From NCBI RefSeq assembly GCF_001550375.1, contig NZ_LRTR01000162.1, forward strand, positions 1-64,000: 64,000 nt of DNA. The letters run 5' to 3'. The DNA is from Streptomyces europaeiscabiei. Lineage in GTDB: Bacteria; Actinomycetota; Actinomycetes; Streptomycetales; Streptomycetaceae. Each line of letters opens with the position of its first letter. Position 1 is the stretch's first letter. Under the pieces are notes generated by a model, which saw nothing but the letters and a program-made list of their open reading frames with translations, did not search any database and was not told the DNA's origin. Made by a program: the position numbers and the translations under genes. Positions 1-64,000 of the stretch are shown piece after piece.

Positions 1-320
1 CGCTGGAGCAGGGGCAGCCGGGGCAGCGAGGGGCCCGGGGGCACCGGCGGCCGGGCGGCGGCGTCGATCGCGGCACGCTCGGCGGGCGGGTGTTTCACGG
101 GCCGACCAGGCAGTTCGCCCGGCGGGCAGTTCTCGATCTCGCTGCCGTCGACGGGGTTGACGGTGAGCAGGAAGTCGCCCGCGAGGAGTTGGACGGTGCG
201 GGCGAGTGCCGGAGCGTGCCGGTCGAAGTCCTGCGTCAGCGCGTCACGTGGTGGACGCTTGGGCTGCGCCTGTCCGTCGTCATGGCCGTGTTCTGCGGGT
301 CCCCGGTTGTTCGGGTCCAT
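1..320 (-). CDS. Signalling ATP-binding protein, N-terminal part only
   Basis: Read from the ATG at 318-320, about 106 residues run off the left edge of the window. The visible part begins MDPNNRGPAEHGHDDG, is Pro/Arg-rich, and continues through a segment reading ARTVQLLAGDFLLTVNPVDG. No nucleotide-binding motif is reached. From memory, Streptomyces proteins starting this way are large P-loop ATPases encoded beside a STAS protein, and such a gene does lie upstream here at 655-978. The function is inferred from that resemblance and the neighbour. What can be seen directly is an open, unbroken frame with strong GC3 bias. Confidence 0.55.
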   Translation of the reverse strand, partial: MDPNNRGPAEHGHDDGQAQPKRPPRDALTQDFDRHAPALARTVQLLAGDFLLTVNPVDGSEIENCPPGELPGRPVKHPPAERAAIDAAARPPVPPGPSLPRLPLLQ

Positions 321-654
321 CGGTTCAAGCCCCCCAAAAGCGTCTCGTGTGCTGGAGCCCCTCCCGGCCTGGCCGCACACCGCGCTGTCGCTTCTGGTCC
401 GGAACCCGCTCGAGGGTAGCTGGCAGCGGGCAGCCGAACCCTAAACCTTCGCACAGTATCTCCGACAGTCCGGGGCCCCACGCCGTCCGAGACGTCACAG
501 TCTCGTGAGGATTGCGCGGGTGGTGCGTTTCGCCCCCATGGTCCCCATGTTCCTCATGGCCCCCATGACGACCGAGGGGGCATGCCGACCGGAGGGGTCA
601 TGCCGACGGGTGTCCCGCACACACCGAGCCATACGTAGGGATCCGCACACGCGT
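321..654. other. Intergenic, probable promoter region
   Basis: This 334-bp gap separates the partial ATPase gene from the STAS gene, both on the minus strand. No gene, RNA or clear hairpin was recognised. It contains four close-spaced CCCATG or TCATG words around 534-572 that do not start any convincing frame. Confidence 0.4.
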
Positions 655-978
655 TCAGACTCTGGGCAACGACTCCAGACCGATGCCGCCCTCGATCGCC
701 AGGATGCGGTGCAGCCGGGTGGCCACGAGCAGCCGCTGCATCTGCGGTGGCACATCGCGCAGCACCAGCCGCCGGCCGCACCGTCCCGCCCGCCGGTGGG
801 CTCCCATGATCACCCCGAGTCCGGTGGCGTCCCAGGAGTCCAGCTCTGACAGGTCGAGCACCAGGTCGCCGGCTCCGTCGTCGACGGCCGAGTGCAGGAC
901 CGTACGGGCGTCCGCCGCGCTGCGTACGTCGAGGCGGCCCCCGACGACCAGCTCGGCGTGGTCGCCCCTGATGTACAT
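655..978 (-). CDS. STAS-domain anti-sigma factor antagonist
   Basis: A 107-residue single-domain protein with the SpoIIAA/RsbV fold pattern. It has an N-terminal strand pair (AELVVGGRLDVRSA), a central LVLDLSELDSWDATGLGVI segment, and a C-terminal helix and strand. In this family the antagonist binds an RsbW-type kinase until a Ser or Thr at the DxSG position is phosphorylated. Here that position reads D50-A-T52-G, so Thr52 would be the phospho-acceptor. A GGGGAG sequence lies 5 nt before the ATG. The adjacent partial ATPase gene may belong to the same signalling pathway, which is inference. Confidence 0.85.
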   Translation of the reverse strand: MYIRGDHAELVVGGRLDVRSAADARTVLHSAVDDGAGDLVLDLSELDSWDATGLGVIMGAHRRAGRCGRRLVLRDVPPQMQRLLVATRLHRILAIEGGIGLESLPRV

Positions 979-1161
979 AAGCGCTCCCCGTGAGTGCGTC
1001 TCGTACTCCGTGATGTGGGTGATGCAACCTCTGACGGCGTTTCACACCCTCAGGTTGCCGTCTGTGAGCGAACCGATACCGAATTCACCTCAAGGGGTGA
1101 GGCCGGAGAGGCTCATGCGTTCACATGCGTGGGAAGTGCGACCCGTGACGCCGTGTCGGTG

Positions 1162-2010
1162 TCAGTAGGTGTAGAAGCCCTGCCCGCTCTTGCGTCCGAT
1201 GTCACCGGCGTCAACCATCCGGCGCATCAGCTCCGGAGGTGCGAACTTCTCGTCCTGGGACTCGGTGTAGATGTTGCTCGTGGCGTGCAGCAGGATGTCG
1301 ACGCCCGTCAGGTCGGCCGTGGCCAGCGGTCCCATCGCGTGGCCGAAGCCCAGCTTGCAGGCGAGGTCGATGTCCTCGGCGGTGGCGACGCCCGACTCGT
1401 ACAGCTTCGCGGCCTCGACGACGAGGGCGGAGATGAGACGGGTGGTCACGAAGCCGGCGACGTCGCGGTTGACGACGATGCAGGTCTTGCCGACCGACTC
1501 GGCGAACTCCCGTGCGGTGGCGAGCGTCTCGTCGCTGGTCTTGTAGCCACGCACCAGTTCGCACAGCCCCATCATGGGCACCGGCGAGAAGAAGTGGACG
1601 CCGACGACCCGCTCGGGCCGCTCGGTGGCTGCCGCGATCTTGGTGATCGGGATGGCGGAGGTGTTCGAGGCGAGCACGGTGTCCTCGCGGACGACCTTGT
1701 CCAGGGCCCGGAAGATCTCGTGCTTCACTTCGAGCTTCTCGAAGACGGCCTCGACGACGATGTCCGCGTCGGCCGCCGCGTCGAGGTCCGTGGTGGCGGT
1801 GATCCGCCCCAGGGCCGCCTCGGCGTCCTCGGCCGCCAACTTCCCCTTGCTCACGAACTTGTCGTACGACGCCGTGATGCCGCCGATGCCACGGTTGAGC
1901 GCCTCGTCGGTGACGTCGCGCAGGACGACGTCCCAGCCCGCCTGCGCGGACACCTGGGCGATACCGGACCCCATGAGTCCGGCTCCGATGACAGCGAGCT
2001 TCCGTGCCAC
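1162..2010 (-). CDS. 3-hydroxybutyryl-CoA dehydrogenase
   Basis: This 282-residue NAD(P)-dependent enzyme interconverts acetoacetyl-CoA and 3-hydroxybutyryl-CoA in short-chain fatty acid, PHB-type or ethylmalonyl-CoA metabolism. The N-terminus carries the dinucleotide-binding motif GAGLMG (residues 9-14). The catalytic His lies in RVVGVHFFSPVPMM, and the helical C-terminal dimerisation domain ends with the family's typical GKSGQGFYTY. Length is normal for a single-function HBDH without a hydratase domain. It is a monocistronic-looking gene followed on the same strand by the STAS gene. Confidence 0.93.
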   Translation of the reverse strand: MARKLAVIGAGLMGSGIAQVSAQAGWDVVLRDVTDEALNRGIGGITASYDKFVSKGKLAAEDAEAALGRITATTDLDAAADADIVVEAVFEKLEVKHEIFRALDKVVREDTVLASNTSAIPITKIAAATERPERVVGVHFFSPVPMMGLCELVRGYKTSDETLATAREFAESVGKTCIVVNRDVAGFVTTRLISALVVEAAKLYESGVATAEDIDLACKLGFGHAMGPLATADLTGVDILLHATSNIYTESQDEKFAPPELMRRMVDAGDIGRKSGQGFYTY

Positions 2011-2139
2011 TGTGCGACTCCCCTGGTACGCGCTGTTGATGGGTTACCTCTTCGGCGGACACTAGCGCTCACGGAGGGCCGTGTGACCGCTTAGTAACGC
2101 GAGTCACGTCTCAATGGGCGGACATCACACCGGCGGCAC

Positions 2140-2781
2140 TCACTCGGAGGGTCGTACGGCGTAGTTGAGCACCTTGTCGCTCAACAGGCCCTCCATGCCG
2201 TCCAGGAGAAGAAGCACCTCTCGGGACACTTCGTCCGGATTGCGCCCGGCGAGCATCTCCCGTCCGATGACCGCCATCACCGTCTGGTGGACCCAGTTGA
2301 CCTGACCCGCGATCAGGGTGGGCAGGGAGTCGTCGTCGGCGGCACCGGTCTCCTCCCTCAGGGCCGCCTCCAGGTTGTCCTGGATCTCCTGCTGGATGCT
2401 CCACAGCCTGGAACGCAGGGCGGGCGCCTCGTGGATGGCCTTCATGAAGCGGTCGTAGCCCTCCGTCAGGCCGACGTGCGGCGAGACCGCCTCGACCTCG
2501 GCGCGCAGTTCGCGCAGGACGGCGGCGACGGCCGACTCGCCCCGGTCCCGGGCGCGCACCCAGCGGGCGAGGCGTTCGACGATGCCCTGGCTGCGGTCGA
2601 AGAAGAGGTCCTCCTTGGCGGGGAAGTAGTTGTAGACCGTGTTCACGGAGACGTCGGCCGCGTCGGCCACCTCCGCGATGGTCACGGTCACGAAGCCGTG
2701 CTCCAGGAACAGACCGGTGGCGATGTCCGAGATCCGCTGCCGCGTCTCACGCTTCTTGCGCTCCCTGAGCCCCTCTGCCAT
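2140..2781 (-). CDS. TetR-family transcriptional repressor
   Basis: The 213-residue reading from the ATG at 2781 starts MAEGLRERKKRETRQRISD, a classical TetR N-terminus. The HTH covers roughly residues 20-55 (TIAEVADAADVSVNTVYNYF), and an all-helical ligand domain follows. An upstream ATG at 2853 would add 24 residues that look non-coding. The gene is divergent from an ABC exporter at 2883 with a palindrome between them, so it most likely represses the exporter and itself. The ligand is unknown. Confidence 0.9.
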   Translation of the reverse strand: MAEGLRERKKRETRQRISDIATGLFLEHGFVTVTIAEVADAADVSVNTVYNYFPAKEDLFFDRSQGIVERLARWVRARDRGESAVAAVLRELRAEVEAVSPHVGLTEGYDRFMKAIHEAPALRSRLWSIQQEIQDNLEAALREETGAADDDSLPTLIAGQVNWVHQTVMAVIGREMLAGRNPDEVSREVLLLLDGMEGLLSDKVLNYAVRPSE

Positions 2782-2830
2782 GGCCACATCGTAGGTCGCC
2801 CCGCCGGTCACCGGGGATTCACTGGACCCT

Positions 2831-2861
2831 CTGAAAATTTGGTGGCATTGCAAAATTTCAG
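2831..2861. promoter_or_regulatory. Candidate TetR operator palindrome
   Basis: The arms CTGAAAATTT (2831-2840) and AAAATTTCAG (2852-2861) are inverted repeats matching at 9 of 10 positions, with an 11-nt spacer. They lie in the 101-bp gap between the divergent TetR and ABC genes. The A/T-rich arms stand out in a GC-rich genome. Assignment to this TetR protein is inferred from position. Confidence 0.6.
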
Positions 2862-2882
2862 TGACTCTGTTTTTCTGAGGCC

Positions 2883-3665
2883 ATGCCCATCATCAGTACA
2901 GCCGGTCTGGCCCGTACCTTCCGGACGAAGCGCGGCCCCGTGGAAGCCGTGCGCGGAATCGACCTCACCGTCCGCCCCGGCGAGATCCTCGGCTTCCTCG
3001 GCCCGAACGGCGCCGGGAAGACGACGACCCTGCGGATGCTCACGACCCTGCTTCCCCCCACCGGCGGCGCGGCCACGGTCGCGGGCCACGACCTGGCGAC
3101 CGACGCTGCCGGGGTGCGCCGGGCCTGCGGCTACGTCGCACAGTCGGGCGGGGTGGATCCGCAGATCACCGTGCGGGAGGAGCTGGTCACCCAGGGCCGG
3201 CTCTACCGCCTGACGAAGAGCCAGGCCGTCGAGCGCGCGACGGAGTTGGCCCGCGACCTGGACCTGACCGAGCTGCTGGACCGCAAGTGCGCCGCGCTCT
3301 CCGGCGGCCAGCGGCGCCGCCTCGACATCGCCATGGCGCTCACCCACCGCCCCCGGGTCCTCTTCCTCGACGAGCCGACGACCGGACTCGACCCCGGCAG
3401 CCGTGCCGATCTCTGGGAGCTGGTCCGCCGACTGCGCGACGAGCACGGCACCACGGTCTTCCTCACGACGCACTACCTCGACGAGGCGGACGCCCTCGCC
3501 GACCGGATCGTCGTCGTCGACCAGGGCCTGGTCGTGGCGGACGACACCCCGGGCGCGCTCAAGCTGCGGCACGGCGGCTCGATCGACGCCACGCTCCAGG
3601 ACACCTTCCTGGCCATCACCGGGCGCGGGCCCTCCCCCGCCGACACCACCCCCGTAGCCGTCTAG
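2883..3665 (+). CDS. ABC transporter ATPase, DrrA-like
   Basis: A 260-residue nucleotide-binding subunit of a drug-export type ABC transporter. Walker A is GPNGAGKT (40-47), the signature is LSGGQRRRLDIA near residue 140, Walker B is VLFLDEPTTGLDP, and the H-loop lies in TTHYLDEADALADRI. The C-terminal extension is typical of the DrrA/CcmA group. The permease gene starts 18 nt downstream, so the two form an operon. The divergent TetR gene suggests substrate-induced expression. The substrate cannot be read from the sequence. Confidence 0.92.
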   Translation: MPIISTAGLARTFRTKRGPVEAVRGIDLTVRPGEILGFLGPNGAGKTTTLRMLTTLLPPTGGAATVAGHDLATDAAGVRRACGYVAQSGGVDPQITVREELVTQGRLYRLTKSQAVERATELARDLDLTELLDRKCAALSGGQRRRLDIAMALTHRPRVLFLDEPTTGLDPGSRADLWELVRRLRDEHGTTVFLTTHYLDEADALADRIVVVDQGLVVADDTPGALKLRHGGSIDATLQDTFLAITGRGPSPADTTPVAV

Positions 3666-3683
3666 AACCGTCCGAGGACTTTG

Positions 3684-4433
3684 ATGCTTCTTCACGACAC
3701 CGCGCTGATCTTCGGGCGGTACGCCCGCCAGACCCTGCGCTCCCGCTTCGCGATGCTGTTCGGCGTGCTGATGCCGCTGCTGTATCTGCTCTTCTTCGGG
3801 CCGCTGCTCACCGGCGTCCCGCTCGGCACGCGGGGCAGTTCCTGGCAGGTGCTGGTGCCGGGCCTGCTGCTTCAACTGGGCCTGTTCGGGGCCTCGTTCG
3901 CGGGCTTCATGGTCATCCTCGAAAAGCAGACGGGGGTGATCGAGCGGATGCGCGTCACCCCCGTGAGCCGCCTCGCCCTGCTGCTGGGCCGGGTGCTGCG
4001 CGACGCGGCGGTCTTCGTCCTCCAGGCGGTGCTGCTCGTCCTCGCGGCCCTGCTCATGGGTCTGCGCGCACCGCTCGCCGGCATCCTGATCGGCTTCGCC
4101 TTCGTGGCCCTGCTGACGGTCTCGCTCGCCTCGTTGTCGTACGCGCTCGCCATGAAGGCCCGCTCCCAGCACGAGTTCGGCCCGGCGGTGAACGCCCTCA
4201 CCATGCCGTCGATGCTCCTGTCGGGCCTGATGCTGCCGATGTCCCTGGCCCCCGGCTGGCTCGACGTCCTCTCCCACTTCGTGCCGTTGCGCTATCTGGT
4301 GGACGCGATGCGGGACGCGTACGTCGGCGCTTACGCCACCCCGTCCATGTTGTACGGCGTTCTGGTCGCCGTCGGCCTCACGGCGCTCGCCGTGACGGTG
4401 GGCACACGGGTCTTCCGGACGGCCGGAGCGTAA
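3684..4433 (+). CDS. ABC-2 type permease, DrrB-like
   Basis: A 249-residue integral membrane subunit with about six hydrophobic segments. It carries the ABC-2 family pattern of a first TM after RYARQTLRSRFAMLFG and a conserved loop before the last helices (LSHFVPLRYLVDAMRDAYVG). The start is the ATG at 3684, preceded by GAGG at about 7 nt; a TTG immediately upstream is possible. It pairs with the ATPase at 2883-3665 to make a complete two-component exporter. Confidence 0.9.
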   Translation: MLLHDTALIFGRYARQTLRSRFAMLFGVLMPLLYLLFFGPLLTGVPLGTRGSSWQVLVPGLLLQLGLFGASFAGFMVILEKQTGVIERMRVTPVSRLALLLGRVLRDAAVFVLQAVLLVLAALLMGLRAPLAGILIGFAFVALLTVSLASLSYALAMKARSQHEFGPAVNALTMPSMLLSGLMLPMSLAPGWLDVLSHFVPLRYLVDAMRDAYVGAYATPSMLYGVLVAVGLTALAVTVGTRVFRTAGA

Positions 4434-4446
4434 CTACGCTGGTCAC

Positions 4447-5019
4447 ATGGTCAATCTGACGCGCATCTACACCAGGACCGGCGACAAGGGCACCACCAAC
4501 CTCGGGGACATGAGCCGGGTGCCCAAGACCGATCCGCGGATCTCGGCGTACGCGGACGCCAACGAGGCCAACGCGGCGCTCGGGACGGCGATCGCGCTGG
4601 GCGGGCTGGCGGAGGAGGTCGTCAAGGTCCTCACCCGGGTGCAGAACGACCTGTTCGACGTCGGGGCCGACCTCTCCACCCCCGTCGTCGAGAACCCCGA
4701 GTTCCCGCCCCTGAGGGTCGAGCAGTTCTACGTCGACAAGCTGGAGGCGGACTGCGACCACTTCAACGAGCGGCTGGAGAAGCTCCGCTCCTTCATCCTG
4801 CCCGGCGGCACCCCCGGCGCGGCCCTGCTCCACCAGGCCTGCACGGTGGTCCGGCGGGCCGAGCGCTCGACGTGGGCCGCCCTGGAGGCCCACGGCGAGG
4901 AGATGAACCCCCTCACCGCGACCTACCTCAACCGCCTCTCCGACCTCCTGTTCATCCTCGCGAGGACCGCGAACAAGGAGGTCGGAGATGTGCTGTGGGT
5001 GCCGGGCGGGGAACGCTAG
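4447..5019 (+). CDS. Cob(I)alamin adenosyltransferase, PduO type
   Basis: This 190-residue enzyme transfers the adenosyl group of ATP to cob(I)alamin, forming coenzyme B12. The N-terminal ATP-binding loop TRTGDKGTTNLGD (residues 9-21) is present. So are the conserved RRAER segment and the C-terminal NRLSDLLFILAR helix, which form the five-helix bundle active site. Length matches the family. The gene starts 13 nt after the ABC permease, but a functional link with the exporter is not obvious. It converges with the two membrane-protein genes at 5016-5842, overlapping by 4 bp at the stop. Confidence 0.93.
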   Translation: MVNLTRIYTRTGDKGTTNLGDMSRVPKTDPRISAYADANEANAALGTAIALGGLAEEVVKVLTRVQNDLFDVGADLSTPVVENPEFPPLRVEQFYVDKLEADCDHFNERLEKLRSFILPGGTPGAALLHQACTVVRRAERSTWAALEAHGEEMNPLTATYLNRLSDLLFILARTANKEVGDVLWVPGGER

Positions 5020-5258
5020 CCGCTTCCCGGGGCGTTCGCGCGGAGCGGCCAGGGGTCGCCTGCCGTTCCGCGGGCCCTCTGGAGAAGGCCCGTCGCGACG
5101 AGGACGCCGCCCACGCACATCATCACCACGCCGACCTTGGCCAGGGTGACGACCGGGACCTCCACTCGGTCGGTGAAGAGCCACAGGGTCAGGCCGATCG
5201 CAAAGGTGCCGACCCCTTCCACCAGGTTCTTCATCGGCTTGCCCCTCGTGCCGCTCAT
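5016..5258 (-). CDS. Small two-TM membrane protein, DUF5708-like
   Basis: An 80-residue protein beginning MSGTRGKPMKNLVEG with two hydrophobic helices (GVGTFAIGLTLWLF and VGVVMMCVGGVLVATGLL). It resembles a small actinobacterial family I remember as DUF5708; its function is unknown. Its ATG overlaps the stop of the upstream membrane-protein gene (ATGA overlap at 5255-5258), so the two are translationally coupled. The longer frame back to 5387 only overlaps the upstream gene and is rejected as a start. Confidence 0.72.
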   Translation of the reverse strand: MSGTRGKPMKNLVEGVGTFAIGLTLWLFTDRVEVPVVTLAKVGVVMMCVGGVLVATGLLQRARGTAGDPWPLRANAPGSG

Positions 5259-5842
5259 CGCCCGACACCCTCTTTCGAGTACGTGCCCCGGTGCTCGCCC
5301 TCCGGGGCACCCGGCTCCTTCTTCGGCCAGATCAGATAGGCGAGAGCCACCAGCCCGTGGATACCCGCGGCCCGGAGCGCCGTCCACTGGAACGACCGCA
5401 GCGCATCGACGTTCCCGTCGTCGCCGACGTACCAGACGGCACCCTGGAGCAGCACCAGCGCGACGGCTGCCGCCACCACCGTGCGGAGCCAGAGGCCGCC
5501 CTCGTACCGGGTCCTGGCCAGGCCGTACCTGGGCGGCCCCGGCGGCTTGGGCCCGCCGCCCAGGCGGTGCGCCGCGTGGCCGTCCAGCCAGGTGATCATG
5601 TAGTGGCCGTACCCCACGGTGAAGCCGATGTAGAGCGCCGCCACACCGTGCTCCCAGCTGGGCTCGGCGCCGTTCTTCAGGTCGATCGCGGTCACGACGA
5701 ACAGCACCAGTTCCAGCACGGGCTCGCAGAGCAACAGCACGACACTGGCCCGGCGCTTCTTCAGTAGGTAACGGACGGCCAGGGCCAGGGCCAGCAGCAC
5801 CCAGAAGCCGACCTCACAGGCGATGATCAACGCGACGATCAC
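5255..5842 (-). CDS. Multi-pass membrane protein of unknown function
   Basis: This 195-residue protein has an N-terminal helix (MIVALIIACEVGFWVLLALALAVRYLL contains it), a hydrophobic hairpin near residues 35-52, a segment with GYGHYMITWLDGH, and two further helices in the C-terminal half. I recognise no catalytic motif. It is coupled to the 80-residue membrane protein downstream. It may be a DUF-type integral membrane protein that is widespread in Streptomyces. Confidence 0.75.
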   Translation of the reverse strand: MIVALIIACEVGFWVLLALALAVRYLLKKRRASVVLLLCEPVLELVLFVVTAIDLKNGAEPSWEHGVAALYIGFTVGYGHYMITWLDGHAAHRLGGGPKPPGPPRYGLARTRYEGGLWLRTVVAAAVALVLLQGAVWYVGDDGNVDALRSFQWTALRAAGIHGLVALAYLIWPKKEPGAPEGEHRGTYSKEGVGR

Positions 5843-5994
5843 GACTCGCTCCTTTCGGTCACACTTCCAGACTCCCGGCCGCCGGCCCTCGATTCGTCGT
5901 CGGCGGTGACGAAGTCGCGGTACATCGAAAGATGCAGTCCAGGACCGTTCGCGGGCATCAGGCGCCGGGCACCCGTCCCGTGTTGGATGGAGTC

Positions 5995-7182
5995 ATGGCC
6001 GTACGACCGCCCCGCCCGCACCGCATCGACGTGTACATCGCCGTCGCCGGGCTCCTCGGCGGCCTGCTGCTGTGGGGCCTGGGTCTCACCACACGCACCC
6101 CCCACGACGGGCTCGTGGTGTTCGAGGGCCCCTGGTGGGTGCTGCCGCCCCTCGTCGTGACCGCCGGCTGCGAGGCGCTGCGCAGCACCATGCCGCGCAC
6201 GGCCCTGCTGGTCGGGTGGGCCGCCCTGACCCTGGAGACGATGACCCAGGGCAGCCTGATCACGGTGCTGATGTTCACCGACCTTGTGTACGCGGCCGTG
6301 CTGTACGGTCCGGCCGCCACGGCCCGCCGGGTCCCCTGGATCGCCGGACTGGTCACGGTGGCCTTCACGGTGGTGCCCCTCGCGGCCTTCCGGAAGCCGG
6401 ATGCCCTGCTGATCGGTCTGGTCGTCGGGCTGGTCTCCCTCATGCCCGCCGCCACCGGCTGGATCGTCCGCAACCACCGCGACGCCGCCGAGGCCGCCCG
6501 GCTGCGCGCCGAACAGACGGCCCTGCTGGCGGAGATGGACCGCGCCCAGGCCGTCGTCTCCGAACGGGCGCGCATGGCACGGGAGTTGCACGACATGGTC
6601 GCCAACCACCTCTCGGCGATCGCGATCCACTCCACGGCCGCGCTCTCCCTCGACGATCCGGCGACCTCCCAGCAGGCCCTCAAGGTCATCCGGGAGAACA
6701 GCGTCGAGGGGCTGACCGAGATGCGCCGGCTGATCGGCATCCTGCGGGACGCCGGCGACGACACCGAGCCGTCCGCCGCGCCCACGCTCGACGGGCTCGG
6801 CGCGCTCGTCGACGGAGCCCGCACCAACGGACTCGACGTCACCCTCGACGCCGACCACGGCGACGCCCTCCCCGCCCCCGTCGAAATGGCGGCCTACCGC
6901 ATCGTGCAGGAGTCGCTGACCAACGCCCTCAAACACGCCTGCCCCGGCCGGGTCACCGTCGCGCTGCGCCAGGCGGACGGCTCCCTCGGCATCGCCGTGA
7001 CCAGCCCGTACGGCGATCGCGACCGTCCGAGCGCGCCCGGCTCCGGCGCCGGTCTGGTCGGGATGCGCGAGCGGGTCGCGCTGCTGGGCGGCACCTTCGA
7101 GGCGGGCCCGGAGAGCTCGGGGCACGGCAAGATCTGGAGCGTCCGCGCCGCCCTGCCCGTCACCGAAGGAGAACCCGCATGA
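5995..7182 (+). CDS. Sensor histidine kinase, NarL/DesK type
   Basis: A 395-residue kinase. The N-terminal half has four to five TM segments (about residues 12-155) with no large extracytoplasmic loop. A coiled HisKA_3 dimerisation segment follows with the phospho-accepting His199 in MARELHDMVANHLS. The C-terminal HATPase has its N-box in QESLTNALKHA and its G-box in GSGAGLVGMRERVALLGG. The start is the ATG at 5995. The stop overlaps the start of the response regulator gene (ATGA), so they form one operon. Confidence 0.92.
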   Translation: MAVRPPRPHRIDVYIAVAGLLGGLLLWGLGLTTRTPHDGLVVFEGPWWVLPPLVVTAGCEALRSTMPRTALLVGWAALTLETMTQGSLITVLMFTDLVYAAVLYGPAATARRVPWIAGLVTVAFTVVPLAAFRKPDALLIGLVVGLVSLMPAATGWIVRNHRDAAEAARLRAEQTALLAEMDRAQAVVSERARMARELHDMVANHLSAIAIHSTAALSLDDPATSQQALKVIRENSVEGLTEMRRLIGILRDAGDDTEPSAAPTLDGLGALVDGARTNGLDVTLDADHGDALPAPVEMAAYRIVQESLTNALKHACPGRVTVALRQADGSLGIAVTSPYGDRDRPSAPGSGAGLVGMRERVALLGGTFEAGPESSGHGKIWSVRAALPVTEGEPA

Positions 7183-7820
7183 TCCGTGTGCTCGTCGCCG
7201 AGGACCAGTCCGCCGTACGGTCCGGGCTGGTGCTCATCCTGCGCAGCGCGCCGGACATCGAGGTGGTCGGCGAGGCGGCCGACGGCGAGCGGGCGGTGAC
7301 ACTCGCGCGGGAGCTGCGGCCGGACCTGGTGCTGATGGATGTGCAGATGCCGCGCCTGGACGGGGTGTCGGCGACCCGCCAGGTGGTCGCCGAGGGCCTG
7401 GCCGACGTACTGGTGCTCACCACCTTCGACCTGGACGAGTACGTCTTCGGGGCGCTGCGGGCCGGCGCCGCCGGGTTCCTGCTGAAGAACACGGAGGCGA
7501 AGGACCTCATCGAGGCGGTACGGGCGGTGGGACGCGGCGAGGGCCTGATCGCCCCGGCCGTCACCCGGCGCCTGATCGCCGAGTTCGCCGCCAAGCCCGT
7601 ACGCGAACCCACGGCCGATCCGTCGGTCCTCGACTCCCTCACCCGGCGAGAACGGGAAGTCCTCTCCTGCCTCGGCGAAGGGCTGTCGAACGCGGAGATC
7701 GCCGGGCGCCTGGACATGGCCGGAGCGACGGTGAAGACGCACGTCAGCCGCCTGCTGGGCAAGCTCGACCTGCGCAGCCGGGTGCAAGCGGCGGTACTCG
7801 CACAGGAGTTGGGGGTCTGA
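7179..7820 (+). CDS. NarL/LuxR-family response regulator
   Basis: A 213-residue partner of the kinase encoded immediately upstream. The receiver domain has the acidic pair near E8-D9, phospho-acceptor Asp54 in VLMDVQMP, and the conserved Lys in FLLKNTEAKD. The C-terminal LuxR HTH covers LTRREREVLSCLGEGLSNAEIAGRL and the recognition helix in TVKTHVSRLLGKL. The gene ends 127 bp before the chitinase gene and reads toward it. Control of the chitinase by this pair is therefore plausible, as known for ChiS/ChiR of the chiC locus, but unproven here. Confidence 0.92.
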   Translation: MIRVLVAEDQSAVRSGLVLILRSAPDIEVVGEAADGERAVTLARELRPDLVLMDVQMPRLDGVSATRQVVAEGLADVLVLTTFDLDEYVFGALRAGAAGFLLKNTEAKDLIEAVRAVGRGEGLIAPAVTRRLIAEFAAKPVREPTADPSVLDSLTRREREVLSCLGEGLSNAEIAGRLDMAGATVKTHVSRLLGKLDLRSRVQAAVLAQELGV

Positions 7821-7847
7821 CCTCACCGGGGTGTCCCGCATGAGCGC

Positions 7848-7884
7848 ACTGGTCCAGACCCATTGACCTATGGTCCAGACCTTT
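7848..7884 (+). promoter_or_regulatory. Two DasR-like (dre) direct repeats before the chitinase gene
   Basis: ACTGGTCCAGACCCAT (7848-7863) and TATGGTCCAGACCTTT (7869-7884) share an 11-bp TGGTCCAGACC core with 21-bp spacing. Established knowledge: Streptomyces chitinase promoters carry such repeats, and the GlcNAc-responsive GntR regulator DasR binds the near-palindrome TGGTCTAGACCA. The sites end 63 bp before the chitinase start, consistent with overlapping its promoter. Confidence 0.8.
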
Positions 7885-7947
7885 CTATTCTCGGCCGCAC
7901 TGCGCCACGTCATGCTCATGCTCACGACACCCCACAAGGAGGCGCAC

Positions 7948-9768
<1,821 letters not shown>

Positions 9769-9810
9769 CGACCACGCCCAGGAACTACACGTAGCGACTA
9801 CACATAGCGC

Positions 9811-10263
9811 TTAGGCAACATTGACGCGCTGGCCGGGCGGGGCTGCTTCCAGCCACGCGAGGAAACCGGTCAGCGCGTCGTCGCTCATCGCCAGTTCGAG
9901 ACGGGTCCCGCGGTGCAGACACGCGAGGATCACCGCGTCGGAGAGGAGCGCCAGCTCCTCCTCGCCCTCGGGGGTGCGGCGCCCGGCCACCTCGATCGCC
10001 GAACGCTCCAGGACCCGGCGGGGGCGGGGCGAGTACGAGAAGACGCGGTACCAGACGATGCGGTCGCCGTTGTAGCGGGCGACCCCGTAACCCCAGCCCT
10101 TGCCGTTCTCGTCGCTGCCGGGTTTCTCCGGGGCGTCCCAGCGGAGGCTGCAGTCGAAGGTGCCGCCGGAGCGCTGGATGAGGCGCCGGCGCAGTCCGAA
10201 GACGAAGAGCCCCACCACCACGAGCGCGATCACCGACCCGCACACAGTCAGAGCGAGGACCAT
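9811..10263 (-). CDS. DUF2550 membrane-anchored protein
   Basis: A 150-residue protein with one N-terminal TM helix (VLALTVCGSVIALVVVGLFVFGL) followed by a soluble domain containing GKGWGYGVARYNGDRIVWYRVFSYSPRPRR. The pattern fits DUF2550, which in actinobacteria is typically encoded just downstream of atpC, as here. The function is unknown. The ATG at 10263 is preferred to a GTG at 10269 because GGAGG lies 9 nt upstream of the ATG. The gene is separated from the atp operon by a strong terminator. Confidence 0.85.
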   Translation of the reverse strand: MVLALTVCGSVIALVVVGLFVFGLRRRLIQRSGGTFDCSLRWDAPEKPGSDENGKGWGYGVARYNGDRIVWYRVFSYSPRPRRVLERSAIEVAGRRTPEGEEELALLSDAVILACLHRGTRLELAMSDDALTGFLAWLEAAPPGQRVNVA

Positions 10264-10318
10264 CGACACCGACCTCCTCGTCTCCTAGGTAACGGAACGT
10301 AAAAAACACCCACATTCG

Positions 10319-10372
10319 CCTCAGCCGCGGCCGGGTCAGGATGAAGACATCCTGACCCGGCCGCGGCTGAGG
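10319..10372. terminator. Long perfect hairpin terminator of the atp operon
   Basis: Perfect 25-bp inverted arms (10319-10343 and 10348-10372) enclose the 4-nt loop AAGA. It lies 25 nt after the atpC stop and has no U-tract, as is common in Streptomyces. It should stop atp transcripts before the DUF2550 gene. Confidence 0.85.
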
Positions 10373-10396
10373 TACAGCATCACACGACGTGCGGGC

Positions 10397-10771
10397 TCAG
10401 CGCGCCGCCGCCGTACGCAGTCGTACATCCGCGCGGCGCTCGGCGGCGGCGTCGCCCGCCGCCTTCGCGCGCTCCAGCTCACGCTCCGCGCCCTGGACGT
10501 CGATCTCGTCGGCCAGCTCGGCGACCTCGGCCAGCAGGGACAGCTTGTCGTCCGCGAACGAGATGAAACCGCCGTGCACGGCGACGACGACGGTGCCGCC
10601 CTCACTCGTACGGATGGTCACGGGGCCCGACTCCAGCACACCGAGCAGCGGCTGGTGACCGGGCATGACGCCGATGTCGCCGGACGTGGTACGGGCGACG
10701 ACCAGGGTGGCCTGGCCCGACCAGACCTCTCGGTCGGCCGCGACCAGCGCGACGTGCAGCTCAGCAGCCAA
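10397..10771 (-). CDS. atpC: ATP synthase epsilon subunit
   Basis: A 124-residue epsilon subunit of F1, which couples the c-ring to gamma and can inhibit ATP hydrolysis. The protein opens AAELHVALVAADREVWSGQA and contains the beta-sandwich motif MPGHQPLLGVLESGP. The C-terminal helical hairpin is cut to the short actinobacterial form. The start is a TTG at 10771 with GAGGAG upstream; the longer open frame to 10993 covers the intergenic gap. It is the last gene of the atp operon. Confidence 0.95.
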   Translation of the reverse strand: MAAELHVALVAADREVWSGQATLVVARTTSGDIGVMPGHQPLLGVLESGPVTIRTSEGGTVVVAVHGGFISFADDKLSLLAEVAELADEIDVQGAERELERAKAAGDAAAERRADVRLRTAAAR

Positions 10772-11013
10772 GGTGGCTCCTCGGGTCACCACCCGGCGTC
10801 TTGGCCGGGTGTTGGGTACAAGTCTAGTAGGGCTCCGGGAATCAGATCGCCGGGGCCCACCCCGGGTCTTTCGGCCGGGGGTCCGGGGGCCGCGCGGCGG
10901 TGGCCGCACATCGATACAGTCCCCGGGCAATGCAGCTGTGGGAGTACAGAGGGGGGCGGGGCGCACCCCATGAGGTGTGGCCTCGCCCCCCACTGTTCAC
11001 GAGTCGCCGGGCG

Positions 11014-12450
<1,437 letters not shown>

Positions 12451-13368
12451 TTACCTGTCACTCCCCGCGGTCGCGTCGGCCAGGGCTGCGGAGCCACCGA
12501 CGATCTCGCTGATTTCCTGGGTGATTTCGGCCTGGCGGGCCGCGTTGGCAAGGCGGGAGAGCGTGTTGATCAAGTCTCCCGCGTTGTCGGTCGCCGACTT
12601 CATCGCGCGGCGCGTGGCGGCGTGCTTGGAGGCAGCCGACTGGAGCAGCGCGTTGTAGATACGGCTCTCGACGTAGCGCGGCAGCAGGGCGTCGAGGACG
12701 TCCTCCGCCGACGGCTCGAAGTCGTACAGCGGAAGGATCTCGCCCTTCGGCGCCGACTCCTTCGCCACCTCGTCGAGGCTGAGCGGCAGCAGACGGTCGT
12801 CGAGCGCCGTCTGCGTCATCATCGAGACGAACTCGGTGAAGACGATGTGGAGCTCGTCCACGCCGCCGTCCGCCGTCTCCTTCTCGATGGCCTCGATCAG
12901 CGGACCCGCGACCTTCTTCGCGTCCGCGTAGCTCGGCTCGTCGGTGAAGCCCGACCACGATTCCACGACCTTGCGCTCGCGGAAGTTGTAGTGGGCCAGA
13001 CCGCGGCGGCCGACGATGTACGTGTCGACCTCCTTGCCCTCCGCCTCGAGGCGCGCCGTGAGCTGCTCGGCGACCTTGATGGCGTTGGAGTTGAAGGCGC
13101 CGGCCAGTCCGCGGTCGCTCGTGAGGAGCAGCACCGCGGAACGGGTCGCCGTCTCAGCCTCCGTGGTCAGCGGGTGCTTGGTGTTCGAACCGGTACCGAC
13201 CGCCGTGACCGCGCGGGTGAGCTCGGTCGCGTACGGCGTGGAGGCCGCCACCTTGCGCTGCGCCTTGACGACGCGCGAGGCGGCGATCATCTCCATCGCC
13301 TTGGTGATCTTCTTGGTCGCGGTGACGGATCGGATGCGACGCTTGTAGACCCGGAGCTGGGCTCCCAT
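12451..13368 (-). CDS. atpG: ATP synthase gamma subunit
   Basis: A 305-residue rotor shaft subunit of F1. The N-terminal coiled-coil helix reads [20 protein letters not shown], and the long C-terminal helix contains [16 protein letters not shown]. The central Rossmann-like domain includes [15 protein letters not shown]. Length is normal for actinobacteria. It lies between atpA and atpD, as in all F-type operons of this group. Confidence 0.97.
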
Positions 13369-13389
13369 GAGTCAGGTCCCTTCCTTACG

Positions 13390-14988
13390 TCACTTGGAGA
13401 CGTTGACGGCCGCCGGAGCGTCCTCGCCGAGCAGCTTGCCGTCCGAGGTCTCGAACTGCTTCTTGAACTCGGCGATCGCGTCGCCAACAGCGGTGAGGGT
13501 GTCGTCCGACATCTTGCCGCCCTCCTTGATGGAGGTCATGAGGCCCTGCTCCTTGCGGTGCAGGTACTCCAGCAGCTCCTTCTCGAAGCGGCGGACGTCG
13601 GAGACCGGAACGTCGTCCATCTTGCCGGTGGTACCGGCCCACACGGAGACGACCTGGTCCTCGGTCGGCATCGGCTGGTACTGAGCCTGCTTGAGCAGCT
13701 CGACCAGGCGCTGACCGCGCTCCAGCTGCGACTTCGACGCGGCGTCCAGGTCGGAACCGAAGGCGGCGAACGCCTCCAGCTCACGGTACTGGGCGAGGTC
13801 GAGGCGCAGGCGGCCGGAAACCTGCTTCATCGCCTTGTGCTGCGCGGAACCACCGACTCGGGAGACGGAGATACCGACGTTCAGCGCGGGGCGCTGACCG
13901 GCGTTGAAGAGGTCCGACTCCAGGAAGCACTGGCCGTCGGTGATGGAGATGACGTTGGTCGGGATGAACGCCGAGACGTCGTTGGCCTTCGTCTCGACGA
14001 TCGGCAGACCGGTCATCGAACCGGCACCCAGCTCGTCGGAGAGCTTCGCGCAGCGCTCCAGCAGACGGGAGTGCAGGTAGAAGACGTCACCCGGGTAGGC
14101 CTCGCGGCCCGGCGGGCGGCGCAGCAGCAGCGACACGGCGCGGTAGGCGTCGGCCTGCTTCGAGAGGTCGTCGAAGATGATGAGGACGTGCTTGCCCTCG
14201 TACATCCACTGCTGACCGATGGCCGAACCGGTGTACGGCGCCAGGTACTTGAAGCCGGCCGGGTCGGACGCCGGGGCGGCGACGATGGTCGTGTACTCCA
14301 GCGCGCCGGCCTCTTCGAGGGCGCCACGCACGGAGGCGATGGTCGAGCCCTTCTGGCCGATGGCGACGTAGACGCAGCGGACCTGCTTGTTCACGTCACC
14401 GGAACGCCAGTTGTCGCGCTGGTTGATGATCGTGTCGACGGCCAGGGCGGTCTTGCCGGTCTGGCGGTCACCGATGATCAGCTGACGCTGGCCGCGGCCG
14501 ACCGGGGTCATCGCGTCGACGGCCTTGTAGCCGGTCTCCATCGGCTCGTGCACCGACTTACGGGCCATGACGCCCGGAGCCTGCAGCTCCAGGGCGCGGC
14601 GGCCGGACGTCTCGATCTCGCCGAGGCCGTCGATCGGGTTGCCGAGCGGGTCGACGACGCGGCCGAGGTAGCCCTCGCCCACGGCGACCGACAGCACCTC
14701 GCCGGTACGGGTGACCGGCTGGCCCTCCTCGATGCCGCTGAACTCACCGAGGACGATGGCGCCGATCTCGCGCTCTTCCAGGTTGAGCGCGAGGCCGAGG
14801 GTGCCGTCCTCGAACTTCAGCAGTTCGTTGGCCATGGCCGAGGGAAGACCCTCGACCTTCGCGATGCCGTCGCCGGCAAGGGTGACCGTACCGACCTCCT
14901 CGCGCGAGGCCGCGTCCGGCTTGTACGACTGGACGAAGTTCTCCAGCGCGTCCCGGATCTCCTCCGGCCGGATCGTGAGCTCCGCCAT
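13390..14988 (-). CDS. atpA: ATP synthase alpha subunit
   Basis: A 532-residue non-catalytic nucleotide-binding F1 subunit with P-loop GDRQTGKT and the conserved [13 protein letters not shown] segment. The start is the ATG at 14988 ([18 protein letters not shown]). The frame is open a further 260 nt upstream, but that part overlaps atpH antigenic-like sequence and lacks family similarity. A 133-bp gap to atpH precedes it. Confidence 0.97.
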
Positions 14989-15121
14989 CTGGGTTCCCTG
15001 CTCTCCTTGTTGGGCCCGAAGTTTCACTTGGGGGGATGGGGACTCCCCCCTGAACGAGGTGAATCCTCTGCACGGCCCAACCGGGCCGCAGACATACGTA
15101 CGTACTGCTATGAAGTTTGTG

Positions 15122-15937
15122 CTAGCTCGCCAGGCGGCGGCCGGCGTCCTCGAGTCGGTCCGAGATCGAGCCGTTGATGACCTCGTCGCCGACCTGGACC
15201 CGGATCCCGCCAAGGACCTCGGGGTCCACGTCGAGGTTGAGGTGCATGGCACGGCCGTAGAGCTTCGCGAGGGCGGCGCCGAGGCGTCGCTTCTGCGGGT
15301 CGCTCAGCGGGACCGCCGAGGTGACGACGGCGACCATGCGGCTCCGGCGCTCGGCGGCGAGCTTGGACAGGGACTCGAGTCCCGCTTCCAGGCTACGTCC
15401 ACGCGGCGCGGTCACCAGGCGCGTCACCAGACGCTCGGTGGTGGCCTTGGCGCGGCCGCCGAGCAGGCTGCTCAGCAGCTCGCCCTTGGCCGAGGCGCCT
15501 GCGGCACGGTCGGTCAGCGCGGACCGCAGCCCGGTGTTCGAGGCGACGATCCGGCCGAACCGGAACAGCTCGTCCTCGACGTCGTCGAGCGTGCCCGACT
15601 GCTGCGCGGCGGTGAGATCGGCGATGGCGGCCAGCTGCTCCAGCGCGTCCACCAGGTCGCGGGGCTGCGACCAGCGGGAGCGCACCAGACCGGACACCAC
15701 GTCGGCGGTGGTCGCGCCGACCTGGCCGCCGAGGATGCGGCCGACCAGCTCGGCCTTGGCCTCGCCGGACTGCGCCGGGTCGGTCAGGACCCGACGCAGC
15801 GACACCTCGCGGTCGAGCAGCGCGGTGACGGCGGCCAGCTCGTCGGCGAGCCGCGCCGCGTCCACGGACGTGGAGTCCGTCAGCGCGTCGAGACGCGTCC
15901 GTGCGGCTGCCAGGGCCTCGCGGCTCGCTCCGTTCAT
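15122..15937 (-). CDS. atpH: ATP synthase delta subunit
   Basis: A 271-residue peripheral stalk subunit linking F1 alpha to the b subunits. It is about 90 residues longer than the E. coli protein, as expected for actinobacterial delta chains. The C-terminal OSCP signature reads [22 protein letters not shown]. Its ATG overlaps the atpF stop by 4 bp (ATGA), so the two stalk subunits are translationally coupled. Confidence 0.95.
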
Positions 15938-16482
15938 CGCGTGGCCTCGGCCTTCTCCTCGAGGTCGTCGAGGAACCGGTCGATCACACGGCTCTGCCGG
16001 GCGTGGTCCTCGAGGGACTCACCGACGAGCTTGCCGGCCAGGTCCGTGGCGAGCTTGCCCACGTCCTGACGCAGCGCCGAAGAGGCGGCCTTGCGGTCGG
16101 CCTCGAGCTGCGAGTGACCGGCGGCGATGATCTCCTCGCGCTGCCGCTGGCCCTCTGCACGCATCTCGGCGATGAGCGTGGCGCCCTGCTCCTGCGCCTC
16201 CTGGCGCAGACGCGCGGCCTCGTGCCGGGCCTCGGCGAGCTGAGCCTTGTACTGCTCAAGAACGCTCTGGGCCTCGACCTTCATGCGGTCGGCCTCTTCG
16301 ATTCCGCCCTCGATCGCCTCGCGGCGCTCTTCCAGAACCTTGTTGATGTTCGGGAGCGCCTTCTTCCAGAAGAAGAAGAAGACGATGGCGAAGGCGATGG
16401 CGCCCACGAGCAGCTCGGGGCCCGGCGGGATGAGCGGGTTCTGCTCCTCCTCGGCCGCCAGCTGTACCAGGTTGGCGATCAC
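15934..16482 (-). CDS. atpF: ATP synthase b subunit
   Basis: A 182-residue peripheral stalk b chain. It has one N-terminal membrane helix (LLVGAIAFAIVFFFFWKKAL, about residues 24-43) and then a long charged coiled coil (VLEERREAIEGGIEEADRMK onward). The start is GTG at 16482 with an AAAGG site 7 nt upstream. Overlap with atpH indicates coupling. Confidence 0.96.
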   Translation of the reverse strand: MIANLVQLAAEEEQNPLIPPGPELLVGAIAFAIVFFFFWKKALPNINKVLEERREAIEGGIEEADRMKVEAQSVLEQYKAQLAEARHEAARLRQEAQEQGATLIAEMRAEGQRQREEIIAAGHSQLEADRKAASSALRQDVGKLATDLAGKLVGESLEDHARQSRVIDRFLDDLEEKAEATR

Positions 16483-16522
16483 ATCAGTGCCTTTCGTTGA
16501 AAGGTTCGCTCGTCAGGGTTCG

Positions 16523-17651
<1,129 letters not shown>

Positions 17652-17876
17652 CACGGGCTCCTTCGGCGTGACGCATGGGTACGGCAACCTCGTTGTGTCG
17701 GCGCGGCGCGCAGCCGCGGGTCGGCACTGGACTGGTGTTACGGATGTGGGGGCGGCTGGGGGGCATCAAGCCTCGCGATTGAGCAGGCGTCAGCTCAGAT
17801 GCCCGCGCCCGCGATGCCGCAGTTGGCACCGGACGATAGCAGGACTTCACACACGCCCTTATCCCGGCCCTACTCC

Positions 17877-18314
17877 TCACGACGAGTGCCCCGATTTTTC
17901 GGGCTTGTTGCCCGTCGGCGCATCGGGTTCGACGTAGAGGATCTTGGCCTTCATGTGTGCGCGCGTCTGTGCGGCGATCCACACGAGCGTGGTGGCGACG
18001 AGCGTGAACGCGAAGGCCCTGGGGTGGAACAGAGTGGTGTTCTTGAACGCGGACAGAAAGATGAACAACAGCAGGATCTGTGCCGCGTAGAGCATCAACC
18101 CCATCATCTGGAACAGATGAGGAAGCGATTTGGCAGTGCGCTGCAGAACGTAGAGCCCGATTCCCATGAAGAGGATCGTGATCACCGCCGCGACGACGGC
18201 ACCGAGAGCCCCCTTGCCTCCGACGACCACACCGCTGATGACAGCGGCGATCGCGCCGGCGGCAGCCGTGGGTACGGCAGCCTGAAGGAGGGTCCGGACG
18301 TCATTGGACGGCAT
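17877..18314 (-). CDS. atpI: ATP synthase-associated membrane protein AtpI
   Basis: A 145-residue four-helix membrane protein at the head of the atp operon. Its first helix pair is Gly/Ala/Val-rich (AAVISGVVVGGKGALGAVVA), and the hydrophobic segment LFQMMGLMLYAAQILLLFIF follows. AtpI-like proteins assist c-ring assembly in other bacteria. The 190-bp gap to atpB suggests a second promoter or leader there. Sequence conservation in this family is weak, so the call rests partly on position. Confidence 0.85.
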   Translation of the reverse strand: MPSNDVRTLLQAAVPTAAAGAIAAVISGVVVGGKGALGAVVAAVITILFMGIGLYVLQRTAKSLPHLFQMMGLMLYAAQILLLFIFLSAFKNTTLFHPRAFAFTLVATTLVWIAAQTRAHMKAKILYVEPDAPTGNKPEKSGHSS

Positions 18315-18660
18315 GGCGGCAACTCCGCTTGCTGAGGGGGCAGGGTGTCGTCATGGACGAGCGTAGACCCCGGGGGCGAGCGGAAATCTCACGCCAATGG
18401 ACCGTCGCATTGCGGTCCTTCGACTCTGTCCCGGGTTCTCGTGAACCGTATCACAAACTATTTGATGAGGTCTTTACCTGAACGCTGTGCCAGGTGTCAC
18501 ACATGAGAGTGAACCCGCCCGTCTGTGCAGAAAGAGCGCCGACTTGTCTGGTATAAGGACGGTTTGCACCGTCACGCTCTTGCATGGCATCGGCAAAGTG
18601 TTAGTCAGATTCTTACCTTGCCGTCAGCGCCACGCCCCACCCCTGCGCTCGCACGACGGA
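18315..18660. promoter_or_regulatory. Upstream region of the atp operon
   Basis: No gene is recognised in these 346 bp. The segment lies between the atpI start and the terminator of the wecA-like gene, and must contain the main atp promoter. It holds an AT-richer stretch around 18448-18475 (TATCACAAACTATTTGATG) that is unusual for the region. No precise -35/-10 pair is claimed. Confidence 0.45.
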
Positions 18661-18704
18661 CGGCCCAAGGCCGTGTGCGGTCCGCCGCACACGGCCTTGG
18701 GCCG
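18661..18704. terminator. Perfect 20-bp hairpin terminator
   Basis: Arms 18661-18680 and 18685-18704 are exact inverted repeats around the loop TCCG. The hairpin starts 45 nt after the stop of the wecA-like gene and separates it from the atp operon promoter. Confidence 0.85.
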
Positions 18705-18748
18705 GTTCCCTAGGTACTGCGACGAGCACCCTGCCGCACCGCCTCGGT

Positions 18749-20035
18749 TCAGCGGCGCGCGCCCGCCGGGCTGCGTTCCGGTTCGTGGGTACGGCCGCCG
18801 ATCGCCGTCGCTCCGTTGAGGGACGGGGTCCAGTCGGCAACGGGCTCCGGGGTCGCAGGGACGGCTGCGCGGCGGCGGTAGCGGGGCGGTACGAAGCGTT
18901 CCGCCCAGCGCGGGGCGCGCGGGGTGAAGCGGGGCAGCAGCAGGAGGAAGAGGCCGACTCCGCTGAGCATGGCGATGGCGAGGACGATCCACATGGACGC
19001 CTCGTTCACGGTGTAGGCGAGGGTGCCGAAGGCGATGACCGCCGACCAGAAGTACATGATCAGCACGGCCCGGCTGTGCGAGTGCCCGACCTCCAGGAGC
19101 CGGTGGTGCAGATGGCCCCGGTCGGCGGCGAACGGCGACTGGCCGCGCCAGGTGCGGCGCACGATCGCGAGGATCAGGTCGGCCGCCGGGATCGCGATGA
19201 TGGTCAGCGGCATCAGCAGCGGGATGTAGACCGGGACCATCGAGTAGACCGTGCTGCGCTCCGAGATGTTGTACAGGCCCAGAATGTCCGGGTCGACCTG
19301 CCCCGTGATGGAGATCGCGCCGGCCGCCAGCACCAGGCCGATCATCATCGAGCCGGAGTCGCCCATGAAGATCCGCGCGGGATGCATGTTGTGTGGCAGG
19401 AAGCCCAGGCACATGCCCATGAGGACGGCCGCGAACAGCGTGGCGGGGGCGGCGGCCTCGATGCCGTAGCTGTACCAGAGGCGGTAGGCGTACATGAAGA
19501 ACGCGGCGGAGGCGATGCACACCATGCCGGCCGCGAGGCCGTCGAGGCCGTCGACGAAGTTGACCGCGTTGATGGTGATCACGACCAGGGCCACCGTGAG
19601 CAGGGTGCCCTGCCACTGGGTCAGCGCGACGATGCCGACACCCGGGACGGGCAGCCACAGGATCGTCAGACCCTGCATGACCATCACGCCGGCCGCGATC
19701 ATCTGACCGCCGAGCTTGATCAGGGCGTCGATCTCGAACTTGTCGTCCAGGACGCCGATCAGCCAGATCAGCGCGGCCCCGGAGAGCAGCGCGCGCGGTT
19801 CGTCGGACTTGGCGAAGACCTCGCTGAGGTTGGTCAGATGGTCGGCGACCAGCAGACCGGCGCACAGTCCGAAGAACATCGCGATTCCACCGAGGCGTGG
19901 CGTCGGTTCTCGGTGGACGTCGCGCGCACGGATCTCCGGCATGGCTCCGGCCACGATCGCGAACTTCCGCACCGGTCCTGTCAGGAGGTACGTCACCGCG
20001 GCCGTGATGCAGAGCGTCAGGAGGTATTCACGCAC
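18749..20035 (-). CDS. Undecaprenyl-phosphate GlcNAc-1-phosphate transferase (WecA/TagO family)
   Basis: A 428-residue polytopic membrane enzyme of the MraY/WecA superfamily. It loads GlcNAc-1-P (or HexNAc-1-P) onto undecaprenyl phosphate to start teichoic acid or other cell-wall glycopolymer synthesis. The hallmark cytoplasmic motifs are NAVNFVDGLDGLAAG, IFMGDSGSMMIG and the His-rich GHLHHRLL. The start is GTG at 20035 (VREYLLTLCITAAVTYLL). The Pro/Arg-rich cytoplasmic tail after residue 370 is typical of Streptomyces homologues. Confidence 0.9.
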   Translation of the reverse strand: MREYLLTLCITAAVTYLLTGPVRKFAIVAGAMPEIRARDVHREPTPRLGGIAMFFGLCAGLLVADHLTNLSEVFAKSDEPRALLSGAALIWLIGVLDDKFEIDALIKLGGQMIAAGVMVMQGLTILWLPVPGVGIVALTQWQGTLLTVALVVITINAVNFVDGLDGLAAGMVCIASAAFFMYAYRLWYSYGIEAAAPATLFAAVLMGMCLGFLPHNMHPARIFMGDSGSMMIGLVLAAGAISITGQVDPDILGLYNISERSTVYSMVPVYIPLLMPLTIIAIPAADLILAIVRRTWRGQSPFAADRGHLHHRLLEVGHSHSRAVLIMYFWSAVIAFGTLAYTVNEASMWIVLAIAMLSGVGLFLLLLPRFTPRAPRWAERFVPPRYRRRAAVPATPEPVADWTPSLNGATAIGGRTHEPERSPAGARR

Positions 20036-20164
20036 GGGCTTCCCCACAGGTCTCGCTGGCCATCTCAGCCCCACACACTAGCGATGCGCGCATATGGTTG
20101 GGGACATCCGGGTAGCGACGATGGTTGCACGTGATGCTGTGCCTGGTGATCCGTCTACCCCACC

Positions 20165-21427
20165 TCAGCGCGGATACGGCGGAAATCTTTCGGCCATGTC
20201 CCGCACTTCTTCACGCGTGCGCTTGCCGTCCCCGCCGTCCCGCAGCACCCCTGCGAACAGGACGGCGAGCCGCGCCATCTCCGTCTCGCCCATGCCCTGT
20301 GTGGTCAGCGCGGCCGTACCGAGCCGCAGGCCACGGGCGTCTCCGCCCGTGACGTTGATGGCTCCGCCATGCGGCAGCGCACAGCAGTCGAGGACGAACC
20401 CGGCGGCGGCGAGCCGGCCCCGGGCGGTTCGGCCGTCGACGCCGAGTGGCGCGGGATCGACGGTCAGCAGGTGGGTGTCCGTGCCGCCGGTGACCACCAC
20501 GAGACCCTGTTCGGCCAGCCCTCTGGCCAGTACGCGGGCGTTCGCGACCACCTGATGGGCGTACGCGGTGAACGCCGGTGTTGCCGCCTCCCCGAAGGCG
20601 ACGGCCTTCGCGGCGATGGTGTGCATCTGCGCGCCGCCCTGCGTGAACGGGAACACCGCACGGTCCACCCGCTCGGCCAGTTCGCCCCCGCACAGCAGCA
20701 TCCCGCCGCGCGGCCCGCGCAGCACCTTGTGCGTGGTGGCGCACACGATGTCGGCGTACGGCACCGGGTTGGGTGCCGCTCCCCCGGCGACCAGCCCGAT
20801 CGGATGGGCCGCGTCGGCGATGAGGTAGGCCCCCACCTCGTCGGCGACCTCGCGGAAGAACGCGTAGTCGATGTGCCGGGGATACGAGATCGACCCGCAC
20901 ACGATCGCCTTGGGGCGGCGTGTACGGGCCAGGGTCCGCACCTGCTCGTGGTCGATGAGCCCGGACTCCGCCTCGACCCCGTACCCGACGAAGTCGAACC
21001 AGCGGCCGGAGAAGTTCGCGGGCGACCCGTGGGTGAGGTGACCGCCGAAGTGCAGGCCCATCGCCAGCACGGTGTCGCCGGGGCGCAGCAGGGCGGCGTA
21101 GGCGGCGAGCACGGCCGAAGAGCCCGAGTGGGACTGGACGTTGGCGTGCTCGGCCCCGAACAGCGCCTTCGCCCGCTCCACGGCCAGCCGCTCTGCGACG
21201 TCCACCATCTCGCAGCCACCGTGGTGCCGGGCCCCCGGGTAGCCCTCCGCGTACTTGTTCGCGAGCGGCGACCCCAGAGCGGCCAGCACGGCGGGCGAGG
21301 TGAAGTTCTCCGCGGCGACGAGCTGAAGCGTCGTCGCCTGCCGATCTAGCTCACCGAGCAGGATGTCGGCCAGCTCGGGATCCTGCCGCCGCAGGACATC
21401 GGCCTCTAGGACAGGGGTGACCGACAT
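20165..21427 (-). CDS. glyA: Serine hydroxymethyltransferase
   Basis: A 420-residue PLP enzyme converting serine and tetrahydrofolate to glycine and 5,10-methylene-THF. The PLP lysine lies in CATTHKVLRGPRGGM, the folate/substrate region in LVAAENFTSPAVLAALGSPL, and NKYAEGYPGARHHGGCE is the conserved dimer segment. The start is ATG at 21427. Whether it is the main or a second glyA of the genome cannot be judged here. It neighbours genes for translation and cell wall, with no operon partner on its strand nearby. Confidence 0.93.
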   Translation of the reverse strand: MSVTPVLEADVLRRQDPELADILLGELDRQATTLQLVAAENFTSPAVLAALGSPLANKYAEGYPGARHHGGCEMVDVAERLAVERAKALFGAEHANVQSHSGSSAVLAAYAALLRPGDTVLAMGLHFGGHLTHGSPANFSGRWFDFVGYGVEAESGLIDHEQVRTLARTRRPKAIVCGSISYPRHIDYAFFREVADEVGAYLIADAAHPIGLVAGGAAPNPVPYADIVCATTHKVLRGPRGGMLLCGGELAERVDRAVFPFTQGGAQMHTIAAKAVAFGEAATPAFTAYAHQVVANARVLARGLAEQGLVVVTGGTDTHLLTVDPAPLGVDGRTARGRLAAAGFVLDCCALPHGGAINVTGGDARGLRLGTAALTTQGMGETEMARLAVLFAGVLRDGGDGKRTREEVRDMAERFPPYPR

Positions 21428-21528
21428 GATGGACTCCGGGGCGTCGACGGTGACGTACGACCAATGTAGGCCGCAGACGCCCGGGATGCTCGACTTTGTC
21501 ACCGCGAACCGCTGCGAACCGCAGGGAG

Positions 21529-22200
21529 TCAGGCCCGCGCGGGCACCCCCGTCAGCGCCGTCACCACGGGATCCAGTGCCTGATGTATCTCGTCGCCCAC
21601 CGACCGGAAGAACGGCAGCGGCGCCCCGTACGGGTCGTAGACCTCGTCGGCCTCGGCGGTGGGGGCCAGGAGCCACCCGCGTAGAGCCGCCGCGGCGCGG
21701 ACCAGCGCACGCGCCCGTACGACCATGCCCTCCTCCAGGGGAGGGAGCGTGGTCGGGTCGATGGCGCGGACCAGGCGGGTGAACTCCTTCAGGGTGAAGG
21801 TGCGCAGCCCTGCGGAGTGCCCCATGGAGATGACCTGGGCCCGGTGGTCGCGGGTGGCCGTCAGCACGAGGTCGGCGCGGACGACGTGCTCGTCCAGCAG
21901 CTCACGCCCGGTGAAGCCGGAGGCGTCCGCGCCGAAGTCCGCGAGGACCGCCTCCGCGTTCGCCTCCATGGGCGCCCCCTCGTGCCCCCAGGTCCCCGCG
22001 CTCTCGACGACCAGACCGCCCCACAGCGGGTCCCCGAGCCGGTCCGCCAGGGCATGCCGGGTCAGCCGCTCGGTGATCGGCGAGCGGCACACATTGCCTG
22101 TGCTGACGTGGAGGATGCGGAAGGTGTCCCGCGGCAGCCCCGTGAAGGTCCGCGTCTCTTCCCCGTCCCATATGCCACGCCCCGCGTCAGGGGCCGTCAA
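21529..22200 (-). CDS. Low-MW protein tyrosine phosphatase homologue with altered nucleophile
   Basis: A 223-residue protein of the LMW-PTP fold. The family P-loop is CxxNxCRSP, whose first Cys is the nucleophile. Here the loop reads VSTGNVCRSP (residues 32-41), so that Cys is Ser33 while C38, R39 and S40 remain. The general-acid loop DEVYDPYG is intact. The start is TTG at 22200, overlapping the stop of the upstream Sua5-type gene (TTGA), with GAGGTGG upstream. The enzyme may be inactive as a phosphatase, act as a phospho-binding protein, or use another residue. The partner gene order Sua5-PTP is common in Streptomyces. Confidence 0.82.
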   Translation of the reverse strand: MTAPDAGRGIWDGEETRTFTGLPRDTFRILHVSTGNVCRSPITERLTRHALADRLGDPLWGGLVVESAGTWGHEGAPMEANAEAVLADFGADASGFTGRELLDEHVVRADLVLTATRDHRAQVISMGHSAGLRTFTLKEFTRLVRAIDPTTLPPLEEGMVVRARALVRAAAALRGWLLAPTAEADEVYDPYGAPLPFFRSVGDEIHQALDPVVTALTGVPARA

Positions 22201-22844
22201 TTCGCCACCTCGAGGTCGGGTACGACCTTGCGCAGCTCCTCCGCCGACAGAGCGCCCGCACGCAGCAGCACCGGCACCTTGCCGGTGACGTCGACGATGG
22301 AGGACGGCTCGTTGCCGGGGGTCGGACCGCCGTCGAGGTACACGGAGACGGAGTCCCCGAGCATCGCCTCGGCGGCGTCGCAGTTCTCCGGCGCCGGGTG
22401 ACCGGTCAGGTTCGCGGAGGAGACCGCCATGGGGCCGACCTCGGTCAGCAGCTCGATGGCGACCGGGTGCAGCGGCATGCGCACGGCGACCGTGCCCCGG
22501 GTGTCGCCGAGGTCCCACTGCAGCGACGGCTGGTGCTTGGCGACGAGGGTCAGCGCGCCCGGCCAGAAGGCGTCGACCAGCTCCCAGGCCATCTCGGAGA
22601 AGTCCGTGACGAGGCCGTGCAGGGTGTTCGGGGAGCCGATGAGCACGGGCGTGGGCATGTTGCGGCCCCGGCCCTTGGCCTCCAGGAGGTCGGCCACGGC
22701 CTCGGAGGTGAAGGCGTCCGCGCCGATGCCGTACACGGTGTCCGTCGGCAGTACCACGAGCTCGCCCCGGCGGATGGCGGACGCGGCCTCGCGCAGACCG
22801 GTGGCGCGGTCGGTCGCGTCGTTGGTGTCGTATCGCCGTGCCAT
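22197..22844 (-). CDS. L-threonylcarbamoyladenylate synthase (Sua5/TsaC family)
   Basis: A 215-residue enzyme making threonylcarbamoyl-AMP from threonine, bicarbonate and ATP for tRNA t6A37 modification. The YrdC fold motif reads LPTDTVYGIGADAF, with KGRGRNMPTPVLIGS and VAVRMPLHPVA further on. It is the short, single-domain version with a small C-terminal extension. It lies between the prmC/micro-ORF pair and the LMW-PTP gene, overlapping the latter by 4 bp. Confidence 0.93.
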   Translation of the reverse strand: MARRYDTNDATDRATGLREAASAIRRGELVVLPTDTVYGIGADAFTSEAVADLLEAKGRGRNMPTPVLIGSPNTLHGLVTDFSEMAWELVDAFWPGALTLVAKHQPSLQWDLGDTRGTVAVRMPLHPVAIELLTEVGPMAVSSANLTGHPAPENCDAAEAMLGDSVSVYLDGGPTPGNEPSSIVDVTGKVPVLLRAGALSAEELRKVVPDLEVAN

Positions 22845-22916
22845 CTAGCGGGCCTCCTCGTACACGTACTGCTGCTGGGGGGTGGTCGTCGGGCGCGTGC
22901 TCATGCTCGTGCTCAT
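22845..22916 (-). CDS. Candidate 23-residue micro-ORF between prmC and Sua5 gene
   Basis: The frame reads M-S-T-S-M-S-T-R then a Thr/Pro/Gln-rich stretch and ends YVYEEAR. Its ATG overlaps the prmC stop (TGATG), and its stop TAG is followed immediately by the ATG of the Sua5-type gene. The codons for EEAR supply GAGGAGG, the likely ribosome site for Sua5. It may only be a coupling device rather than a functional peptide. Confidence 0.4.
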   Translation of the reverse strand: MSTSMSTRPTTTPQQQYVYEEAR

Positions 22917-23761
22917 CAGGGCAGCGCCTTGCGGGCGGTCGCGAACCGCGGCCGGTTGTTGAGGTCCGGGTGGTCGGCCGCGTCGGCCCAGCCCCGCTCC
23001 TCGGTGAAGATCCAGGGCACCTGGCCGCCCTGGGTGTCGGCATGCTCGATGACGACGACACCGCCGGGGCGCAGGAGCCGATGCGCCGTGCGTTCGATGC
23101 CCCGGATGAGATCCAGGCCGTCCTCCCCTGAGAACAGGGCGAGTTCGGGATCGTAGTCGCGGGCCTCCGGCGCCACGTACTCCCACTCCGTGAGCGGGAT
23201 GTACGGCGGATTGGAGACGACGAGGTCGACCTGACCGTCGAGGTCGCGGAAGGCGTCGAGGGCGTTGCCCTGGCGCAGGTCGACCCTGGAGCCCGCCATG
23301 TTCTTGCGGGTCCACTTCAGGGCGTCCTCGGACAGCTCCACGGCGTGCACGCGCGAGCGCGGCACCTCCTGGGCGAGGGCGAGGGCGATGGCGCCGGAGC
23401 CGGTGCACAGATCGACGATGAGCGGCTCGACGACGTCCATCGCGCGGACGGCGTCTATGGCCCAGCCGACCACCGACTCGGTCTCCGGCCGCGGCACGAA
23501 CACCCCTGGCCCGACCTGAAGTTCGAGGTAGCGGAAGTAGGCCCGCCCGGTGATGTGCTGGAGCGGCTCACGGGCCTCGCGGCGCGCGATGACCTCCCAG
23601 TACCGGGCGTCGAAGTCGGAGTCCTTGACGGTGTGCAGCTCGCCCCGCTTGACGCCGTGCACGAACGCGGCGAGCTCCTCCGCGTCGTTGCGCGGCGAGG
23701 GCACGCCGGCGTCGGCCAGGCGCTGGGTGGCCTGGGCCACTTCCGCGAGCAGCAGGTTCAC
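22916..23761 (-). CDS. prmC: Release factor glutamine methyltransferase
   Basis: A 281-residue N5-glutamine methyltransferase that modifies the GGQ glutamine of peptide release factors. The SAM-binding segment is VDLCTGSGAIALALAQEVP (motif I), and the catalytic SNPPYIPL sits near residue 180. An N-terminal helical domain precedes them. The target gene prfA lies 37 bp upstream on the same strand, the usual prfA-prmC pairing. Confidence 0.95.
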   Translation of the reverse strand: MNLLLAEVAQATQRLADAGVPSPRNDAEELAAFVHGVKRGELHTVKDSDFDARYWEVIARREAREPLQHITGRAYFRYLELQVGPGVFVPRPETESVVGWAIDAVRAMDVVEPLIVDLCTGSGAIALALAQEVPRSRVHAVELSEDALKWTRKNMAGSRVDLRQGNALDAFRDLDGQVDLVVSNPPYIPLTEWEYVAPEARDYDPELALFSGEDGLDLIRGIERTAHRLLRPGGVVVIEHADTQGGQVPWIFTEERGWADAADHPDLNNRPRFATARKALP

Positions 23762-23798
23762 GCAAGTCCTCCGTCGTGCTGGTCTACTCGTACGTGCC

Positions 23799-24875
23799 TT
23801 ACGCGGCTGCCAGCTTCGCGGCCGAGTCCGCGTCGACGCAGGCCTGGATCACCGCGTCGAGTTCACCGTCCAGCACCTGGTCCAGGTTGTAGGACTTGAA
23901 GCCGACGCGGTGGTCCGAGATGCGGTTCTCCGGGAAGTTGTACGTGCGGATCTTCTCGGAGCGGTCGACGGTACGGACCTGGCTGCGGCGGGCGTCGGCG
24001 GCATTCTTCTCCGCCTCCTCCTGTGCCGCGGCGAGCAGCCTGGAGCGCAGGATACGCATCGCCTGCTCCTTGTTCTGCAGCTGGCTCTTCTCGTTCTGGC
24101 AGGAGGCGACGACTCCGGTGGGAAGGTGCGTGATGCGCACGGCGGAGTCGGTGGTGTTGACGGACTGCCCGCCGGGCCCGGAGGAGCGGTAGACGTCGAT
24201 CCGCAGGTCGTTCGCGTGGATCTCGACGTCGACCTCCTCGGCCTCGGGGGTGACGAGCACGCCGGCCGCGGAGGTGTGGATACGGCCCTGGGACTCGGTC
24301 GACGGCACGCGCTGCACGCGGTGCACCCCGCCCTCGTACTTCAGCCGGGCCCAGACGCCCTGACCGGGCTCGGTGGCGCCCTGGCCGCCCTTGGTCTTCA
24401 CGGCGACCTGGACGTCCTTGTAGCCGCCCAGCTCGGACTCGGTGGAGTCGATGATCTCGGTCTTCCAGCCGACGCGCTCGGCGTACCGGAGGTACATGCG
24501 CAGGAGGTCACCGGCGAAGAGGGCGGACTCGTCGCCGCCCGCGCCGGCCTTGATCTCCAGGATGACGTCCTTGTCGTCGCTGGGGTCGCGCGGGACGAGG
24601 AGCAGCCGCAGCTTCTCCGTCAGTTCCTCGCGCTGCTTCTCCAGCTCCTTGACCTCGGCGATGAAGTCCGGGTCGTCCGCCGCGAACTCCCGGGCGGTGT
24701 CGATGTCGTCGCCGGTCTGCTTCCAGGAGCGGTACGTGCCGACGATCGGGGTCAGCTCCGCGTAGCGCTTGTTCAGCTTGCGCGCGTTGGCCTGGTCGGC
24801 GTGGACCGACGGGTCGGCGAGCTTCTTCTCCAGGTCGGCGTGCTCCCCGACCAGTTCCTCGACCGCCTCGAACAT
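23799..24875 (-). CDS. prfA: Peptide chain release factor 1
   Basis: A 358-residue class I release factor for UAA and UAG. It contains the GGQ catalytic motif ([15 protein letters not shown]), the Q of which is the PrmC substrate, and the PCRF N-terminal coiled domain. The PxT-type anticodon loop region lies around QGRIHTSA. The start is ATG at 24875 ([19 protein letters not shown]); 13 extra upstream residues are not family-like. Confidence 0.96.
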
Positions 24876-25013
24876 CTCTCCGGCTCCCTGTACGACGTTG
24901 TGAGTAGGCCGCACCCATGGGCTGTGCCTGTGTGGGCCGTGCCTGTGCGCTGCACCGCAAAGCGCCGGTCCCGACGCCCCGGAGGGGCACCGCGGACCGG
25001 CGCTGGGGGCTCG

Positions 25014-25235
25014 CTACTTGTTGGCAGCGGCGGCCTTGCCGAAGCGGGCCTCGAAGCGGGCCACGCGGCCACCGGTGTCGAGGATCTTCTGCTTGCCCGT
25101 GTAGAACGGGTGGCACTCGGAGCAGACCTCGGCACGGATGGTGCCGCTCTGGATCGTGCTACGGGTGGTGAACGACGCGCCACAGGTGCAGCTGACCTGC
25201 GTGTCGACGTACTCGGGGTGAATGTCGCGCTTCAA
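25014..25235 (-). CDS. rpmE: 50S ribosomal protein L31, zinc-binding form
   Basis: A 73-residue L31 opening [19 protein letters not shown]. Cys16, Cys18, Cys38 and Cys41 form the zinc ribbon, so this is the C+ paralogue, which serves under zinc-replete conditions. The start is TTG at 25235 with AGGAG 5 nt upstream. It is followed by prfA at 138 bp, an order conserved in Streptomyces. Confidence 0.95.
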
Positions 25236-25548
25236 GGTGTCTCCTAGTTTCGGGAGGGCGCCGGGTCGCTGTCGCGGGCTGCGAGAGCGTGAACCGGAGC
25301 CGACGTACCAGTCTGCCAGCACTGGTGCCATCTGCCCAAACCAGGGGGTGGGCTCAGGTATTCCCCACCGCGGTGGACAGAGCTGCGGGCAGTCGTTCCG
25401 CAGGGGCGGCACGGGTGGGCCCAGCGGCACCACGTAAGCGCCGGGCCGCGTGACCTCCCCCGCCCAGCACGCCCCGGGCGGTGCCTCTTGAGCGTGGTGG
25501 GCGACTGCCGGACCGTACGTGGCTGGTCGCGCAGTTCCCCGCACCCCC
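25236..25548. other. Intergenic region upstream of rpmE
   Basis: These 313 bp lie between rpmE and the LCP-family gene. No gene or stable hairpin was recognised. It is expected to hold the rpmE promoter and the 3' UTR of the LCP gene. No Zur-like palindrome was found by eye. Confidence 0.4.
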
Positions 25549-26694
25549 TCAGGTGCCGGCGGTCACCACGCCCTCGGCGGCCCCCGTCGCCGTGCCCTTC
25601 GTCGCCGACTTCGGGATCGTCCTGTCGGCCTTGAGCGCGGCCCAGACCTGCTTGGACTTCGCCTCGTCCACCAGCACACGGTTCGGGTCGGCGGGGTCGT
25701 ACTGGACGGGCATCGTGACCATGGTCATGTTCTTGGAGGCGATGCCCTTGAGGCCGCTCGCGAAGGACGCGAGGTCCTTGACGGAGTCGAGGTCGGAGTC
25801 GGTGGTGACGGCGTCGGTCGCGGAGACGGCGAGGTCGTAGGCCTTCTTCGGGTCGCTGAGGATGCCGACGTCCTTGACCTGCTCGATGAGGGCCTTGATG
25901 AACGCCTGCTGAAGCTGGATGCGCCCGAGGTCGGACCCGTCGCCGACCCCGTGCCGGGTACGGACGAGGCCCAGCGCCTGCTTGCCCGTGAGGGTGTGCT
26001 CCCCGGCCTTCAGGTTCAGATGGCTGTCGGGATCCTTGATGTCCTTGGTCGTCGTGATGTCGACCCCGCCGAGGACGTTGATCAGCTTCTCGAAGCCCGC
26101 GAAGTCGACCTCGAGGTAGTGGTCCATGCGGATACCGGTCATGGATTCGACGGTCTTCACCGCACACGCCGCGCCCCCCGTGGAGTACGCCGAGTTGAAC
26201 ATCGCGTACGAGGCGGCCGGGTACGTCCTGCCCTTCGCGTCGGTGCACTCCGGCCGCTCGACGAGGGTGTCCCTGGGTATGGAGACCACGCTGGCCCGCT
26301 TGTGGCCCTCGTAGACGTGCACGACCATCGCCGTGTCGGAGCGGGCACTGCCGTCGTCCGTGCCGCCGCCGAGCTTCTTGTTGCTGCCCGAGCGGGTGTC
26401 GGAACCGAGGACGAGGATGTCCTGCGAGCCGTTGTCGACGTCGAGGGGCCGGTCGGTGCCGAGGGCCTGGTTGATGTCGACGCTCTTGAGGTTCTCGTTG
26501 AGCTTGAAGTACAGGTAGCCGATTCCGGTGCCGCCGAACACCAGGACGCCCGCGGCGGTCCAGACGACGGCGAGTGCCGCCCTGCTGTGCCCGTCACGTG
26601 ACTTGCGGCGGCGGCCCCTGGCCGCGCGGTGGCGCGGGGCGGTGGTGCCGATCTTCCCCGATATGGCGGGGTCCGGCGTACTCTCGGCGGACAT
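25549..26694 (-). CDS. LytR-CpsA-Psr family cell-wall glycopolymer transferase
   Basis: A 381-residue membrane-anchored enzyme that attaches undecaprenyl-linked glycopolymers to peptidoglycan. A basic cytoplasmic N-terminus is followed by one TM helix (about residues 40-62). The LCP domain has [12 protein letters not shown], the diphosphate-binding Arg in VSIPRDTLV, and the R-x-R pair in [15 protein letters not shown]. The WecA/TagO-type initiator at 18749-20035 could supply its substrate, which is inference. The C-terminal tail is Thr/Ala-rich. Confidence 0.92.
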
Positions 26695-26829
26695 CTGCTC
26701 CTCGGTTCTCTTTCCGGTCGGTTACCCCCTGCGCTCAGGCCCAGGCCTGTCGGGTCGGATACGGCCATGACACTCCATGGTCGCTCCGTCCGGTCAGACG
26801 GGATATTCCGGGAAAGGGTTGCACAACGA

Positions 26830-26863
26830 ACGGTGCCCATCGCGTGAGAGCGATGGGCACCGT
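26830..26863. terminator. Hairpin terminator after the serine protease gene
   Basis: 14-bp perfect arms (26830-26843 and 26850-26863) flank the loop GTGAGA. The hairpin lies 43 nt after the protease stop and before the LCP gene. Confidence 0.8.
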
Positions 26864-26905
26864 GCGTGACGGATGGGCCCGGTGGGACCGGGCTCATCTG
26901 GTGTT

Positions 26906-28657
26906 TCAGCCGAGCAGGTCGTACTGGGCGTAGCTGGTGCCGACCGAGACCCGTGTGCTGAAGATCTCGCTCGTGGCCTTGCCGGTGCCCTTGTAGAGGT
27001 ACAGCGTGCCGGCCGGTGTGCGGGCCAGGAGGTCCGCCTTGCCGTCGCCGCTCACGTCACCGGGAGTGATGAGCGTGTTGTAGGCACTCCAGTCCGAGCG
27101 GACCTTCACGCGGGCGGCGAAGGCGCCGGTGCCGGACTTGCCGGTGCCCTTGTAGAGGTAGACGTTCGAGCCGGTCTTGGTGCGCGCGATCAGGTCGGCC
27201 TTGCCGTCGCCGGTGAAGTCGCCGTGACCGAGTACCGCGTTGTACGAGTTCCAGCCCGTGCCGACCTTGACGCGGGTACCGAAGGAACCGGTGCCCTTGC
27301 CGGGGTAGATCCACAGGGCGCCCGCCGAGTCGACCGAGAGCAGGTCGGGCAGGGCGTCACCGGTCACGTCACCGGGGGTGACGATCCGGGTGCGGGTCTT
27401 CCAGTCGTCGAAGAGCTGCGTGGTCGTCCAGGTGTCGGACGAGGCCGACCGCCGCCGCCAGAAGACGTCACCGTCGGAGGAGCGGCGCAGGACGAAGTCC
27501 TGGTAGCCGTCCCGGTTCAGGTCGGTCTGCTGGACGAGGTTGTAGCCCGTCCAGCTGCCCTCGGCGGTCAGGGCCTTGCGGTCGCCGAGCTTGGACCCCG
27601 TGGAGGCGCGGACGTAGCCCGTGCCGGTCTCCTTGTTGCGCAGGAAGACGTCGGCCTTGCCGTCCCGGGTGATGGCGGCGTCGTCAACCCTCGGGTAGGT
27701 CGCGCCGACGTACTTGCTGACCTTCGCGAAGACCGGGTACGCGCCCTTCTCCACGCAGTCCAGGACGCCCCACGAGACGACGCCGACGACCTTGTTGTTG
27801 ACGATGAGCGGGCCACCGGAGTCACCGTTGCAGGTGGCGGTGGTCGTGGCGTCGGTGCCGCCGGCGGGCGGACCCGCGCAGACCATGTGCCCCTTGACGA
27901 AGTAGCCGCCCCAGGTGTTCCCGCAGGTCGTGTCGCTGACGATCGGCAGCGTGGCCGTCTTCAGCGTCTCCGAGATGTCCTGGGTCTTGGAGCTGGTACG
28001 GCCCCACCCGTAGACCTTGGCCTTGGTGCCGGCCTTGTACGAGGTGGTGTCGTCCGACGTCGTCATCTTGATCGGCGTGGCCTTGACCGGCGACGCCAGC
28101 GTCAGGACGGCGACGTCGTTGTCGATCGCGTCCTCGTTCCACGAGGAGTGGTTCCACTGACGTGAGACCGCGGTAGCGGTACCGCCGTGGTAGTCGAGGT
28201 GGTCAAGACTGCCGTCGTCGTTGTAGACGGCCGTGGGCAGCCGGTCGGTGCCGGTGACGATCTCGCCGTACGCGGCCCAGTCGTAGTAGTCCTTGTCGAC
28301 ACAGTGCGCGGCGGTGAGGATCTTCGTCGGCGAGACGACCGTACCGCCGCAGAAGAACCCGAGATCCAGGCTCGGGTCGTAGTACCAGAGCTGCGCCATC
28401 CAGGGCGCCGAGCCGATCGTGGTCTCCGAGCCGCCGATGATCTGGGCGGACTGCTCCAGGCCACCGTCCGAACTCGCGCTCGACGACGGTTCCCGCTCGG
28501 CCACCTTCGCGGTGTCATCCGCCGCCATCGCCTTGGCGATCCGTACGTCCGCCTCGTTGGGCGTCGGGCCGTTGTCGGCGGTCGCCCCACTCGCGGACGA
28601 CATCAGCAGCGTCCCGGCTATCGCGGCGGCAAGGGCTCCGGACAAAGGTCTAGCCAC
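26906..28657 (-). CDS. Secreted trypsin-like serine protease with FG-GAP repeats
   Basis: A 583-residue exported protease. A signal peptide (ALAAAIAGTLLMSSASGATA) and a propeptide of about 45 residues precede the mature N-terminus IIGGSET. The S1 triad is His in LTAAHC, Asp in NDVAVL and Ser in GDSGGP, with six Cys in chymotrypsin-like positions. From about residue 330 there are five to six FG-GAP/VCBS-type repeats (for example GDFTGDGKADLIART), probably a beta-propeller for binding substrate or wall. This architecture is common in Streptomyces; the substrate is unknown. Confidence 0.92.
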   Translation of the reverse strand: MARPLSGALAAAIAGTLLMSSASGATADNGPTPNEADVRIAKAMAADDTAKVAEREPSSSASSDGGLEQSAQIIGGSETTIGSAPWMAQLWYYDPSLDLGFFCGGTVVSPTKILTAAHCVDKDYYDWAAYGEIVTGTDRLPTAVYNDDGSLDHLDYHGGTATAVSRQWNHSSWNEDAIDNDVAVLTLASPVKATPIKMTTSDDTTSYKAGTKAKVYGWGRTSSKTQDISETLKTATLPIVSDTTCGNTWGGYFVKGHMVCAGPPAGGTDATTTATCNGDSGGPLIVNNKVVGVVSWGVLDCVEKGAYPVFAKVSKYVGATYPRVDDAAITRDGKADVFLRNKETGTGYVRASTGSKLGDRKALTAEGSWTGYNLVQQTDLNRDGYQDFVLRRSSDGDVFWRRRSASSDTWTTTQLFDDWKTRTRIVTPGDVTGDALPDLLSVDSAGALWIYPGKGTGSFGTRVKVGTGWNSYNAVLGHGDFTGDGKADLIARTKTGSNVYLYKGTGKSGTGAFAARVKVRSDWSAYNTLITPGDVSGDGKADLLARTPAGTLYLYKGTGKATSEIFSTRVSVGTSYAQYDLLG

Positions 28658-28733
28658 TCAATTCCCCCCTGGGAGTGCAATGGTTTGATCAGAGCATGAA
28701 GACCGTGATCGTACACGTGTCCCATATAGAAAA

Positions 28734-28767
28734 CTGGGGCCACCCTCACAAAGGAGGGTGACCCCAG
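28734..28767. terminator. Hairpin terminator after rho
   Basis: 14-bp arms with one mismatch (28734-28747 and 28754-28767) and loop ACAAAG lie 17 nt beyond the rho stop, before the protease gene. Confidence 0.8.
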
Positions 28768-28783
28768 CGCTCTGCCGTGCGGA

Positions 28784-30829
28784 CTAGTCGCCGCCGTTGC
28801 CCGGCGTCGTCTTCTGGATCTGCATCAGGAACTCGGCGTTCGACTTCGTCTGCTTCATCTTGTCGAGAAGCAGCTCGACGGCCTGCTGCTGGTCGAGGGC
28901 GTGCAGCACCCGGCGCAGCTTCCAGACGACGGCGAGTTCGTCGGGGGCGAGCAGGATCTCTTCCTTACGCGTACCGGACGCGTCCACGTCCACCGCGGGG
29001 AAGATCCGCTTGTCCGCGAGCTTCCGGTCGAGCTTCAGCTCGGCGTTGCCCGTGCCCTTGAACTCCTCGAAGATCACCTCGTCCATGCGGGACCCGGTGT
29101 CCACCAGCGCGGTGGCGAGGATGGTCAGCGAGCCGCCGTCCTCGATGTTGCGGGCCGCACCGAAGAAGCGCTTCGGCGGGTACAGGGCGGTCGAGTCGAC
29201 ACCACCGGACAGGATGCGGCCGGAGGCCGGCGCCGCCAGGTTGTAGGCACGGCCCAGACGCGTGATCGAGTCGAGCAGCACGACCACGTCGTGGCCCAGC
29301 TCGACGAGTCGCTTGGCACGCTCGATGGCGAGCTCGGCGACCGTCGTGTGGTCCTCGGCCGGGCGGTCGAAGGTCGAGGAGATGACCTCGCCCTTCACCG
29401 ACCGCTGCATGTCGGTGACCTCTTCCGGACGCTCGTCGACAAGGACGACCATCAAGTGGCACTCGGGGTTGTTGACGGTGATCGCGTTGGCGATCGCCTG
29501 CAGGATCATGGTCTTGCCGGTCTTCGGCGGGGCCACGATCAGACCACGCTGGCCCTTACCGATCGGCGCGACGAGGTCGATGATGCGGGTGGTGAGCACG
29601 CCCGGGTCGGTCTCCAGACGGAGCCGGTCCTGCGGGTAGAGCGGCGTCAGCTTGTTGAACTCCGGGCGGCCACGGCCCGATTCGGCGGCCATGCCGTTCG
29701 CGGAGTCGAGGCGGACCAGCGCGTTGAACTTCTCGCGGCGCTCGCCGTCCTTGGGCTGACGGACCGCGCCGGTGACGTGGTCACCCTTGCGCAGGCCGTT
29801 CTTGCGGACCTGGGCGAGCGACACGTACACGTCGTTCGGGCCCGGCAGGTAGCCCGACGTACGGATGAACGCGTAGTTGTCGAGGATGTCCAGGATGCCC
29901 GCGACGGGGATCAGGACGTCGTCGTCGGCGAGCTGCGGCTCCGGAGCGCCGATCTCGTCACGGCCACGACGGCCACGACGGTCCCGGTAACGGCCGCGAC
30001 GGCCACGGCGTCCGCCGTCGAAGTCGTCGTCGTCCTGCGGGCCGTTGTCACGCTGACGGTCCTGGCGGTCCTGGCGGCCGCCCTGCTGCTGGCTCTGCTG
30101 CTGGCCGCGGTCACGCTGCTGCTGGCCACCGCCGCCCTGCTGCTCGTCGCTCTTGCCCCGACGGCCGCGCTCGGTGCGGTCGGTGCGCTCGGTGCGGTCG
30201 GTGCGGTCGGTGCGCTCACCGCGGTCACGGCCACGGTCACGACGGCCCTGACGGCCCTCGCCGCCCTGGTCACCGTCGCCCTGGGCCTGGGCCTGGGCGG
30301 ACGTCTCGGCCTTGGGCTCGCTCTTGGCCTCGGCGGTGACCGTCTCGGGGCTGCCCGCGTCGGCGGTGGCACGGCGCCGACGGCGCTCGGTGGGCGCCTC
30401 GTCGCCGCCGGCCGGCTGGCCGGGGATCTCGATCTGCTGCTGGGCCACGGCCTTCTCGGCCTTCTCGGCGGGCGCCTCGGCCTTCTTGGCAGCGGCCTTC
30501 TCGGCCGGGGCGGCGTCATCGCCCGTGCGCGCCTTGGAGGTGGCGCGGCGCTTCGGCTTGGTCTCGGCGGCTGCCTCGGCCTTCGCCGGGGCACCCCCTC
30601 CCGCCTGCGCGTCCTTGATGACCTCGATCAGCTGGCTCTTGCGCATACGCGCGGTGCCCCTGATGCCGAGGCCGGATGCGACCTGCTGCAGCTCGGCCAG
30701 CACCATGCCCTCGAGGCCGGTGCCACGGCGCCGCCGGGAGCCGGCACCGCTGGCAGGCGCGGCGTCCGTGGCGGGCGCGGCAGCGGTGTCCTCGACACGT
30801 GCGCCCATCAGATCGGTGGTGTCGCTCAC
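28784..30829 (-). CDS. rho: Transcription termination factor Rho with long disordered insert
   Basis: A 681-residue hexameric RNA-dependent ATPase. The N-terminal Rho_N helix domain ([20 protein letters not shown]) is followed by an insert of about 230 residues rich in Ala, Lys, Arg, Gln and Asp. The insert has tandem [12 protein letters not shown] and QQQ runs. The cold-shock RNA-binding domain and ATPase core follow, with Walker A PPKTGKT, Walker [17 protein letters not shown] and [10 protein letters not shown]. The start is GTG at 30829 with GGAAGGA upstream. High-GC actinobacteria have such inserts, which extend RNA binding. Confidence 0.96.
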
Positions 30830-31238
30830 GAAGGGTCCTTCCCTGGAGCGGACGTCGGCCTTCTGGCTCGGCGACCGTTTGTGCTGTCCGGCTTCGGTCC
30901 TGTTCGGGTGGACCGTGCCGGGGCGGTGGTCCGCCAAAGGAGGCGGCGGAGGAAAATTTCTGATGATTCGGCGCTTGTCCGAGCCGTGGCACTGAGTGTC
31001 TGTGTCACGCGGCTCGGCCACGCCGGTTCCGGGGCCTGCTCAGCAGACCGCTCAGTGCCTGCGTACGGCGTAGAGCTTGACGTACGAAGCGCAGTGCGGC
31101 TTGGGAGACTCCCGGAAGAATGGCTGTCCCGAACTGGGACGATAAGCACCTCGCCATGGCTGAGGCAGGTGCAGACTTGAGGTTAACACTACCGGATCCA
31201 ACAAACATTCCCCCTCTCGAAATCCGGCAACCGAACGA
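30830..31238. promoter_or_regulatory. rho leader and promoter region
   Basis: A 409-bp gap between thrB and rho. No gene is recognised in it. A long 5' leader is common for autoregulated rho genes, so regulation by Rho itself is plausible, but no specific structure is claimed. Confidence 0.4.
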
Positions 31239-32192
31239 CTATTCGCCGCCGCTGCCGGCGCCGGGTTCGACGACGGTGGTGGTGAGCGGCATGACGCACG
31301 CCCCTCGGGCATCGAGGTCCAGCCGGTTGGCGGCCCAGCCCGAACCCGCGAGATCGGCCACCTTGTCGGCACTGGCCTCGTCGGCCAGGGCCAGGACCGT
31401 GGGTCCGGCGCCGGAGATGACCGCCGGGACGCCGTCGGCCCGCAGACGCTCGACCAGAGCCGCGCTCTCCGGCATGGCGGGCGCCCGGTACTCCTGGTGC
31501 AGCCGGTCCTCGGTGGCCGGCAGCAGCAGCTCGGGACGCCTGGTCAGGGCTTCCACGAGGAGGGCCGCCCGGCCCGCGTTGGTTGCAGCGTCGACGTGCG
31601 GGACGGTGCGCGGGAGCAGTCCGCGCGCCGTCTCCGTCAGAACAGGCTTTCCGGGCACGAAAACCACCGGAACGATGGAATCCGCGGGCTCCATCCTGAT
31701 CGCCCGCGCGGCGCCGCCCTCCATCCAGGAGAGCGTGAAGCCGCCGAGGAGACAGGCCGCGACGTTGTCGGGGTGGCCCTCGATCTCCGTGGCCAGTTCG
31801 AGCAGCGCGGCGTCGTCGAGCCGGTTGTCGCCGCCTATGGTCACGGCGCGGGCGGCGACGATGCCGGCGCAGATGGCGGCGGAGGAGGAGCCGAGGCCGC
31901 GGCCGTGCGGGATGCGGTTGGCGCACACGATCTCGAGGCCCCGGGGCTGCCCGCCCAGCAGGTCGAAGGCGGTGCGCAGGGAACGCACGAGCAGATGCCG
32001 CTCGTCGCGCGGGAGTGTCTCGCTGCCCTCCCCCGCGATGTCGACGTGCAGGCCGGAGTCGGCCACCCGGACGACCACGTCGTCGTAGAGCCCCAGCGAC
32101 AGGCCCAGGGCGTCGAAGCCCGGGCCGAGGTTGGCGCTGGTGGCGGGAACGCGCACCCGTACGGCGGCGGCGCGGAACGCTGGACCGGCCAT
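31239..32192 (-). CDS. thrB: Homoserine kinase
   Basis: A 317-residue GHMP kinase phosphorylating L-homoserine with ATP in threonine synthesis. The ATP-binding motif is PHGRGLGSSSAAICAG. The N-terminal segment VRVPATSANLGPGFDALGLSL and the C-terminal SGAGPTVLAL motif are intact. It lies 322 bp downstream of thrC on the same strand, so it probably has its own promoter or is read through from hom-thrC. Confidence 0.96.
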   Translation of the reverse strand: MAGPAFRAAAVRVRVPATSANLGPGFDALGLSLGLYDDVVVRVADSGLHVDIAGEGSETLPRDERHLLVRSLRTAFDLLGGQPRGLEIVCANRIPHGRGLGSSSAAICAGIVAARAVTIGGDNRLDDAALLELATEIEGHPDNVAACLLGGFTLSWMEGGAARAIRMEPADSIVPVVFVPGKPVLTETARGLLPRTVPHVDAATNAGRAALLVEALTRRPELLLPATEDRLHQEYRAPAMPESAALVERLRADGVPAVISGAGPTVLALADEASADKVADLAGSGWAANRLDLDARGACVMPLTTTVVEPGAGSGGE

Positions 32193-32514
32193 CGCTCGAT
32201 GACTCTCCTTGAGCTGCGAGATTGACGATTGTCGAATGACATTCGATGCCTACGTGAGGACCCTGCGGCCGTTCAGGACGGCGCTGCGCCGCACCCCTGC
32301 GGGGCATATGCGGCGGGCGGGTTCACTACAGCCTATCGAAGGAAGGTTCTGTGGCGACATAGGGCGCACAGGAGGCGCACGATGCGTGTCGTAAGCCCCC
32401 CGTGCACCCTCTGTCGGGTCCTGTCAGGGTTATCCCCCGGGAATCGGCGTCTACGCGCGACTCCCAGGCCTTTCGAACGGCTGGGCGAGAGGATACGCCC
32501 GGGACGAGCGAAGG
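32193..32514. other. Intergenic region between thrC and thrB
   Basis: No coding frame with family features and no clear terminator was found in these 322 bp. It could hold a thrB promoter. No riboswitch core was recognised. Confidence 0.35.
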
Positions 32515-33573
32515 CTACGCGAGACCGAGGCGCTCGGCCGCCGTCGCCGCGTCCACCGGGACCGTGACCGGCTGCGGGGCGCCCGCGACGGCCCAGTCGG
32601 GGTCCTTGAGGCCGTTGCCGGTGACCGTGCAGACGATGGTCTGGCCCGGGTCGACCTTGCCCTGCTCGGCGGCCTTCAGCAGACCGGCCACGGAGGCGGC
32701 GGAGGCGGGCTCCACGAAAACGCCCTCCTGAGCGGCCAACAGCCGGTAGGCGCGCAGGATCTCACGGTCCGTCACCTCGTCGATGAAGCCGCCCGACTCG
32801 TCCTTCGCGGCCAGGGCGTAACTCCAGGACGCGGGGTTGCCGATACGGATCGCGGTGGCGATCGTCGACGGGTCCTTGACGATCTCACCGCGCACGATCG
32901 GGGCGGAGCCGGAGGCCTGGAAGCCCCACATGCGGGGGGTCTTCGCGGCGATGCCGTCGGCGGCGTACTCCTTGTAGCCCTTCCAGTACGCCGTGATGTT
33001 GCCCGCGTTACCCACCGGCAGGACGTGGATGTCGGGCGCATCGCCGAGCATGTCCACGATCTCGAACGCGGCGGTCTTCTGGCCCTCGATCCGCACCGGG
33101 TTCACCGAATTGACCAGCGCCACAGGGTAGTTGTCGCTGAGTTCCCGCGCGAGGGTGAGGCAGTCGTCGAAGTTGCCGTCGACCTGGAGGATCTTCGCGC
33201 CGTGCACCAGGGCCTGGCCCATCTTGCCCAGCGCGATCTTCCCGCGCGGGACGAGCACGGCCGAGACCATGCCCGCACGTACGGCGTAGGCGGCCGCGGA
33301 GGCAGAGGTGTTGCCCGTGGAGGCACAGATGACTGCCTTCGCACCCTCTTCCTTCGCCCGCGTGATGGCCATGGTCATACCGCGGTCCTTGAAGGACCCG
33401 GTCGGGTTGGCACCCTCCACCTTGAGGTGGACCTCGCAGCCCGTGCGCTCGGAGAGCACCTGCGCGGGCACGAGGGGCGTGCCGCCCTCGCGGAGCGTCA
33501 CGACCGGCGTGCTGTCGGAGACGGGCAGCCGGTCCCGGTACTCCTCGATGATTCCGCGCCACTGGTGGGTCAT
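32515..33573 (-). CDS. thrC: Threonine synthase
   Basis: A 352-residue PLP enzyme converting O-phosphohomoserine to threonine. The PLP lysine lies in [16 protein letters not shown], the phosphate loop in [14 protein letters not shown], and the C-terminal [12 protein letters not shown] is typical. This is the short actinobacterial form. It begins 6 bp after the hom stop, so hom-thrC form an operon. Confidence 0.96.
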
Positions 33574-33579
33574 TGCTGG

Positions 33580-34878
33580 TTACTCTCCTTCAACCCGCAT
33601 GATGCTGGCGACACCCCGCACGGTGTCGAGGTTGCGCAGTGCTTCGACGGTCCCGCTGAGGGAGGCGTCGGAGGCGCGATGGGTGACGACGACGAGAGAG
33701 GCCTCGCCGCCGCCGTCTTGCCGTCCTTGCTGCCGCACCGTATCGATCGATACGCCGTGCTCCGCGAACACGGTCGCCACCTGGGCGAGAACACCCGGTT
33801 TGTCGGCGACGTCAAGGCTGATGTGGTACCGGGTGACGACCTCGCCCATCGGCGAGACCGGCAGGGCGGCGTACGCGGACTCGCCGGGCCCGGTGGAGCC
33901 CGCGAGCCGGTTGCGGCACACGGCCACGAGGTCGCCGAGCACGGCCGAGGCGGTGGGGGCACCGCCCGCGCCCGGCCCGTAGAACATCAGCTGCCCGGCG
34001 GCGTCCGACTCCACGAACACGGCGTTGTAGGCGCCGCGTACGGAGGCGAGCGGGTGGGTCAGCGGGATCATCGCGGGGTGCACGCGCGCGGTGACGGAGC
34101 CGCCGTCCGCGGCCCGCTCGCAGATGGCGAGCAGCTTGATGGTGCAGCCCATGTTCCTGGCGGAGGCGAAGTCGGCCGCCGTCACCTCGGTCATGCCCTC
34201 GCGGTACACGTCGTCGAGCCGTACGCGCGAGTGGAAGGCGATACCGGCGAGGATCGCGGCCTTGGCGGCGGCGTCGAAGCCCTCGATGTCGGCGGTCGGG
34301 TCGGCCTCTGCGTATCCCAGGGCGGTGGCCTCGTCGAGGGCCTCCTGATATCCGGCGCCCGTGGAATCCATCTTGTCGAGGATGAAATTGGTGGTGCCGT
34401 TGACGATGCCCATCACCCGGTTGATCTTGTCGCCGGCGAGGGACTCGCGCAGCGGCCGGATCAGCGGGATGGCACCGGCGACGGCGGCCTCGTAGTAGAG
34501 GTCCGCGTCGTGGTCCCCGGCGACGGCGTGCAGCGCTGCGCCGTCCTGGGCGAGAAGGGCCTTGTTGGCGGAGACGACGGAGGCGCCGTGCTCGAACGCG
34601 GTGGTGATGAGGGAGCGGGCGGGCTCGATACCGCCGATGACCTCGACGACGACGTCGATGTCCCCCCGTTTGACCAGGGCGGTCGCGTCGGTGGTGACGA
34701 GCGCCGGGTCGATGCCCTCACGCACCCGGGAGGGCCGCCGGACCGCCACACCCGCGAGCTCGACCGGGGCGCCGATGCGTGCGGCGAGGTCGTCGGCGTG
34801 CGTCGTCATGATGCGCGCCACCTCTGAGCCGACAACCCCACAGCCCAGCAGCGCCACCTTCAGCGGACGCGTACGCAT
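33580..34878 (-). CDS. hom: Homoserine dehydrogenase
   Basis: A 432-residue enzyme reducing aspartate semialdehyde to homoserine. The NAD(P) motif is LLGCGVVGSEVA at the N-terminus. The catalytic region includes GIVNGTTNFILDKM and ALGYAEADPTADIEGFDAA. A C-terminal ACT domain (from about residue 355) provides threonine feedback control. Two adjacent ATGs exist; the second (34878) has GAGG at 7 nt. It heads the hom-thrC operon. Confidence 0.95.
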   Translation of the reverse strand: MRTRPLKVALLGCGVVGSEVARIMTTHADDLAARIGAPVELAGVAVRRPSRVREGIDPALVTTDATALVKRGDIDVVVEVIGGIEPARSLITTAFEHGASVVSANKALLAQDGAALHAVAGDHDADLYYEAAVAGAIPLIRPLRESLAGDKINRVMGIVNGTTNFILDKMDSTGAGYQEALDEATALGYAEADPTADIEGFDAAAKAAILAGIAFHSRVRLDDVYREGMTEVTAADFASARNMGCTIKLLAICERAADGGSVTARVHPAMIPLTHPLASVRGAYNAVFVESDAAGQLMFYGPGAGGAPTASAVLGDLVAVCRNRLAGSTGPGESAYAALPVSPMGEVVTRYHISLDVADKPGVLAQVATVFAEHGVSIDTVRQQGRQDGGGEASLVVVTHRASDASLSGTVEALRNLDTVRGVASIMRVEGE

Positions 34879-35080
34879 CATCCGACCTCGTTTCCTCACA
34901 TACCGACATACCGAATACGGTGGAACCAGTCTCACTCACCGGACGGGAGTTTCTATCCCTCGTCCGGATCGTGAGACATCTATTTCATTTTCACCGGGCC
35001 GGAAGACGGAGATCTTTCGGCCCGGGTTTCTCCGGGACTTCTTTTGTGCGGCGATCGCCTGTCGGGTGGAGTCACCCCAC

Positions 35081-35157
35081 TGACCACCGGTCGGATACAG
35101 ACCAGCGGTCGGTTCAGCAGACCATCGGTCGGATCAACAGACCACCGGTCAGATCAC
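35081..35157. repeat. Four imperfect direct repeats between lysA and hom
   Basis: Four adjacent units of 18-20 bp share GACC-N3-GGTC-(G/A)G-(A/T)T followed by CA. Examples are GACCACCGGTCGGATACA and GACCATCGGTCGGATCAACA. Each unit contains a short dyad (GACC/GGTC). The last overlaps the lysA stop codon. They could be a multi-hairpin 3' end of lysA or a binding array near the hom promoter. Confidence 0.6.
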
Positions 35158-36545
35158 CCGACGTCGAGCCGGAGAAGATCCTCCTCCGTCTCCCGGCGGA
35201 CGATGACACGGGCCTCTCCATCATTGACGGCGACGACCGGCGGGCGCAGTACGTGGTTGTAATTGCTCGCCATCGAACGGCAGTACGCGCCGGTGGCCGG
35301 TACGGCGATCAGGTCACCCGGTGCCAGGTCCGCCGGCAGGAACGCGTCCTTCACCACGATGTCACCACTCTCGCAGTGCTTGCCGACCACACGCGCGAGC
35401 ATCGGCTCGGCGTCGGAGGTCCGGGACACCAGCGCGACGCTGTACTCGGCGTCGTACAACGCGGTCCGGATGTTGTCGGACATGCCCCCGTCGACGGAGA
35501 CGTACGTCCGCAGCCCGTCCAGCGGCTTGGTGGTGCCGACCTCGTACAGCGTGAAGGCGGTGGGCCCGACGATGGCGCGGCCCGGCTCGACGGAGATACG
35601 GGGGGTGCGCAGCTTGGCGGCCTCGCACTCCCGGTTGACGATCTCGGTGAGCGCCTTGGCGATCTCGTGGGGCTCGCGGGGGTCGTCGTCGCTGGTGTAG
35701 GCGATGCCGAGCCCGCCGCCGAGATCGATCTCGGGCAGCTCGACACCGTGTTCGTCACGGATATCCTTGAGCAGCCCGACGACACGGTGGGCCGCGACCT
35801 CGAACCCGGACGTGTCGAAGATCTGTGACCCGATGTGCGAGTGGATCCCGATGACTTCGAGGCCGTCGAGCTTGAGCGCCCGCCGCACGGCCTCCGCGGC
35901 CTTCCCGCCGGCCAGCGGAATCCCGAACTTCTGGTCTTCGTGTGCGGTGGCGATGAACTCGTGCGTGTGGGCCTCGACGCCGACGGTGACGCGGATCTGC
36001 ACCTTCTGCCGCCTGCCGAGCGACTGCGCGATGTGGGCGACCCGCACGATCTCCTGGTAGGAGTCGAGGACGATACGGCCGACGCCGGCCTCGATGGCAC
36101 GGTGGATCTCGTCGGTGGACTTGTTGTTGCCGTGGAAGGCGATGCGGTCGGCGGGCATACCGGCGGACAGGGCGGTCGCGAGCTCGCCGCCGGAGCAGAC
36201 GTCGAGGTTGAGCCCTTCCTCGTGCAGCCAGCGCACGATGGCCCGGGACAGGAAGGCCTTCCCCGCGTAGAACACGTCGGCGTCCTGCCCGAACGCCGTA
36301 CGCCAGGCGCGCGCCCGCGCCCGGAAGTCGGTCTCGTCGACGAAGTACGCCGGCGTGCCGAACTCCTCCGCGAGCGTCTTCACATCGATCCCCCCGACGC
36401 TGACGACTCCGTCGTCCGTGCGGGTGACGGTCTGCGCCCACACCTTCGGGTCCAGCGTGTTCAGGTCGGCGGGCGGGGCGGCGTAGTGCCCCTCGGGAAG
36501 CACGTCGGCGTGACGGGGACCGGCGGGGTGTGCGGAACGGCTCAT
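35154..36545 (-). CDS. lysA: Diaminopimelate decarboxylase
   Basis: A 463-residue PLP enzyme that makes L-lysine from meso-diaminopimelate. The PLP lysine lies in [10 protein letters not shown], the Gly loop in [10 protein letters not shown], and the active-site Cys in [31 protein letters not shown] is the family signature. The start is ATG at 36545. It lies downstream of the ArgRS-like gene, echoing the argS-lysA pairing known in corynebacteria. Confidence 0.96.
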
Positions 36546-36705
36546 GTCTGTACGGCTTTCTGTGGACTCTCTGGGCTCTGCGCGTGGGAGCTTCGGGCTT
36601 GAGGGCTTTGGCTGTCGGCGTCGGCTGTCGGCTGTCGGCTTGACTGTCAGCTTGCCTGTCGGCTTCCGCTGTCGGCTGTCTGGTCCTTGAGCTCCGCGGC
36701 TCGCC

Positions 36706-38019
36706 TCAGAGGTATTCGGGTGCGTCGATGCCGAGCAGGGACAGGCCGCCGGCCAGCACCGTCCCGGCGGCTTCGGCAAGCGCCAGCCGGGCCCGGTGGG
36801 CGGCCGAGGGTTTCTCGTCGCCGCGCGGCAGCACCGTGTGCTGGAAGGCGAGCAGGGCGTCGGCGATGACGACCAGGTGCCGGGCGAGACGATCGGGAGC
36901 GCGGTGCGTGGCCGCTCGGGCGAGGGTGGAGGGGTATGCGGTGAGGGCGGTGATGAGGGGGGTGGTGGCGTCGGGGGTGGTGAGGGAAGTGGGGCGCACG
37001 GAGGGCCGGTTCGCGGCGACCGGGGCGCTCGGGGTGTCCGCGGGGTCCGGGTCGCCCGAGGCGGAAGCAGTGTCCAAGGCGCCCGGGGTACCGGTGAAGC
37101 CGAGTGCCGCGGCGTTGCGGGTGAGCGCGCGGGCTCGGGCGTGGGCGTAGCGGACCCGGAAGAGGGGGTTTCCGGCCCGCTGTACGAGGTGGTCCGCAGT
37201 GATCCGGGGGCGGTCGTGGGCGGCCGGGTGCAGGAGCGCCCAGCGGAGCGCGTCGGGGCCGAGGGGGGTGGGGTCTTCCGGCGCGGGGACGGGGCGGAGG
37301 TCGATGGGTGCGTCGGGCGCGGTGGCCGTGTCCGGGTCGCTGGGCCGAGCGTCCGGGTCGCTGGGCCGAGCGTCCGGGTCGCTGGGCCGATGGGGTTCGG
37401 TGACCTTGCCGGGCCGACCGGAGTCGCCGGGCTCACGGGGCGGGCCGGGGTGAACGGCGTGGTCGAGGTTGTCGGGGTTGTCGGGGTGGTCGAGGTCGTT
37501 GGCCTTGTCGGCGGCCTGGGGCCGCATGTGATCGACCTCTACGCGACCGCCCTGACTGGCGACGATCCGTACGAGCGCGTCGGCGACGACTTCCGCCCGG
37601 ATGTCGTACGGGATCCGCAGCCGGACGACCTGCCCGGTGAGGGTGTCGCTGTGGCCGTACGGGAGGGGGCCGGGGCCTTGGCCGTCCCGGGTGCCCCCGG
37701 CTCCTTGGATCCGGCGCACCAGCGCCGTGACGGCGGCCCGGTCGAGATGGATGTTGAGGAACCCGGGGCCGGTGATCTCGACGGCGGCGACGCCCTCGCT
37801 CCGGCTGAGGTGGGACCGCAGTATCTCGGCGACCTGCAGCGGCGGCCGTCCGGCGGGCCGGGCCAGCTGCAACGCGATGTTCGTCGCGTAGTCCCCGCTC
37901 CCTCCGGGCCCCGGCGGAGTCACCACGGCCCGTGCCGGCACCGCCACGCTCAGCTCCCCCTCCTCCACAGCACGACGCACCGCGCGCAGCACGGTGCGGG
38001 AGAGCTCGACGGGGGTCAC
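36706..38019 (-). CDS. ArgRS-like protein lacking the catalytic core
   Basis: A 437-residue protein read from GTG 38019. Residues 1-110 match the N-terminal additional domain of arginyl-tRNA synthetase ([31 protein letters not shown]). About residues 240-437 match the DALR anticodon-binding domain ([17 protein letters not shown], ending [10 protein letters not shown]). The HIGH and KMSKS class I catalytic domain is absent. A low-complexity linker carries three (R)PSDPDA repeats in its place. Aminoacylation is therefore unlikely; tRNA binding or a regulatory role is possible. Homologues upstream of lysA occur in Streptomyces. Confidence 0.82.
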
Positions 38020-38351
38020 GGGGACAAGCGTAGGGGAGGAGGGGGGTGGGTATGCGAGCCGGTTTACCCCGGGGTCCGGGATGTGGACGGGGCGGGAGGC
38101 GACGGGACGCCGCGGCGAGGGGCGGGAGGTCACGAAGGGGGAAGGGCCGGAGGGTCCTGGGGGTGGAGGGCGAGAGATCGCCGGTGCGAAGGCCCGAAGG
38201 CCGCTGGGATGAGGTGCGACAGACGCCGCGGTGAGGGGCGAGAGGTAGACGGTGGTGGAGGGTGGTGGAGGGCTCGGTCGGCCGGGGATTCGCGCGCTGC
38301 ATGGTGACGGTCGGACGGATGGCGAAGCGGCGTCGGGGGGCGGGGCCGCCC
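38020..38351. other. G-rich non-coding region
   Basis: No convincing gene. The plus strand is strongly purine-rich, with runs such as GGGGAGGAGGGGGGTGGG at 38033-38050 that could form G-quadruplexes just upstream of the ArgRS-like gene. Confidence 0.45.
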
Positions 38352-38420
38352 GAGGTCCGCGAGGTCCGCGAGGTCCGCGAGGTCCGCGAGGTCCGCGAGG
38401 TCCGCGAGGTCCGCGAGGTC
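38352..38420. repeat. Tandem 9-bp repeat, 7.7 copies
   Basis: The unit GAGGTCCGC is repeated exactly seven times, followed by a partial GAGGTC. The array abuts the stop codon of the orphan response regulator gene. In one minus-strand frame it would encode D-L-A repeats, but that frame has no start or family support. Confidence 0.9.
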
Positions 38421-38919
38421 AGTTTCCGGTTCGGCCAGCGCGTTCCGCGCGCTCGGTGTGGTCGCTCCCGCCAACCGGGGCGCCTGCGGGGGTGGGACCA
38501 TCGGCTTCGATCCCGTACGACACGACTTCGCCGCCCCCTGCATTGCCTCGTTCCATCAACTTCCTTACGAGGGCAACGAGTTCGGTCGGATCGAAGGGCT
38601 TGGCGAGGAACGCGTCGACACCGACATCGAGCCCGGCCTCGACCTCGTACTGCGAACAGGCGCTGATGATGGCGAGCGGAAGGCGTCGCGTCCGGGGGTC
38701 GCCACGGAGCCGGGCGGCGGTACGGAGGCCGTCGAGGCGGGGCATGACCACGTCGAGGGTGATGAGGTCGGGCCGCACCTGATGAACGACGTCCAGGCAC
38801 TCGGCACCATCAGCCGCGGTCACCACCTCGAAGCCCTCCAGCTCGAGGTTGACCCTGATCAGCTGCCGGATGACCTTGTTGTCGTCCACAACAAGCACCC
38901 GGCCGGACGCGCCTGGCAC
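38419..38919 (-). CDS. Orphan CheY-like response regulator
   Basis: A 166-residue receiver domain without a DNA-binding output domain, read from GTG 38919. Acidic residues D12-D13, phospho-acceptor Asp56 in LITLDVVMP, and Lys in FLAKPFDPTEL are present. After about residue 125 there is a short Gly/Glu/Arg tail (GGSDHTERAERAGRTGN). No kinase gene is adjacent. The stop codon is embedded in the edge of the 9-bp tandem repeat, so slippage there could alter the C-terminus. Confidence 0.88.
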   Translation of the reverse strand: MPGASGRVLVVDDNKVIRQLIRVNLELEGFEVVTAADGAECLDVVHQVRPDLITLDVVMPRLDGLRTAARLRGDPRTRRLPLAIISACSQYEVEAGLDVGVDAFLAKPFDPTELVALVRKLMERGNAGGGEVVSYGIEADGPTPAGAPVGGSDHTERAERAGRTGN

Positions 38920-39095
38920 AACTCGAGAGTAGGTCCGCGCCCACCGCCGCGTCCGGGTTTTCCCCACTTCCACCCCCTGCGGGCGGTCTCCCCCCAGCTC
39001 AACCTCACCCTCCACACCCGCAAAAACCCGTTCATGATCTCCCTCGGAGAGCTGGTAGGGTTCTACCCGTCGCCGCCGAACAAGGCGCCCGACAC

Positions 39096-39167
39096 GCCCC
39101 CGTAGCTCAGGGGATAGAGCAACGGCCTCCGGAGCCGTGTGCGCAGGTTCGAATCCTGCCGGGGGCA
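39096..39167 (+). tRNA. tRNA-Arg(CCG)
   Basis: A complete cloverleaf with acceptor GCCCCCG/CGGGGGC, anticodon arm ACGGC-CTCCGGA-GCCGT with anticodon CCG (reads CGG, Arg), and T arm GCAGG-TTCGAAT-CCTGC. The CCA is not encoded. The 3' half from 39123 is the attL core of the integrated element, so the element restores a functional tRNA. Confidence 0.96.
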
Positions 39168-39240
39168 CCTTGCATGAGGTGCCCAAAGACCCCGTCACCA
39201 GCGGAAACGCTGAGGCCGGGGTCTTCGCGTATGTGCAGCC
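39123..39240. repeat. attL: left copy of the AICE att repeat
   Basis: Positions 39123-39172 are identical to 58339-58388 (50 bp, covering the tRNA anticodon stem, T arm and acceptor end). After one mismatch identity continues to 39240/58456. Weaker similarity extends further to about 39278. Confidence 0.93.
39186..39225. terminator. tRNA terminator, duplicated with the att site
   Basis: The outer stem AAGACCCCG/CGGGGTCTT and the inner stem CAGCG-GAAA-CGCTG form a two-part hairpin downstream of the tRNA. The same structure occurs at 58402-58441 in the right repeat. Confidence 0.75.
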
Positions 39241-39400
39241 GTATGCCGCTCGGAGCGGCCGTATGTCGGGTGCTGTGGACTATGTGTGGACTGGCCGCAG
39301 GGCACGAATCCGCAGGTGGGGCCAGGGAAACGACGAGGCCCCCGGACCGTAGTCCAGGGGCCATCATGGCGCAGGTGCACGTGTCGGAGGTGTGTCGGGA

Positions 39401-40807
39401 TCAGGTTCCCTTGCCGGGCCCGTCCTCCTGGTCGTCGTCCTCCCCGAGGAGTTCGGCGATCCGACGGTTGGCGACGTCTTGCCGACCGTCGAGGCACTTC
39501 GCGTAGCGGCTCAAGAGCACCTCGACGCTGTTGCCCGCACGCTCCGCAACCTCGGTGGGGTCCACGCCAGCGTTGAGCCAGGACGACAGAGCGGCGTGCC
39601 GCAGGTCGTACGGGCGGGCAGCCAGCGGCGAGGCCACCTGTTCCGGCGTGAGCGCCAGGTGCCGCGCCTCGTCCCAGACACGCCAGTACGTGGTGGAGGC
39701 GACCACTCCCCCGCGCTCATTGGCGAACAGCCGGCCGTCCTTGGCCGTACCGAACTCCTCGATGTGCGCGAGCAGGATGCGGACGAGGCGGGGCGGAATC
39801 GGAACAATGCGGGTCTCGTTCGCGGGCCGGTTCTTGAGCCCGCGGTTGTCGTGCACCTCCCCCGTGCCAGTCCAACGCTTGCCGACGGTGGGACGGCTCT
39901 TCTCCAGGATCAACGAGCCCCACCCGGTTTCCGGCAGCGTGCAGTCCGGACGACGCAGCGCCACCGCTTCCGCCGGCCGAAGTCCACCGAAGTACATGCA
40001 GGCGAAAAGCGCGACCATGCGGCGCCCACGAGCCCGACGGTAGCCACCGACGTACGAGACAGCGCCAAGGAGTTCAGCAGCCTGCCGCGGGTTCACCACG
40101 ACTCGGCGGTCTACTTCCTTGGCCACCTTCGGCAGCTTCCACTTCACGAGCGTGACCGGGTTCTCCGGGAGCTCCCCCAGCTCGACCGCATAGGCCAGGG
40201 CGTTGAACAGGACGGCCCGCTTGCGCCGCACCGTCTCAGCGGCAGCCGGGGCCCCGGACAACGTGAGCTTGAGCGAGTCGAGAACGCTGCGGATATCTGC
40301 CGCATTCTTGAGCGTGGCCAGCGACAGCGAGGCTTTGGCGACCCAGCGGAGGGCATTGGCGATGTCAACTGGCGGCGCTTCCTCGTCCGGGGCTTGGACG
40401 ACGAAGGCCCAGCCGCGCAGGGCACGCCGCAACACCTCGTCTGCCGGACGACCGGGCCGGTCGCCCAGGAGCTGAGTCGTGACGAGTGTCATCGTCTCGT
40501 TCAGGCTGTCACGCGAGTTCGGGGCAGCATGCGGCCACTTCATGGCGACGTAAGCCCGCGCGAAGTCGTACCAGGAGAGGGACTCTTTGACCGGTGCCAT
40601 GGAGTCCGGCAGCCCGGTGTCCGTGTCGAATGCCTCGCCCTTTTGCGCAGCCCGAAGCAGCTTCGCGCGGAAGTTGTCAGCGAGCGCCTTGGTCCGAAAG
40701 GTCTCGGAGAACGGTGGGACGTCCCCGACCTTCCAACGCACGTCGTATGACGGCGTCTTGTACGGCCGCTTGCGGATGCCCCACACCTTCACGTCATGCG
40801 ACTTCAC
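39401..40807 (-). CDS. int: AICE tyrosine recombinase (integrase)
   Basis: A 468-residue integrase from GTG 40807, which overlaps the xis stop (GTGA); an upstream ATG at 40834 is less likely. It has an N-terminal AP2-like arm-binding region (VWGIRKRPYKTPSYDVRWKV), a core-binding domain and a C-terminal catalytic domain. Catalytic elements are Arg in GGLRPAEAVALRRPD, His-Arg in PYDLRHAALSSWLNAG, and the nucleophile Tyr in VEVLLSRYAKCLDGR. It should recombine attP with the tRNA-Arg 3' end. A related but truncated copy lies at 59411-59536. Confidence 0.93.
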   Translation of the reverse strand: MKSHDVKVWGIRKRPYKTPSYDVRWKVGDVPPFSETFRTKALADNFRAKLLRAAQKGEAFDTDTGLPDSMAPVKESLSWYDFARAYVAMKWPHAAPNSRDSLNETMTLVTTQLLGDRPGRPADEVLRRALRGWAFVVQAPDEEAPPVDIANALRWVAKASLSLATLKNAADIRSVLDSLKLTLSGAPAAAETVRRKRAVLFNALAYAVELGELPENPVTLVKWKLPKVAKEVDRRVVVNPRQAAELLGAVSYVGGYRRARGRRMVALFACMYFGGLRPAEAVALRRPDCTLPETGWGSLILEKSRPTVGKRWTGTGEVHDNRGLKNRPANETRIVPIPPRLVRILLAHIEEFGTAKDGRLFANERGGVVASTTYWRVWDEARHLALTPEQVASPLAARPYDLRHAALSSWLNAGVDPTEVAERAGNSVEVLLSRYAKCLDGRQDVANRRIAELLGEDDDQEDGPGKGT

Positions 40808-40974
40808 GCCGCCTCCCCAAGTCCGTGAAGCCACGCGGTGAAATCACTGCGCCAGAAGCGGAGTTCACCGTTCGGGAGCTTGATCGCTTCCGGAGCCTGT
40901 CCCAGCTCACGCCAGCGGTAAAAGGTGCGGCGAGAGATTCCACCCAGTTCGGTGAGGACCTGCGGGACAGTCAT
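40804..40974 (-). CDS. xis: Excisionase, AlpA/MerR-like HTH
   Basis: A 56-residue winged-HTH protein starting MTVPQVLTELGGISRRTFYRW with the basic wing LPNGELRFWRSDFTAWL. It assists integrase in excision and probably bends att DNA. The ATG at 40974 overlaps the rep stop (ATGA), and its own stop overlaps int (GTGA). An alternative ATG at 40998 would overlap rep by 25 bp. rep, xis and int are thus read as one coupled unit. Confidence 0.92.
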   Translation of the reverse strand: MTVPQVLTELGGISRRTFYRWRELGQAPEAIKLPNGELRFWRSDFTAWLHGLGEAA

Positions 40975-42341
40975 CAGTTCGTCTCGTCGGCGATCCACGC
41001 CGAGTCTCCTTCCGTGTCGGGGGTGGCGTCGGGCGTACGCGATGTCGCGAACCAGGTCTCAGCAGCGGTCAGGCCAGTGCCGGCGAAGCGCCAGTGCGAG
41101 AGGACGAGGACGGTGTCCGGATCGGGCAGCGGATGGCCTGCTTCGGCGGCGCGTTCGCGGGTGAGTGCTTCGTTGTGGTCGGCGCGTTCCTGGCGGAGGG
41201 CGCCGAGGGTGACGGAGTAGGCGCGGGACTTGGTGGAGAAGTGGCCGCGGAAGCCGAGCATGTGGGCCCACTTGCGCAGGCGCAGGTCTTCGAGTTCGGG
41301 GCGGGCGCCGAGGTGCCAACAGGTGAGGATCAGCTGTCGGGCGTGGTCGGTGACGCCGGAGCCGATGAGGTCGGTGATCGGGTTGCGGATGGGGCGGTCG
41401 AGGGTGCCGGCGGTCTCGGCGCCCTTGGTCGCGTACTTCGCGATGTATGAGGCGACGGCGCGGCTGGAGAGTTCCGAGGTGCCCGCGAAGTCGGCCGAGC
41501 GGATGGGACGGACGTCGAGCTGTTTGCCGAAGCGGAAGGTGTAGGGGCGTGCGTCCAGGACAGGGCCGGGGGCTTCGGCAAGGCGCGCCGACGTGCGGAT
41601 TGTGTCGGTGAGGAGTTCGGTCGTTGCCCAGGACGGTGGGGTGTCTTCGGCGCCCTCAGGGCCGTCGAGACGGATGACGGCATGGAAGTGGACAGCGCCG
41701 CGTTGCTGGTACTCGGCGACCTTGGCGTACGAGACCTTGAGGCTGTCGCGGAGTTCCGAGCGAGTGAGGCCCGCGCGGGAGGCGAGTTGCTGGCGCAGGT
41801 AGGTGGTGAAGCGGGCCCACAGGGCGCCGGCGTGTGCGTTCCACAGGACGGCGGCGCGGTAGTCGTACCGGTCGGGGTCGAGCGGGGTACCGAGGGCGGG
41901 GTCGTCCTCCGGGTGGGCCCCGCCGCAGCGGCACCGGCCGCCGTTGGGGCGGTTGTGAACGGGGCCGAAGGAAGGGGCGGTGAAGGTGGCGAAGACGCGG
42001 GGGTGTTGGGCGACGGCAGGGCCGATGCCCTTGCCGCCGCTCAGTCCGGCCGTGACGAGGTGGAACGTGTCCTTGCGGTACACCTCAGCGCAGGCGGCGC
42101 ACCGGGTGGCACGTCGGTTGTTGCAGCGGATGAGGAGCTGTCCGGCCGGAAGGTCGGTGTCGGCGATCTCCCGGACGATCTCTCCAGTTGAGGCATGGAC
42201 GTCGAGTCGGTGGCCCTCCATGCGGACGGGCCGCTCGCAGCCGCCAAGATGCTGGATCTGTCGGGCGTATGCACCCAGGTCGCCGTGTCGGGCGAGGCTG
42301 GCCAGGTGACGGATGGCTCCGAGGGGAGCCGGGGGACGCAT
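40974..42341 (-). CDS. RepSA-like rolling-circle replication initiator
   Basis: A 455-residue initiator of the pSAM2 RepSA family. A Cys cluster (residues 73-84, CNNRRATRCAAC, plus CRCGG at 137-141) probably binds zinc. The HUH metal motif is HFHAV (218-222), and a Tyr-containing helix lies in ASYIAKYATKGAE. It nicks the double-strand origin of the excised circle and starts rolling-circle replication. The start at ATG 42341 has GGAGG upstream, and an operator-like palindrome lies 51 bp before it. Confidence 0.92.
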   Translation of the reverse strand: MRPPAPLGAIRHLASLARHGDLGAYARQIQHLGGCERPVRMEGHRLDVHASTGEIVREIADTDLPAGQLLIRCNNRRATRCAACAEVYRKDTFHLVTAGLSGGKGIGPAVAQHPRVFATFTAPSFGPVHNRPNGGRCRCGGAHPEDDPALGTPLDPDRYDYRAAVLWNAHAGALWARFTTYLRQQLASRAGLTRSELRDSLKVSYAKVAEYQQRGAVHFHAVIRLDGPEGAEDTPPSWATTELLTDTIRTSARLAEAPGPVLDARPYTFRFGKQLDVRPIRSADFAGTSELSSRAVASYIAKYATKGAETAGTLDRPIRNPITDLIGSGVTDHARQLILTCWHLGARPELEDLRLRKWAHMLGFRGHFSTKSRAYSVTLGALRQERADHNEALTRERAAEAGHPLPDPDTVLVLSHWRFAGTGLTAAETWFATSRTPDATPDTEGDSAWIADETN

Positions 42342-42391
42342 GTGCGGGTTCCTCCTTGCAGGGGTTCAGGTGTGACGGGCCCGCCCCTTCT

Positions 42392-42407
42392 GTCGAGGGG
42401 GCTAGAC
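42392..42407. promoter_or_regulatory. Operator-like palindrome before rep
   Basis: GTCGAGGGGGCTAGAC matches the element-wide consensus GTCTAG-N4-CTAGAC with one change in the left arm. It lies 51 bp upstream of the rep start, in the 112-bp gap after spdD. Confidence 0.7.
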
Positions 42408-42453
42408 AGTGTGGGTAAGGGTGGGCCCGTGGAGCTGTCGCGTCAGAGGTAGG

Positions 42454-42762
42454 TCAGCGGTGGGTCAGGAGGGAGCGGATGACGACGGCGCACACGGCGA
42501 CCGAGGCGGCCGTGACCGCGACGGCGAGGAGCATGGAAACGAGGACGGTGCCGACGACCAGGACCACGGCGGTGCCGCCGCCGACGAGGGCGAGCACGGT
42601 GCCGGGGGTGAGCTGGACTGCGGGGCGGGACGGGGCCGGAGTGGCGGGGACCGGTTGCGGGGTCAGGGCCGCCGAGGTGACGGCGCCGGTCGGCTCGACG
42701 AGGACGGGCGGGGTGACCAGGCCGGTCGGCTGAGGCATGGTCGGGATCTTCGGCCGGAGCAT
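42454..42762 (-). CDS. SpdD-like plasmid spread protein
   Basis: A 102-residue protein starting MLRPKIPTMPQPTGL with AAGGAG upstream. A Pro/Thr-rich first half is followed by the conserved LTPGTVLALVGGGTAVVLVVG and a second hydrophobic stretch, giving two membrane helices. Spd proteins promote intramycelial spread (pock formation) after conjugation. It is the last gene of the spd cluster before rep. Confidence 0.82.
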   Translation of the reverse strand: MLRPKIPTMPQPTGLVTPPVLVEPTGAVTSAALTPQPVPATPAPSRPAVQLTPGTVLALVGGGTAVVLVVGTVLVSMLLAVAVTAASVAVCAVVIRSLLTHR

Positions 42763-42782
42763 GGACGAATCTCCTTTCTCGG

Positions 42783-42938
42783 TTACTTGACGAGGGAGTT
42801 GATGACGGGGGCCAGCAGGCTGTCGGCGATGAGGTAGCCGCCGAGGAGGAGCACGGTGATGAGCCACCAGGGCGGGCGGATGAGCTTGACGCCCAGGACC
42901 CCGACGCAGAGCAGGGCAAGCCAGAGCGGTACGTCCAT
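42783..42938 (-). CDS. Small hydrophobic spread-cluster protein
   Basis: A 51-residue protein (MDVPLWLALLCVGVLGVKLI to the end APVINSLVK) with two hydrophobic helices. AGGAG lies upstream of the ATG at 42938. Position between two known spd-type genes suggests a role in the membrane spread complex. It resembles small SpdA/SpdC-like proteins of AICEs, but no specific name can be assigned. Confidence 0.75.
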   Translation of the reverse strand: MDVPLWLALLCVGVLGVKLIRPPWWLITVLLLGGYLIADSLLAPVINSLVK

Positions 42939-42958
42939 GCGGTTGATCTCCTGTCAGG

Positions 42959-43138
42959 TCAGGCCGAGCAGCGGTGGGTGCGGGCGGCGAGTTCGGCGGC
43001 GGCGCAGGAGTCGTACTCGGCGGAGAAGTCGCAGCGGGGCGCGGTACAGGCGGCCAGGTGGCGGTGCTTGCCGCGTTCGATGTAGGAGGCGACGTTCACG
43101 GGGCCGATACGGCGGACGTTGCGGAAGCGGCGGTGCAT
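42959..43138 (-). CDS. Mobile element transfer protein, zinc-ribbon type
   Basis: A 59-residue protein starting MHRRFRNVRRIGPVNVASY. Two Cys lie in AACTAPRCDFSAEYDS and one near the C-terminus in RTHRCSA, with His residues that could complete a metal site. Proteins of this pattern are regularly encoded in Streptomyces spd clusters and annotated as mobile element transfer proteins. The biochemical role is unknown. Confidence 0.82.
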   Translation of the reverse strand: MHRRFRNVRRIGPVNVASYIERGKHRHLAACTAPRCDFSAEYDSCAAAELAARTHRCSA

Positions 43139-43152
43139 GGCGGGACTCCTTT

Positions 43153-43914
43153 TCAGAGGTGAGCGGCGACGGACGCGGTCATGGACGGGGGCAGGCCGAG
43201 CCGGGCGCGTACGACGTCGGGGTCGGCCGGGTGGCCAGTGGTGGAGTGGTGTTCGTCGGCCAGGGCGCGGACGCGGTCGACGAGGGCGGGCGGGAGCGCG
43301 ACGGCGGGGACGGGTGCCGGGGCCCGAGCGGGGGTGTGGTCGGCCACCGGTTCGGCAGTGGTGGTGGCCGGTTCGCTGGTGGTGGGCTCAGTGGTGGGGT
43401 CGGAGACAGGGACTGTGGGCGATGCGGGGAGCGTGTCTCGGTCTGGCACGTCGACGGCCGGCGGGACGGCGGGCGGTTCGTCATGCGAAACAGTCGTCGA
43501 CGGAACCGGGGCAACTGGCCTTTGCCGGGGGTGGTGGGGAGCGTGGGCGAGGAGGGTTCCGCCGAAGAAGGCGACGGCCGGCCAGCCCGCGACCATCACG
43601 CGGAGCCAGGCGGGGACGTGGTCGAGGTCGAGGAGCCCGGCAGTGGCGACATTGGCGCCGAGGGAGGCGGCCAGGGCCACCAGGAACCACAGACGTGGTC
43701 CCCCAGCCCCCTCCCCCGCTTCCTGGGCCTGCCGCATCCGGCGCCAGGCAGCGACCAGCAGCAGGTCGACACTGACGGGGTAGGCCCACGCCTTCCAGCC
43801 GCCCTGTCCGGCCGCAGCCGCGAGGTCGTGCAGGTGGGAGAAGGACAGGGCACCCGCAATGACCGCCTGGATGATCACGGCGTCCACCCGCAGGCGCTTG
43901 ACCATGGCCGTCAC
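43153..43914 (-). CDS. SpdB/DUF2637 membrane protein
   Basis: A 253-residue protein whose first 125 residues contain four membrane helices (from VIIQAVIAGALSFSHLHDLA to VAGWPAVAFFGGTLLAHA), the DUF2637 pattern. A Thr/Pro/Val-rich cytoplasmic linker of about 80 residues follows, then a short C-terminal helix domain (ALVDRVRALADEHHS). In pSVH1, SpdB2 proteins bind DNA and interact with TraB; the same is inferred here. Its ATG overlaps the stop of the upstream gene. Confidence 0.85.
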   Translation of the reverse strand: MTAMVKRLRVDAVIIQAVIAGALSFSHLHDLAAAAGQGGWKAWAYPVSVDLLLVAAWRRMRQAQEAGEGAGGPRLWFLVALAASLGANVATAGLLDLDHVPAWLRVMVAGWPAVAFFGGTLLAHAPHHPRQRPVAPVPSTTVSHDEPPAVPPAVDVPDRDTLPASPTVPVSDPTTEPTTSEPATTTAEPVADHTPARAPAPVPAVALPPALVDRVRALADEHHSTTGHPADPDVVRARLGLPPSMTASVAAHL

Positions 43915-44393
43915 CGGGCCGGGGGACGGCCGTTGGCGGTGGCGACGGCCCGAAGGACGAGGTCGAGGTTGGTCGCGTCCAGGCCGGTGACTGCGTCACC
44001 GAGCGGGACGGGGGCAGCGGAGTCGGCGAGCGAGGCAGCCAGAGCCAGGATGCGCAACTCCCCGCCGGAAGCGGGCAGTTCCCTGGACTTCAGAGCTTGG
44101 GCGACCTTCGGCCAGTCGATCCCGTACGGCCGCGGAAACGGACCCGAGTAGTCGATGAGGAGCAGACCGGGCCGCTCGGCCAGCCGCTTGACCCACATAC
44201 CGTGACCGACCAGGAGGCCGATCGCGGCCCGCAGGGCAGGGGAGCCGTCAGCGGCGGTCGTCAGGGTGTCGGCCAGCTCGGTGGCATCGACGATCACCGG
44301 GTTGTCGTCGGCGCCGTACCAGGGACAGTCTCGTTCGTCGTGGTCGACGCCGGTTTCATCGCCGTCGACGTCACCGCAGTGCTCGCAGAACAT
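43911..44393 (-). CDS. Transfer-region protein with Cys-rich N-terminus
   Basis: A 160-residue protein from ATG 44393 starting MFCEHCGDVDGDE, with a third Cys in ERDCPWYG, giving a possible zinc knuckle. The rest is an acidic mixed alpha/beta sequence (LIDYSGPFPRPYGIDWPKVA). It is not recognised as a named family. It lies between tra and spdB and is coupled to the latter by ATGA overlap, so it is probably part of the transfer machinery. Confidence 0.7.
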   Translation of the reverse strand: MFCEHCGDVDGDETGVDHDERDCPWYGADDNPVIVDATELADTLTTAADGSPALRAAIGLLVGHGMWVKRLAERPGLLLIDYSGPFPRPYGIDWPKVAQALKSRELPASGGELRILALAASLADSAAPVPLGDAVTGLDATNLDLVLRAVATANGRPPAR

Positions 44394-44473
44394 CGGATTC
44401 CTTCCGGTTTTTGGCATGGGAGGGGTAGGGAGGCGGCGCGAGACGGTCACGCCGACCGGGTGGGAGGAAGGGG

Positions 44474-45865
44474 CTACTCGGTCACCGGGCGAGCGGTGGG
44501 CATGGCAGCGGCCGAGGAGGACGGTCCGCTTGACTCGACGGCGAGGGCGGGCCGGAAGGAGTCGAACCGGGGCAGGTCCGGGACCAGGGCGGCGGTGTCA
44601 CGGCAGACGGCCGCAGCGTCGTCGAGGGTGAGGTGCGGTGCGCGGACGCGGGACCAGCCACCGGAGGAGTCGCCGACGACGGCGATGCCGGGCCGCTCGG
44701 CCGGGATGGAGGTGGCGGCGATCGCCGCCTCCGGGGAGATGTCGGCGAGTGCCATGTTCGCCGAGGCTTCGTCGTTGACGCGGTGGCAGACGCGGCCGGT
44801 CAGCTGGGCGCGCAGCATGGTGGCGCCCTTGCCGAGTTCGGAGCCGAAGCGCTGCCCGCACACCTCCAGATAGATGCCAGCCGCACGCCCGAGCTGGGCG
44901 AGGCGGATGAGCTTGGTGACCATGGCGTCCCGCCGCTTCTCGTCATCGCGGCTCGCGGCGAGGAACAGTTCCGCCACCTCGTCGACGACGACCACGATCG
45001 GTACCGGCCGTACGGATTCCGGCAACCCCCACACGTCCGAAGTGAGCACGGCGTCCGGACCAACCCCGCTCCCGGCACCGCTTCGGAGTCCGATGAGCCG
45101 GAACCGTGCCTCCATCTCGTCCAGCAGCACATCGAGGAGTTCGTCAGCCCGGTCGGAGGTGTCGGCGAGCGCGGACAGCCGGGGCGCGAACGGCGCCAGT
45201 TCGACACCCCATTTGCAGTCGATGCCGACGAGGACGACGGACTGCCGGGCCAGGCCGCACAGCAGGTTGCGCAGGTACACGGATTTGCCGGACTGCGTGG
45301 CGCCGAGGATCAGTTCATGCGGCACGGTGCGGAAGTCCCGTACGTGCCACTCGCCGTCCTCCCGCAGTGCCAGCGGCAGGCAGAGCGGATCGGAGGCCGG
45401 CCGACGCCGGGCGGGCCTGACTTCGGCGAGCACGTCCCAGCCGACCAGCCGCAGTTCGAGCCGCCCCGGCTTTGTGGTGCGGACGTACACGGCATGGACG
45501 CCCCAGGCGTGCCGTAGCCGGTCGGCGGAGGCCATGAAGTCCTCGGGAGCCTGCCCGGCCGCCATACGCAGCCGCATCACGAGACCGGACCCGGTCGGCA
45601 GCGGGAACGACCGCCGAGGCGGTACCGGCGCAGCCTGCCGCCCGACCATCCGGGCAGTGGCCCGACGGACGGCCGAGGCCGGGACCGTCAGGCCGCAAGC
45701 GTCCATCGTGTCCCGGTAGGAGACCAGCACCCGAAGGGCGGCGACCGGATATCCGACGCTCCACCAGAACAGGACCGGCATACGACGGCGCACGGCCAGC
45801 AGCACGCCCAGGACGAGCAGTACCGGCAGCAGAATCGACAACGGAACCCGGAAGTCGTCGGTCAC
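44474..45865 (-). CDS. TraB/TraSA-type FtsK-like DNA translocase
   Basis: A 463-residue conjugation ATPase. One N-terminal TM segment (LLPVLLVLGVLLAV, 12-25) is followed by a linker domain. The motor domain has Walker A GATQSGKS (188-195), Walker B PIVVVVDEVAELF (289-301), and a Q/R-rich segment LEVCGQRFGSELGKGATMLRAQL. The C-terminal part probably recognises clt repeats. AICEs need only this protein to move double-stranded DNA between mycelia. A SCO3933-family gene precedes it by 5 bp in the same operon. Confidence 0.92.
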   Translation of the reverse strand: MTDDFRVPLSILLPVLLVLGVLLAVRRRMPVLFWWSVGYPVAALRVLVSYRDTMDACGLTVPASAVRRATARMVGRQAAPVPPRRSFPLPTGSGLVMRLRMAAGQAPEDFMASADRLRHAWGVHAVYVRTTKPGRLELRLVGWDVLAEVRPARRRPASDPLCLPLALREDGEWHVRDFRTVPHELILGATQSGKSVYLRNLLCGLARQSVVLVGIDCKWGVELAPFAPRLSALADTSDRADELLDVLLDEMEARFRLIGLRSGAGSGVGPDAVLTSDVWGLPESVRPVPIVVVVDEVAELFLAASRDDEKRRDAMVTKLIRLAQLGRAAGIYLEVCGQRFGSELGKGATMLRAQLTGRVCHRVNDEASANMALADISPEAAIAATSIPAERPGIAVVGDSSGGWSRVRAPHLTLDDAAAVCRDTAALVPDLPRFDSFRPALAVESSGPSSSAAAMPTARPVTE

Positions 45866-45870
45866 GGCGA

Positions 45871-46218
45871 TCAGCCCTGAACCGGAGCCGGAGCGTTGAC
45901 CATGACGGCGTCGGCCCGGTAGGCGATGCCGTGCCGAGCACGCCCGCCGAACTCACTCTCCCAGGGCCGGGCGATCAGGCCCGACAGAATGACCGGGGCG
46001 CCCATGATCAGGCCGTCACCGATGCCCTGCTCGGGAACGGTCACTTTGATCATGTCCGAACCGCCGGACGCGATGAACACCAGCTCCACCGTCATGAGCC
46101 GCTGGTTGGTCACCGGGTCGACGGCAACCTCACCGGTCTGCCGGTCCCTCACCTTGACCTCCGGCAGCTTGGTGACGAGCAGCGTCGCGGCCGAGGTGTC
46201 TACGGGGATAACACGCAT
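45871..46218 (-). CDS. SCO3933-family AICE regulatory protein
   Basis: A 115-residue protein from ATG 46218 starting MRVIPVDTSAATLLVTKLPE, with EVKVRDRQTGEVAVDPVTNQ, the hallmark of the family I remember as SCO3933. Members are found before tra in pSAM2-like elements. Their role is unclear, probably linked to transfer control. Three operator-like sequences lie in the 200 bp upstream. A longer start at 46296 would cover one of these. Confidence 0.8.
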   Translation of the reverse strand: MRVIPVDTSAATLLVTKLPEVKVRDRQTGEVAVDPVTNQRLMTVELVFIASGGSDMIKVTVPEQGIGDGLIMGAPVILSGLIARPWESEFGGRARHGIAYRADAVMVNAPAPVQG

Positions 46219-46275
46219 TGCCTGAACCTCACTTGGTTGTGTGCGCCGCTCACGCTGAGCGTCGCGATCTGAACT

Positions 46276-46378
46276 GGATACCCCCCTAGACAGCATGAAG
46301 GGGAGTCACCTCCCAACTGTCTAGGGGGGTGTACAGCTAAGGTAACCGCCAACCCATGAACTGTCTAGGGGGGTATAC
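46276..46378. promoter_or_regulatory. Three operator-like boxes before the tra operon
   Basis: GTCTAGGGGGGTGTAC (46319-46334) and GTCTAGGGGGGTATAC (46363-46378) are direct copies 44 bp apart. The reverse complement of 46276-46291 is GTCTAGGGGGGTATCC, a third copy in the opposite orientation. All share the left arm of the palindrome found before rep and before the HTH gene. Confidence 0.82.
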
Positions 46379-46417
46379 GAGAAGTCGCGACCTCACCACT
46401 CGCGTGAGCGGATTACG

Positions 46418-47239
46418 TCAGCCCAGCGCCCAGTGAAGGGCGGTCGCGTCGTCGCGAGCCTTCCCGCGCGGCCAACGTCGACCCTCAGGGTCGCCGGCCT
46501 CAGCTTCACGTACACGGCGGATCAACTCATCCGGCCCCGACGAGTCGAGGACGGACAACGCCTCTTGCCAGTCGGTGAGTTCGAACCGGTCGACGAGTCG
46601 CGTCGCGCCGTCACTCAGCAGCGTCACGGACGCCAGCGCCTCCAGCGGTACCGCCCCCGTCAGAGAGTGTTCGGCCGCCCGCGGATCGGGGCCGGCGATC
46701 CAGAAGCCGCCCGGCCGGTTACGGAGCCCGGTCAGGGCATCCCGGTACCCGGCGAGGGCGGCGGTGTGTTCCGGTGAGCCGGTGGGCAGTTGGTCGACGG
46801 GCCCGCGCAGCCGCTTGCCGACCTCATCCAGGCGCCTGTCGGTGACCACGGTCGTACGGCCGTCCTGGTCGGCCAGCAGCAGGGAGGAGTCACCTAGGAC
46901 CAGGTATTCCAGCACTCCCCCGCCGATCCGCGCCGCAACGACCGTACTGGTCGGGCTGGCCCGGTACGCGAGGTCGCAACTGTCCTCGTGCAGGGACCGG
47001 ACGAGGCCGATCGAGTCGGCCAGGCAGTCAACGAGCGGCTGAGCGGCATGTGCGGTGATGCTGCGCAGGAGCAGGCTGCCCAAAGTTCCGGAGAACCAGG
47101 CGACGCCATGCGTACAGCCCGTCTCGACCCCACCCACGCCGGCGCCGTCGAGGACAACAGCCGCGCCGGGAGCGGCAGCGGCGAAGTCCTCGTTCTCGCG
47201 GTCGGGTTCAGCGGGCAGCGTGGCGAGGGTGAACCTCAC
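46418..47239 (-). CDS. PP2C-family Ser/Thr phosphatase
   Basis: A 273-residue PP2C-type protein. Metal-ligand motifs are visible in NEDFAAAAPGAAVVLDGAG (motif 1-2), LGDSSLLLADQ, LLSDGATRLVDRF and the C-terminal ARDDATAL. It has no sensor or membrane domain. It is coupled to the HTH gene by ATGA overlap (47236-47239), so a phosphatase and a DNA-binding protein are co-produced. No matching Ser/Thr kinase gene was found in the element, but an RsbW-like ATPase is encoded nearby. Confidence 0.85.
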   Translation of the reverse strand: MRFTLATLPAEPDRENEDFAAAAPGAAVVLDGAGVGGVETGCTHGVAWFSGTLGSLLLRSITAHAAQPLVDCLADSIGLVRSLHEDSCDLAYRASPTSTVVAARIGGGVLEYLVLGDSSLLLADQDGRTTVVTDRRLDEVGKRLRGPVDQLPTGSPEHTAALAGYRDALTGLRNRPGGFWIAGPDPRAAEHSLTGAVPLEALASVTLLSDGATRLVDRFELTDWQEALSVLDSSGPDELIRRVREAEAGDPEGRRWPRGKARDDATALHWALG

Positions 47240-48087
47240 CCCGTCGCCTCTTCGTCGTGCCGGTAGAGCGGGCAGAGCAGTTCGGCGGACTGCGGTTCGC
47301 TGGTCTCCGGGTCGTACTCGACGCCGACCAGGGTGGAGAACCGGCGGTCACCGATCTGGCCCCACAGGGTGTTGAGGTCGTTGGCGAGCAGCTGCACGAC
47401 GCCGAGGGAACCTTGCGTATGGATACCGGCGATGGCGAGGAGCGACCCGTTACCGTCCGGGCGCGGCAGCCGACCGAGGTATCCGACGTCGTACGGCCGA
47501 GACGGGTCGCCGTCCTGACCCGACCGGTACACGGTGCCGCTACGTCGGTCCACCACCGTCCAGGGCCCGTCTTCCGCACGCTCCCAGCTCAGAACGGGAT
47601 CTTGCGCGTAGGTGTCCCACATCTCCTGGGACATGCGTGGTCCGCAGACGACGACGAGGCCGTCTCGGTTGAGGTCGATCTCACCGCCGACCGACACATG
47701 CTCCGAGGTGACGTCGAGACCGTACGTCCGCGCGAGGTCTTCCAGCCGCTTGCCGGAGCTGACGTCGTCCATGGCCACGACCGTCCGCCCGCGCTCGTCA
47801 TCACGCCGCAGGGGAGTGGCGACGACGACGGAGCCCCGGCCGAGGAAGGCCCCTTCCGGCGCCGGGCCGGTGTGCCGGATCTGGTGAATGCGCCCGCGGC
47901 TCAGGCCCGCCTTCTCAGCGATCTGCGCATACGACAGCCCTTGCGCGTGCAGGTCCTGAACCACCCGTCGACGGAGGCGAGCCAGTTCGGTCACCTCTTG
48001 CTGTGCATCGGCCAACCTGGTCGTGACCTCGCGCAACAGCCGGTACGGATCATCAATCGCCATGATCCGCTGCAACTCGTCCGACAT
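47236..48087 (-). CDS. HTH protein with conserved C-terminal domain of unknown function
   Basis: A 283-residue protein from ATG 48087 (MSDELQRIMAIDDPYRLLRE). Residues 20-80 form a helical region plus a sigma-region-4-like HTH (LSYAQIAEKAGLSRGRIHQIRHTG). The C-terminal 190 residues contain LNRDGLVVVCGPRMSQEMWD, a PYDVGYLGRLPRP segment and AIAGIHTQGSLGVVQLL. I recall this pattern from other actinobacterial signalling proteins but cannot name it. It may sense a ligand and control the PP2C operon. A perfect palindrome lies 28 bp upstream of its start. Confidence 0.75.
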   Translation of the reverse strand: MSDELQRIMAIDDPYRLLREVTTRLADAQQEVTELARLRRRVVQDLHAQGLSYAQIAEKAGLSRGRIHQIRHTGPAPEGAFLGRGSVVVATPLRRDDERGRTVVAMDDVSSGKRLEDLARTYGLDVTSEHVSVGGEIDLNRDGLVVVCGPRMSQEMWDTYAQDPVLSWERAEDGPWTVVDRRSGTVYRSGQDGDPSRPYDVGYLGRLPRPDGNGSLLAIAGIHTQGSLGVVQLLANDLNTLWGQIGDRRFSTLVGVEYDPETSEPQSAELLCPLYRHDEEATG

Positions 48088-48114
48088 GACCTCACCTCCT
48101 AGCACTAACCAGGA

Positions 48115-48130
48115 GTCTAGGGCCCTAGAC
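48115..48130. promoter_or_regulatory. Perfect 16-bp palindrome before the HTH-PP2C operon
   Basis: GTCTAGGGCCCTAGAC is a perfect palindrome ending 28 bp upstream of the HTH gene start. It is the best match to the element's shared operator consensus and suggests autoregulation. Confidence 0.82.
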
Positions 48131-48262
48131 GGAATGGGCGGGAGACGGCGTCCCGTACTTACGCCAATCACGTAGAAGCTTGACCGCCTACCGGGCACAC
48201 CCCGAGGGCTCACCCGCCACCGCCCACAAGGCGACCAGAGACGACCGTCAAGGCAGACTCGG

Positions 48263-48658
48263 TCACGCGCTCTCCCGCACCAGGTCCGCCCACACGGTCC
48301 GCCCGTCAGGCCAGGTCTTCACGCCCCAGTCCTTGGCGCACGCGGCGATCAGCGCCAGGCCGCGACCACCCTCCGCTTGGTCCGTCACGTCACACAATCG
48401 CGGTTCGCGTTCGCCACCCAGGTCGACTACCTCGATGCGCACGAGGTCGCTGTCGCCGCCGAGGCCGACGATCACGACGAACCAGCCGCCAGCCGCGCCG
48501 CTCAACGAGTGCCGCACAGCGTTGGTCGCCAGCTCACTGACGACCAAGACCGCTTCGTCGACCGGTCCTCGCTCTTCCAGCAGAGCAGCAACGAAGTGTC
48601 GAGCATGGCCCACCTCCTCGGCCAAGCCGGGAAAGGCACGGCACCACTTGGTTCGCAT
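48263..48658 (-). CDS. RsbW-like anti-sigma ATPase
   Basis: A 131-residue HATPase_c protein of the anti-sigma/serine kinase group. The N-box lies in LVVSELATNAVRHSL, and the Gly-rich lid reads EGGRGLALIAACAKDWGV. The start at ATG 48658 has AGGG at 8 nt; a GTG at 48673 is also possible. In Streptomyces such small ATPases often accompany XRE-DUF5753 regulators, as here. The target sigma factor or antagonist is not in the element. Confidence 0.85.
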   Translation of the reverse strand: MRTKWCRAFPGLAEEVGHARHFVAALLEERGPVDEAVLVVSELATNAVRHSLSGAAGGWFVVIVGLGGDSDLVRIEVVDLGGEREPRLCDVTDQAEGGRGLALIAACAKDWGVKTWPDGRTVWADLVRESA

Positions 48659-48678
48659 TGGGAGATCCCTCACTTTAC

Positions 48679-48694
48679 GTCTAGGGGGCTAGAC
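48679..48694. promoter_or_regulatory. Operator-like palindrome before the RsbW-like gene
   Basis: GTCTAGGGGGCTAGAC has perfect 6-bp inverted arms (GTCTAG/CTAGAC). It ends 21 bp before the ATG at 48658, so it must overlap the promoter or transcript start. Confidence 0.8.
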
Positions 48695-48757
48695 AGCGCA
48701 ACGGCAGAGTATTCCCACGACTAGTCGATGAGCCAGGCATCTTGAGGAATTATTCCT

Positions 48758-49612
48758 CTATCGAGTGAGGAGGTCTCCCAAGTTGCGGAAGTCCGCCATC
48801 ACCCGCAACAGCAGTTCCCGCACCTCGTCGCCGAAGATCGCCGCTCCCTCGAAGCGAACGAACGTCTCCGCGAAGGCGGCCAGTTCGGCGGAGTCAGCCG
48901 ACACACGCTCACGGTCGAAGGTCTCGACGACGACGGCCCGCTGGTCGCACAGGGTGAACCCGTGGCGAGGCAGTACCGGCACCGGCCGGCGCCAGGGGAT
49001 GACCCCGAGCCGTACCGTGCTCAGGCTCTCGACAGCCAGCAGCCGGTCGAGCTGGGCCAGCATGAGCGCCGGAGACCCCGGCCAGGTGCGCAACACGGCT
49101 TCCGTCAGCACGAACACCGACTCCCGCCCCGGCTCGTACAACACACTCTGCCGCTCGATGCGAGCAGCCACGGCCCGACCCACGGCATCAGGCGTCGAGT
49201 TCGGCGCACTCACGAAGACGTGCCGGGCGTACTCCGCAGTCTGAAGCAGAGCGGGCAGCACAACGCACTGGAACGAACGCACCAGCCGCGCGGATCGGAT
49301 CTCGTCGTCAACGGATGTACCGGCGACCGGAGTTACCTCGTCTGTGGGCGGGTCAGCATCAGTAGCAGCCATCACGGCGTCCAGCAGCTCAACCACCCCG
49401 CGAATGGTCGGCTCGTCGAGGTCGAGGGCACGCGTGAGCCGGTCGAGCACATCAACGCTCGGAACCATGCGCCCCGTCTCGACCTTGGACACGGTCGGCT
49501 GCCCCACCCCGGCACGCTGCGCCAGCACAGCACCCGTCAGCCCGGCCTCTGCCCGAAGTACACGAAGACGCGCGCCAAGTGCCCGCATCCGGTCCCGCCG
49601 TTCACTCCCCAT
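48758..49612 (-). CDS. XRE-family regulator with DUF5753 domain
   Basis: A 284-residue protein. The N-terminal XRE HTH spans about residues 10-65 (LRVLRAEAGLTGAVLAQRAG and VGQPTVSKVETGRMVPS). The C-terminal DUF5753 part (about 105-280) includes ALLQTAEYARHVF and a segment ending FVRFEGAAIFGDEV. Such proteins are abundant in Streptomyces and control development or antibiotic genes, often with a DUF397 partner; none is present here. It forms the upstream end of the regulatory block. Confidence 0.88.
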   Translation of the reverse strand: MGSERRDRMRALGARLRVLRAEAGLTGAVLAQRAGVGQPTVSKVETGRMVPSVDVLDRLTRALDLDEPTIRGVVELLDAVMAATDADPPTDEVTPVAGTSVDDEIRSARLVRSFQCVVLPALLQTAEYARHVFVSAPNSTPDAVGRAVAARIERQSVLYEPGRESVFVLTEAVLRTWPGSPALMLAQLDRLLAVESLSTVRLGVIPWRRPVPVLPRHGFTLCDQRAVVVETFDRERVSADSAELAAFAETFVRFEGAAIFGDEVRELLLRVMADFRNLGDLLTR

Positions 49613-50051
49613 GCTCAGGGTTCTACACCACAGGGCAGCACGGAACAGAACAGTCGATCATGGCCACCGTCAACCATCAGATGGGATCGAAGTGTCAAGC
49701 ATCTCCCGGGACCGGACACACAGGCCAGCACCAGCATGATTCAAACTTTCTCTACTGGTTCAAGGCGGCTCGCTCCGCTCACCGCGCGCGGCCCGGGCGC
49801 CGGCCGGGCCTGCGCTCCTGTCTCCGCCCCGCTCCAGCCCGGCCGGCGCCCGTGCCGCGCTCAGAGCAATCGGCGTGTGCTACCAGGGAGGGAGGAGAGG
49901 TACGACGCGGCTGGTGCAGCAGGCTCAGGAGCGCTCACGTGGCACGTCATGAGCCCCCTTCACGGGTCAGCCGTCGGGGCTTGCTCTGGTCGACGGCTCT
50001 GGCAACGTGGCTGAGGCCGGTGGGGGTGCAGCGAGGCACACGCGCACCTGC
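49613..50051. other. Degenerate region between regulatory block and NACHT module
   Basis: No intact gene in 439 bp. It contains the left copy of an imperfect repeat (49986-50097) that is found again at 53753-53851 on the other side of the NACHT module. The rest shows nothing recognisable. Confidence 0.45.
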
Positions 50052-50097
50052 TCAGTCGGCTGGCGCGCCGTCGTGGCGGGCTTTCGGCGGCTGAGGC
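49986..50097. repeat. Imperfect direct repeat flanking the NACHT module, left copy
   Basis: Shared blocks with 53753-53851 are CTGGTCGACGGC, GTGGCTGAG-(G/C)-CCGGTGGGGG, TGCAGC, GCCGTCGTGGC and GGCTGAGG, in the same order and orientation. The left copy is about 13 bp longer. The repeats lie about 3.7 kb apart around the RHS fragment, NACHT gene, two-TM gene and ars-like remnants. Confidence 0.6.
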
Positions 50098-50330
50098 TGG
50101 GACGGGCCGCGAAGAAGGTGCCGGCCGTAGGAGGTCGGGTTGCCGTGCTCGTCTCGGTTCCAGCGAGTGGTACGCCCGAGCAGGTCGGTGTGGGACACGA
50201 GGTGGTCGTACCGGTCCAATTGCTGGGTCGTGGTGTGCCCGAGTGGATCTGTGATGACGATGATCTGCCCGCGCCGGTTGGCGCGGTAGGACGTGGTCCG
50301 AGCGCGCCTATTCCCGCGACGCGGTGGGAA
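50052..50330 (-). pseudogene. RHS/YD-repeat protein fragment
   Basis: A 92-codon frame closed upstream by a stop at 50331-50333 and without a start codon reads GQIIVITDPLGHTTTQQLDR and then SHTDLLGRTTRWNRDEHGNP. These are two consecutive YD repeats typical of RHS toxins or wall-associated proteins. It is followed by RHLLRGPSQPQPPKARHDG and a stop. Only a short internal-to-terminal piece remains, directly beside the NACHT gene end. It is evidence of earlier cargo replacement. Confidence 0.7.
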
Positions 50331-50340
50331 TCAACGCAGG

Positions 50341-52632
50341 TCACAGGCCGAGGCGTGAAGACCTCTGCAAGAATTGCGTTTTGAGCAGCTCCAGGGAGTC
50401 CTTGACGATGAATTCATTCCCCCATTGAAATTGGGCGGCACATGAAACGTTGTCCAACCTGCGCAGAGCTATGGATATCCCCCCCACAAGCCGAATGGGT
50501 GAGGATATGATGGTTCTCTCACCCAGGTCGACACTCTTCTGCGAGCCCTTCACCGTGAAGTGATCCATAATCCTACCTCGTCGAGTTATGGAGACTTCCA
50601 CCACGGCCCCTCTGCAGTTAAATACGTTGATTATGCCGCCAATCTTCGTGTATACCACTCCGTCCTCATTCGAGGAGGGAGTGAGGTCGGACTTCAGATC
50701 GGCACCTGGAGGAAGATTCCAGGTCAAATTTGGGTTATTGGGCGGACAGGCCTGCGGCTGCGGACAGAAAGAGAATGACTCAAGCTCGGCTTTTGCCCCG
50801 GCCTCGACTTTCAAGTAGTCCGAAGCGTTCGATCCATATGCAACGACGGTTATGTAGAGCAGAGTAAAAGAGAGGACCGCCGCTTGAGCGATGAACGGGG
50901 TAAGATGCAGGGCGATCTTTTTAAACCCTGCATGATTGGTCTTCCTATAGACAGACCGATTCGCCTCCCACTGGTGTCCGGACAGCTTTACATGCAATCG
51001 TTCGTGACGGAACTGATAGGCAACTCCGCTGCGACGTAACACGCCGAGATCGTGAGAATACCGAATGAATCGAGTGAACCTCAAAGGGAGCTGGCCTCGG
51101 AGTAGAAACCATAGGTGGGAGATGCGATATGAAGCCCATGCTGACCCGACCAGCGTGGCGACACCTACAATGCCGCCAGAAATGGCCGCAATGAGAGTCG
51201 CGCGTCGCCCATCAACATCGAAAGCAAGCCATAGCCATCCACCGACCAGCCCCATCATAACGAAAAAGCTGACACTTGCTGTCAGCAACGCAAGACCAAC
51301 GGACCGCACCTTGAGGGTTTCCGGACGACGGGCGAAGCCCTCCGCGACATAGATGTTCCGCAAGGGATCATGGAAAATTAGATGTGCCAATACCGAGGAA
51401 AGCGACCCCATAAATGCTCCGAAAAATATTCCGATCTGTCCGAGCATCATGTAGCCCAGCCAGCCGCAACTGACACCATAGGCTAGGCCGACGAAGATAC
51501 TGGTGACCCATGAATCAATCTGCCACCATGCAAATTCATGAGTCCTATCCGATTGCATCTGCCGCGCAATCACCTCAAGATAGCGCCGTGCCCGAGCGGA
51601 ACGATATCGACTGCGTGACTCCCTGTAAACCGTATCCAGGTAGCTCTCGAGAAGGTGGTCCTCAATGTCCTCGGACTTTCCGAACCTCGGCAGTTCGAGG
51701 AGTTCGTCCGGGTTCGTTGACCGAGATTGATAAGCGATGCGCGCCAGGTAGAGCATGAGAGGCGAAGAGAGGACCTGCGCCAAAGGCGAATACGGGTTTT
51801 CCTGCAGTGACTGGAATACGGTGTCCCATCGATTGTCAGATTCCTCAAGCGTTTGCTGAAGGAATCGTTCAGCTGACTCGGTCGATACGGGATCAAGCTC
51901 TACGACTGCCGCTCTGCTGAGGCGTTGGCCCTCACGAGCCAGAGCTTCGTACTCATCTGAACGGCACGTCATCAGGAGCCCTTTATCCGACACGATCGCG
52001 TCTTCGATCGCGTTAACTACTTGCCCCCTGACAGCTTCCGGGACTTCGTCGAGTCCGTCCAGGACGGGCATGACCTGTCCCTCGTCAAAAAGTTTCCGCT
52101 CGACGCCTTCACCGAGAATCCGGTTCTTATGCAGACTATATCTGAAGTTCTTGAGATTACGGACGACCCAATCTGACAGGCTATCGCTCGAGCGCCACGA
52201 GGAAAGTGACAGAAGAATGGGCACTGGTTCGCCCGGTTCCCATGAGTTCAGTAATTCCCAGGTAAGGAGAAGCGCGAGCGTACTTTTCCCGGCCCCTGGC
52301 CTGCCGATGACCACCACCTGCCGCCTTAGCAGACTGCGAAAGTAGTCGGGTACGTCCCGCACGTCACCGTGTTGTAGAGCACCGCCGGAGCCCAAGACCT
52401 GCGGTTTGGTGTGAACGGGACGCCCTGAGCGCGACCACCGCACCCGGATCGGCTCCGGATGGTCCAGCCGAAGCCGTCCGATCTCCCGCGCAAGGCTTGC
52501 TTTATGCGCATTTCGGAGCCTGGCTGCGGCGTCTTCTATGGGGCTGACAGGTCCGCCGTTGAGGACTTGGATCTGTAGGAGGTCACCATCTACGTGCGTC
52601 CTGGTGATATTTTGTCGGACTTTGCGCCACAT
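50341..52632 (-). CDS. Membrane-anchored NACHT NTPase (candidate bacterial NLR)
   Basis: A 763-residue STAND NTPase. Residues 6-21 carry the short motif NITRTHVDGDLLQIQ. The NACHT domain spans about 95-330: Walker A GRPGAGKST (110-118), Walker B VLDGLDEVP (190-198), sensor region LLMTCRSDEYEA (219-230). Four hydrophobic segments follow (about 378-420, 445-471, 478-500, 577-600), interrupted by a conserved AYQFRHERL box (538-546). The last 160 residues are beta-rich and probably extracytoplasmic, with Cys pairs (FCPQPQACPPNN). GC is visibly lower than in the neighbours. NACHT proteins act in anti-phage defence; divergent from a two-TM gene with the same motif. Confidence 0.88.
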   Translation of the reverse strand: MWRKVRQNITRTHVDGDLLQIQVLNGGPVSPIEDAAARLRNAHKASLAREIGRLRLDHPEPIRVRWSRSGRPVHTKPQVLGSGGALQHGDVRDVPDYFRSLLRRQVVVIGRPGAGKSTLALLLTWELLNSWEPGEPVPILLSLSSWRSSDSLSDWVVRNLKNFRYSLHKNRILGEGVERKLFDEGQVMPVLDGLDEVPEAVRGQVVNAIEDAIVSDKGLLMTCRSDEYEALAREGQRLSRAAVVELDPVSTESAERFLQQTLEESDNRWDTVFQSLQENPYSPLAQVLSSPLMLYLARIAYQSRSTNPDELLELPRFGKSEDIEDHLLESYLDTVYRESRSRYRSARARRYLEVIARQMQSDRTHEFAWWQIDSWVTSIFVGLAYGVSCGWLGYMMLGQIGIFFGAFMGSLSSVLAHLIFHDPLRNIYVAEGFARRPETLKVRSVGLALLTASVSFFVMMGLVGGWLWLAFDVDGRRATLIAAISGGIVGVATLVGSAWASYRISHLWFLLRGQLPLRFTRFIRYSHDLGVLRRSGVAYQFRHERLHVKLSGHQWEANRSVYRKTNHAGFKKIALHLTPFIAQAAVLSFTLLYITVVAYGSNASDYLKVEAGAKAELESFSFCPQPQACPPNNPNLTWNLPPGADLKSDLTPSSNEDGVVYTKIGGIINVFNCRGAVVEVSITRRGRIMDHFTVKGSQKSVDLGERTIISSPIRLVGGISIALRRLDNVSCAAQFQWGNEFIVKDSLELLKTQFLQRSSRLGL

Positions 52633-52691
52633 GGCCGGCCCCCGTAGTGCAGACTGAGTCGCAATGGTAAGTGCGCGCTGGGGGTGCGGGG

Positions 52692-53000
52692 ATGGGAATG
52701 ACAGGCAAACGTGTCCTGGCTGCCGGAGCCACGGTCGTCGTCTCGGCGGCGATCAACGTGGCCGTAGGCAAGTGGACGCAGGACTGGTCATGGGCTTGGC
52801 TGGCCAGCGTGGTCGTTCTGATCGTTCTGGGGGCTGCGTTGCAGATGTGGCTCACACAGAACGAAGAGTCGCGGCAGCGGCGTCAGGTGTTCAAAGACGT
52901 TGAAGGCCGGTCACTGAAGCAGAAGATGAAGGGTGCCGGTGACCAGACGGTAGAACGGGCCAAGATCAAGGGAGACCTCACTCAGACTCAAGATGAGTAA
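52692..53000 (+). CDS. Small two-TM protein sharing the NACHT N-terminal motif
   Basis: A 102-residue protein from ATG 52692 (a GTG at 52671 and an ATG at 52698 are alternatives). Two TM helices (about 8-26 and 34-54) precede a charged helix (NEESRQRRQVFKDVEGRSLK). The C-terminal motif QTVERAKIKGDLTQTQ lies at 85-100. Aligned with the NACHT N-terminus, the Ile/Val positions, Arg, Gly-Asp-Leu and both Gln residues coincide. This is the layout of an NLR effector: membrane domain plus C-terminal signalling motif. It is divergent from the NACHT gene with only 59 bp between starts, so they probably share control. Confidence 0.75.
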   Translation: MGMTGKRVLAAGATVVVSAAINVAVGKWTQDWSWAWLASVVVLIVLGAALQMWLTQNEESRQRRQVFKDVEGRSLKQKMKGAGDQTVERAKIKGDLTQTQDE

Positions 53001-53446
53001 GGACTTCGAGACCTCCAGGTGTCCAAGCGATCGCCCGGATCGGCATCTGCTTGGCCCGGTGCAGCCTGCGTGGCCGCCATGGACAGCCCCGCCAGTAGCC
53101 AAGCGGCGGTGAACACAGCCAGGTTGGGTGCGTACGCAATGGCCAGCACGGCCGCGACGCCGAGCACTGAGCTGGTGGTCATCACGGCGCAGGGGCCGCG
53201 TTTGTCGAGGATGCGGCCGACGGGCATGCCTGCGAGGGCGGAGATCAGCAGCGCACCAGAGAAGGCAGCGGTCGTGGCGGTCGTGGACCAGCCGGTGACG
53301 GCGGTGATCTGCGGGTTGAGGACGGGGAAGGCGTTGTAGACGATTCCCCAGCCGGTGATCTGGGTGGCGCACAGGGCGGGCAACGCGGGGCGAGGCCGTG
53401 ACCGGTCCCTCGCCCCGGTCACCTCGCTGGTGTCGAGGTCGGTCAT
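52988..53446 (-). pseudogene. Truncated MFS transporter
   Basis: From ATG 53446 about 130 residues match the N-terminal third of an MFS permease (ALCATQITGWGIVYNAFPVL, then helix 2-4 with SALAGMPVGRILDKRG). The frame then runs into an unrelated charged tail (ADADPGDRLDTWRS) and stops just inside the 3' end of the two-TM gene. About two thirds of the transporter is missing, so it is non-functional. Together with the ArsI/CadI-like fragment it looks like the debris of a metalloid-resistance operon. Confidence 0.75.
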
Positions 53447-53453
53447 CGGCGGA

Positions 53454-53600
53454 TTAGCAGCAGTTGCCCGCAGCGACCGGTTCCTTCGTGCCGGTGTCGG
53501 ACTCGGCCGTCCCTGTGCAGCAGGTGCTGCCTTGCTGCTTGGCCCAAGGAGTCGGCGTCCGCCTTGACGACGTACACCTCCAGGGGTTCCCTGGCCGCCC
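53454..53600 (-). pseudogene. ArsI/CadI-like C-terminal fragment with frameshift
   Basis: One frame reads EPLEVYVVKADADSLG. A second frame continues AKQQGSTCCTGTAESDTG and ends PVAAGNCC with a stop. Joined by a one-base shift near 53540 they match the end of ArsI/CadI-type glyoxalase-fold proteins (GExWEVYxVxADxxxFG plus a Cys-rich tail). The rest of the gene is missing. It lies 7 bp upstream of the truncated MFS gene. Confidence 0.55.
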
Positions 53601-53752
53601 GGTGGCGGGCGTGGCTGGCCGCGGAGCTGGAAAACGAACCGGCCACGCACGGCCTCCGCTGCAGGTCAGACCTAGAACAAGCCGCACCACTCTTAGCTTC
53701 CCAAGCTGAGGGCTCAGGCGTCGTGGGCACGGACCGGCCATCGTGCCTTGCA

Positions 53753-53851
53753 CTGGTCGACGGCAGTGACAGCGTGGCTGAGCCCGGTGGGGGTGCAGCA
53801 GCGTGGTCGGTTGGCGCACCCGCCGTCGTGGCTGACTGTCGTTGGCTGAGG
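53753..53851. repeat. Imperfect direct repeat flanking the NACHT module, right copy
   Basis: Partner of 49986-50097; see there for shared blocks. It ends 1 bp before the stop of the small gene at 53853. Confidence 0.6.
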
Positions 53852-53852
53852 T

Positions 53853-54194
53853 TCACACGGGGGTCCTCCGCACGCCGGCGCACGCGATCAGCCTGCTGCC
53901 GTCCTCGGTGAGGAACAGCATGAATGTCCAGGAGCCATCCGCAGCCCTGATCTGCCCCAGACGAACCGGAAGCTGATGCCGGCCGAGCAGTTCAACAGTG
54001 CGGGCCAGGTTCGTGGTCTCGATGCCCCGGCGGCGTGTATGCCGCAGCCGACGTGCATAGACATGGGCGAGCGGCTCAGCAGACGTAGGCTCGTCCCAGA
54101 CGATGTGAGAACCGCCGCCGCGGAGTGCGGCCAGAGCGACCACGGACGCCTCGTCGTCGCTAACCAGCAGCCGCTCGAGTAGTTCCCGCTCCAT
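53853..54194 (-). CDS. Small protein of unknown function
   Basis: A 113-residue protein from ATG 54194 (MERELLERLLVSDDEASVVA) preceded by GGGGGTGA. A central GIETTNLARTVELLGRHQLPV helix and a C-terminal strand region (SWTFMLFLTEDGSRLIACAG) are visible. I recognise no family. It lies between ars-like debris and the insertion sequence and has normal codon bias, so it is probably a real cargo gene. Confidence 0.5.
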   Translation of the reverse strand: MERELLERLLVSDDEASVVALAALRGGGSHIVWDEPTSAEPLAHVYARRLRHTRRRGIETTNLARTVELLGRHQLPVRLGQIRAADGSWTFMLFLTEDGSRLIACAGVRRTPV

Positions 54195-54544
54195 GCCGTC
54201 ACCCCCACCCGGATCCTGCTGTACAGCAACCGGATACAGCGCCCACAGCAACCGGCCCCACCCCGAAGCGTCTCCCTGGGGCCGACGTGCGACCTGTATG
54301 TCCGTCAGCGACCGATCTCTGTAGAGCTACGGATCAGAAGGCTTCTGACATCCACGGCCGACATCAACGACGCCGGACGGTGGCGTACACCAGCGTCTCT
54401 GTCCGGCCGTCGGACCAGTCGACGGCCACAGCTAGAGCGGAATTGGATCGAACTCCTAAAGCGGTGCTCAGCCAGCCGAGGACTATCTGAGCTCCTGGAC
54501 CGTGTCGTGGACTGCCCGCCATCTACACGTACGCGCTACAGCAT

Positions 54545-55446
54545 GAGCCTTTTCCAACCTGGCTCGGTGGGTGGGTAGGTGCGCTGGTGGGGCGGTGTCC
54601 GGACGTGAAGAAGCTCCTGGTAGACGGGTTCACGACCAAGATCGCCTGTCCAACAGGAGCTTCCGCGTGCTTGTCTACCCGTCCGGCGTCGATGTGTCCA
54701 CCTCGTCCTTGCGCTACCTGTCCGCTCGCCTGCGGGCCCGCCGTCAGGAACGTGGAACTCGCTGGCGCCGCGTGAGCGCGGGCCGCCAGGCCCTGCTCGT
54801 CCTGGCGCACCTGCGCTGCGGTCATACCTACGCCCAGCTCGCCGCCGGGTTCGGCGTCGGCACCACCACCGCCTACCGGTACATCGCCGAGGCCATCGAT
54901 GTCCTGGCCGCCCTCGCCCCGACTCTCGCCGAAGCGATCAAAACCGCCTCCGCCAAGGCATACGTCATGCTGGACGGCACGCTGCTGCCGATCGACCGGA
55001 TCGCCGCCGACCGCCCCTACTACTCCGGAAAACACAAGAAACACGGCATGAACGTGCAGGTCATCACCGATCCCGCGGGGCGGCTGCTGTGGGCCTCACC
55101 CGCGCTGCCCGGCGCGGTCCACGACATCAAGGCCGCGCGGACCCACGGCATCATCGACGCCCTGACCGAAGCCGGCGTCGCCTGCTTCGCTGACAAGGGC
55201 TACCGGGGTGCCGGCGGCACGATACGGCTGCCCTACTGGGGCCGATGGGAGACGCTGTCCGCAGGAAAGCAAACCGTCAACCGCTCGCACGCCAGGATCC
55301 GCGCACTCGTCGAGCCGGCCATGGCCACCCTCAAGACCTGGCGCCTCCTGCGCAAGCTCCGTTGCAGCACCACCCGCATCACCAAGCTCGTTCAGGCCGT
55401 CCTCACCCTGCACCTCACCTGCTCAAACTGAGGTTGGAGACAGTTC
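54545..55446 (+). mobile_element. IS5-type insertion sequence, about 0.9 kb
   Basis: Imperfect terminal inverted repeats match at 12 of 16 positions: GAGCCTTTTCCAACCT at 54545-54560 and the complement of AGGTTGGAGACAGTTC at 55431-55446. They enclose one transposase gene. No obvious target duplication was seen, so the ends may be off by a few bases. A second copy of the right end lies at 56753-56803. Confidence 0.75.
54667..55431 (+). CDS. IS5-family DDE transposase
   Basis: A 254-residue transposase read from GTG 54667 (VLVYPSGVDVSTSSLRYL). An N-terminal HTH (HTH_Tnp_4 type: RCGHTYAQLAAGFGVGTTTAYRYI) precedes the DDE_Tnp_4 core. Catalytic acids are in VMLDGTLLPID, FADKGYRGAGG and RALVEPAMATLK. 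It is uninterrupted, and the stop lies at the first base of the right terminal repeat. The element may be active. Confidence 0.88.
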   Translation: MLVYPSGVDVSTSSLRYLSARLRARRQERGTRWRRVSAGRQALLVLAHLRCGHTYAQLAAGFGVGTTTAYRYIAEAIDVLAALAPTLAEAIKTASAKAYVMLDGTLLPIDRIAADRPYYSGKHKKHGMNVQVITDPAGRLLWASPALPGAVHDIKAARTHGIIDALTEAGVACFADKGYRGAGGTIRLPYWGRWETLSAGKQTVNRSHARIRALVEPAMATLKTWRLLRKLRCSTTRITKLVQAVLTLHLTCSN

Positions 55447-55872
55447 ACTTCCTCGCCATCGCCGCAACCCTTATATGCCACCGCAGGCTCACCAACTGAA
55501 ATGACGCCCAAGTAGGAAAAACCGGTGGACTTCGTCGGGATACTTGGCAGTAGAGGCGGTCGCTGGCCGTCCTTCATCCGGACGCGGCGTTTCGGCAATC
55601 AGTTTGGATGGCTGTGCCTAAAGCGCTCCGCAGTGAACGCGCGCTTGCCGACCACTGTCCCCATCGTGGCCGATGGGGCGCTGGTGGAGTGGGGACCTGC
55701 GTCGGTGCGGCGTGCCGCGGTTTCCCACGAAATCCGGTGGAGTCTCAACGGCCGGAAGTGGTTGAGTCCTGCTCAATGCTTCGCTGACACGGCCCGGCAC
55801 AGTGCGAGGCGCAAGGTCCGAATCGCAGGCGTGGTCTAGCCCGCGTGGCGTCGAGTGATGGAGGTTATCGCG
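55447..55872. other. Intergenic region between IS and methyltransferase gene
   Basis: A frame of about 100 codons at 55525-55839 on the plus strand shows no family features and is not called. Nothing else was recognised. Confidence 0.4.
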
Positions 55873-56661
55873 GTGGCTGGTTATGGGGCGCTTTCCGACG
55901 TATACGAGTGGCTGATCGGGGACGACAGGTTGACCCCCGCCAAGGCAGCCGCGGTTTACTACAGCGATGTCGTGGGCTCTCTGCCGCCCAACGCGCGCGT
56001 CCTCGACTGCGCGTGTGGAACCGGCCAGCTCGCCGTCGGTCTCGCGAGTCTTGGCCTTGACGTGGTCGCCGCAGACGCCAGCAATGGGATGGTTCGCCGG
56101 ACCGAGAAGGCCGCCGACGAGCAGGGTGTCTCGCTTCGAGCCCTCCGCGCGAGCTGGGATGAGCTGCCCGACCACCTGGAGGACTCCACGTTCGATCTGG
56201 TGTTCTGCGTCGGCAACTCGCTCGGGCACGCCGAGGGCGCAGCCGGGCGCCTGACCGCACTGGAAGCGATGTCGCGGCTGCTGAATCCGGGCGGACGCCT
56301 TGTGCTCCACTCACGCAACTGGGAGCTCGTGCGCTCCGCCGGCTCACGGGTAGACGTCCGCGATCGACTCATCCGCCGCAACGACCGCGATGCGGTCGTC
56401 AGCTACTACTGGCAGATCGAGCAGCGCTGGGAGCAGGAACACTTCCTCGAGATCGTGGTCGCCCAGATCGAGCCGGATGGGGCAGTGCGAGCCTGCTCGG
56501 AGCGGTTGTCCATCTGGCCCTACCGGTACGAGGACCTCGTGGCGCAGTTGCGGAGCGTCGGGCTCACGGTGCAGTCCACCACCTTCGACCCCGAGAGCGA
56601 TGGATACCTGGTGGTCGCCAGCCGCGACCAGGCGCGAGGCACGTCTGAGCCGGCGCGCTGA
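55873..56661 (+). CDS. Class I SAM-dependent methyltransferase
   Basis: A 262-residue enzyme from GTG 55873, chosen because GGAGG lies 8 nt upstream (an ATG at 55858 is possible). Motif I is VLDCACGTGQLAVGLA, acidic motif II is VVAADASNGMV, motif IV is FDLVFCVGNSLGHAEG, and LLNPGGRLVLHSRNWE follows. The N-terminal YGALSDVYEWLIGDD resembles glycine-sarcosine-type methyltransferases. The substrate is unknown. It sits between an IS and a remnant IS end, so it may have been moved by transposition. Confidence 0.85.
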   Translation: MAGYGALSDVYEWLIGDDRLTPAKAAAVYYSDVVGSLPPNARVLDCACGTGQLAVGLASLGLDVVAADASNGMVRRTEKAADEQGVSLRALRASWDELPDHLEDSTFDLVFCVGNSLGHAEGAAGRLTALEAMSRLLNPGGRLVLHSRNWELVRSAGSRVDVRDRLIRRNDRDAVVSYYWQIEQRWEQEHFLEIVVAQIEPDGAVRACSERLSIWPYRYEDLVAQLRSVGLTVQSTTFDPESDGYLVVASRDQARGTSEPAR

Positions 56662-56752
56662 TCCGCCTTTCGTCGTCGTTGCCAACCTGCCAGCTCGCGA
56701 CCGCCTGCAGCGCTTCGCGAAGTGTTCAGCGCTTGAAGCGGTTGCTGCGGGT

Positions 56753-56803
56753 GCGGTCCTCACCCTGCATCTGACCTGCTCAAGCTGAGGTTGGAAACAG
56801 CTC
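56753..56803 (+). repeat. Remnant of an IS5-type right end
   Basis: GCGGTCCTCACCCTGCA through AGGTTGGAAACAGCTC matches the last codons and right terminal repeat of the IS at 54545-55446. The terminal 16 bp match the IS left repeat at 14 of 16 positions. Confidence 0.75.
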
Positions 56804-56828
56804 CATGACTGCCACCAGCCCTGAGAGG

Positions 56829-57257
56829 TCATGTCAGTTGCTCAGCGATGTCATCGCCTAGTACGGGGAGGCCGTTCTGCAGTGAACCCTTGAATTGACT
56901 GTCCAGAACGGCCGCCATGAGGGTGAGTATGCCGGCAGCCTGGTGCGGTTGATTCTTGAGCGGAGTCTCGAAGGTTGCCAGTCGGATGATCACACCGATG
57001 GCCGACTTCTTCTGATACAGCAAAATTTCGGCTGTCTCGACGGAGGGCAGTGGGCAGGCCTTCCGATCATGGCCGTCGTGGTCGCCGGGGCACAGGTACT
57101 CGATGTCTTGCGACTGCAGCCACACTTGCAGCTCGCGACATCGCGACTCACTCAGACGTTCCCACGTCGAATCGAACTCGCTCTTGATCCACTTCATGGT
57201 CACGGCCGTGATGCCGTGGTCTTTCTTGAGCTTCTCGTCGATGGCATGGCGAGGCAT
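56829..57257 (-). CDS. Cargo protein of unknown function
   Basis: A 142-residue protein from ATG 57257 (MPRHAIDEKLKKDHGITAVT) with GGAG at 5 nt. It contains WIKSEFDSTWERLSESRCRE, a CPGDHDGHDRKACPLPS segment with two Cys and several His, and a C-terminal helical part. No family is recognised. Codon use is somewhat less GC-biased than in core genes, consistent with accessory origin. Confidence 0.55.
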   Translation of the reverse strand: MPRHAIDEKLKKDHGITAVTMKWIKSEFDSTWERLSESRCRELQVWLQSQDIEYLCPGDHDGHDRKACPLPSVETAEILLYQKKSAIGVIIRLATFETPLKNQPHQAAGILTLMAAVLDSQFKGSLQNGLPVLGDDIAEQLT

Positions 57258-57502
57258 GGCGACTCCGATGTAGAAAATACGGAAAGAGACCAGCTTGCCC
57301 GAAGCTAGTCCACCATGGGGCGACAATGACGGACTCTCGTAGCTGGGGCTGGGAGCCACAGAACTTGGTGCACGGGACGTCACTAGACGAGGCAGAGCCG
57401 GGTGATGGGTGCCGCTACGCGCGCCGCCAGTCGCCACACCCGCCTGCGTGAAGGACGGCACGGCATGTAATGTGCCCTCACCTGCAGGCTTTTGGGGGGA
57501 TC

Positions 57503-58030
57503 ATGCATATTCGCACCACCGCAGCCGGACTCGCGTTCGCCGGAGTGCTGTTGGTCGGCTGTAGCTCCACCGACACCTCGTCGAGCACATCTCCGAAGAG
57601 CACGAGCTCCGTGGACCCAGCCGCGGCCGAGAAGCCAGACGCAGTGACCGCACAGCAGGCCGTGGCAGCGCTGGGGAAGTCCATCCCGGAGTTGAAGCTC
57701 GTCCAGGTCTATACCGAGGCCAACGACCCGAACCACCTGCTCGGGCGGCCGGGTGGCTACACCAGCAAGGCCGCATTCTCCGACGGCCGTGTCTCCTCTG
57801 CGGACGTCGAGGGTCTGGACAAGGACGCAATTGAGCGCGGCGGCAGCGTCGAAGTCTTCAAGAACGAGGACGAGGCGAAGGCTCGGGCGAAGTACATCGA
57901 GACGATCGCCAAGTCCATGCCTAGCGCGACCGAGTACCACTATGTCGTCGGCGGCATCCTCATCCGTGTGTCGAACCTGCTGACACCCACTCAGGCAAAG
58001 GACTATGAGGCGGGGGCCAAGAGCCTCTGA
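57503..58030 (+). CDS. Secreted lipoprotein of unknown function
   Basis: A 175-residue protein from ATG 57503 with a lipoprotein signal (MHIRTTAAGLAFAGVLLVGC; lipobox LVGC). A Ser/Thr-rich linker follows, then a folded domain of about 120 residues containing KYIETIAKSMPSATEYHYVVGG. The pattern resembles many small Streptomyces surface lipoproteins. It is the last gene before attR. It could serve in surface exclusion, but nothing in the sequence proves that. Confidence 0.75.
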   Translation: MHIRTTAAGLAFAGVLLVGCSSTDTSSSTSPKSTSSVDPAAAEKPDAVTAQQAVAALGKSIPELKLVQVYTEANDPNHLLGRPGGYTSKAAFSDGRVSSADVEGLDKDAIERGGSVEVFKNEDEAKARAKYIETIAKSMPSATEYHYVVGGILIRVSNLLTPTQAKDYEAGAKSL

Positions 58031-58338
58031 CGTGCGCGGCATGAAGCACTCACCCTTGGGGCTGTCCGACTACCCCGCGCCGATCGCAATGGGCCGCTCT
58101 CTCGCAGATGCAGTTCAGGCATGGAGTGCTCGTAGAGCCTCCCGGGCTGGGCCCGGTAACAACGAGTCGCCGCGGGCGCAACCGTCCCCGTCATCTCGGC
58201 CAGAGAAGTCGCAGCGCACGGGCAAGACGTCCCGGCCTCGCTCCTAAAGCCTCAGCCGACTGTGGCCTATCCGTGGACTCACCTTGCCCGATCTGCCACG
58301 TGCAAAGCGATGACCTGCTACGTTGCCCGGGTGTCAAG

Positions 58339-58456
58339 CGGCCTCCGGAGCCGTGTGCGCAGGTTCGAATCCTGCCGGGGGCACCTTGTATGAGGTGCCC
58401 AAAGACCCCGTCACCAGCGGAAACGCTGAGGCCGGGGTCTTCGCGTATGTGCAGCC
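58339..58456. repeat. attR: right copy of the AICE att repeat
   Basis: It matches 39123-39240 with one mismatch (C at 39173, T at 58389). It contains the tRNA-Arg 3' half and the terminator hairpin but not the tRNA 5' half. Weaker similarity continues to about 58494. Confidence 0.93.
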
Positions 58457-58599
58457 AGATGCCGCCCGAAGCGACCGTATGTCGGGGTCCGTGGACGGGA
58501 TCTTGGCACATCGCTGCAGGTCACTGTCGGATTCCAGAGACGACCTGCGAACGCGACCTTCCCGGCATCGCGCCGCGCTCGACTGCTTAGATCATCGGC

Positions 58600-59349
58600 A
58601 TGACGGACTGGTCTCGGCTCCACCACGCCTACGGCACGGCAGAAGACGTTCCCGAGCTGCTTGACGCAGTGGGTCCGGACGCGCAGGACCCCGGCTGGGA
58701 CGAACTCTGGTCCCGGCTGTGCCATCAGGGCACCGTCTACTCGGCGAGCTACGCGGCCTTGCCCGCTCTCACGGAAATGGCTCGTCAGTGGTCAGCGGTG
58801 GACCGGAGGGCGCCCCTCTACCTGGCCGGCTCCATTGTGGCCGGCACAGATCAGCGGTACGGCGATGAGGATCCCCAAGTGACCTACGCCTCCCAGATAT
58901 CCGACCTGGCGCAACTCACCGAGGAAGCCCTCCAGGACCCGGGACTGGCCGACGCCCCCATGAGCTACGTCGACTTGCTGAGCACACTGCTGAGTTTCCA
59001 GGGCGTCGAAGTCTGGGGCGAGCAGCTCGACGGGCTGAACGACGAAGAGTACGAGGTGCCCTGCCCCTCGTGCAGTGCGGAGAACTTCATAGCCTTCGGC
59101 AAGTACGGCTTCTTCTCGACCACCGACAGCATGTACATGGAGCCTTCCCCCACCGCGAGGCAGGTGCCGCTGCTACCTCAGGCGCCCACAGCTTTGGAGG
59201 GGCTGGCCCAAAGGCTCTACTCCCGCGCACTCGCCGACGGTCAGCCGGACATCGCAAGCAAATTGACCTACGTCTTCGGTAACGCGCAGTGCGCCGAGTG
59301 CGATGCCGTCTTCAGCGTCGAGGAAACCATCGTCGCCCGTTGCGGCTGA
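58600..59349 (+). CDS. Protein of unknown function with zinc-ribbon-like Cys pairs
   Basis: A 249-residue protein (MTDWSRLHHAYGTAEDVPEL). The N-terminal half is helical, with the HQGTVYSASYAALPALTEMA segment seen in HEAT-like immunity or scaffold proteins. The C-terminal half contains CPSCSAEN and CAECDAVF, two CxxC knuckles. From memory, similar proteins occur in Streptomyces near polymorphic-toxin loci, but no toxin gene is adjacent. It lies between attR and the integrase remnant, so it is likely cargo of the older element. Confidence 0.65.
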   Translation: MTDWSRLHHAYGTAEDVPELLDAVGPDAQDPGWDELWSRLCHQGTVYSASYAALPALTEMARQWSAVDRRAPLYLAGSIVAGTDQRYGDEDPQVTYASQISDLAQLTEEALQDPGLADAPMSYVDLLSTLLSFQGVEVWGEQLDGLNDEEYEVPCPSCSAENFIAFGKYGFFSTTDSMYMEPSPTARQVPLLPQAPTALEGLAQRLYSRALADGQPDIASKLTYVFGNAQCAECDAVFSVEETIVARCG

Positions 59350-59410
59350 TGACACTGTGGTCGCCAAGCGCCACAGGTCGAACCGATTGAGAGAGCCCGG
59401 GAAGATCGCG

Positions 59411-59536
59411 TCACTCGTATTCGCGAAGCAGGTCCTCGATACGCCGGTTGGCGACGTCCTGCCGCCCGTCGAGGCACTGCGCGTAGCGGGTCAGTAGGAC
59501 CTCAACGCTGTTGCCGGCGCGCTCGGCGACCTGTAT
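59411..59536 (-). pseudogene. int: C-terminal remnant of a second AICE integrase
   Basis: The frame reads VAERAGNSVEVLLTRYAQCL, then DGRQDVANRRIEDLLREYE and a stop. The intact integrase has the same stretch, nearly identical, around its catalytic Tyr. Upstream sequence shows no further integrase similarity. The remnant faces the att copy at 58339 in the same orientation as the intact int faces attL. Confidence 0.88.
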
Positions 59537-59554
59537 CCGCCTGCCTACGGCTCC

Positions 59555-60139
59555 TCAATCTCTGGTTGGCAGCGGCTCGTGACGGTGCCAGATCAAGTAC
59601 CGGTCCTCGCGGCGCAACTCCGCGGAACCCCACTCAATGCGCATGACGCCCTTCGCCATGGAGCAGGCATAGGCGACGAGGACGAGCTGCACGTCTTCGG
59701 GAAGCAGCTCCAGGTCTGGATGTACCTCGGAGTCATCGAGTTCTCCCCAGTCCAGGTCGAATGCCTGCTGCCTGGGAGGAGGGCCGTGGCGTCGGATCAG
59801 TTCGGCTCGAAAGCCCGTGGCCCGACGGAGACGTGCAGCCGTGACGGGCACGTCCTTCTTCGCATAGCGGAGGGGGTAGATCAGGTGGCCGCGGACGAGC
59901 ATCATCGTGCGTCCTTGCAGGCGCACAGCTTCCCCGAGCCCGGAGATGCCGGAGGCTAGTTCCTCGTATTGCACCGCGTAGAGGCCATGTCCGTAGGCTT
60001 CGAGCGTCTGAGTGTGGACGCCCTCGTGTCCGGTGCGGGCCCGATCATGAGCCCTGAGAAGGCAAGCCGGGATGACGTCCGCCAGTTCACCGGCTATGTC
60101 CCCGAAGGTCTCACGTGCCCATTGACTGGCTGAACCCAC
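59555..60139 (-). CDS. Protein of unknown function
   Basis: A 194-residue protein from GTG 60139 (VGSASQWARETFGDIAGELA), preceded by GGGAGGG at 9 nt. An ATG at 60178 would add 13 residues. It contains HEGVHTQTLEAYGHGLYAVQ, RGHLIYPLRYAKKDVPVTAA and PEDVQLVLVAYACSMAKGVM. I remember similar hypothetical proteins from Streptomyces accessory regions but no function. It lies next to the integrase remnant. Confidence 0.65.
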   Translation of the reverse strand: MGSASQWARETFGDIAGELADVIPACLLRAHDRARTGHEGVHTQTLEAYGHGLYAVQYEELASGISGLGEAVRLQGRTMMLVRGHLIYPLRYAKKDVPVTAARLRRATGFRAELIRRHGPPPRQQAFDLDWGELDDSEVHPDLELLPEDVQLVLVAYACSMAKGVMRIEWGSAELRREDRYLIWHRHEPLPTRD

Positions 60140-60955
60140 GACGTACCGCCCTCCCCTGGTGGTCTTGCAGCGCAGCACCGAGCAGCATCCATCTGAACCG
60201 TGCTGCGCCCAGGCGAGTCACACAAGGTGGCAACCAGCGCACAAAGGGAGCGCACACCACCTGAACAGGGTTCACCGCACGTGCCGCTAGCGTGCTGCAA
60301 GCAGCGGACGGTCCCATGGCCCTATCGCTCGCAGTGACGGCAGTCCTGACGGCAGTCCTGACGGCAACGACTGCGGACGGTCACGGCGGCTTCGCGGCGC
60401 CACACGGATGCGATCTCAAATGTCCGATCCCGCAAGATCTCCTTGCGTGGGCTGTTTGTGGGGCGGAGAGTCGCAAGGGAGCACCATCCGGCATACGGAG
60501 AAGCGGGGCATTTGGCTTTGGTGGCCAGTGCCTGGCATGCCGTGGGCAGCCCGTCGCCGTGTCAGATGCGAACGTCGGTACCACGACGCAACGGCTCACG
60601 GCATGCTGGGCACTTGAGCAGGTAGGCCGCAGCAAGGATCTGCGCGCTTCCGGAGTCGGGCCACGAGTTGGTCGGGCCGGGCTCCGGCGCTGTGGCCCGA
60701 TTCCGGCACATCGACTGGCCCGAGCTAGGGCTACGGCCTCGCCGACGAGTTCGACCTGCTCTTGATGTACGCGCGGGTCATCCGTGAGGCCCAGTCCGCC
60801 GCTGACACGCTGACCCGCTGACCCGCTGCCCTGCGGGCACACCTGAACGCCGGTCTGTTGCGTCGGCGCTGGACGGACCTGTTTCTGCCCGCTCCGGCCC
60901 GTGCGGCCCGGCGGACCCGCTTTTCCGAGCTGGCACCTGCGGCGGCCGCGGCGTA
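60140..60955. other. Decayed region with short gene fragments
   Basis: No intact gene. On the plus strand at 60729-60822 a short frame reads YGLADEFDLLLMYARVIREA before a stop. At 60829-60955 another reads LRAHLNAGLLRRRWTDLFLP before a stop. Both look like fragments of genes upstream of AbiEii-type nucleotidyltransferases. A short GACGGCAGTCCT repeat (60337-60366) is also present. Confidence 0.4.
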
Positions 60956-61250
60956 GTGGACGAGCTGCACCGCCGACTGATCCGCATCGGGCTCGACGCG
61001 CTCGCCGGGCGACTTCGGCTACGCCCTCGCAGGCGGCTACGCGTTCAAGCCCACCTGATCGTCAACCGGGTCAGTAACGAAGTCGACCTCCTCGCCCCGA
61101 TCAACCGGGCCACCTCGAAGATGCCCGCAGGACCTGTGGACGGGGAGACGCTCAATGCCTGGATGCGCTGGTCGGCCATCGCGGCCCGTCCGTACAGGCG
61201 ACGCACGGCGCCCCCGGCGGCGCTTCACCGCGTTCAGCTCGAACACGCCT
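60956..61250 (+). pseudogene. AbiEii-like nucleotidyltransferase remnant
   Basis: The frame starts VDELHRRLIRIGLDALAG and later reads AHLIVNRVSNEVDLLAPI, matching the N-terminus and DxD strand of AbiEii/AbiGii toxin nucleotidyltransferases. Between them, about 13 residues are in a wrong frame. The shifted frame of the same DNA reads DFGYALAGGYAFK, which is the expected G-G-Y-A active-site strand. Two compensating indels have destroyed that motif, and the downstream part is unrelated. The gene is inactive. Confidence 0.65.
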
Positions 61251-61286
61251 TTGCGGAGCGTCGCCTCGGAGATCCCCTACGCACCC

Positions 61287-61961
61287 TCAGGTCGGCATCC
61301 CGCGCTCGGCAAGGCCGCTTTCATAAGCGATGATGACCAGTTGGGCGCGGTCGCGGGCATGCAGCTTGGACAGGAGGCTGCTCACATGGGTCTTCACGGT
61401 TGGCAGGCTGATCACCAGTTGCTGGGACATCTCGGCGTTCGACAATCCGTTCGCGATCAGCACGAGCACCTCCTGTTCCCGCTTGGTGAGCCCGACGAGC
61501 CGCGGGGCCGACCGAGTCGTTTCGTCGCTGCGGGAGAAGTTCGCAATGAGACGGCGCGTGACGGTGGGTGCCAGTACACCCTCGCCGGTGGCGATGACGC
61601 GAATGCCGGCGACCAGGTCGGACGGTGAGGCGTCCTTCAGCATGAATCCGCTCGCGCCCGCCTGGAGGGCCGGGTAGACGTACTCGTCCATGTCGAACAT
61701 CGTGAGGGCCAGTACCCGTACATCGGCCATCGTCTCGTCGGAGCAGATCTCCCGCGTGGCCGCGATGCCGTCCATGACGGGCATCCGCAGATCCATCAGG
61801 ACGACGTCCGGTTTGAGTTCCCGGGCGAGTTCCACTGCCCTGGCGCCGTTCCCCACCTCGCCTATCACTTCCATACCGGGTGTCGAATCGATGAGGACAC
61901 GGAAGCTCCCGCGCAACAGCGCCTGATCGTCCGCGATCAGCACCCGGACCGCCTCAGCCAT
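61287..61961 (-). CDS. NarL/LuxR-family response regulator
   Basis: A 224-residue regulator. The receiver has D11-D12, phospho-acceptor Asp57 in VVLMDLRMP, and Lys in GFMLKDASPSDL. The LuxR HTH covers LTKREQEVLVLIANGLSNAEMS and SLPTVKTHVSSLLSKLHARD. No histidine kinase gene lies upstream in the 430-bp gap, so the usual kinase partner is missing. It precedes an ABC transporter on the same strand at 62.4-64 kb, which may have been part of its regulon. Confidence 0.9.
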   Translation of the reverse strand: MAEAVRVLIADDQALLRGSFRVLIDSTPGMEVIGEVGNGARAVELARELKPDVVLMDLRMPVMDGIAATREICSDETMADVRVLALTMFDMDEYVYPALQAGASGFMLKDASPSDLVAGIRVIATGEGVLAPTVTRRLIANFSRSDETTRSAPRLVGLTKREQEVLVLIANGLSNAEMSQQLVISLPTVKTHVSSLLSKLHARDRAQLVIIAYESGLAERGMPT

Positions 61962-62389
61962 TCCGCATTCCTCGCACGCTGCTCATCGGGGCCACCGGAT
62001 CCGTGACTTTAGCAGTTCCGTTTTCTCAACTGCCTTGCTCCCAGGAGCTGTTGAGGCAAGAGCGGCCAGGGTGAGGCGTGCCGCGGATGTCACGACCCGC
62101 CGATCACCAACTCACCCGCCCCCCGCCCCCTGTCCCCTGTCCCCGACCGTGACGGTGGCGCCGTACGGCTCCGCGAGCCGGGCGAACTCCTCGCAGCTAC
62201 CGACGCCTAGGCACTTGATGAACTGGTCGAAGTCGCCGGCGTCCTGAAGGGCGGGGGCTCACAGGCCGCGGACTTGGTTCATCCCAGTGGCCATATCGTT
62301 TGGGCCGACCTGTTCGGCCCGTGATCTGTCTGGGAAACCACGGGGAGGCCTGTCCCACTGGCATGGGCGCATGTCTCAGGGAGGGTCCG
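61962..62389. other. Intergenic region with a possible gene fragment
   Basis: No intact gene. On the minus strand, 62110-62260 encodes a short C-terminal-looking piece (DFDQFIKCLGVGSCEEFARL) ending in a Gly-rich tail and stop, preceded by an in-frame stop. It is not assigned to a family. Confidence 0.35.
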
Positions 62390-63138
62390 TCACGCGTCCC
62401 AGCGACTGTGCCGGAGGTAGCCGACGGCCAGCGCCGCCACGGTCCACACGAGCAGTACCGCGAATCCGGTGTACGCGTCGTGCGAGTCGATGGTGAGCAT
62501 CCGCATGCCGGCCTGGTCGGGGAAGTACCGCGCCACCTCCTTCGTCGCTCCGATGACGGACAGGATCTGGGACCCGGCGAGCACCATCGGGAGCAGAATG
62601 GCCAGGGGCAGGATGGCGCTGCGGGCCATGGTGGCCACACCTGCCGCGAACAGGCTCATCAGCATCAGGTAGACACCGCGCCGGCCAGGGCGCGGGGGAC
62701 ACCGCTCGCGTCGATCGCGGCGCCGTGGGGTCCCAGGGCGAGCTGAGTGACCAGGTAGCTGACGACGGTGACGGGGATCGCGATGGCCGCGGCGGCGGCG
62801 GTGACGGCCATCTTCGCCGCGTAGAGTCGGCCTCGCCGGGGCACGGCGAGCAGCGAGACCCGCATCATGCCTGACGTGTACTCGCTGGTGACGATGAGCA
62901 CTCCGAACACGATCAGGGCGAGTTGGCCGTAGAGGATGCCGTCCAGGCCTGCCTGCTCAGGGGTGAAGTCGGAGCGGAGCCCAGGGCTGTCGGATTCGAT
63001 CGCGCCCTTCGCGGACCAGCCGCCCAGGGCGGCGATGAGGACGCTGACGGGAACGAACAGCAACAGTGCGACGAGCGTGCCGCGGACGCCTCGCAGCTTG
63101 GTGACCTCGGCCCGGATGGCCGCGACCGTCTCAGCCAT
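62390..63138 (-). pseudogene. ABC-2 permease interrupted by a frameshift
   Basis: From ATG 63138 the first frame encodes about 157 residues with three to four TM helices (MAETVAAIRAEVTKLRGVRG to GVPRALAGAVST) and stops. The second frame begins LMLMSLFAAGVATMARSAIL and supplies the last helices. Relative to the expected reading there is a +2 (or -1) change near 62662-62668. Together the pieces make a normal-length ABC-2 permease. It could be an authentic inactivating mutation or a sequencing error. Its start overlaps the ATPase gene by 8 bp. Confidence 0.75.
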
Positions 63139-64000
63139 GGGTGTTCCTTCCTTCCTTGCCGATGAGTTCGAGGAAGGTGTCCTCAAGGGATCCCGTGTGG
63201 GTGCTCAGCTCTTCGAGCGAGAGCCCGTCGGCCGCAGCCAACCGGTTGATCTCGGCCGCCGACATACCGCCGACTTCCAGGCTGCCGTCCGGGGCGAGCC
63301 TCAGCGAGGCTCCCTTCTGTTCCAGTTGCCTGTTGAGCCGCAGGGGTTCCGGTGTCCGCACGCGTACGTACGTACGTCCGTGGCGTTGGATGAAGTCCGG
63401 CATGCTGGTCTCGGCGAGGAGCTGCCCGCGGCTGATGACGATCAGATGGTCAGCGACCATGGACATCTCGGTCATCAGGTGGCTGGAGACGAGGACGGTC
63501 CGGCCTTCGGCGGCCATCGAGCGCAGCAGTTCGCGCAGCCACCGGATCCCTTCTGCGTCAAGGCCGTTGACCGGCTCGTCGAGCACCAGGACGGGCGGGT
63601 CTGCGAGTAGCGCCGCGGCCAGGCCGAGGCGCTGGCCCATCCCCAGGGAGAACGTGCCGATCCGCCGCCGGGCAGCGTCCGTCAGGCCGACCATCTCCAG
63701 AACCTCTCCGACCCGTTGCCGGGCGATGCGGTTGCTCTGCGCGAGCCACCGCAGGTGGTCGGCGGCGGTCAGGCTGCGGTGCGGAGCCGATGTCTCCAGC
63801 AGGGCACCGACGTGCCGGACCGGGTACCGCAGTTCGTGATACGCGCGCCCGTCGATGCGTGCGGATCCGGTGTCCGGGCGGGTGAGGCCGAGCATCATCC
63901 GCATCGTCGTGGACTTCCCGGCTCCGTTGGGGCCGAGGAATCCCGTGACGGCCCCGGACCGCACCGTGAAGGTGAGGTCGTCCACGACGGTCTTCTGCTC
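63131..64000 (-). CDS. ABC transporter ATPase, partial at window edge
   Basis: About 289 residues are visible and the N-terminus lies beyond the window (the first readable residues are EQKTVVDDLTFTV). Walker A is GPNGAGKST, the signature SLGMGQRLGLAAALL replaces the usual LSGGQ with SLGMGQ, Walker B is VLVLDEPVNGLDAEG, and the H-loop is in SSHLMTEM. The family resembles bacitracin/lantibiotic-type exporters (BcrA). It pairs with the frameshifted permease downstream. Confidence 0.9.
   Translation of the reverse strand, partial: EQKTVVDDLTFTVRSGAVTGFLGPNGAGKSTTMRMMLGLTRPDTGSARIDGRAYHELRYPVRHVGALLETSAPHRSLTAADHLRWLAQSNRIARQRVGEVLEMVGLTDAARRRIGTFSLGMGQRLGLAAALLADPPVLVLDEPVNGLDAEGIRWLRELLRSMAAEGRTVLVSSHLMTEMSMVADHLIVISRGQLLAETSMPDFIQRHGRTYVRVRTPEPLRLNRQLEQKGASLRLAPDGSLEVGGMSAAEINRLAAADGLSLEELSTHTGSLEDTFLELIGKEGRNTHG

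Follow-up and report, generated by a model that had tools for sequence, protein, structure and literature searches.

The chromosome of Streptomyces europaeiscabiei carries an intact AICE to the right of a tRNA-Arg(CCG) gene (39096..39169, plus strand; ARAGORN), and beyond the element lies a second copy of its attachment site, beginning at 58339. The question raised by this arrangement is whether the second copy marks only the right end of the AICE against the chromosome or, as the initial annotation proposed, the junction between the intact element and a decayed predecessor. The window analyzed here, a stretch of 64,000 nucleotides, is part of contig C71 in an assembly of 10.5 Mb and 931 contigs (genomes and contigs are denoted below by our own G and C numbers). 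In the relatives compared, the tRNA gene is preceded on its left by a conserved block of genes, which we take to be thrB/thrC/hom/lysA/argS. The conserved right flank, recognized by three marker genes from G108, sits on a different contig, C73, and C71 stops at 69567, short of it.

The resident element (39123-58385) encodes an intact tyrosine integrase of 477 residues (39401..40834, minus strand; Pfam Phage_integrase, E 4.5e-5, just under the cut-off), a RepSA-type replication initiator (40974..42341, minus; Pfam RepSA, E 1.6e-149, with the NCBIfam RepSA model under its cut-off) and an FtsK/SpoIIIE-family transfer protein (44474..45865, minus; Pfam FtsK_SpoIIIE, E 5.7e-32). With an integrase, a replication initiator and an FtsK/TraB-type transfer gene lying between att copies at the 3' end of a tRNA gene, it is an AICE, an assignment in which the integrase and TraB models match below their curated cut-offs and the RepSA and FtsK Pfam models above them. 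XerC-like matches to the integrase are weak, and its relatives adjoin att copies in other genomes. The remaining genes include a DUF5753 regulator, a transposase, a methyltransferase and a NACHT gene. The NACHT-domain protein (50341-52632; Pfam E 1.6e-7) also resembles the antiphage protein EruA, but only weakly and with a score far below the cut-off. A GGGGGCTAGACAG-like motif recurs in the element at 42380-42409, 46269-46341 and 48667-48696, once as an inverted repeat; as a guess, these repeats could be putative operator sites.

The left att region (39123..39280) and the second copy (58339..58496), both on the plus strand, were delimited by a repeat search and mismatch counts, supplemented for the second copy by alignments with relatives. 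They constitute a 158-bp repeat, made up of the last 47 bp of the tRNA gene and a 111-bp extension, with 94% identity. Its 9 mismatches are unevenly distributed: one falls in the first 117 bp, which comprise the tRNA 3' end and the sequence that follows it, and eight in the last 41 bp. The size of this repeat was considered as proof of a second left end and rejected as such, because part of the extension follows the tRNA gene in most surveyed genomes. A lone AICE is likewise bordered by an att copy on its right, and the repeat by itself is hence compatible with a history devoid of any older element, in which the second att copy is a plain chromosomal right end and the integrase piece behind it a duplicated fragment of the resident gene. 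We hold this history to be extremely improbable on account of the piece itself and of the gene in front of it, p249 (58600..59349, plus strand), which precedes int in other elements.

The integrase piece noticed in the initial annotation is real and lies, like the intact int, on the minus strand (59411..59533; protein and nucleotide comparison). It is a C-terminal stump of 38 codons (428-465) rather than 39, its frame closed by a stop codon; it lacks the N-terminal 425 or so residues and starts 915 bp, not 955 bp, to the right of the 158-bp repeat. The corresponding distance for the intact int is 121 bp, and p249 takes up most of the difference. An amino acid identity of 84% makes the stump a homolog of the intact integrase, for which "nearly identical" was too strong a description, and the DNA match between the two (E = 7.7e-24 when searched against the 10.5-Mb genome) is not due to chance. 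Among the loci collected for comparison, the stump shares over 122 bp 93.4% nucleotide identity with the integrase genes of G141, G260 and G106, 92.6% with that of G216 and 91.8% with those of G111 and G140, versus 85.4% over 96 bp with the intact int of S. europaeiscabiei. A further integrase segment, in G024 (C74), matches it at 97%, and the p249 copy of that genome (84%) sits on contig C61. At the protein level the stump is 92% identical to residues 426-464 of the G260 integrase, which as a whole is only 67% identical to the resident one. These comparisons place the stump in an integrase clade other than the resident's, and duplication of the resident int as its source is rejected on the contrast of 93% versus 85% nucleotide identity. 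Without most of the integrase protein, the stump cannot act.

Relatives combining a matching integrase C-terminus with p249, for which the initial annotation had recommended a search, were found at the same tRNA-Arg(CCG) gene. G260 displays the order tRNA-att-p249-NERD nuclease-int-repSA-tra and carries an att copy at 28.4 kb. The left portion of this arrangement recurs in G216, where the nuclease-like gene is at 35% and repSA is split in two, on a contig that ends early. In both genomes int is 93% identical to the stump in nucleotides, whereas p249 is only 70-71% identical in amino acids. G142 has tRNA-att-p249-stump without an intact AICE, the arrangement that would be expected before a later insertion. 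It aligns with 58339-59532 as a single block at 75% identity, and the chromosomal genes nearby are about 87% identical between G142 and S. europaeiscabiei; S. antnestii also yields a single alignable block. The stump boundary falls at residue 410 in G142 versus 426 in S. europaeiscabiei, and it is possible that the two remnants share descent.

The order of genes in G260 and G216, together with the state of G142, supports the proposed junction. The sequence to the right of 58339 most likely represents the degraded left end of a different element that had occupied the same tRNA gene before, and we assign a probability of about 0.87 to the reading that 58339 is the boundary of two elements using one attachment site, an older AICE of another integrase lineage having entered first and the resident later. 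The figure is not higher because p249 and int do not share their entire history, so that the remnant is possibly a mosaic. The newest insertion at such a site sits next to the tRNA gene, and the order of insertion is deduced from this rule and from the state of G142. Under this scheme, the 3' half of tRNA-Arg(CCG) would have served both elements, and the first arrival would have been an AICE with p249 between its left att and int. Its right part would subsequently have been lost by deletion; what is still recognizable in the sequence is the left att, followed by p249 and the C-terminal 38 codons of int. The resident AICE would then have recombined at the tRNA end and displaced the remnant 19 kb rightward, so that one att copy would now serve both as the right end of the resident and as the left end of the remnant. 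With its 38-codon int stump only, the remnant is not itself an AICE in the sense of an element with its own int, rep and tra, and the stretch between 58339 and the end of C71 (69567) yields no match to a second repSA or tra. Given the shared tRNA end, the stump of another clade to the right of the second copy and the matching relatives, the locus is, as judged from sequence, one of accretion.

The 249-residue open reading frame was correctly described at the outset, and its interpretation as leftover cargo of the older element is upheld by the att-p249-nuclease-int order of G260 and G216. Matches to p249 at E 1e-20 or better occur in 89 of 392 genomes, and 15 copies, that of S. europaeiscabiei included, are at least 62% identical. 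Within 2 kb upstream of these close copies, att-derived sequence is found in 13 of 15: a tRNA-end copy in 11, and only pieces of the stretch following it in G380 and G234; none is found in G070 and G053. In G142, G216, G260, G283 and G326, the distance from the beginning of the tRNA gene to that of p249 is 300-340 bp. All 15 copies are free of stops, and the median dN/dS is 0.23 (104 of 105 pairs, dS < 1.5; the highest value, 0.43, is for S. europaeiscabiei versus G040), which fits selection, perhaps partly acting in other genomes.

The closest copies of p249, in G370 (89%), G040 (85%) and G024 (84%), each have att upstream and no integrase piece detected beside them, and in G370 (C12:234860-235877) and G040 (C1:946145-947168) these att-p249 units lie far from the genome's own tRNA-Arg(CCG). 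G326 and G283 have p249 at the tRNA gene without a detected integrase. It could be argued from these cases that att-p249 is a separate small unit or a recombination product and that the stump came from a different past element, the two never having belonged together. We consider this quite unlikely, since an integrase piece follows p249 directly, within 175 bp and without the nuclease, in five genomes (S. europaeiscabiei, G142, G380, G234 and S. antnestii), the nuclease and int follow it in two more, and G142 and S. antnestii each align as a single block. Nevertheless, p249 and the stump have different closest relatives, which speaks against a simple history and implies partly separate histories for p249 and int; the older remnant may accordingly be a mosaic.

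The second gene behind the att copy, p207 (59555..60178, minus strand), encodes 207 residues from a GTG at 60178, the length of 194 originally given corresponding to a later start at 60139. The proposal that it too is cargo of the older element is unsupported. Homology with G235 (90% over the block 59555-60353), G226 (91%, to 60288) and G052 (85%, to 60342) begins exactly at 59555, where the p207 stop codon lies 22 bp beyond the stump. Relatives of p207, present in 55 of 392 genomes, occupy varied places. Those of G268, G273, G146 and G235 are in an AICE or tRNA-Arg setting and that of G294 is at a tRNA-Arg(TCT), the view for most other genomes being a flank of 1.5 kb.

Neither p249 nor p207 belongs to a Pfam or NCBIfam family or has a match in PADLOC, and no convincing relatives of either were recovered from the PDB by sequence. 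For p249 there is one sub-threshold zinc-ribbon match, and up to 7 of 28 of its homologs give weak DUF7560 or zinc-ribbon matches; none of 17 p207 homologs has a Pfam match. The structures predicted for them (mean pLDDT 87.8 for p249, 84.5 for p207) retrieved nothing at E 0.001 or better from the PDB with Foldseek, nor did the p249 model from viral structures. A second structure search with p249 yielded helical-repeat chains at a commonplace level, the top hit being a designed-binder complex (Z 9.2, 3.5 A over 100 residues).

A further consideration is whether 58339 is an internal att of a composite unit with its true right end farther right, the resident AICE and a CIME-like passenger moving together. 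Such units have been described for ICEs and, in the portion of PMC4891641 concerned with it, for pSAM2, which adjoins the cis-mobilizable element XSAM1; ladders with two or more further att copies occur in 3 of the 29 genomes surveyed below, and S. scabiei too has p249 behind the right att of the same AICE. Joint mobilization by the resident integrase would, however, need a further att copy on the right. The third copy that the initial annotation suggested looking for was not found in the assembly, including C71 up to 69567: the 31-mer of the tRNA end, allowing up to 3 mismatches, hits the two known sites only, and on C71 to the right of 58500 the best att-like site has 13 mismatches, versus 12-13 in five shuffles. 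The remnant thus has a left att copy, and no right copy in an assembly in which C71 ends before the conserved flank; a further copy could still lie in the gap between C71 and C73. In S. scabiei 87.22 (NC_013929.1, about 3336277-3347002) the same AICE is 96% identical over 10.7 kb and is followed by an att copy and by p249 at 84% nucleotide identity, which argues against a single recent arrival there. Two core stretches are 95% and 88% identical between the species, and by these figures the divergence is unequal, the AICE differing from the p249 flank. The S. scabiei tRNA-Arg gene lies 31 kb further left than the AICE, and no tRNA-end copy was found at the left edge of the latter. All told, joint movement of this kind appears unlikely. 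As a separate observation, contig C635 has four partial matches to the att query (15086, 27411, 34522 and 38517), one of them inside a tRNA-Arg(CCT) gene; together they possibly form another att ladder.

Element pile-ups of this kind are already published for Streptomyces, and the locus is a further example. The section of PMC9513070 on such loci describes AICEs that have accreted at one tRNA-Arg within a population of Streptomyces, together with a conserved remnant of an older element, and direct repeats at a second site that enclose cargo genes and truncated integrases. Successive AICEs with different integrases, a tRNA-Arg and a trace of an older element are common to both cases, though the tRNA-Arg need not be the same gene, whereas here, relative to what that section covers, relatives in which the same cargo gene is followed by a complete integrase allow a comparison of the older left end. 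The tandem elements Sav3708 and Sav3728 of S. avermitilis likewise combine integrases of different sub-families at one tRNA-Arg gene, but both are listed as AICEs in the part of PMC3218068 that treats them, while in S. europaeiscabiei one of the two is a stump. XSAM1, called cis-mobilizable in the portion of PMC4891641 mentioned above, resembles the remnant in adjoining an AICE; it is 42 kb long, whereas only a left att, cargo and stump are recognized here, with no right att found. In the relevant part of PMC8369830 the term CIME is used for the toxin-gene region of scab-causing species. The interest of the present locus is that a decayed element can be set beside relatives retaining a complete integrase after the same cargo gene, that the probable order in which the elements entered is legible, and that one cargo gene is still open while the machinery around it has been lost.

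The same tRNA site was surveyed, over 40 kb to its right, in 29 genomes out of 150, taken in listing order among those with at most 10 contigs and outside the set already compared (G096 was skipped); genomes chosen for matching were kept out of the counts. At least one further att copy of 36 nt or more is present in 10 of the 29. Partial or broken integrases occur in 12 (those scored as broken in G079 and G128 are possibly sequencing frameshifts) and full ones in five, and 14 genomes have neither an integrase nor a further att copy. The conserved-flank marker was unreached in 10 of the 29, including three of these 14 (G080, G051 and G025). The initial hypothesis would have been undermined had the flanking genes been core in element-free strains; neither p249 nor p207 (at 50% identity or above across half its length) was found in any of the 14 within 40 kb, the nearest approach being a 79-residue stretch of G098 that is 40% like p249. 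In G103 the tRNA site is near-empty, with other genes, presumably Ku-like and LigD-like, preceding the conserved flank. The possibility that p249 and p207 are core genes is rejected on these grounds. Judging from the survey, stacking of elements and decay of their integrases seem to be common at tRNA-Arg(CCG), so that what outlasts decay is accessible to comparative study. A wider generalization, which we put forward tentatively and with some doubt, is that cargo between attL and int outlives the elements, so that AICEs would leave ladders of att, cargo and stump, with p249-like cargo under selection and carriage in cis possible. If this were true, tRNA-Arg(CCG) would be a place where small cargo (p249, AbiEii, NERD nuclease) accumulates throughout Streptomyces. 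Separately, in G125 (C25) two full-length integrases of different clades lie in tandem between three tRNA-end copies at the same tRNA gene.

Besides the separate lineage of the stump, the analysis goes beyond the initial annotation in recognizing further remnants. The segment 60390..61199 (plus strand) appears to be a module, now decayed, from the left end of yet another type of element, and includes the remnant of an AbiEii-type gene. It matches G007 and G009 in pieces, at 81-82% over 60574-61130, and its counterpart there is a module between an att copy and int; the AbiEii assignment (Pfam, E 4.8e-6) comes from the G007 form of the module and not from the remnant in the window. A possible integrase scrap at 61153-61199 is weak, at 15 residues (E 6.5e-4, three short stretches searched; 47 bp at 85%). 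Three kb beyond the window, C71:66977-67439 holds an integrase remnant covering residues about 243-281 and 350-476, with a stop and a frameshift and 83-86% nucleotide identity to the resident integrase's own clade. Taken together, these sequences point to at least two, perhaps three, earlier integrase-bearing elements that left traces at the locus. From 61287 to the end of the window at 64000 (minus strand) lie response regulator and ABC transporter genes, with a kinase gene beyond it, representing older flank or further island DNA. This response regulator-ABC-kinase block (61287-65650) is also present in G098, 4 kb from the tRNA gene of that genome, and it may be near 61287 that an older layer, or the chromosome itself, begins again.
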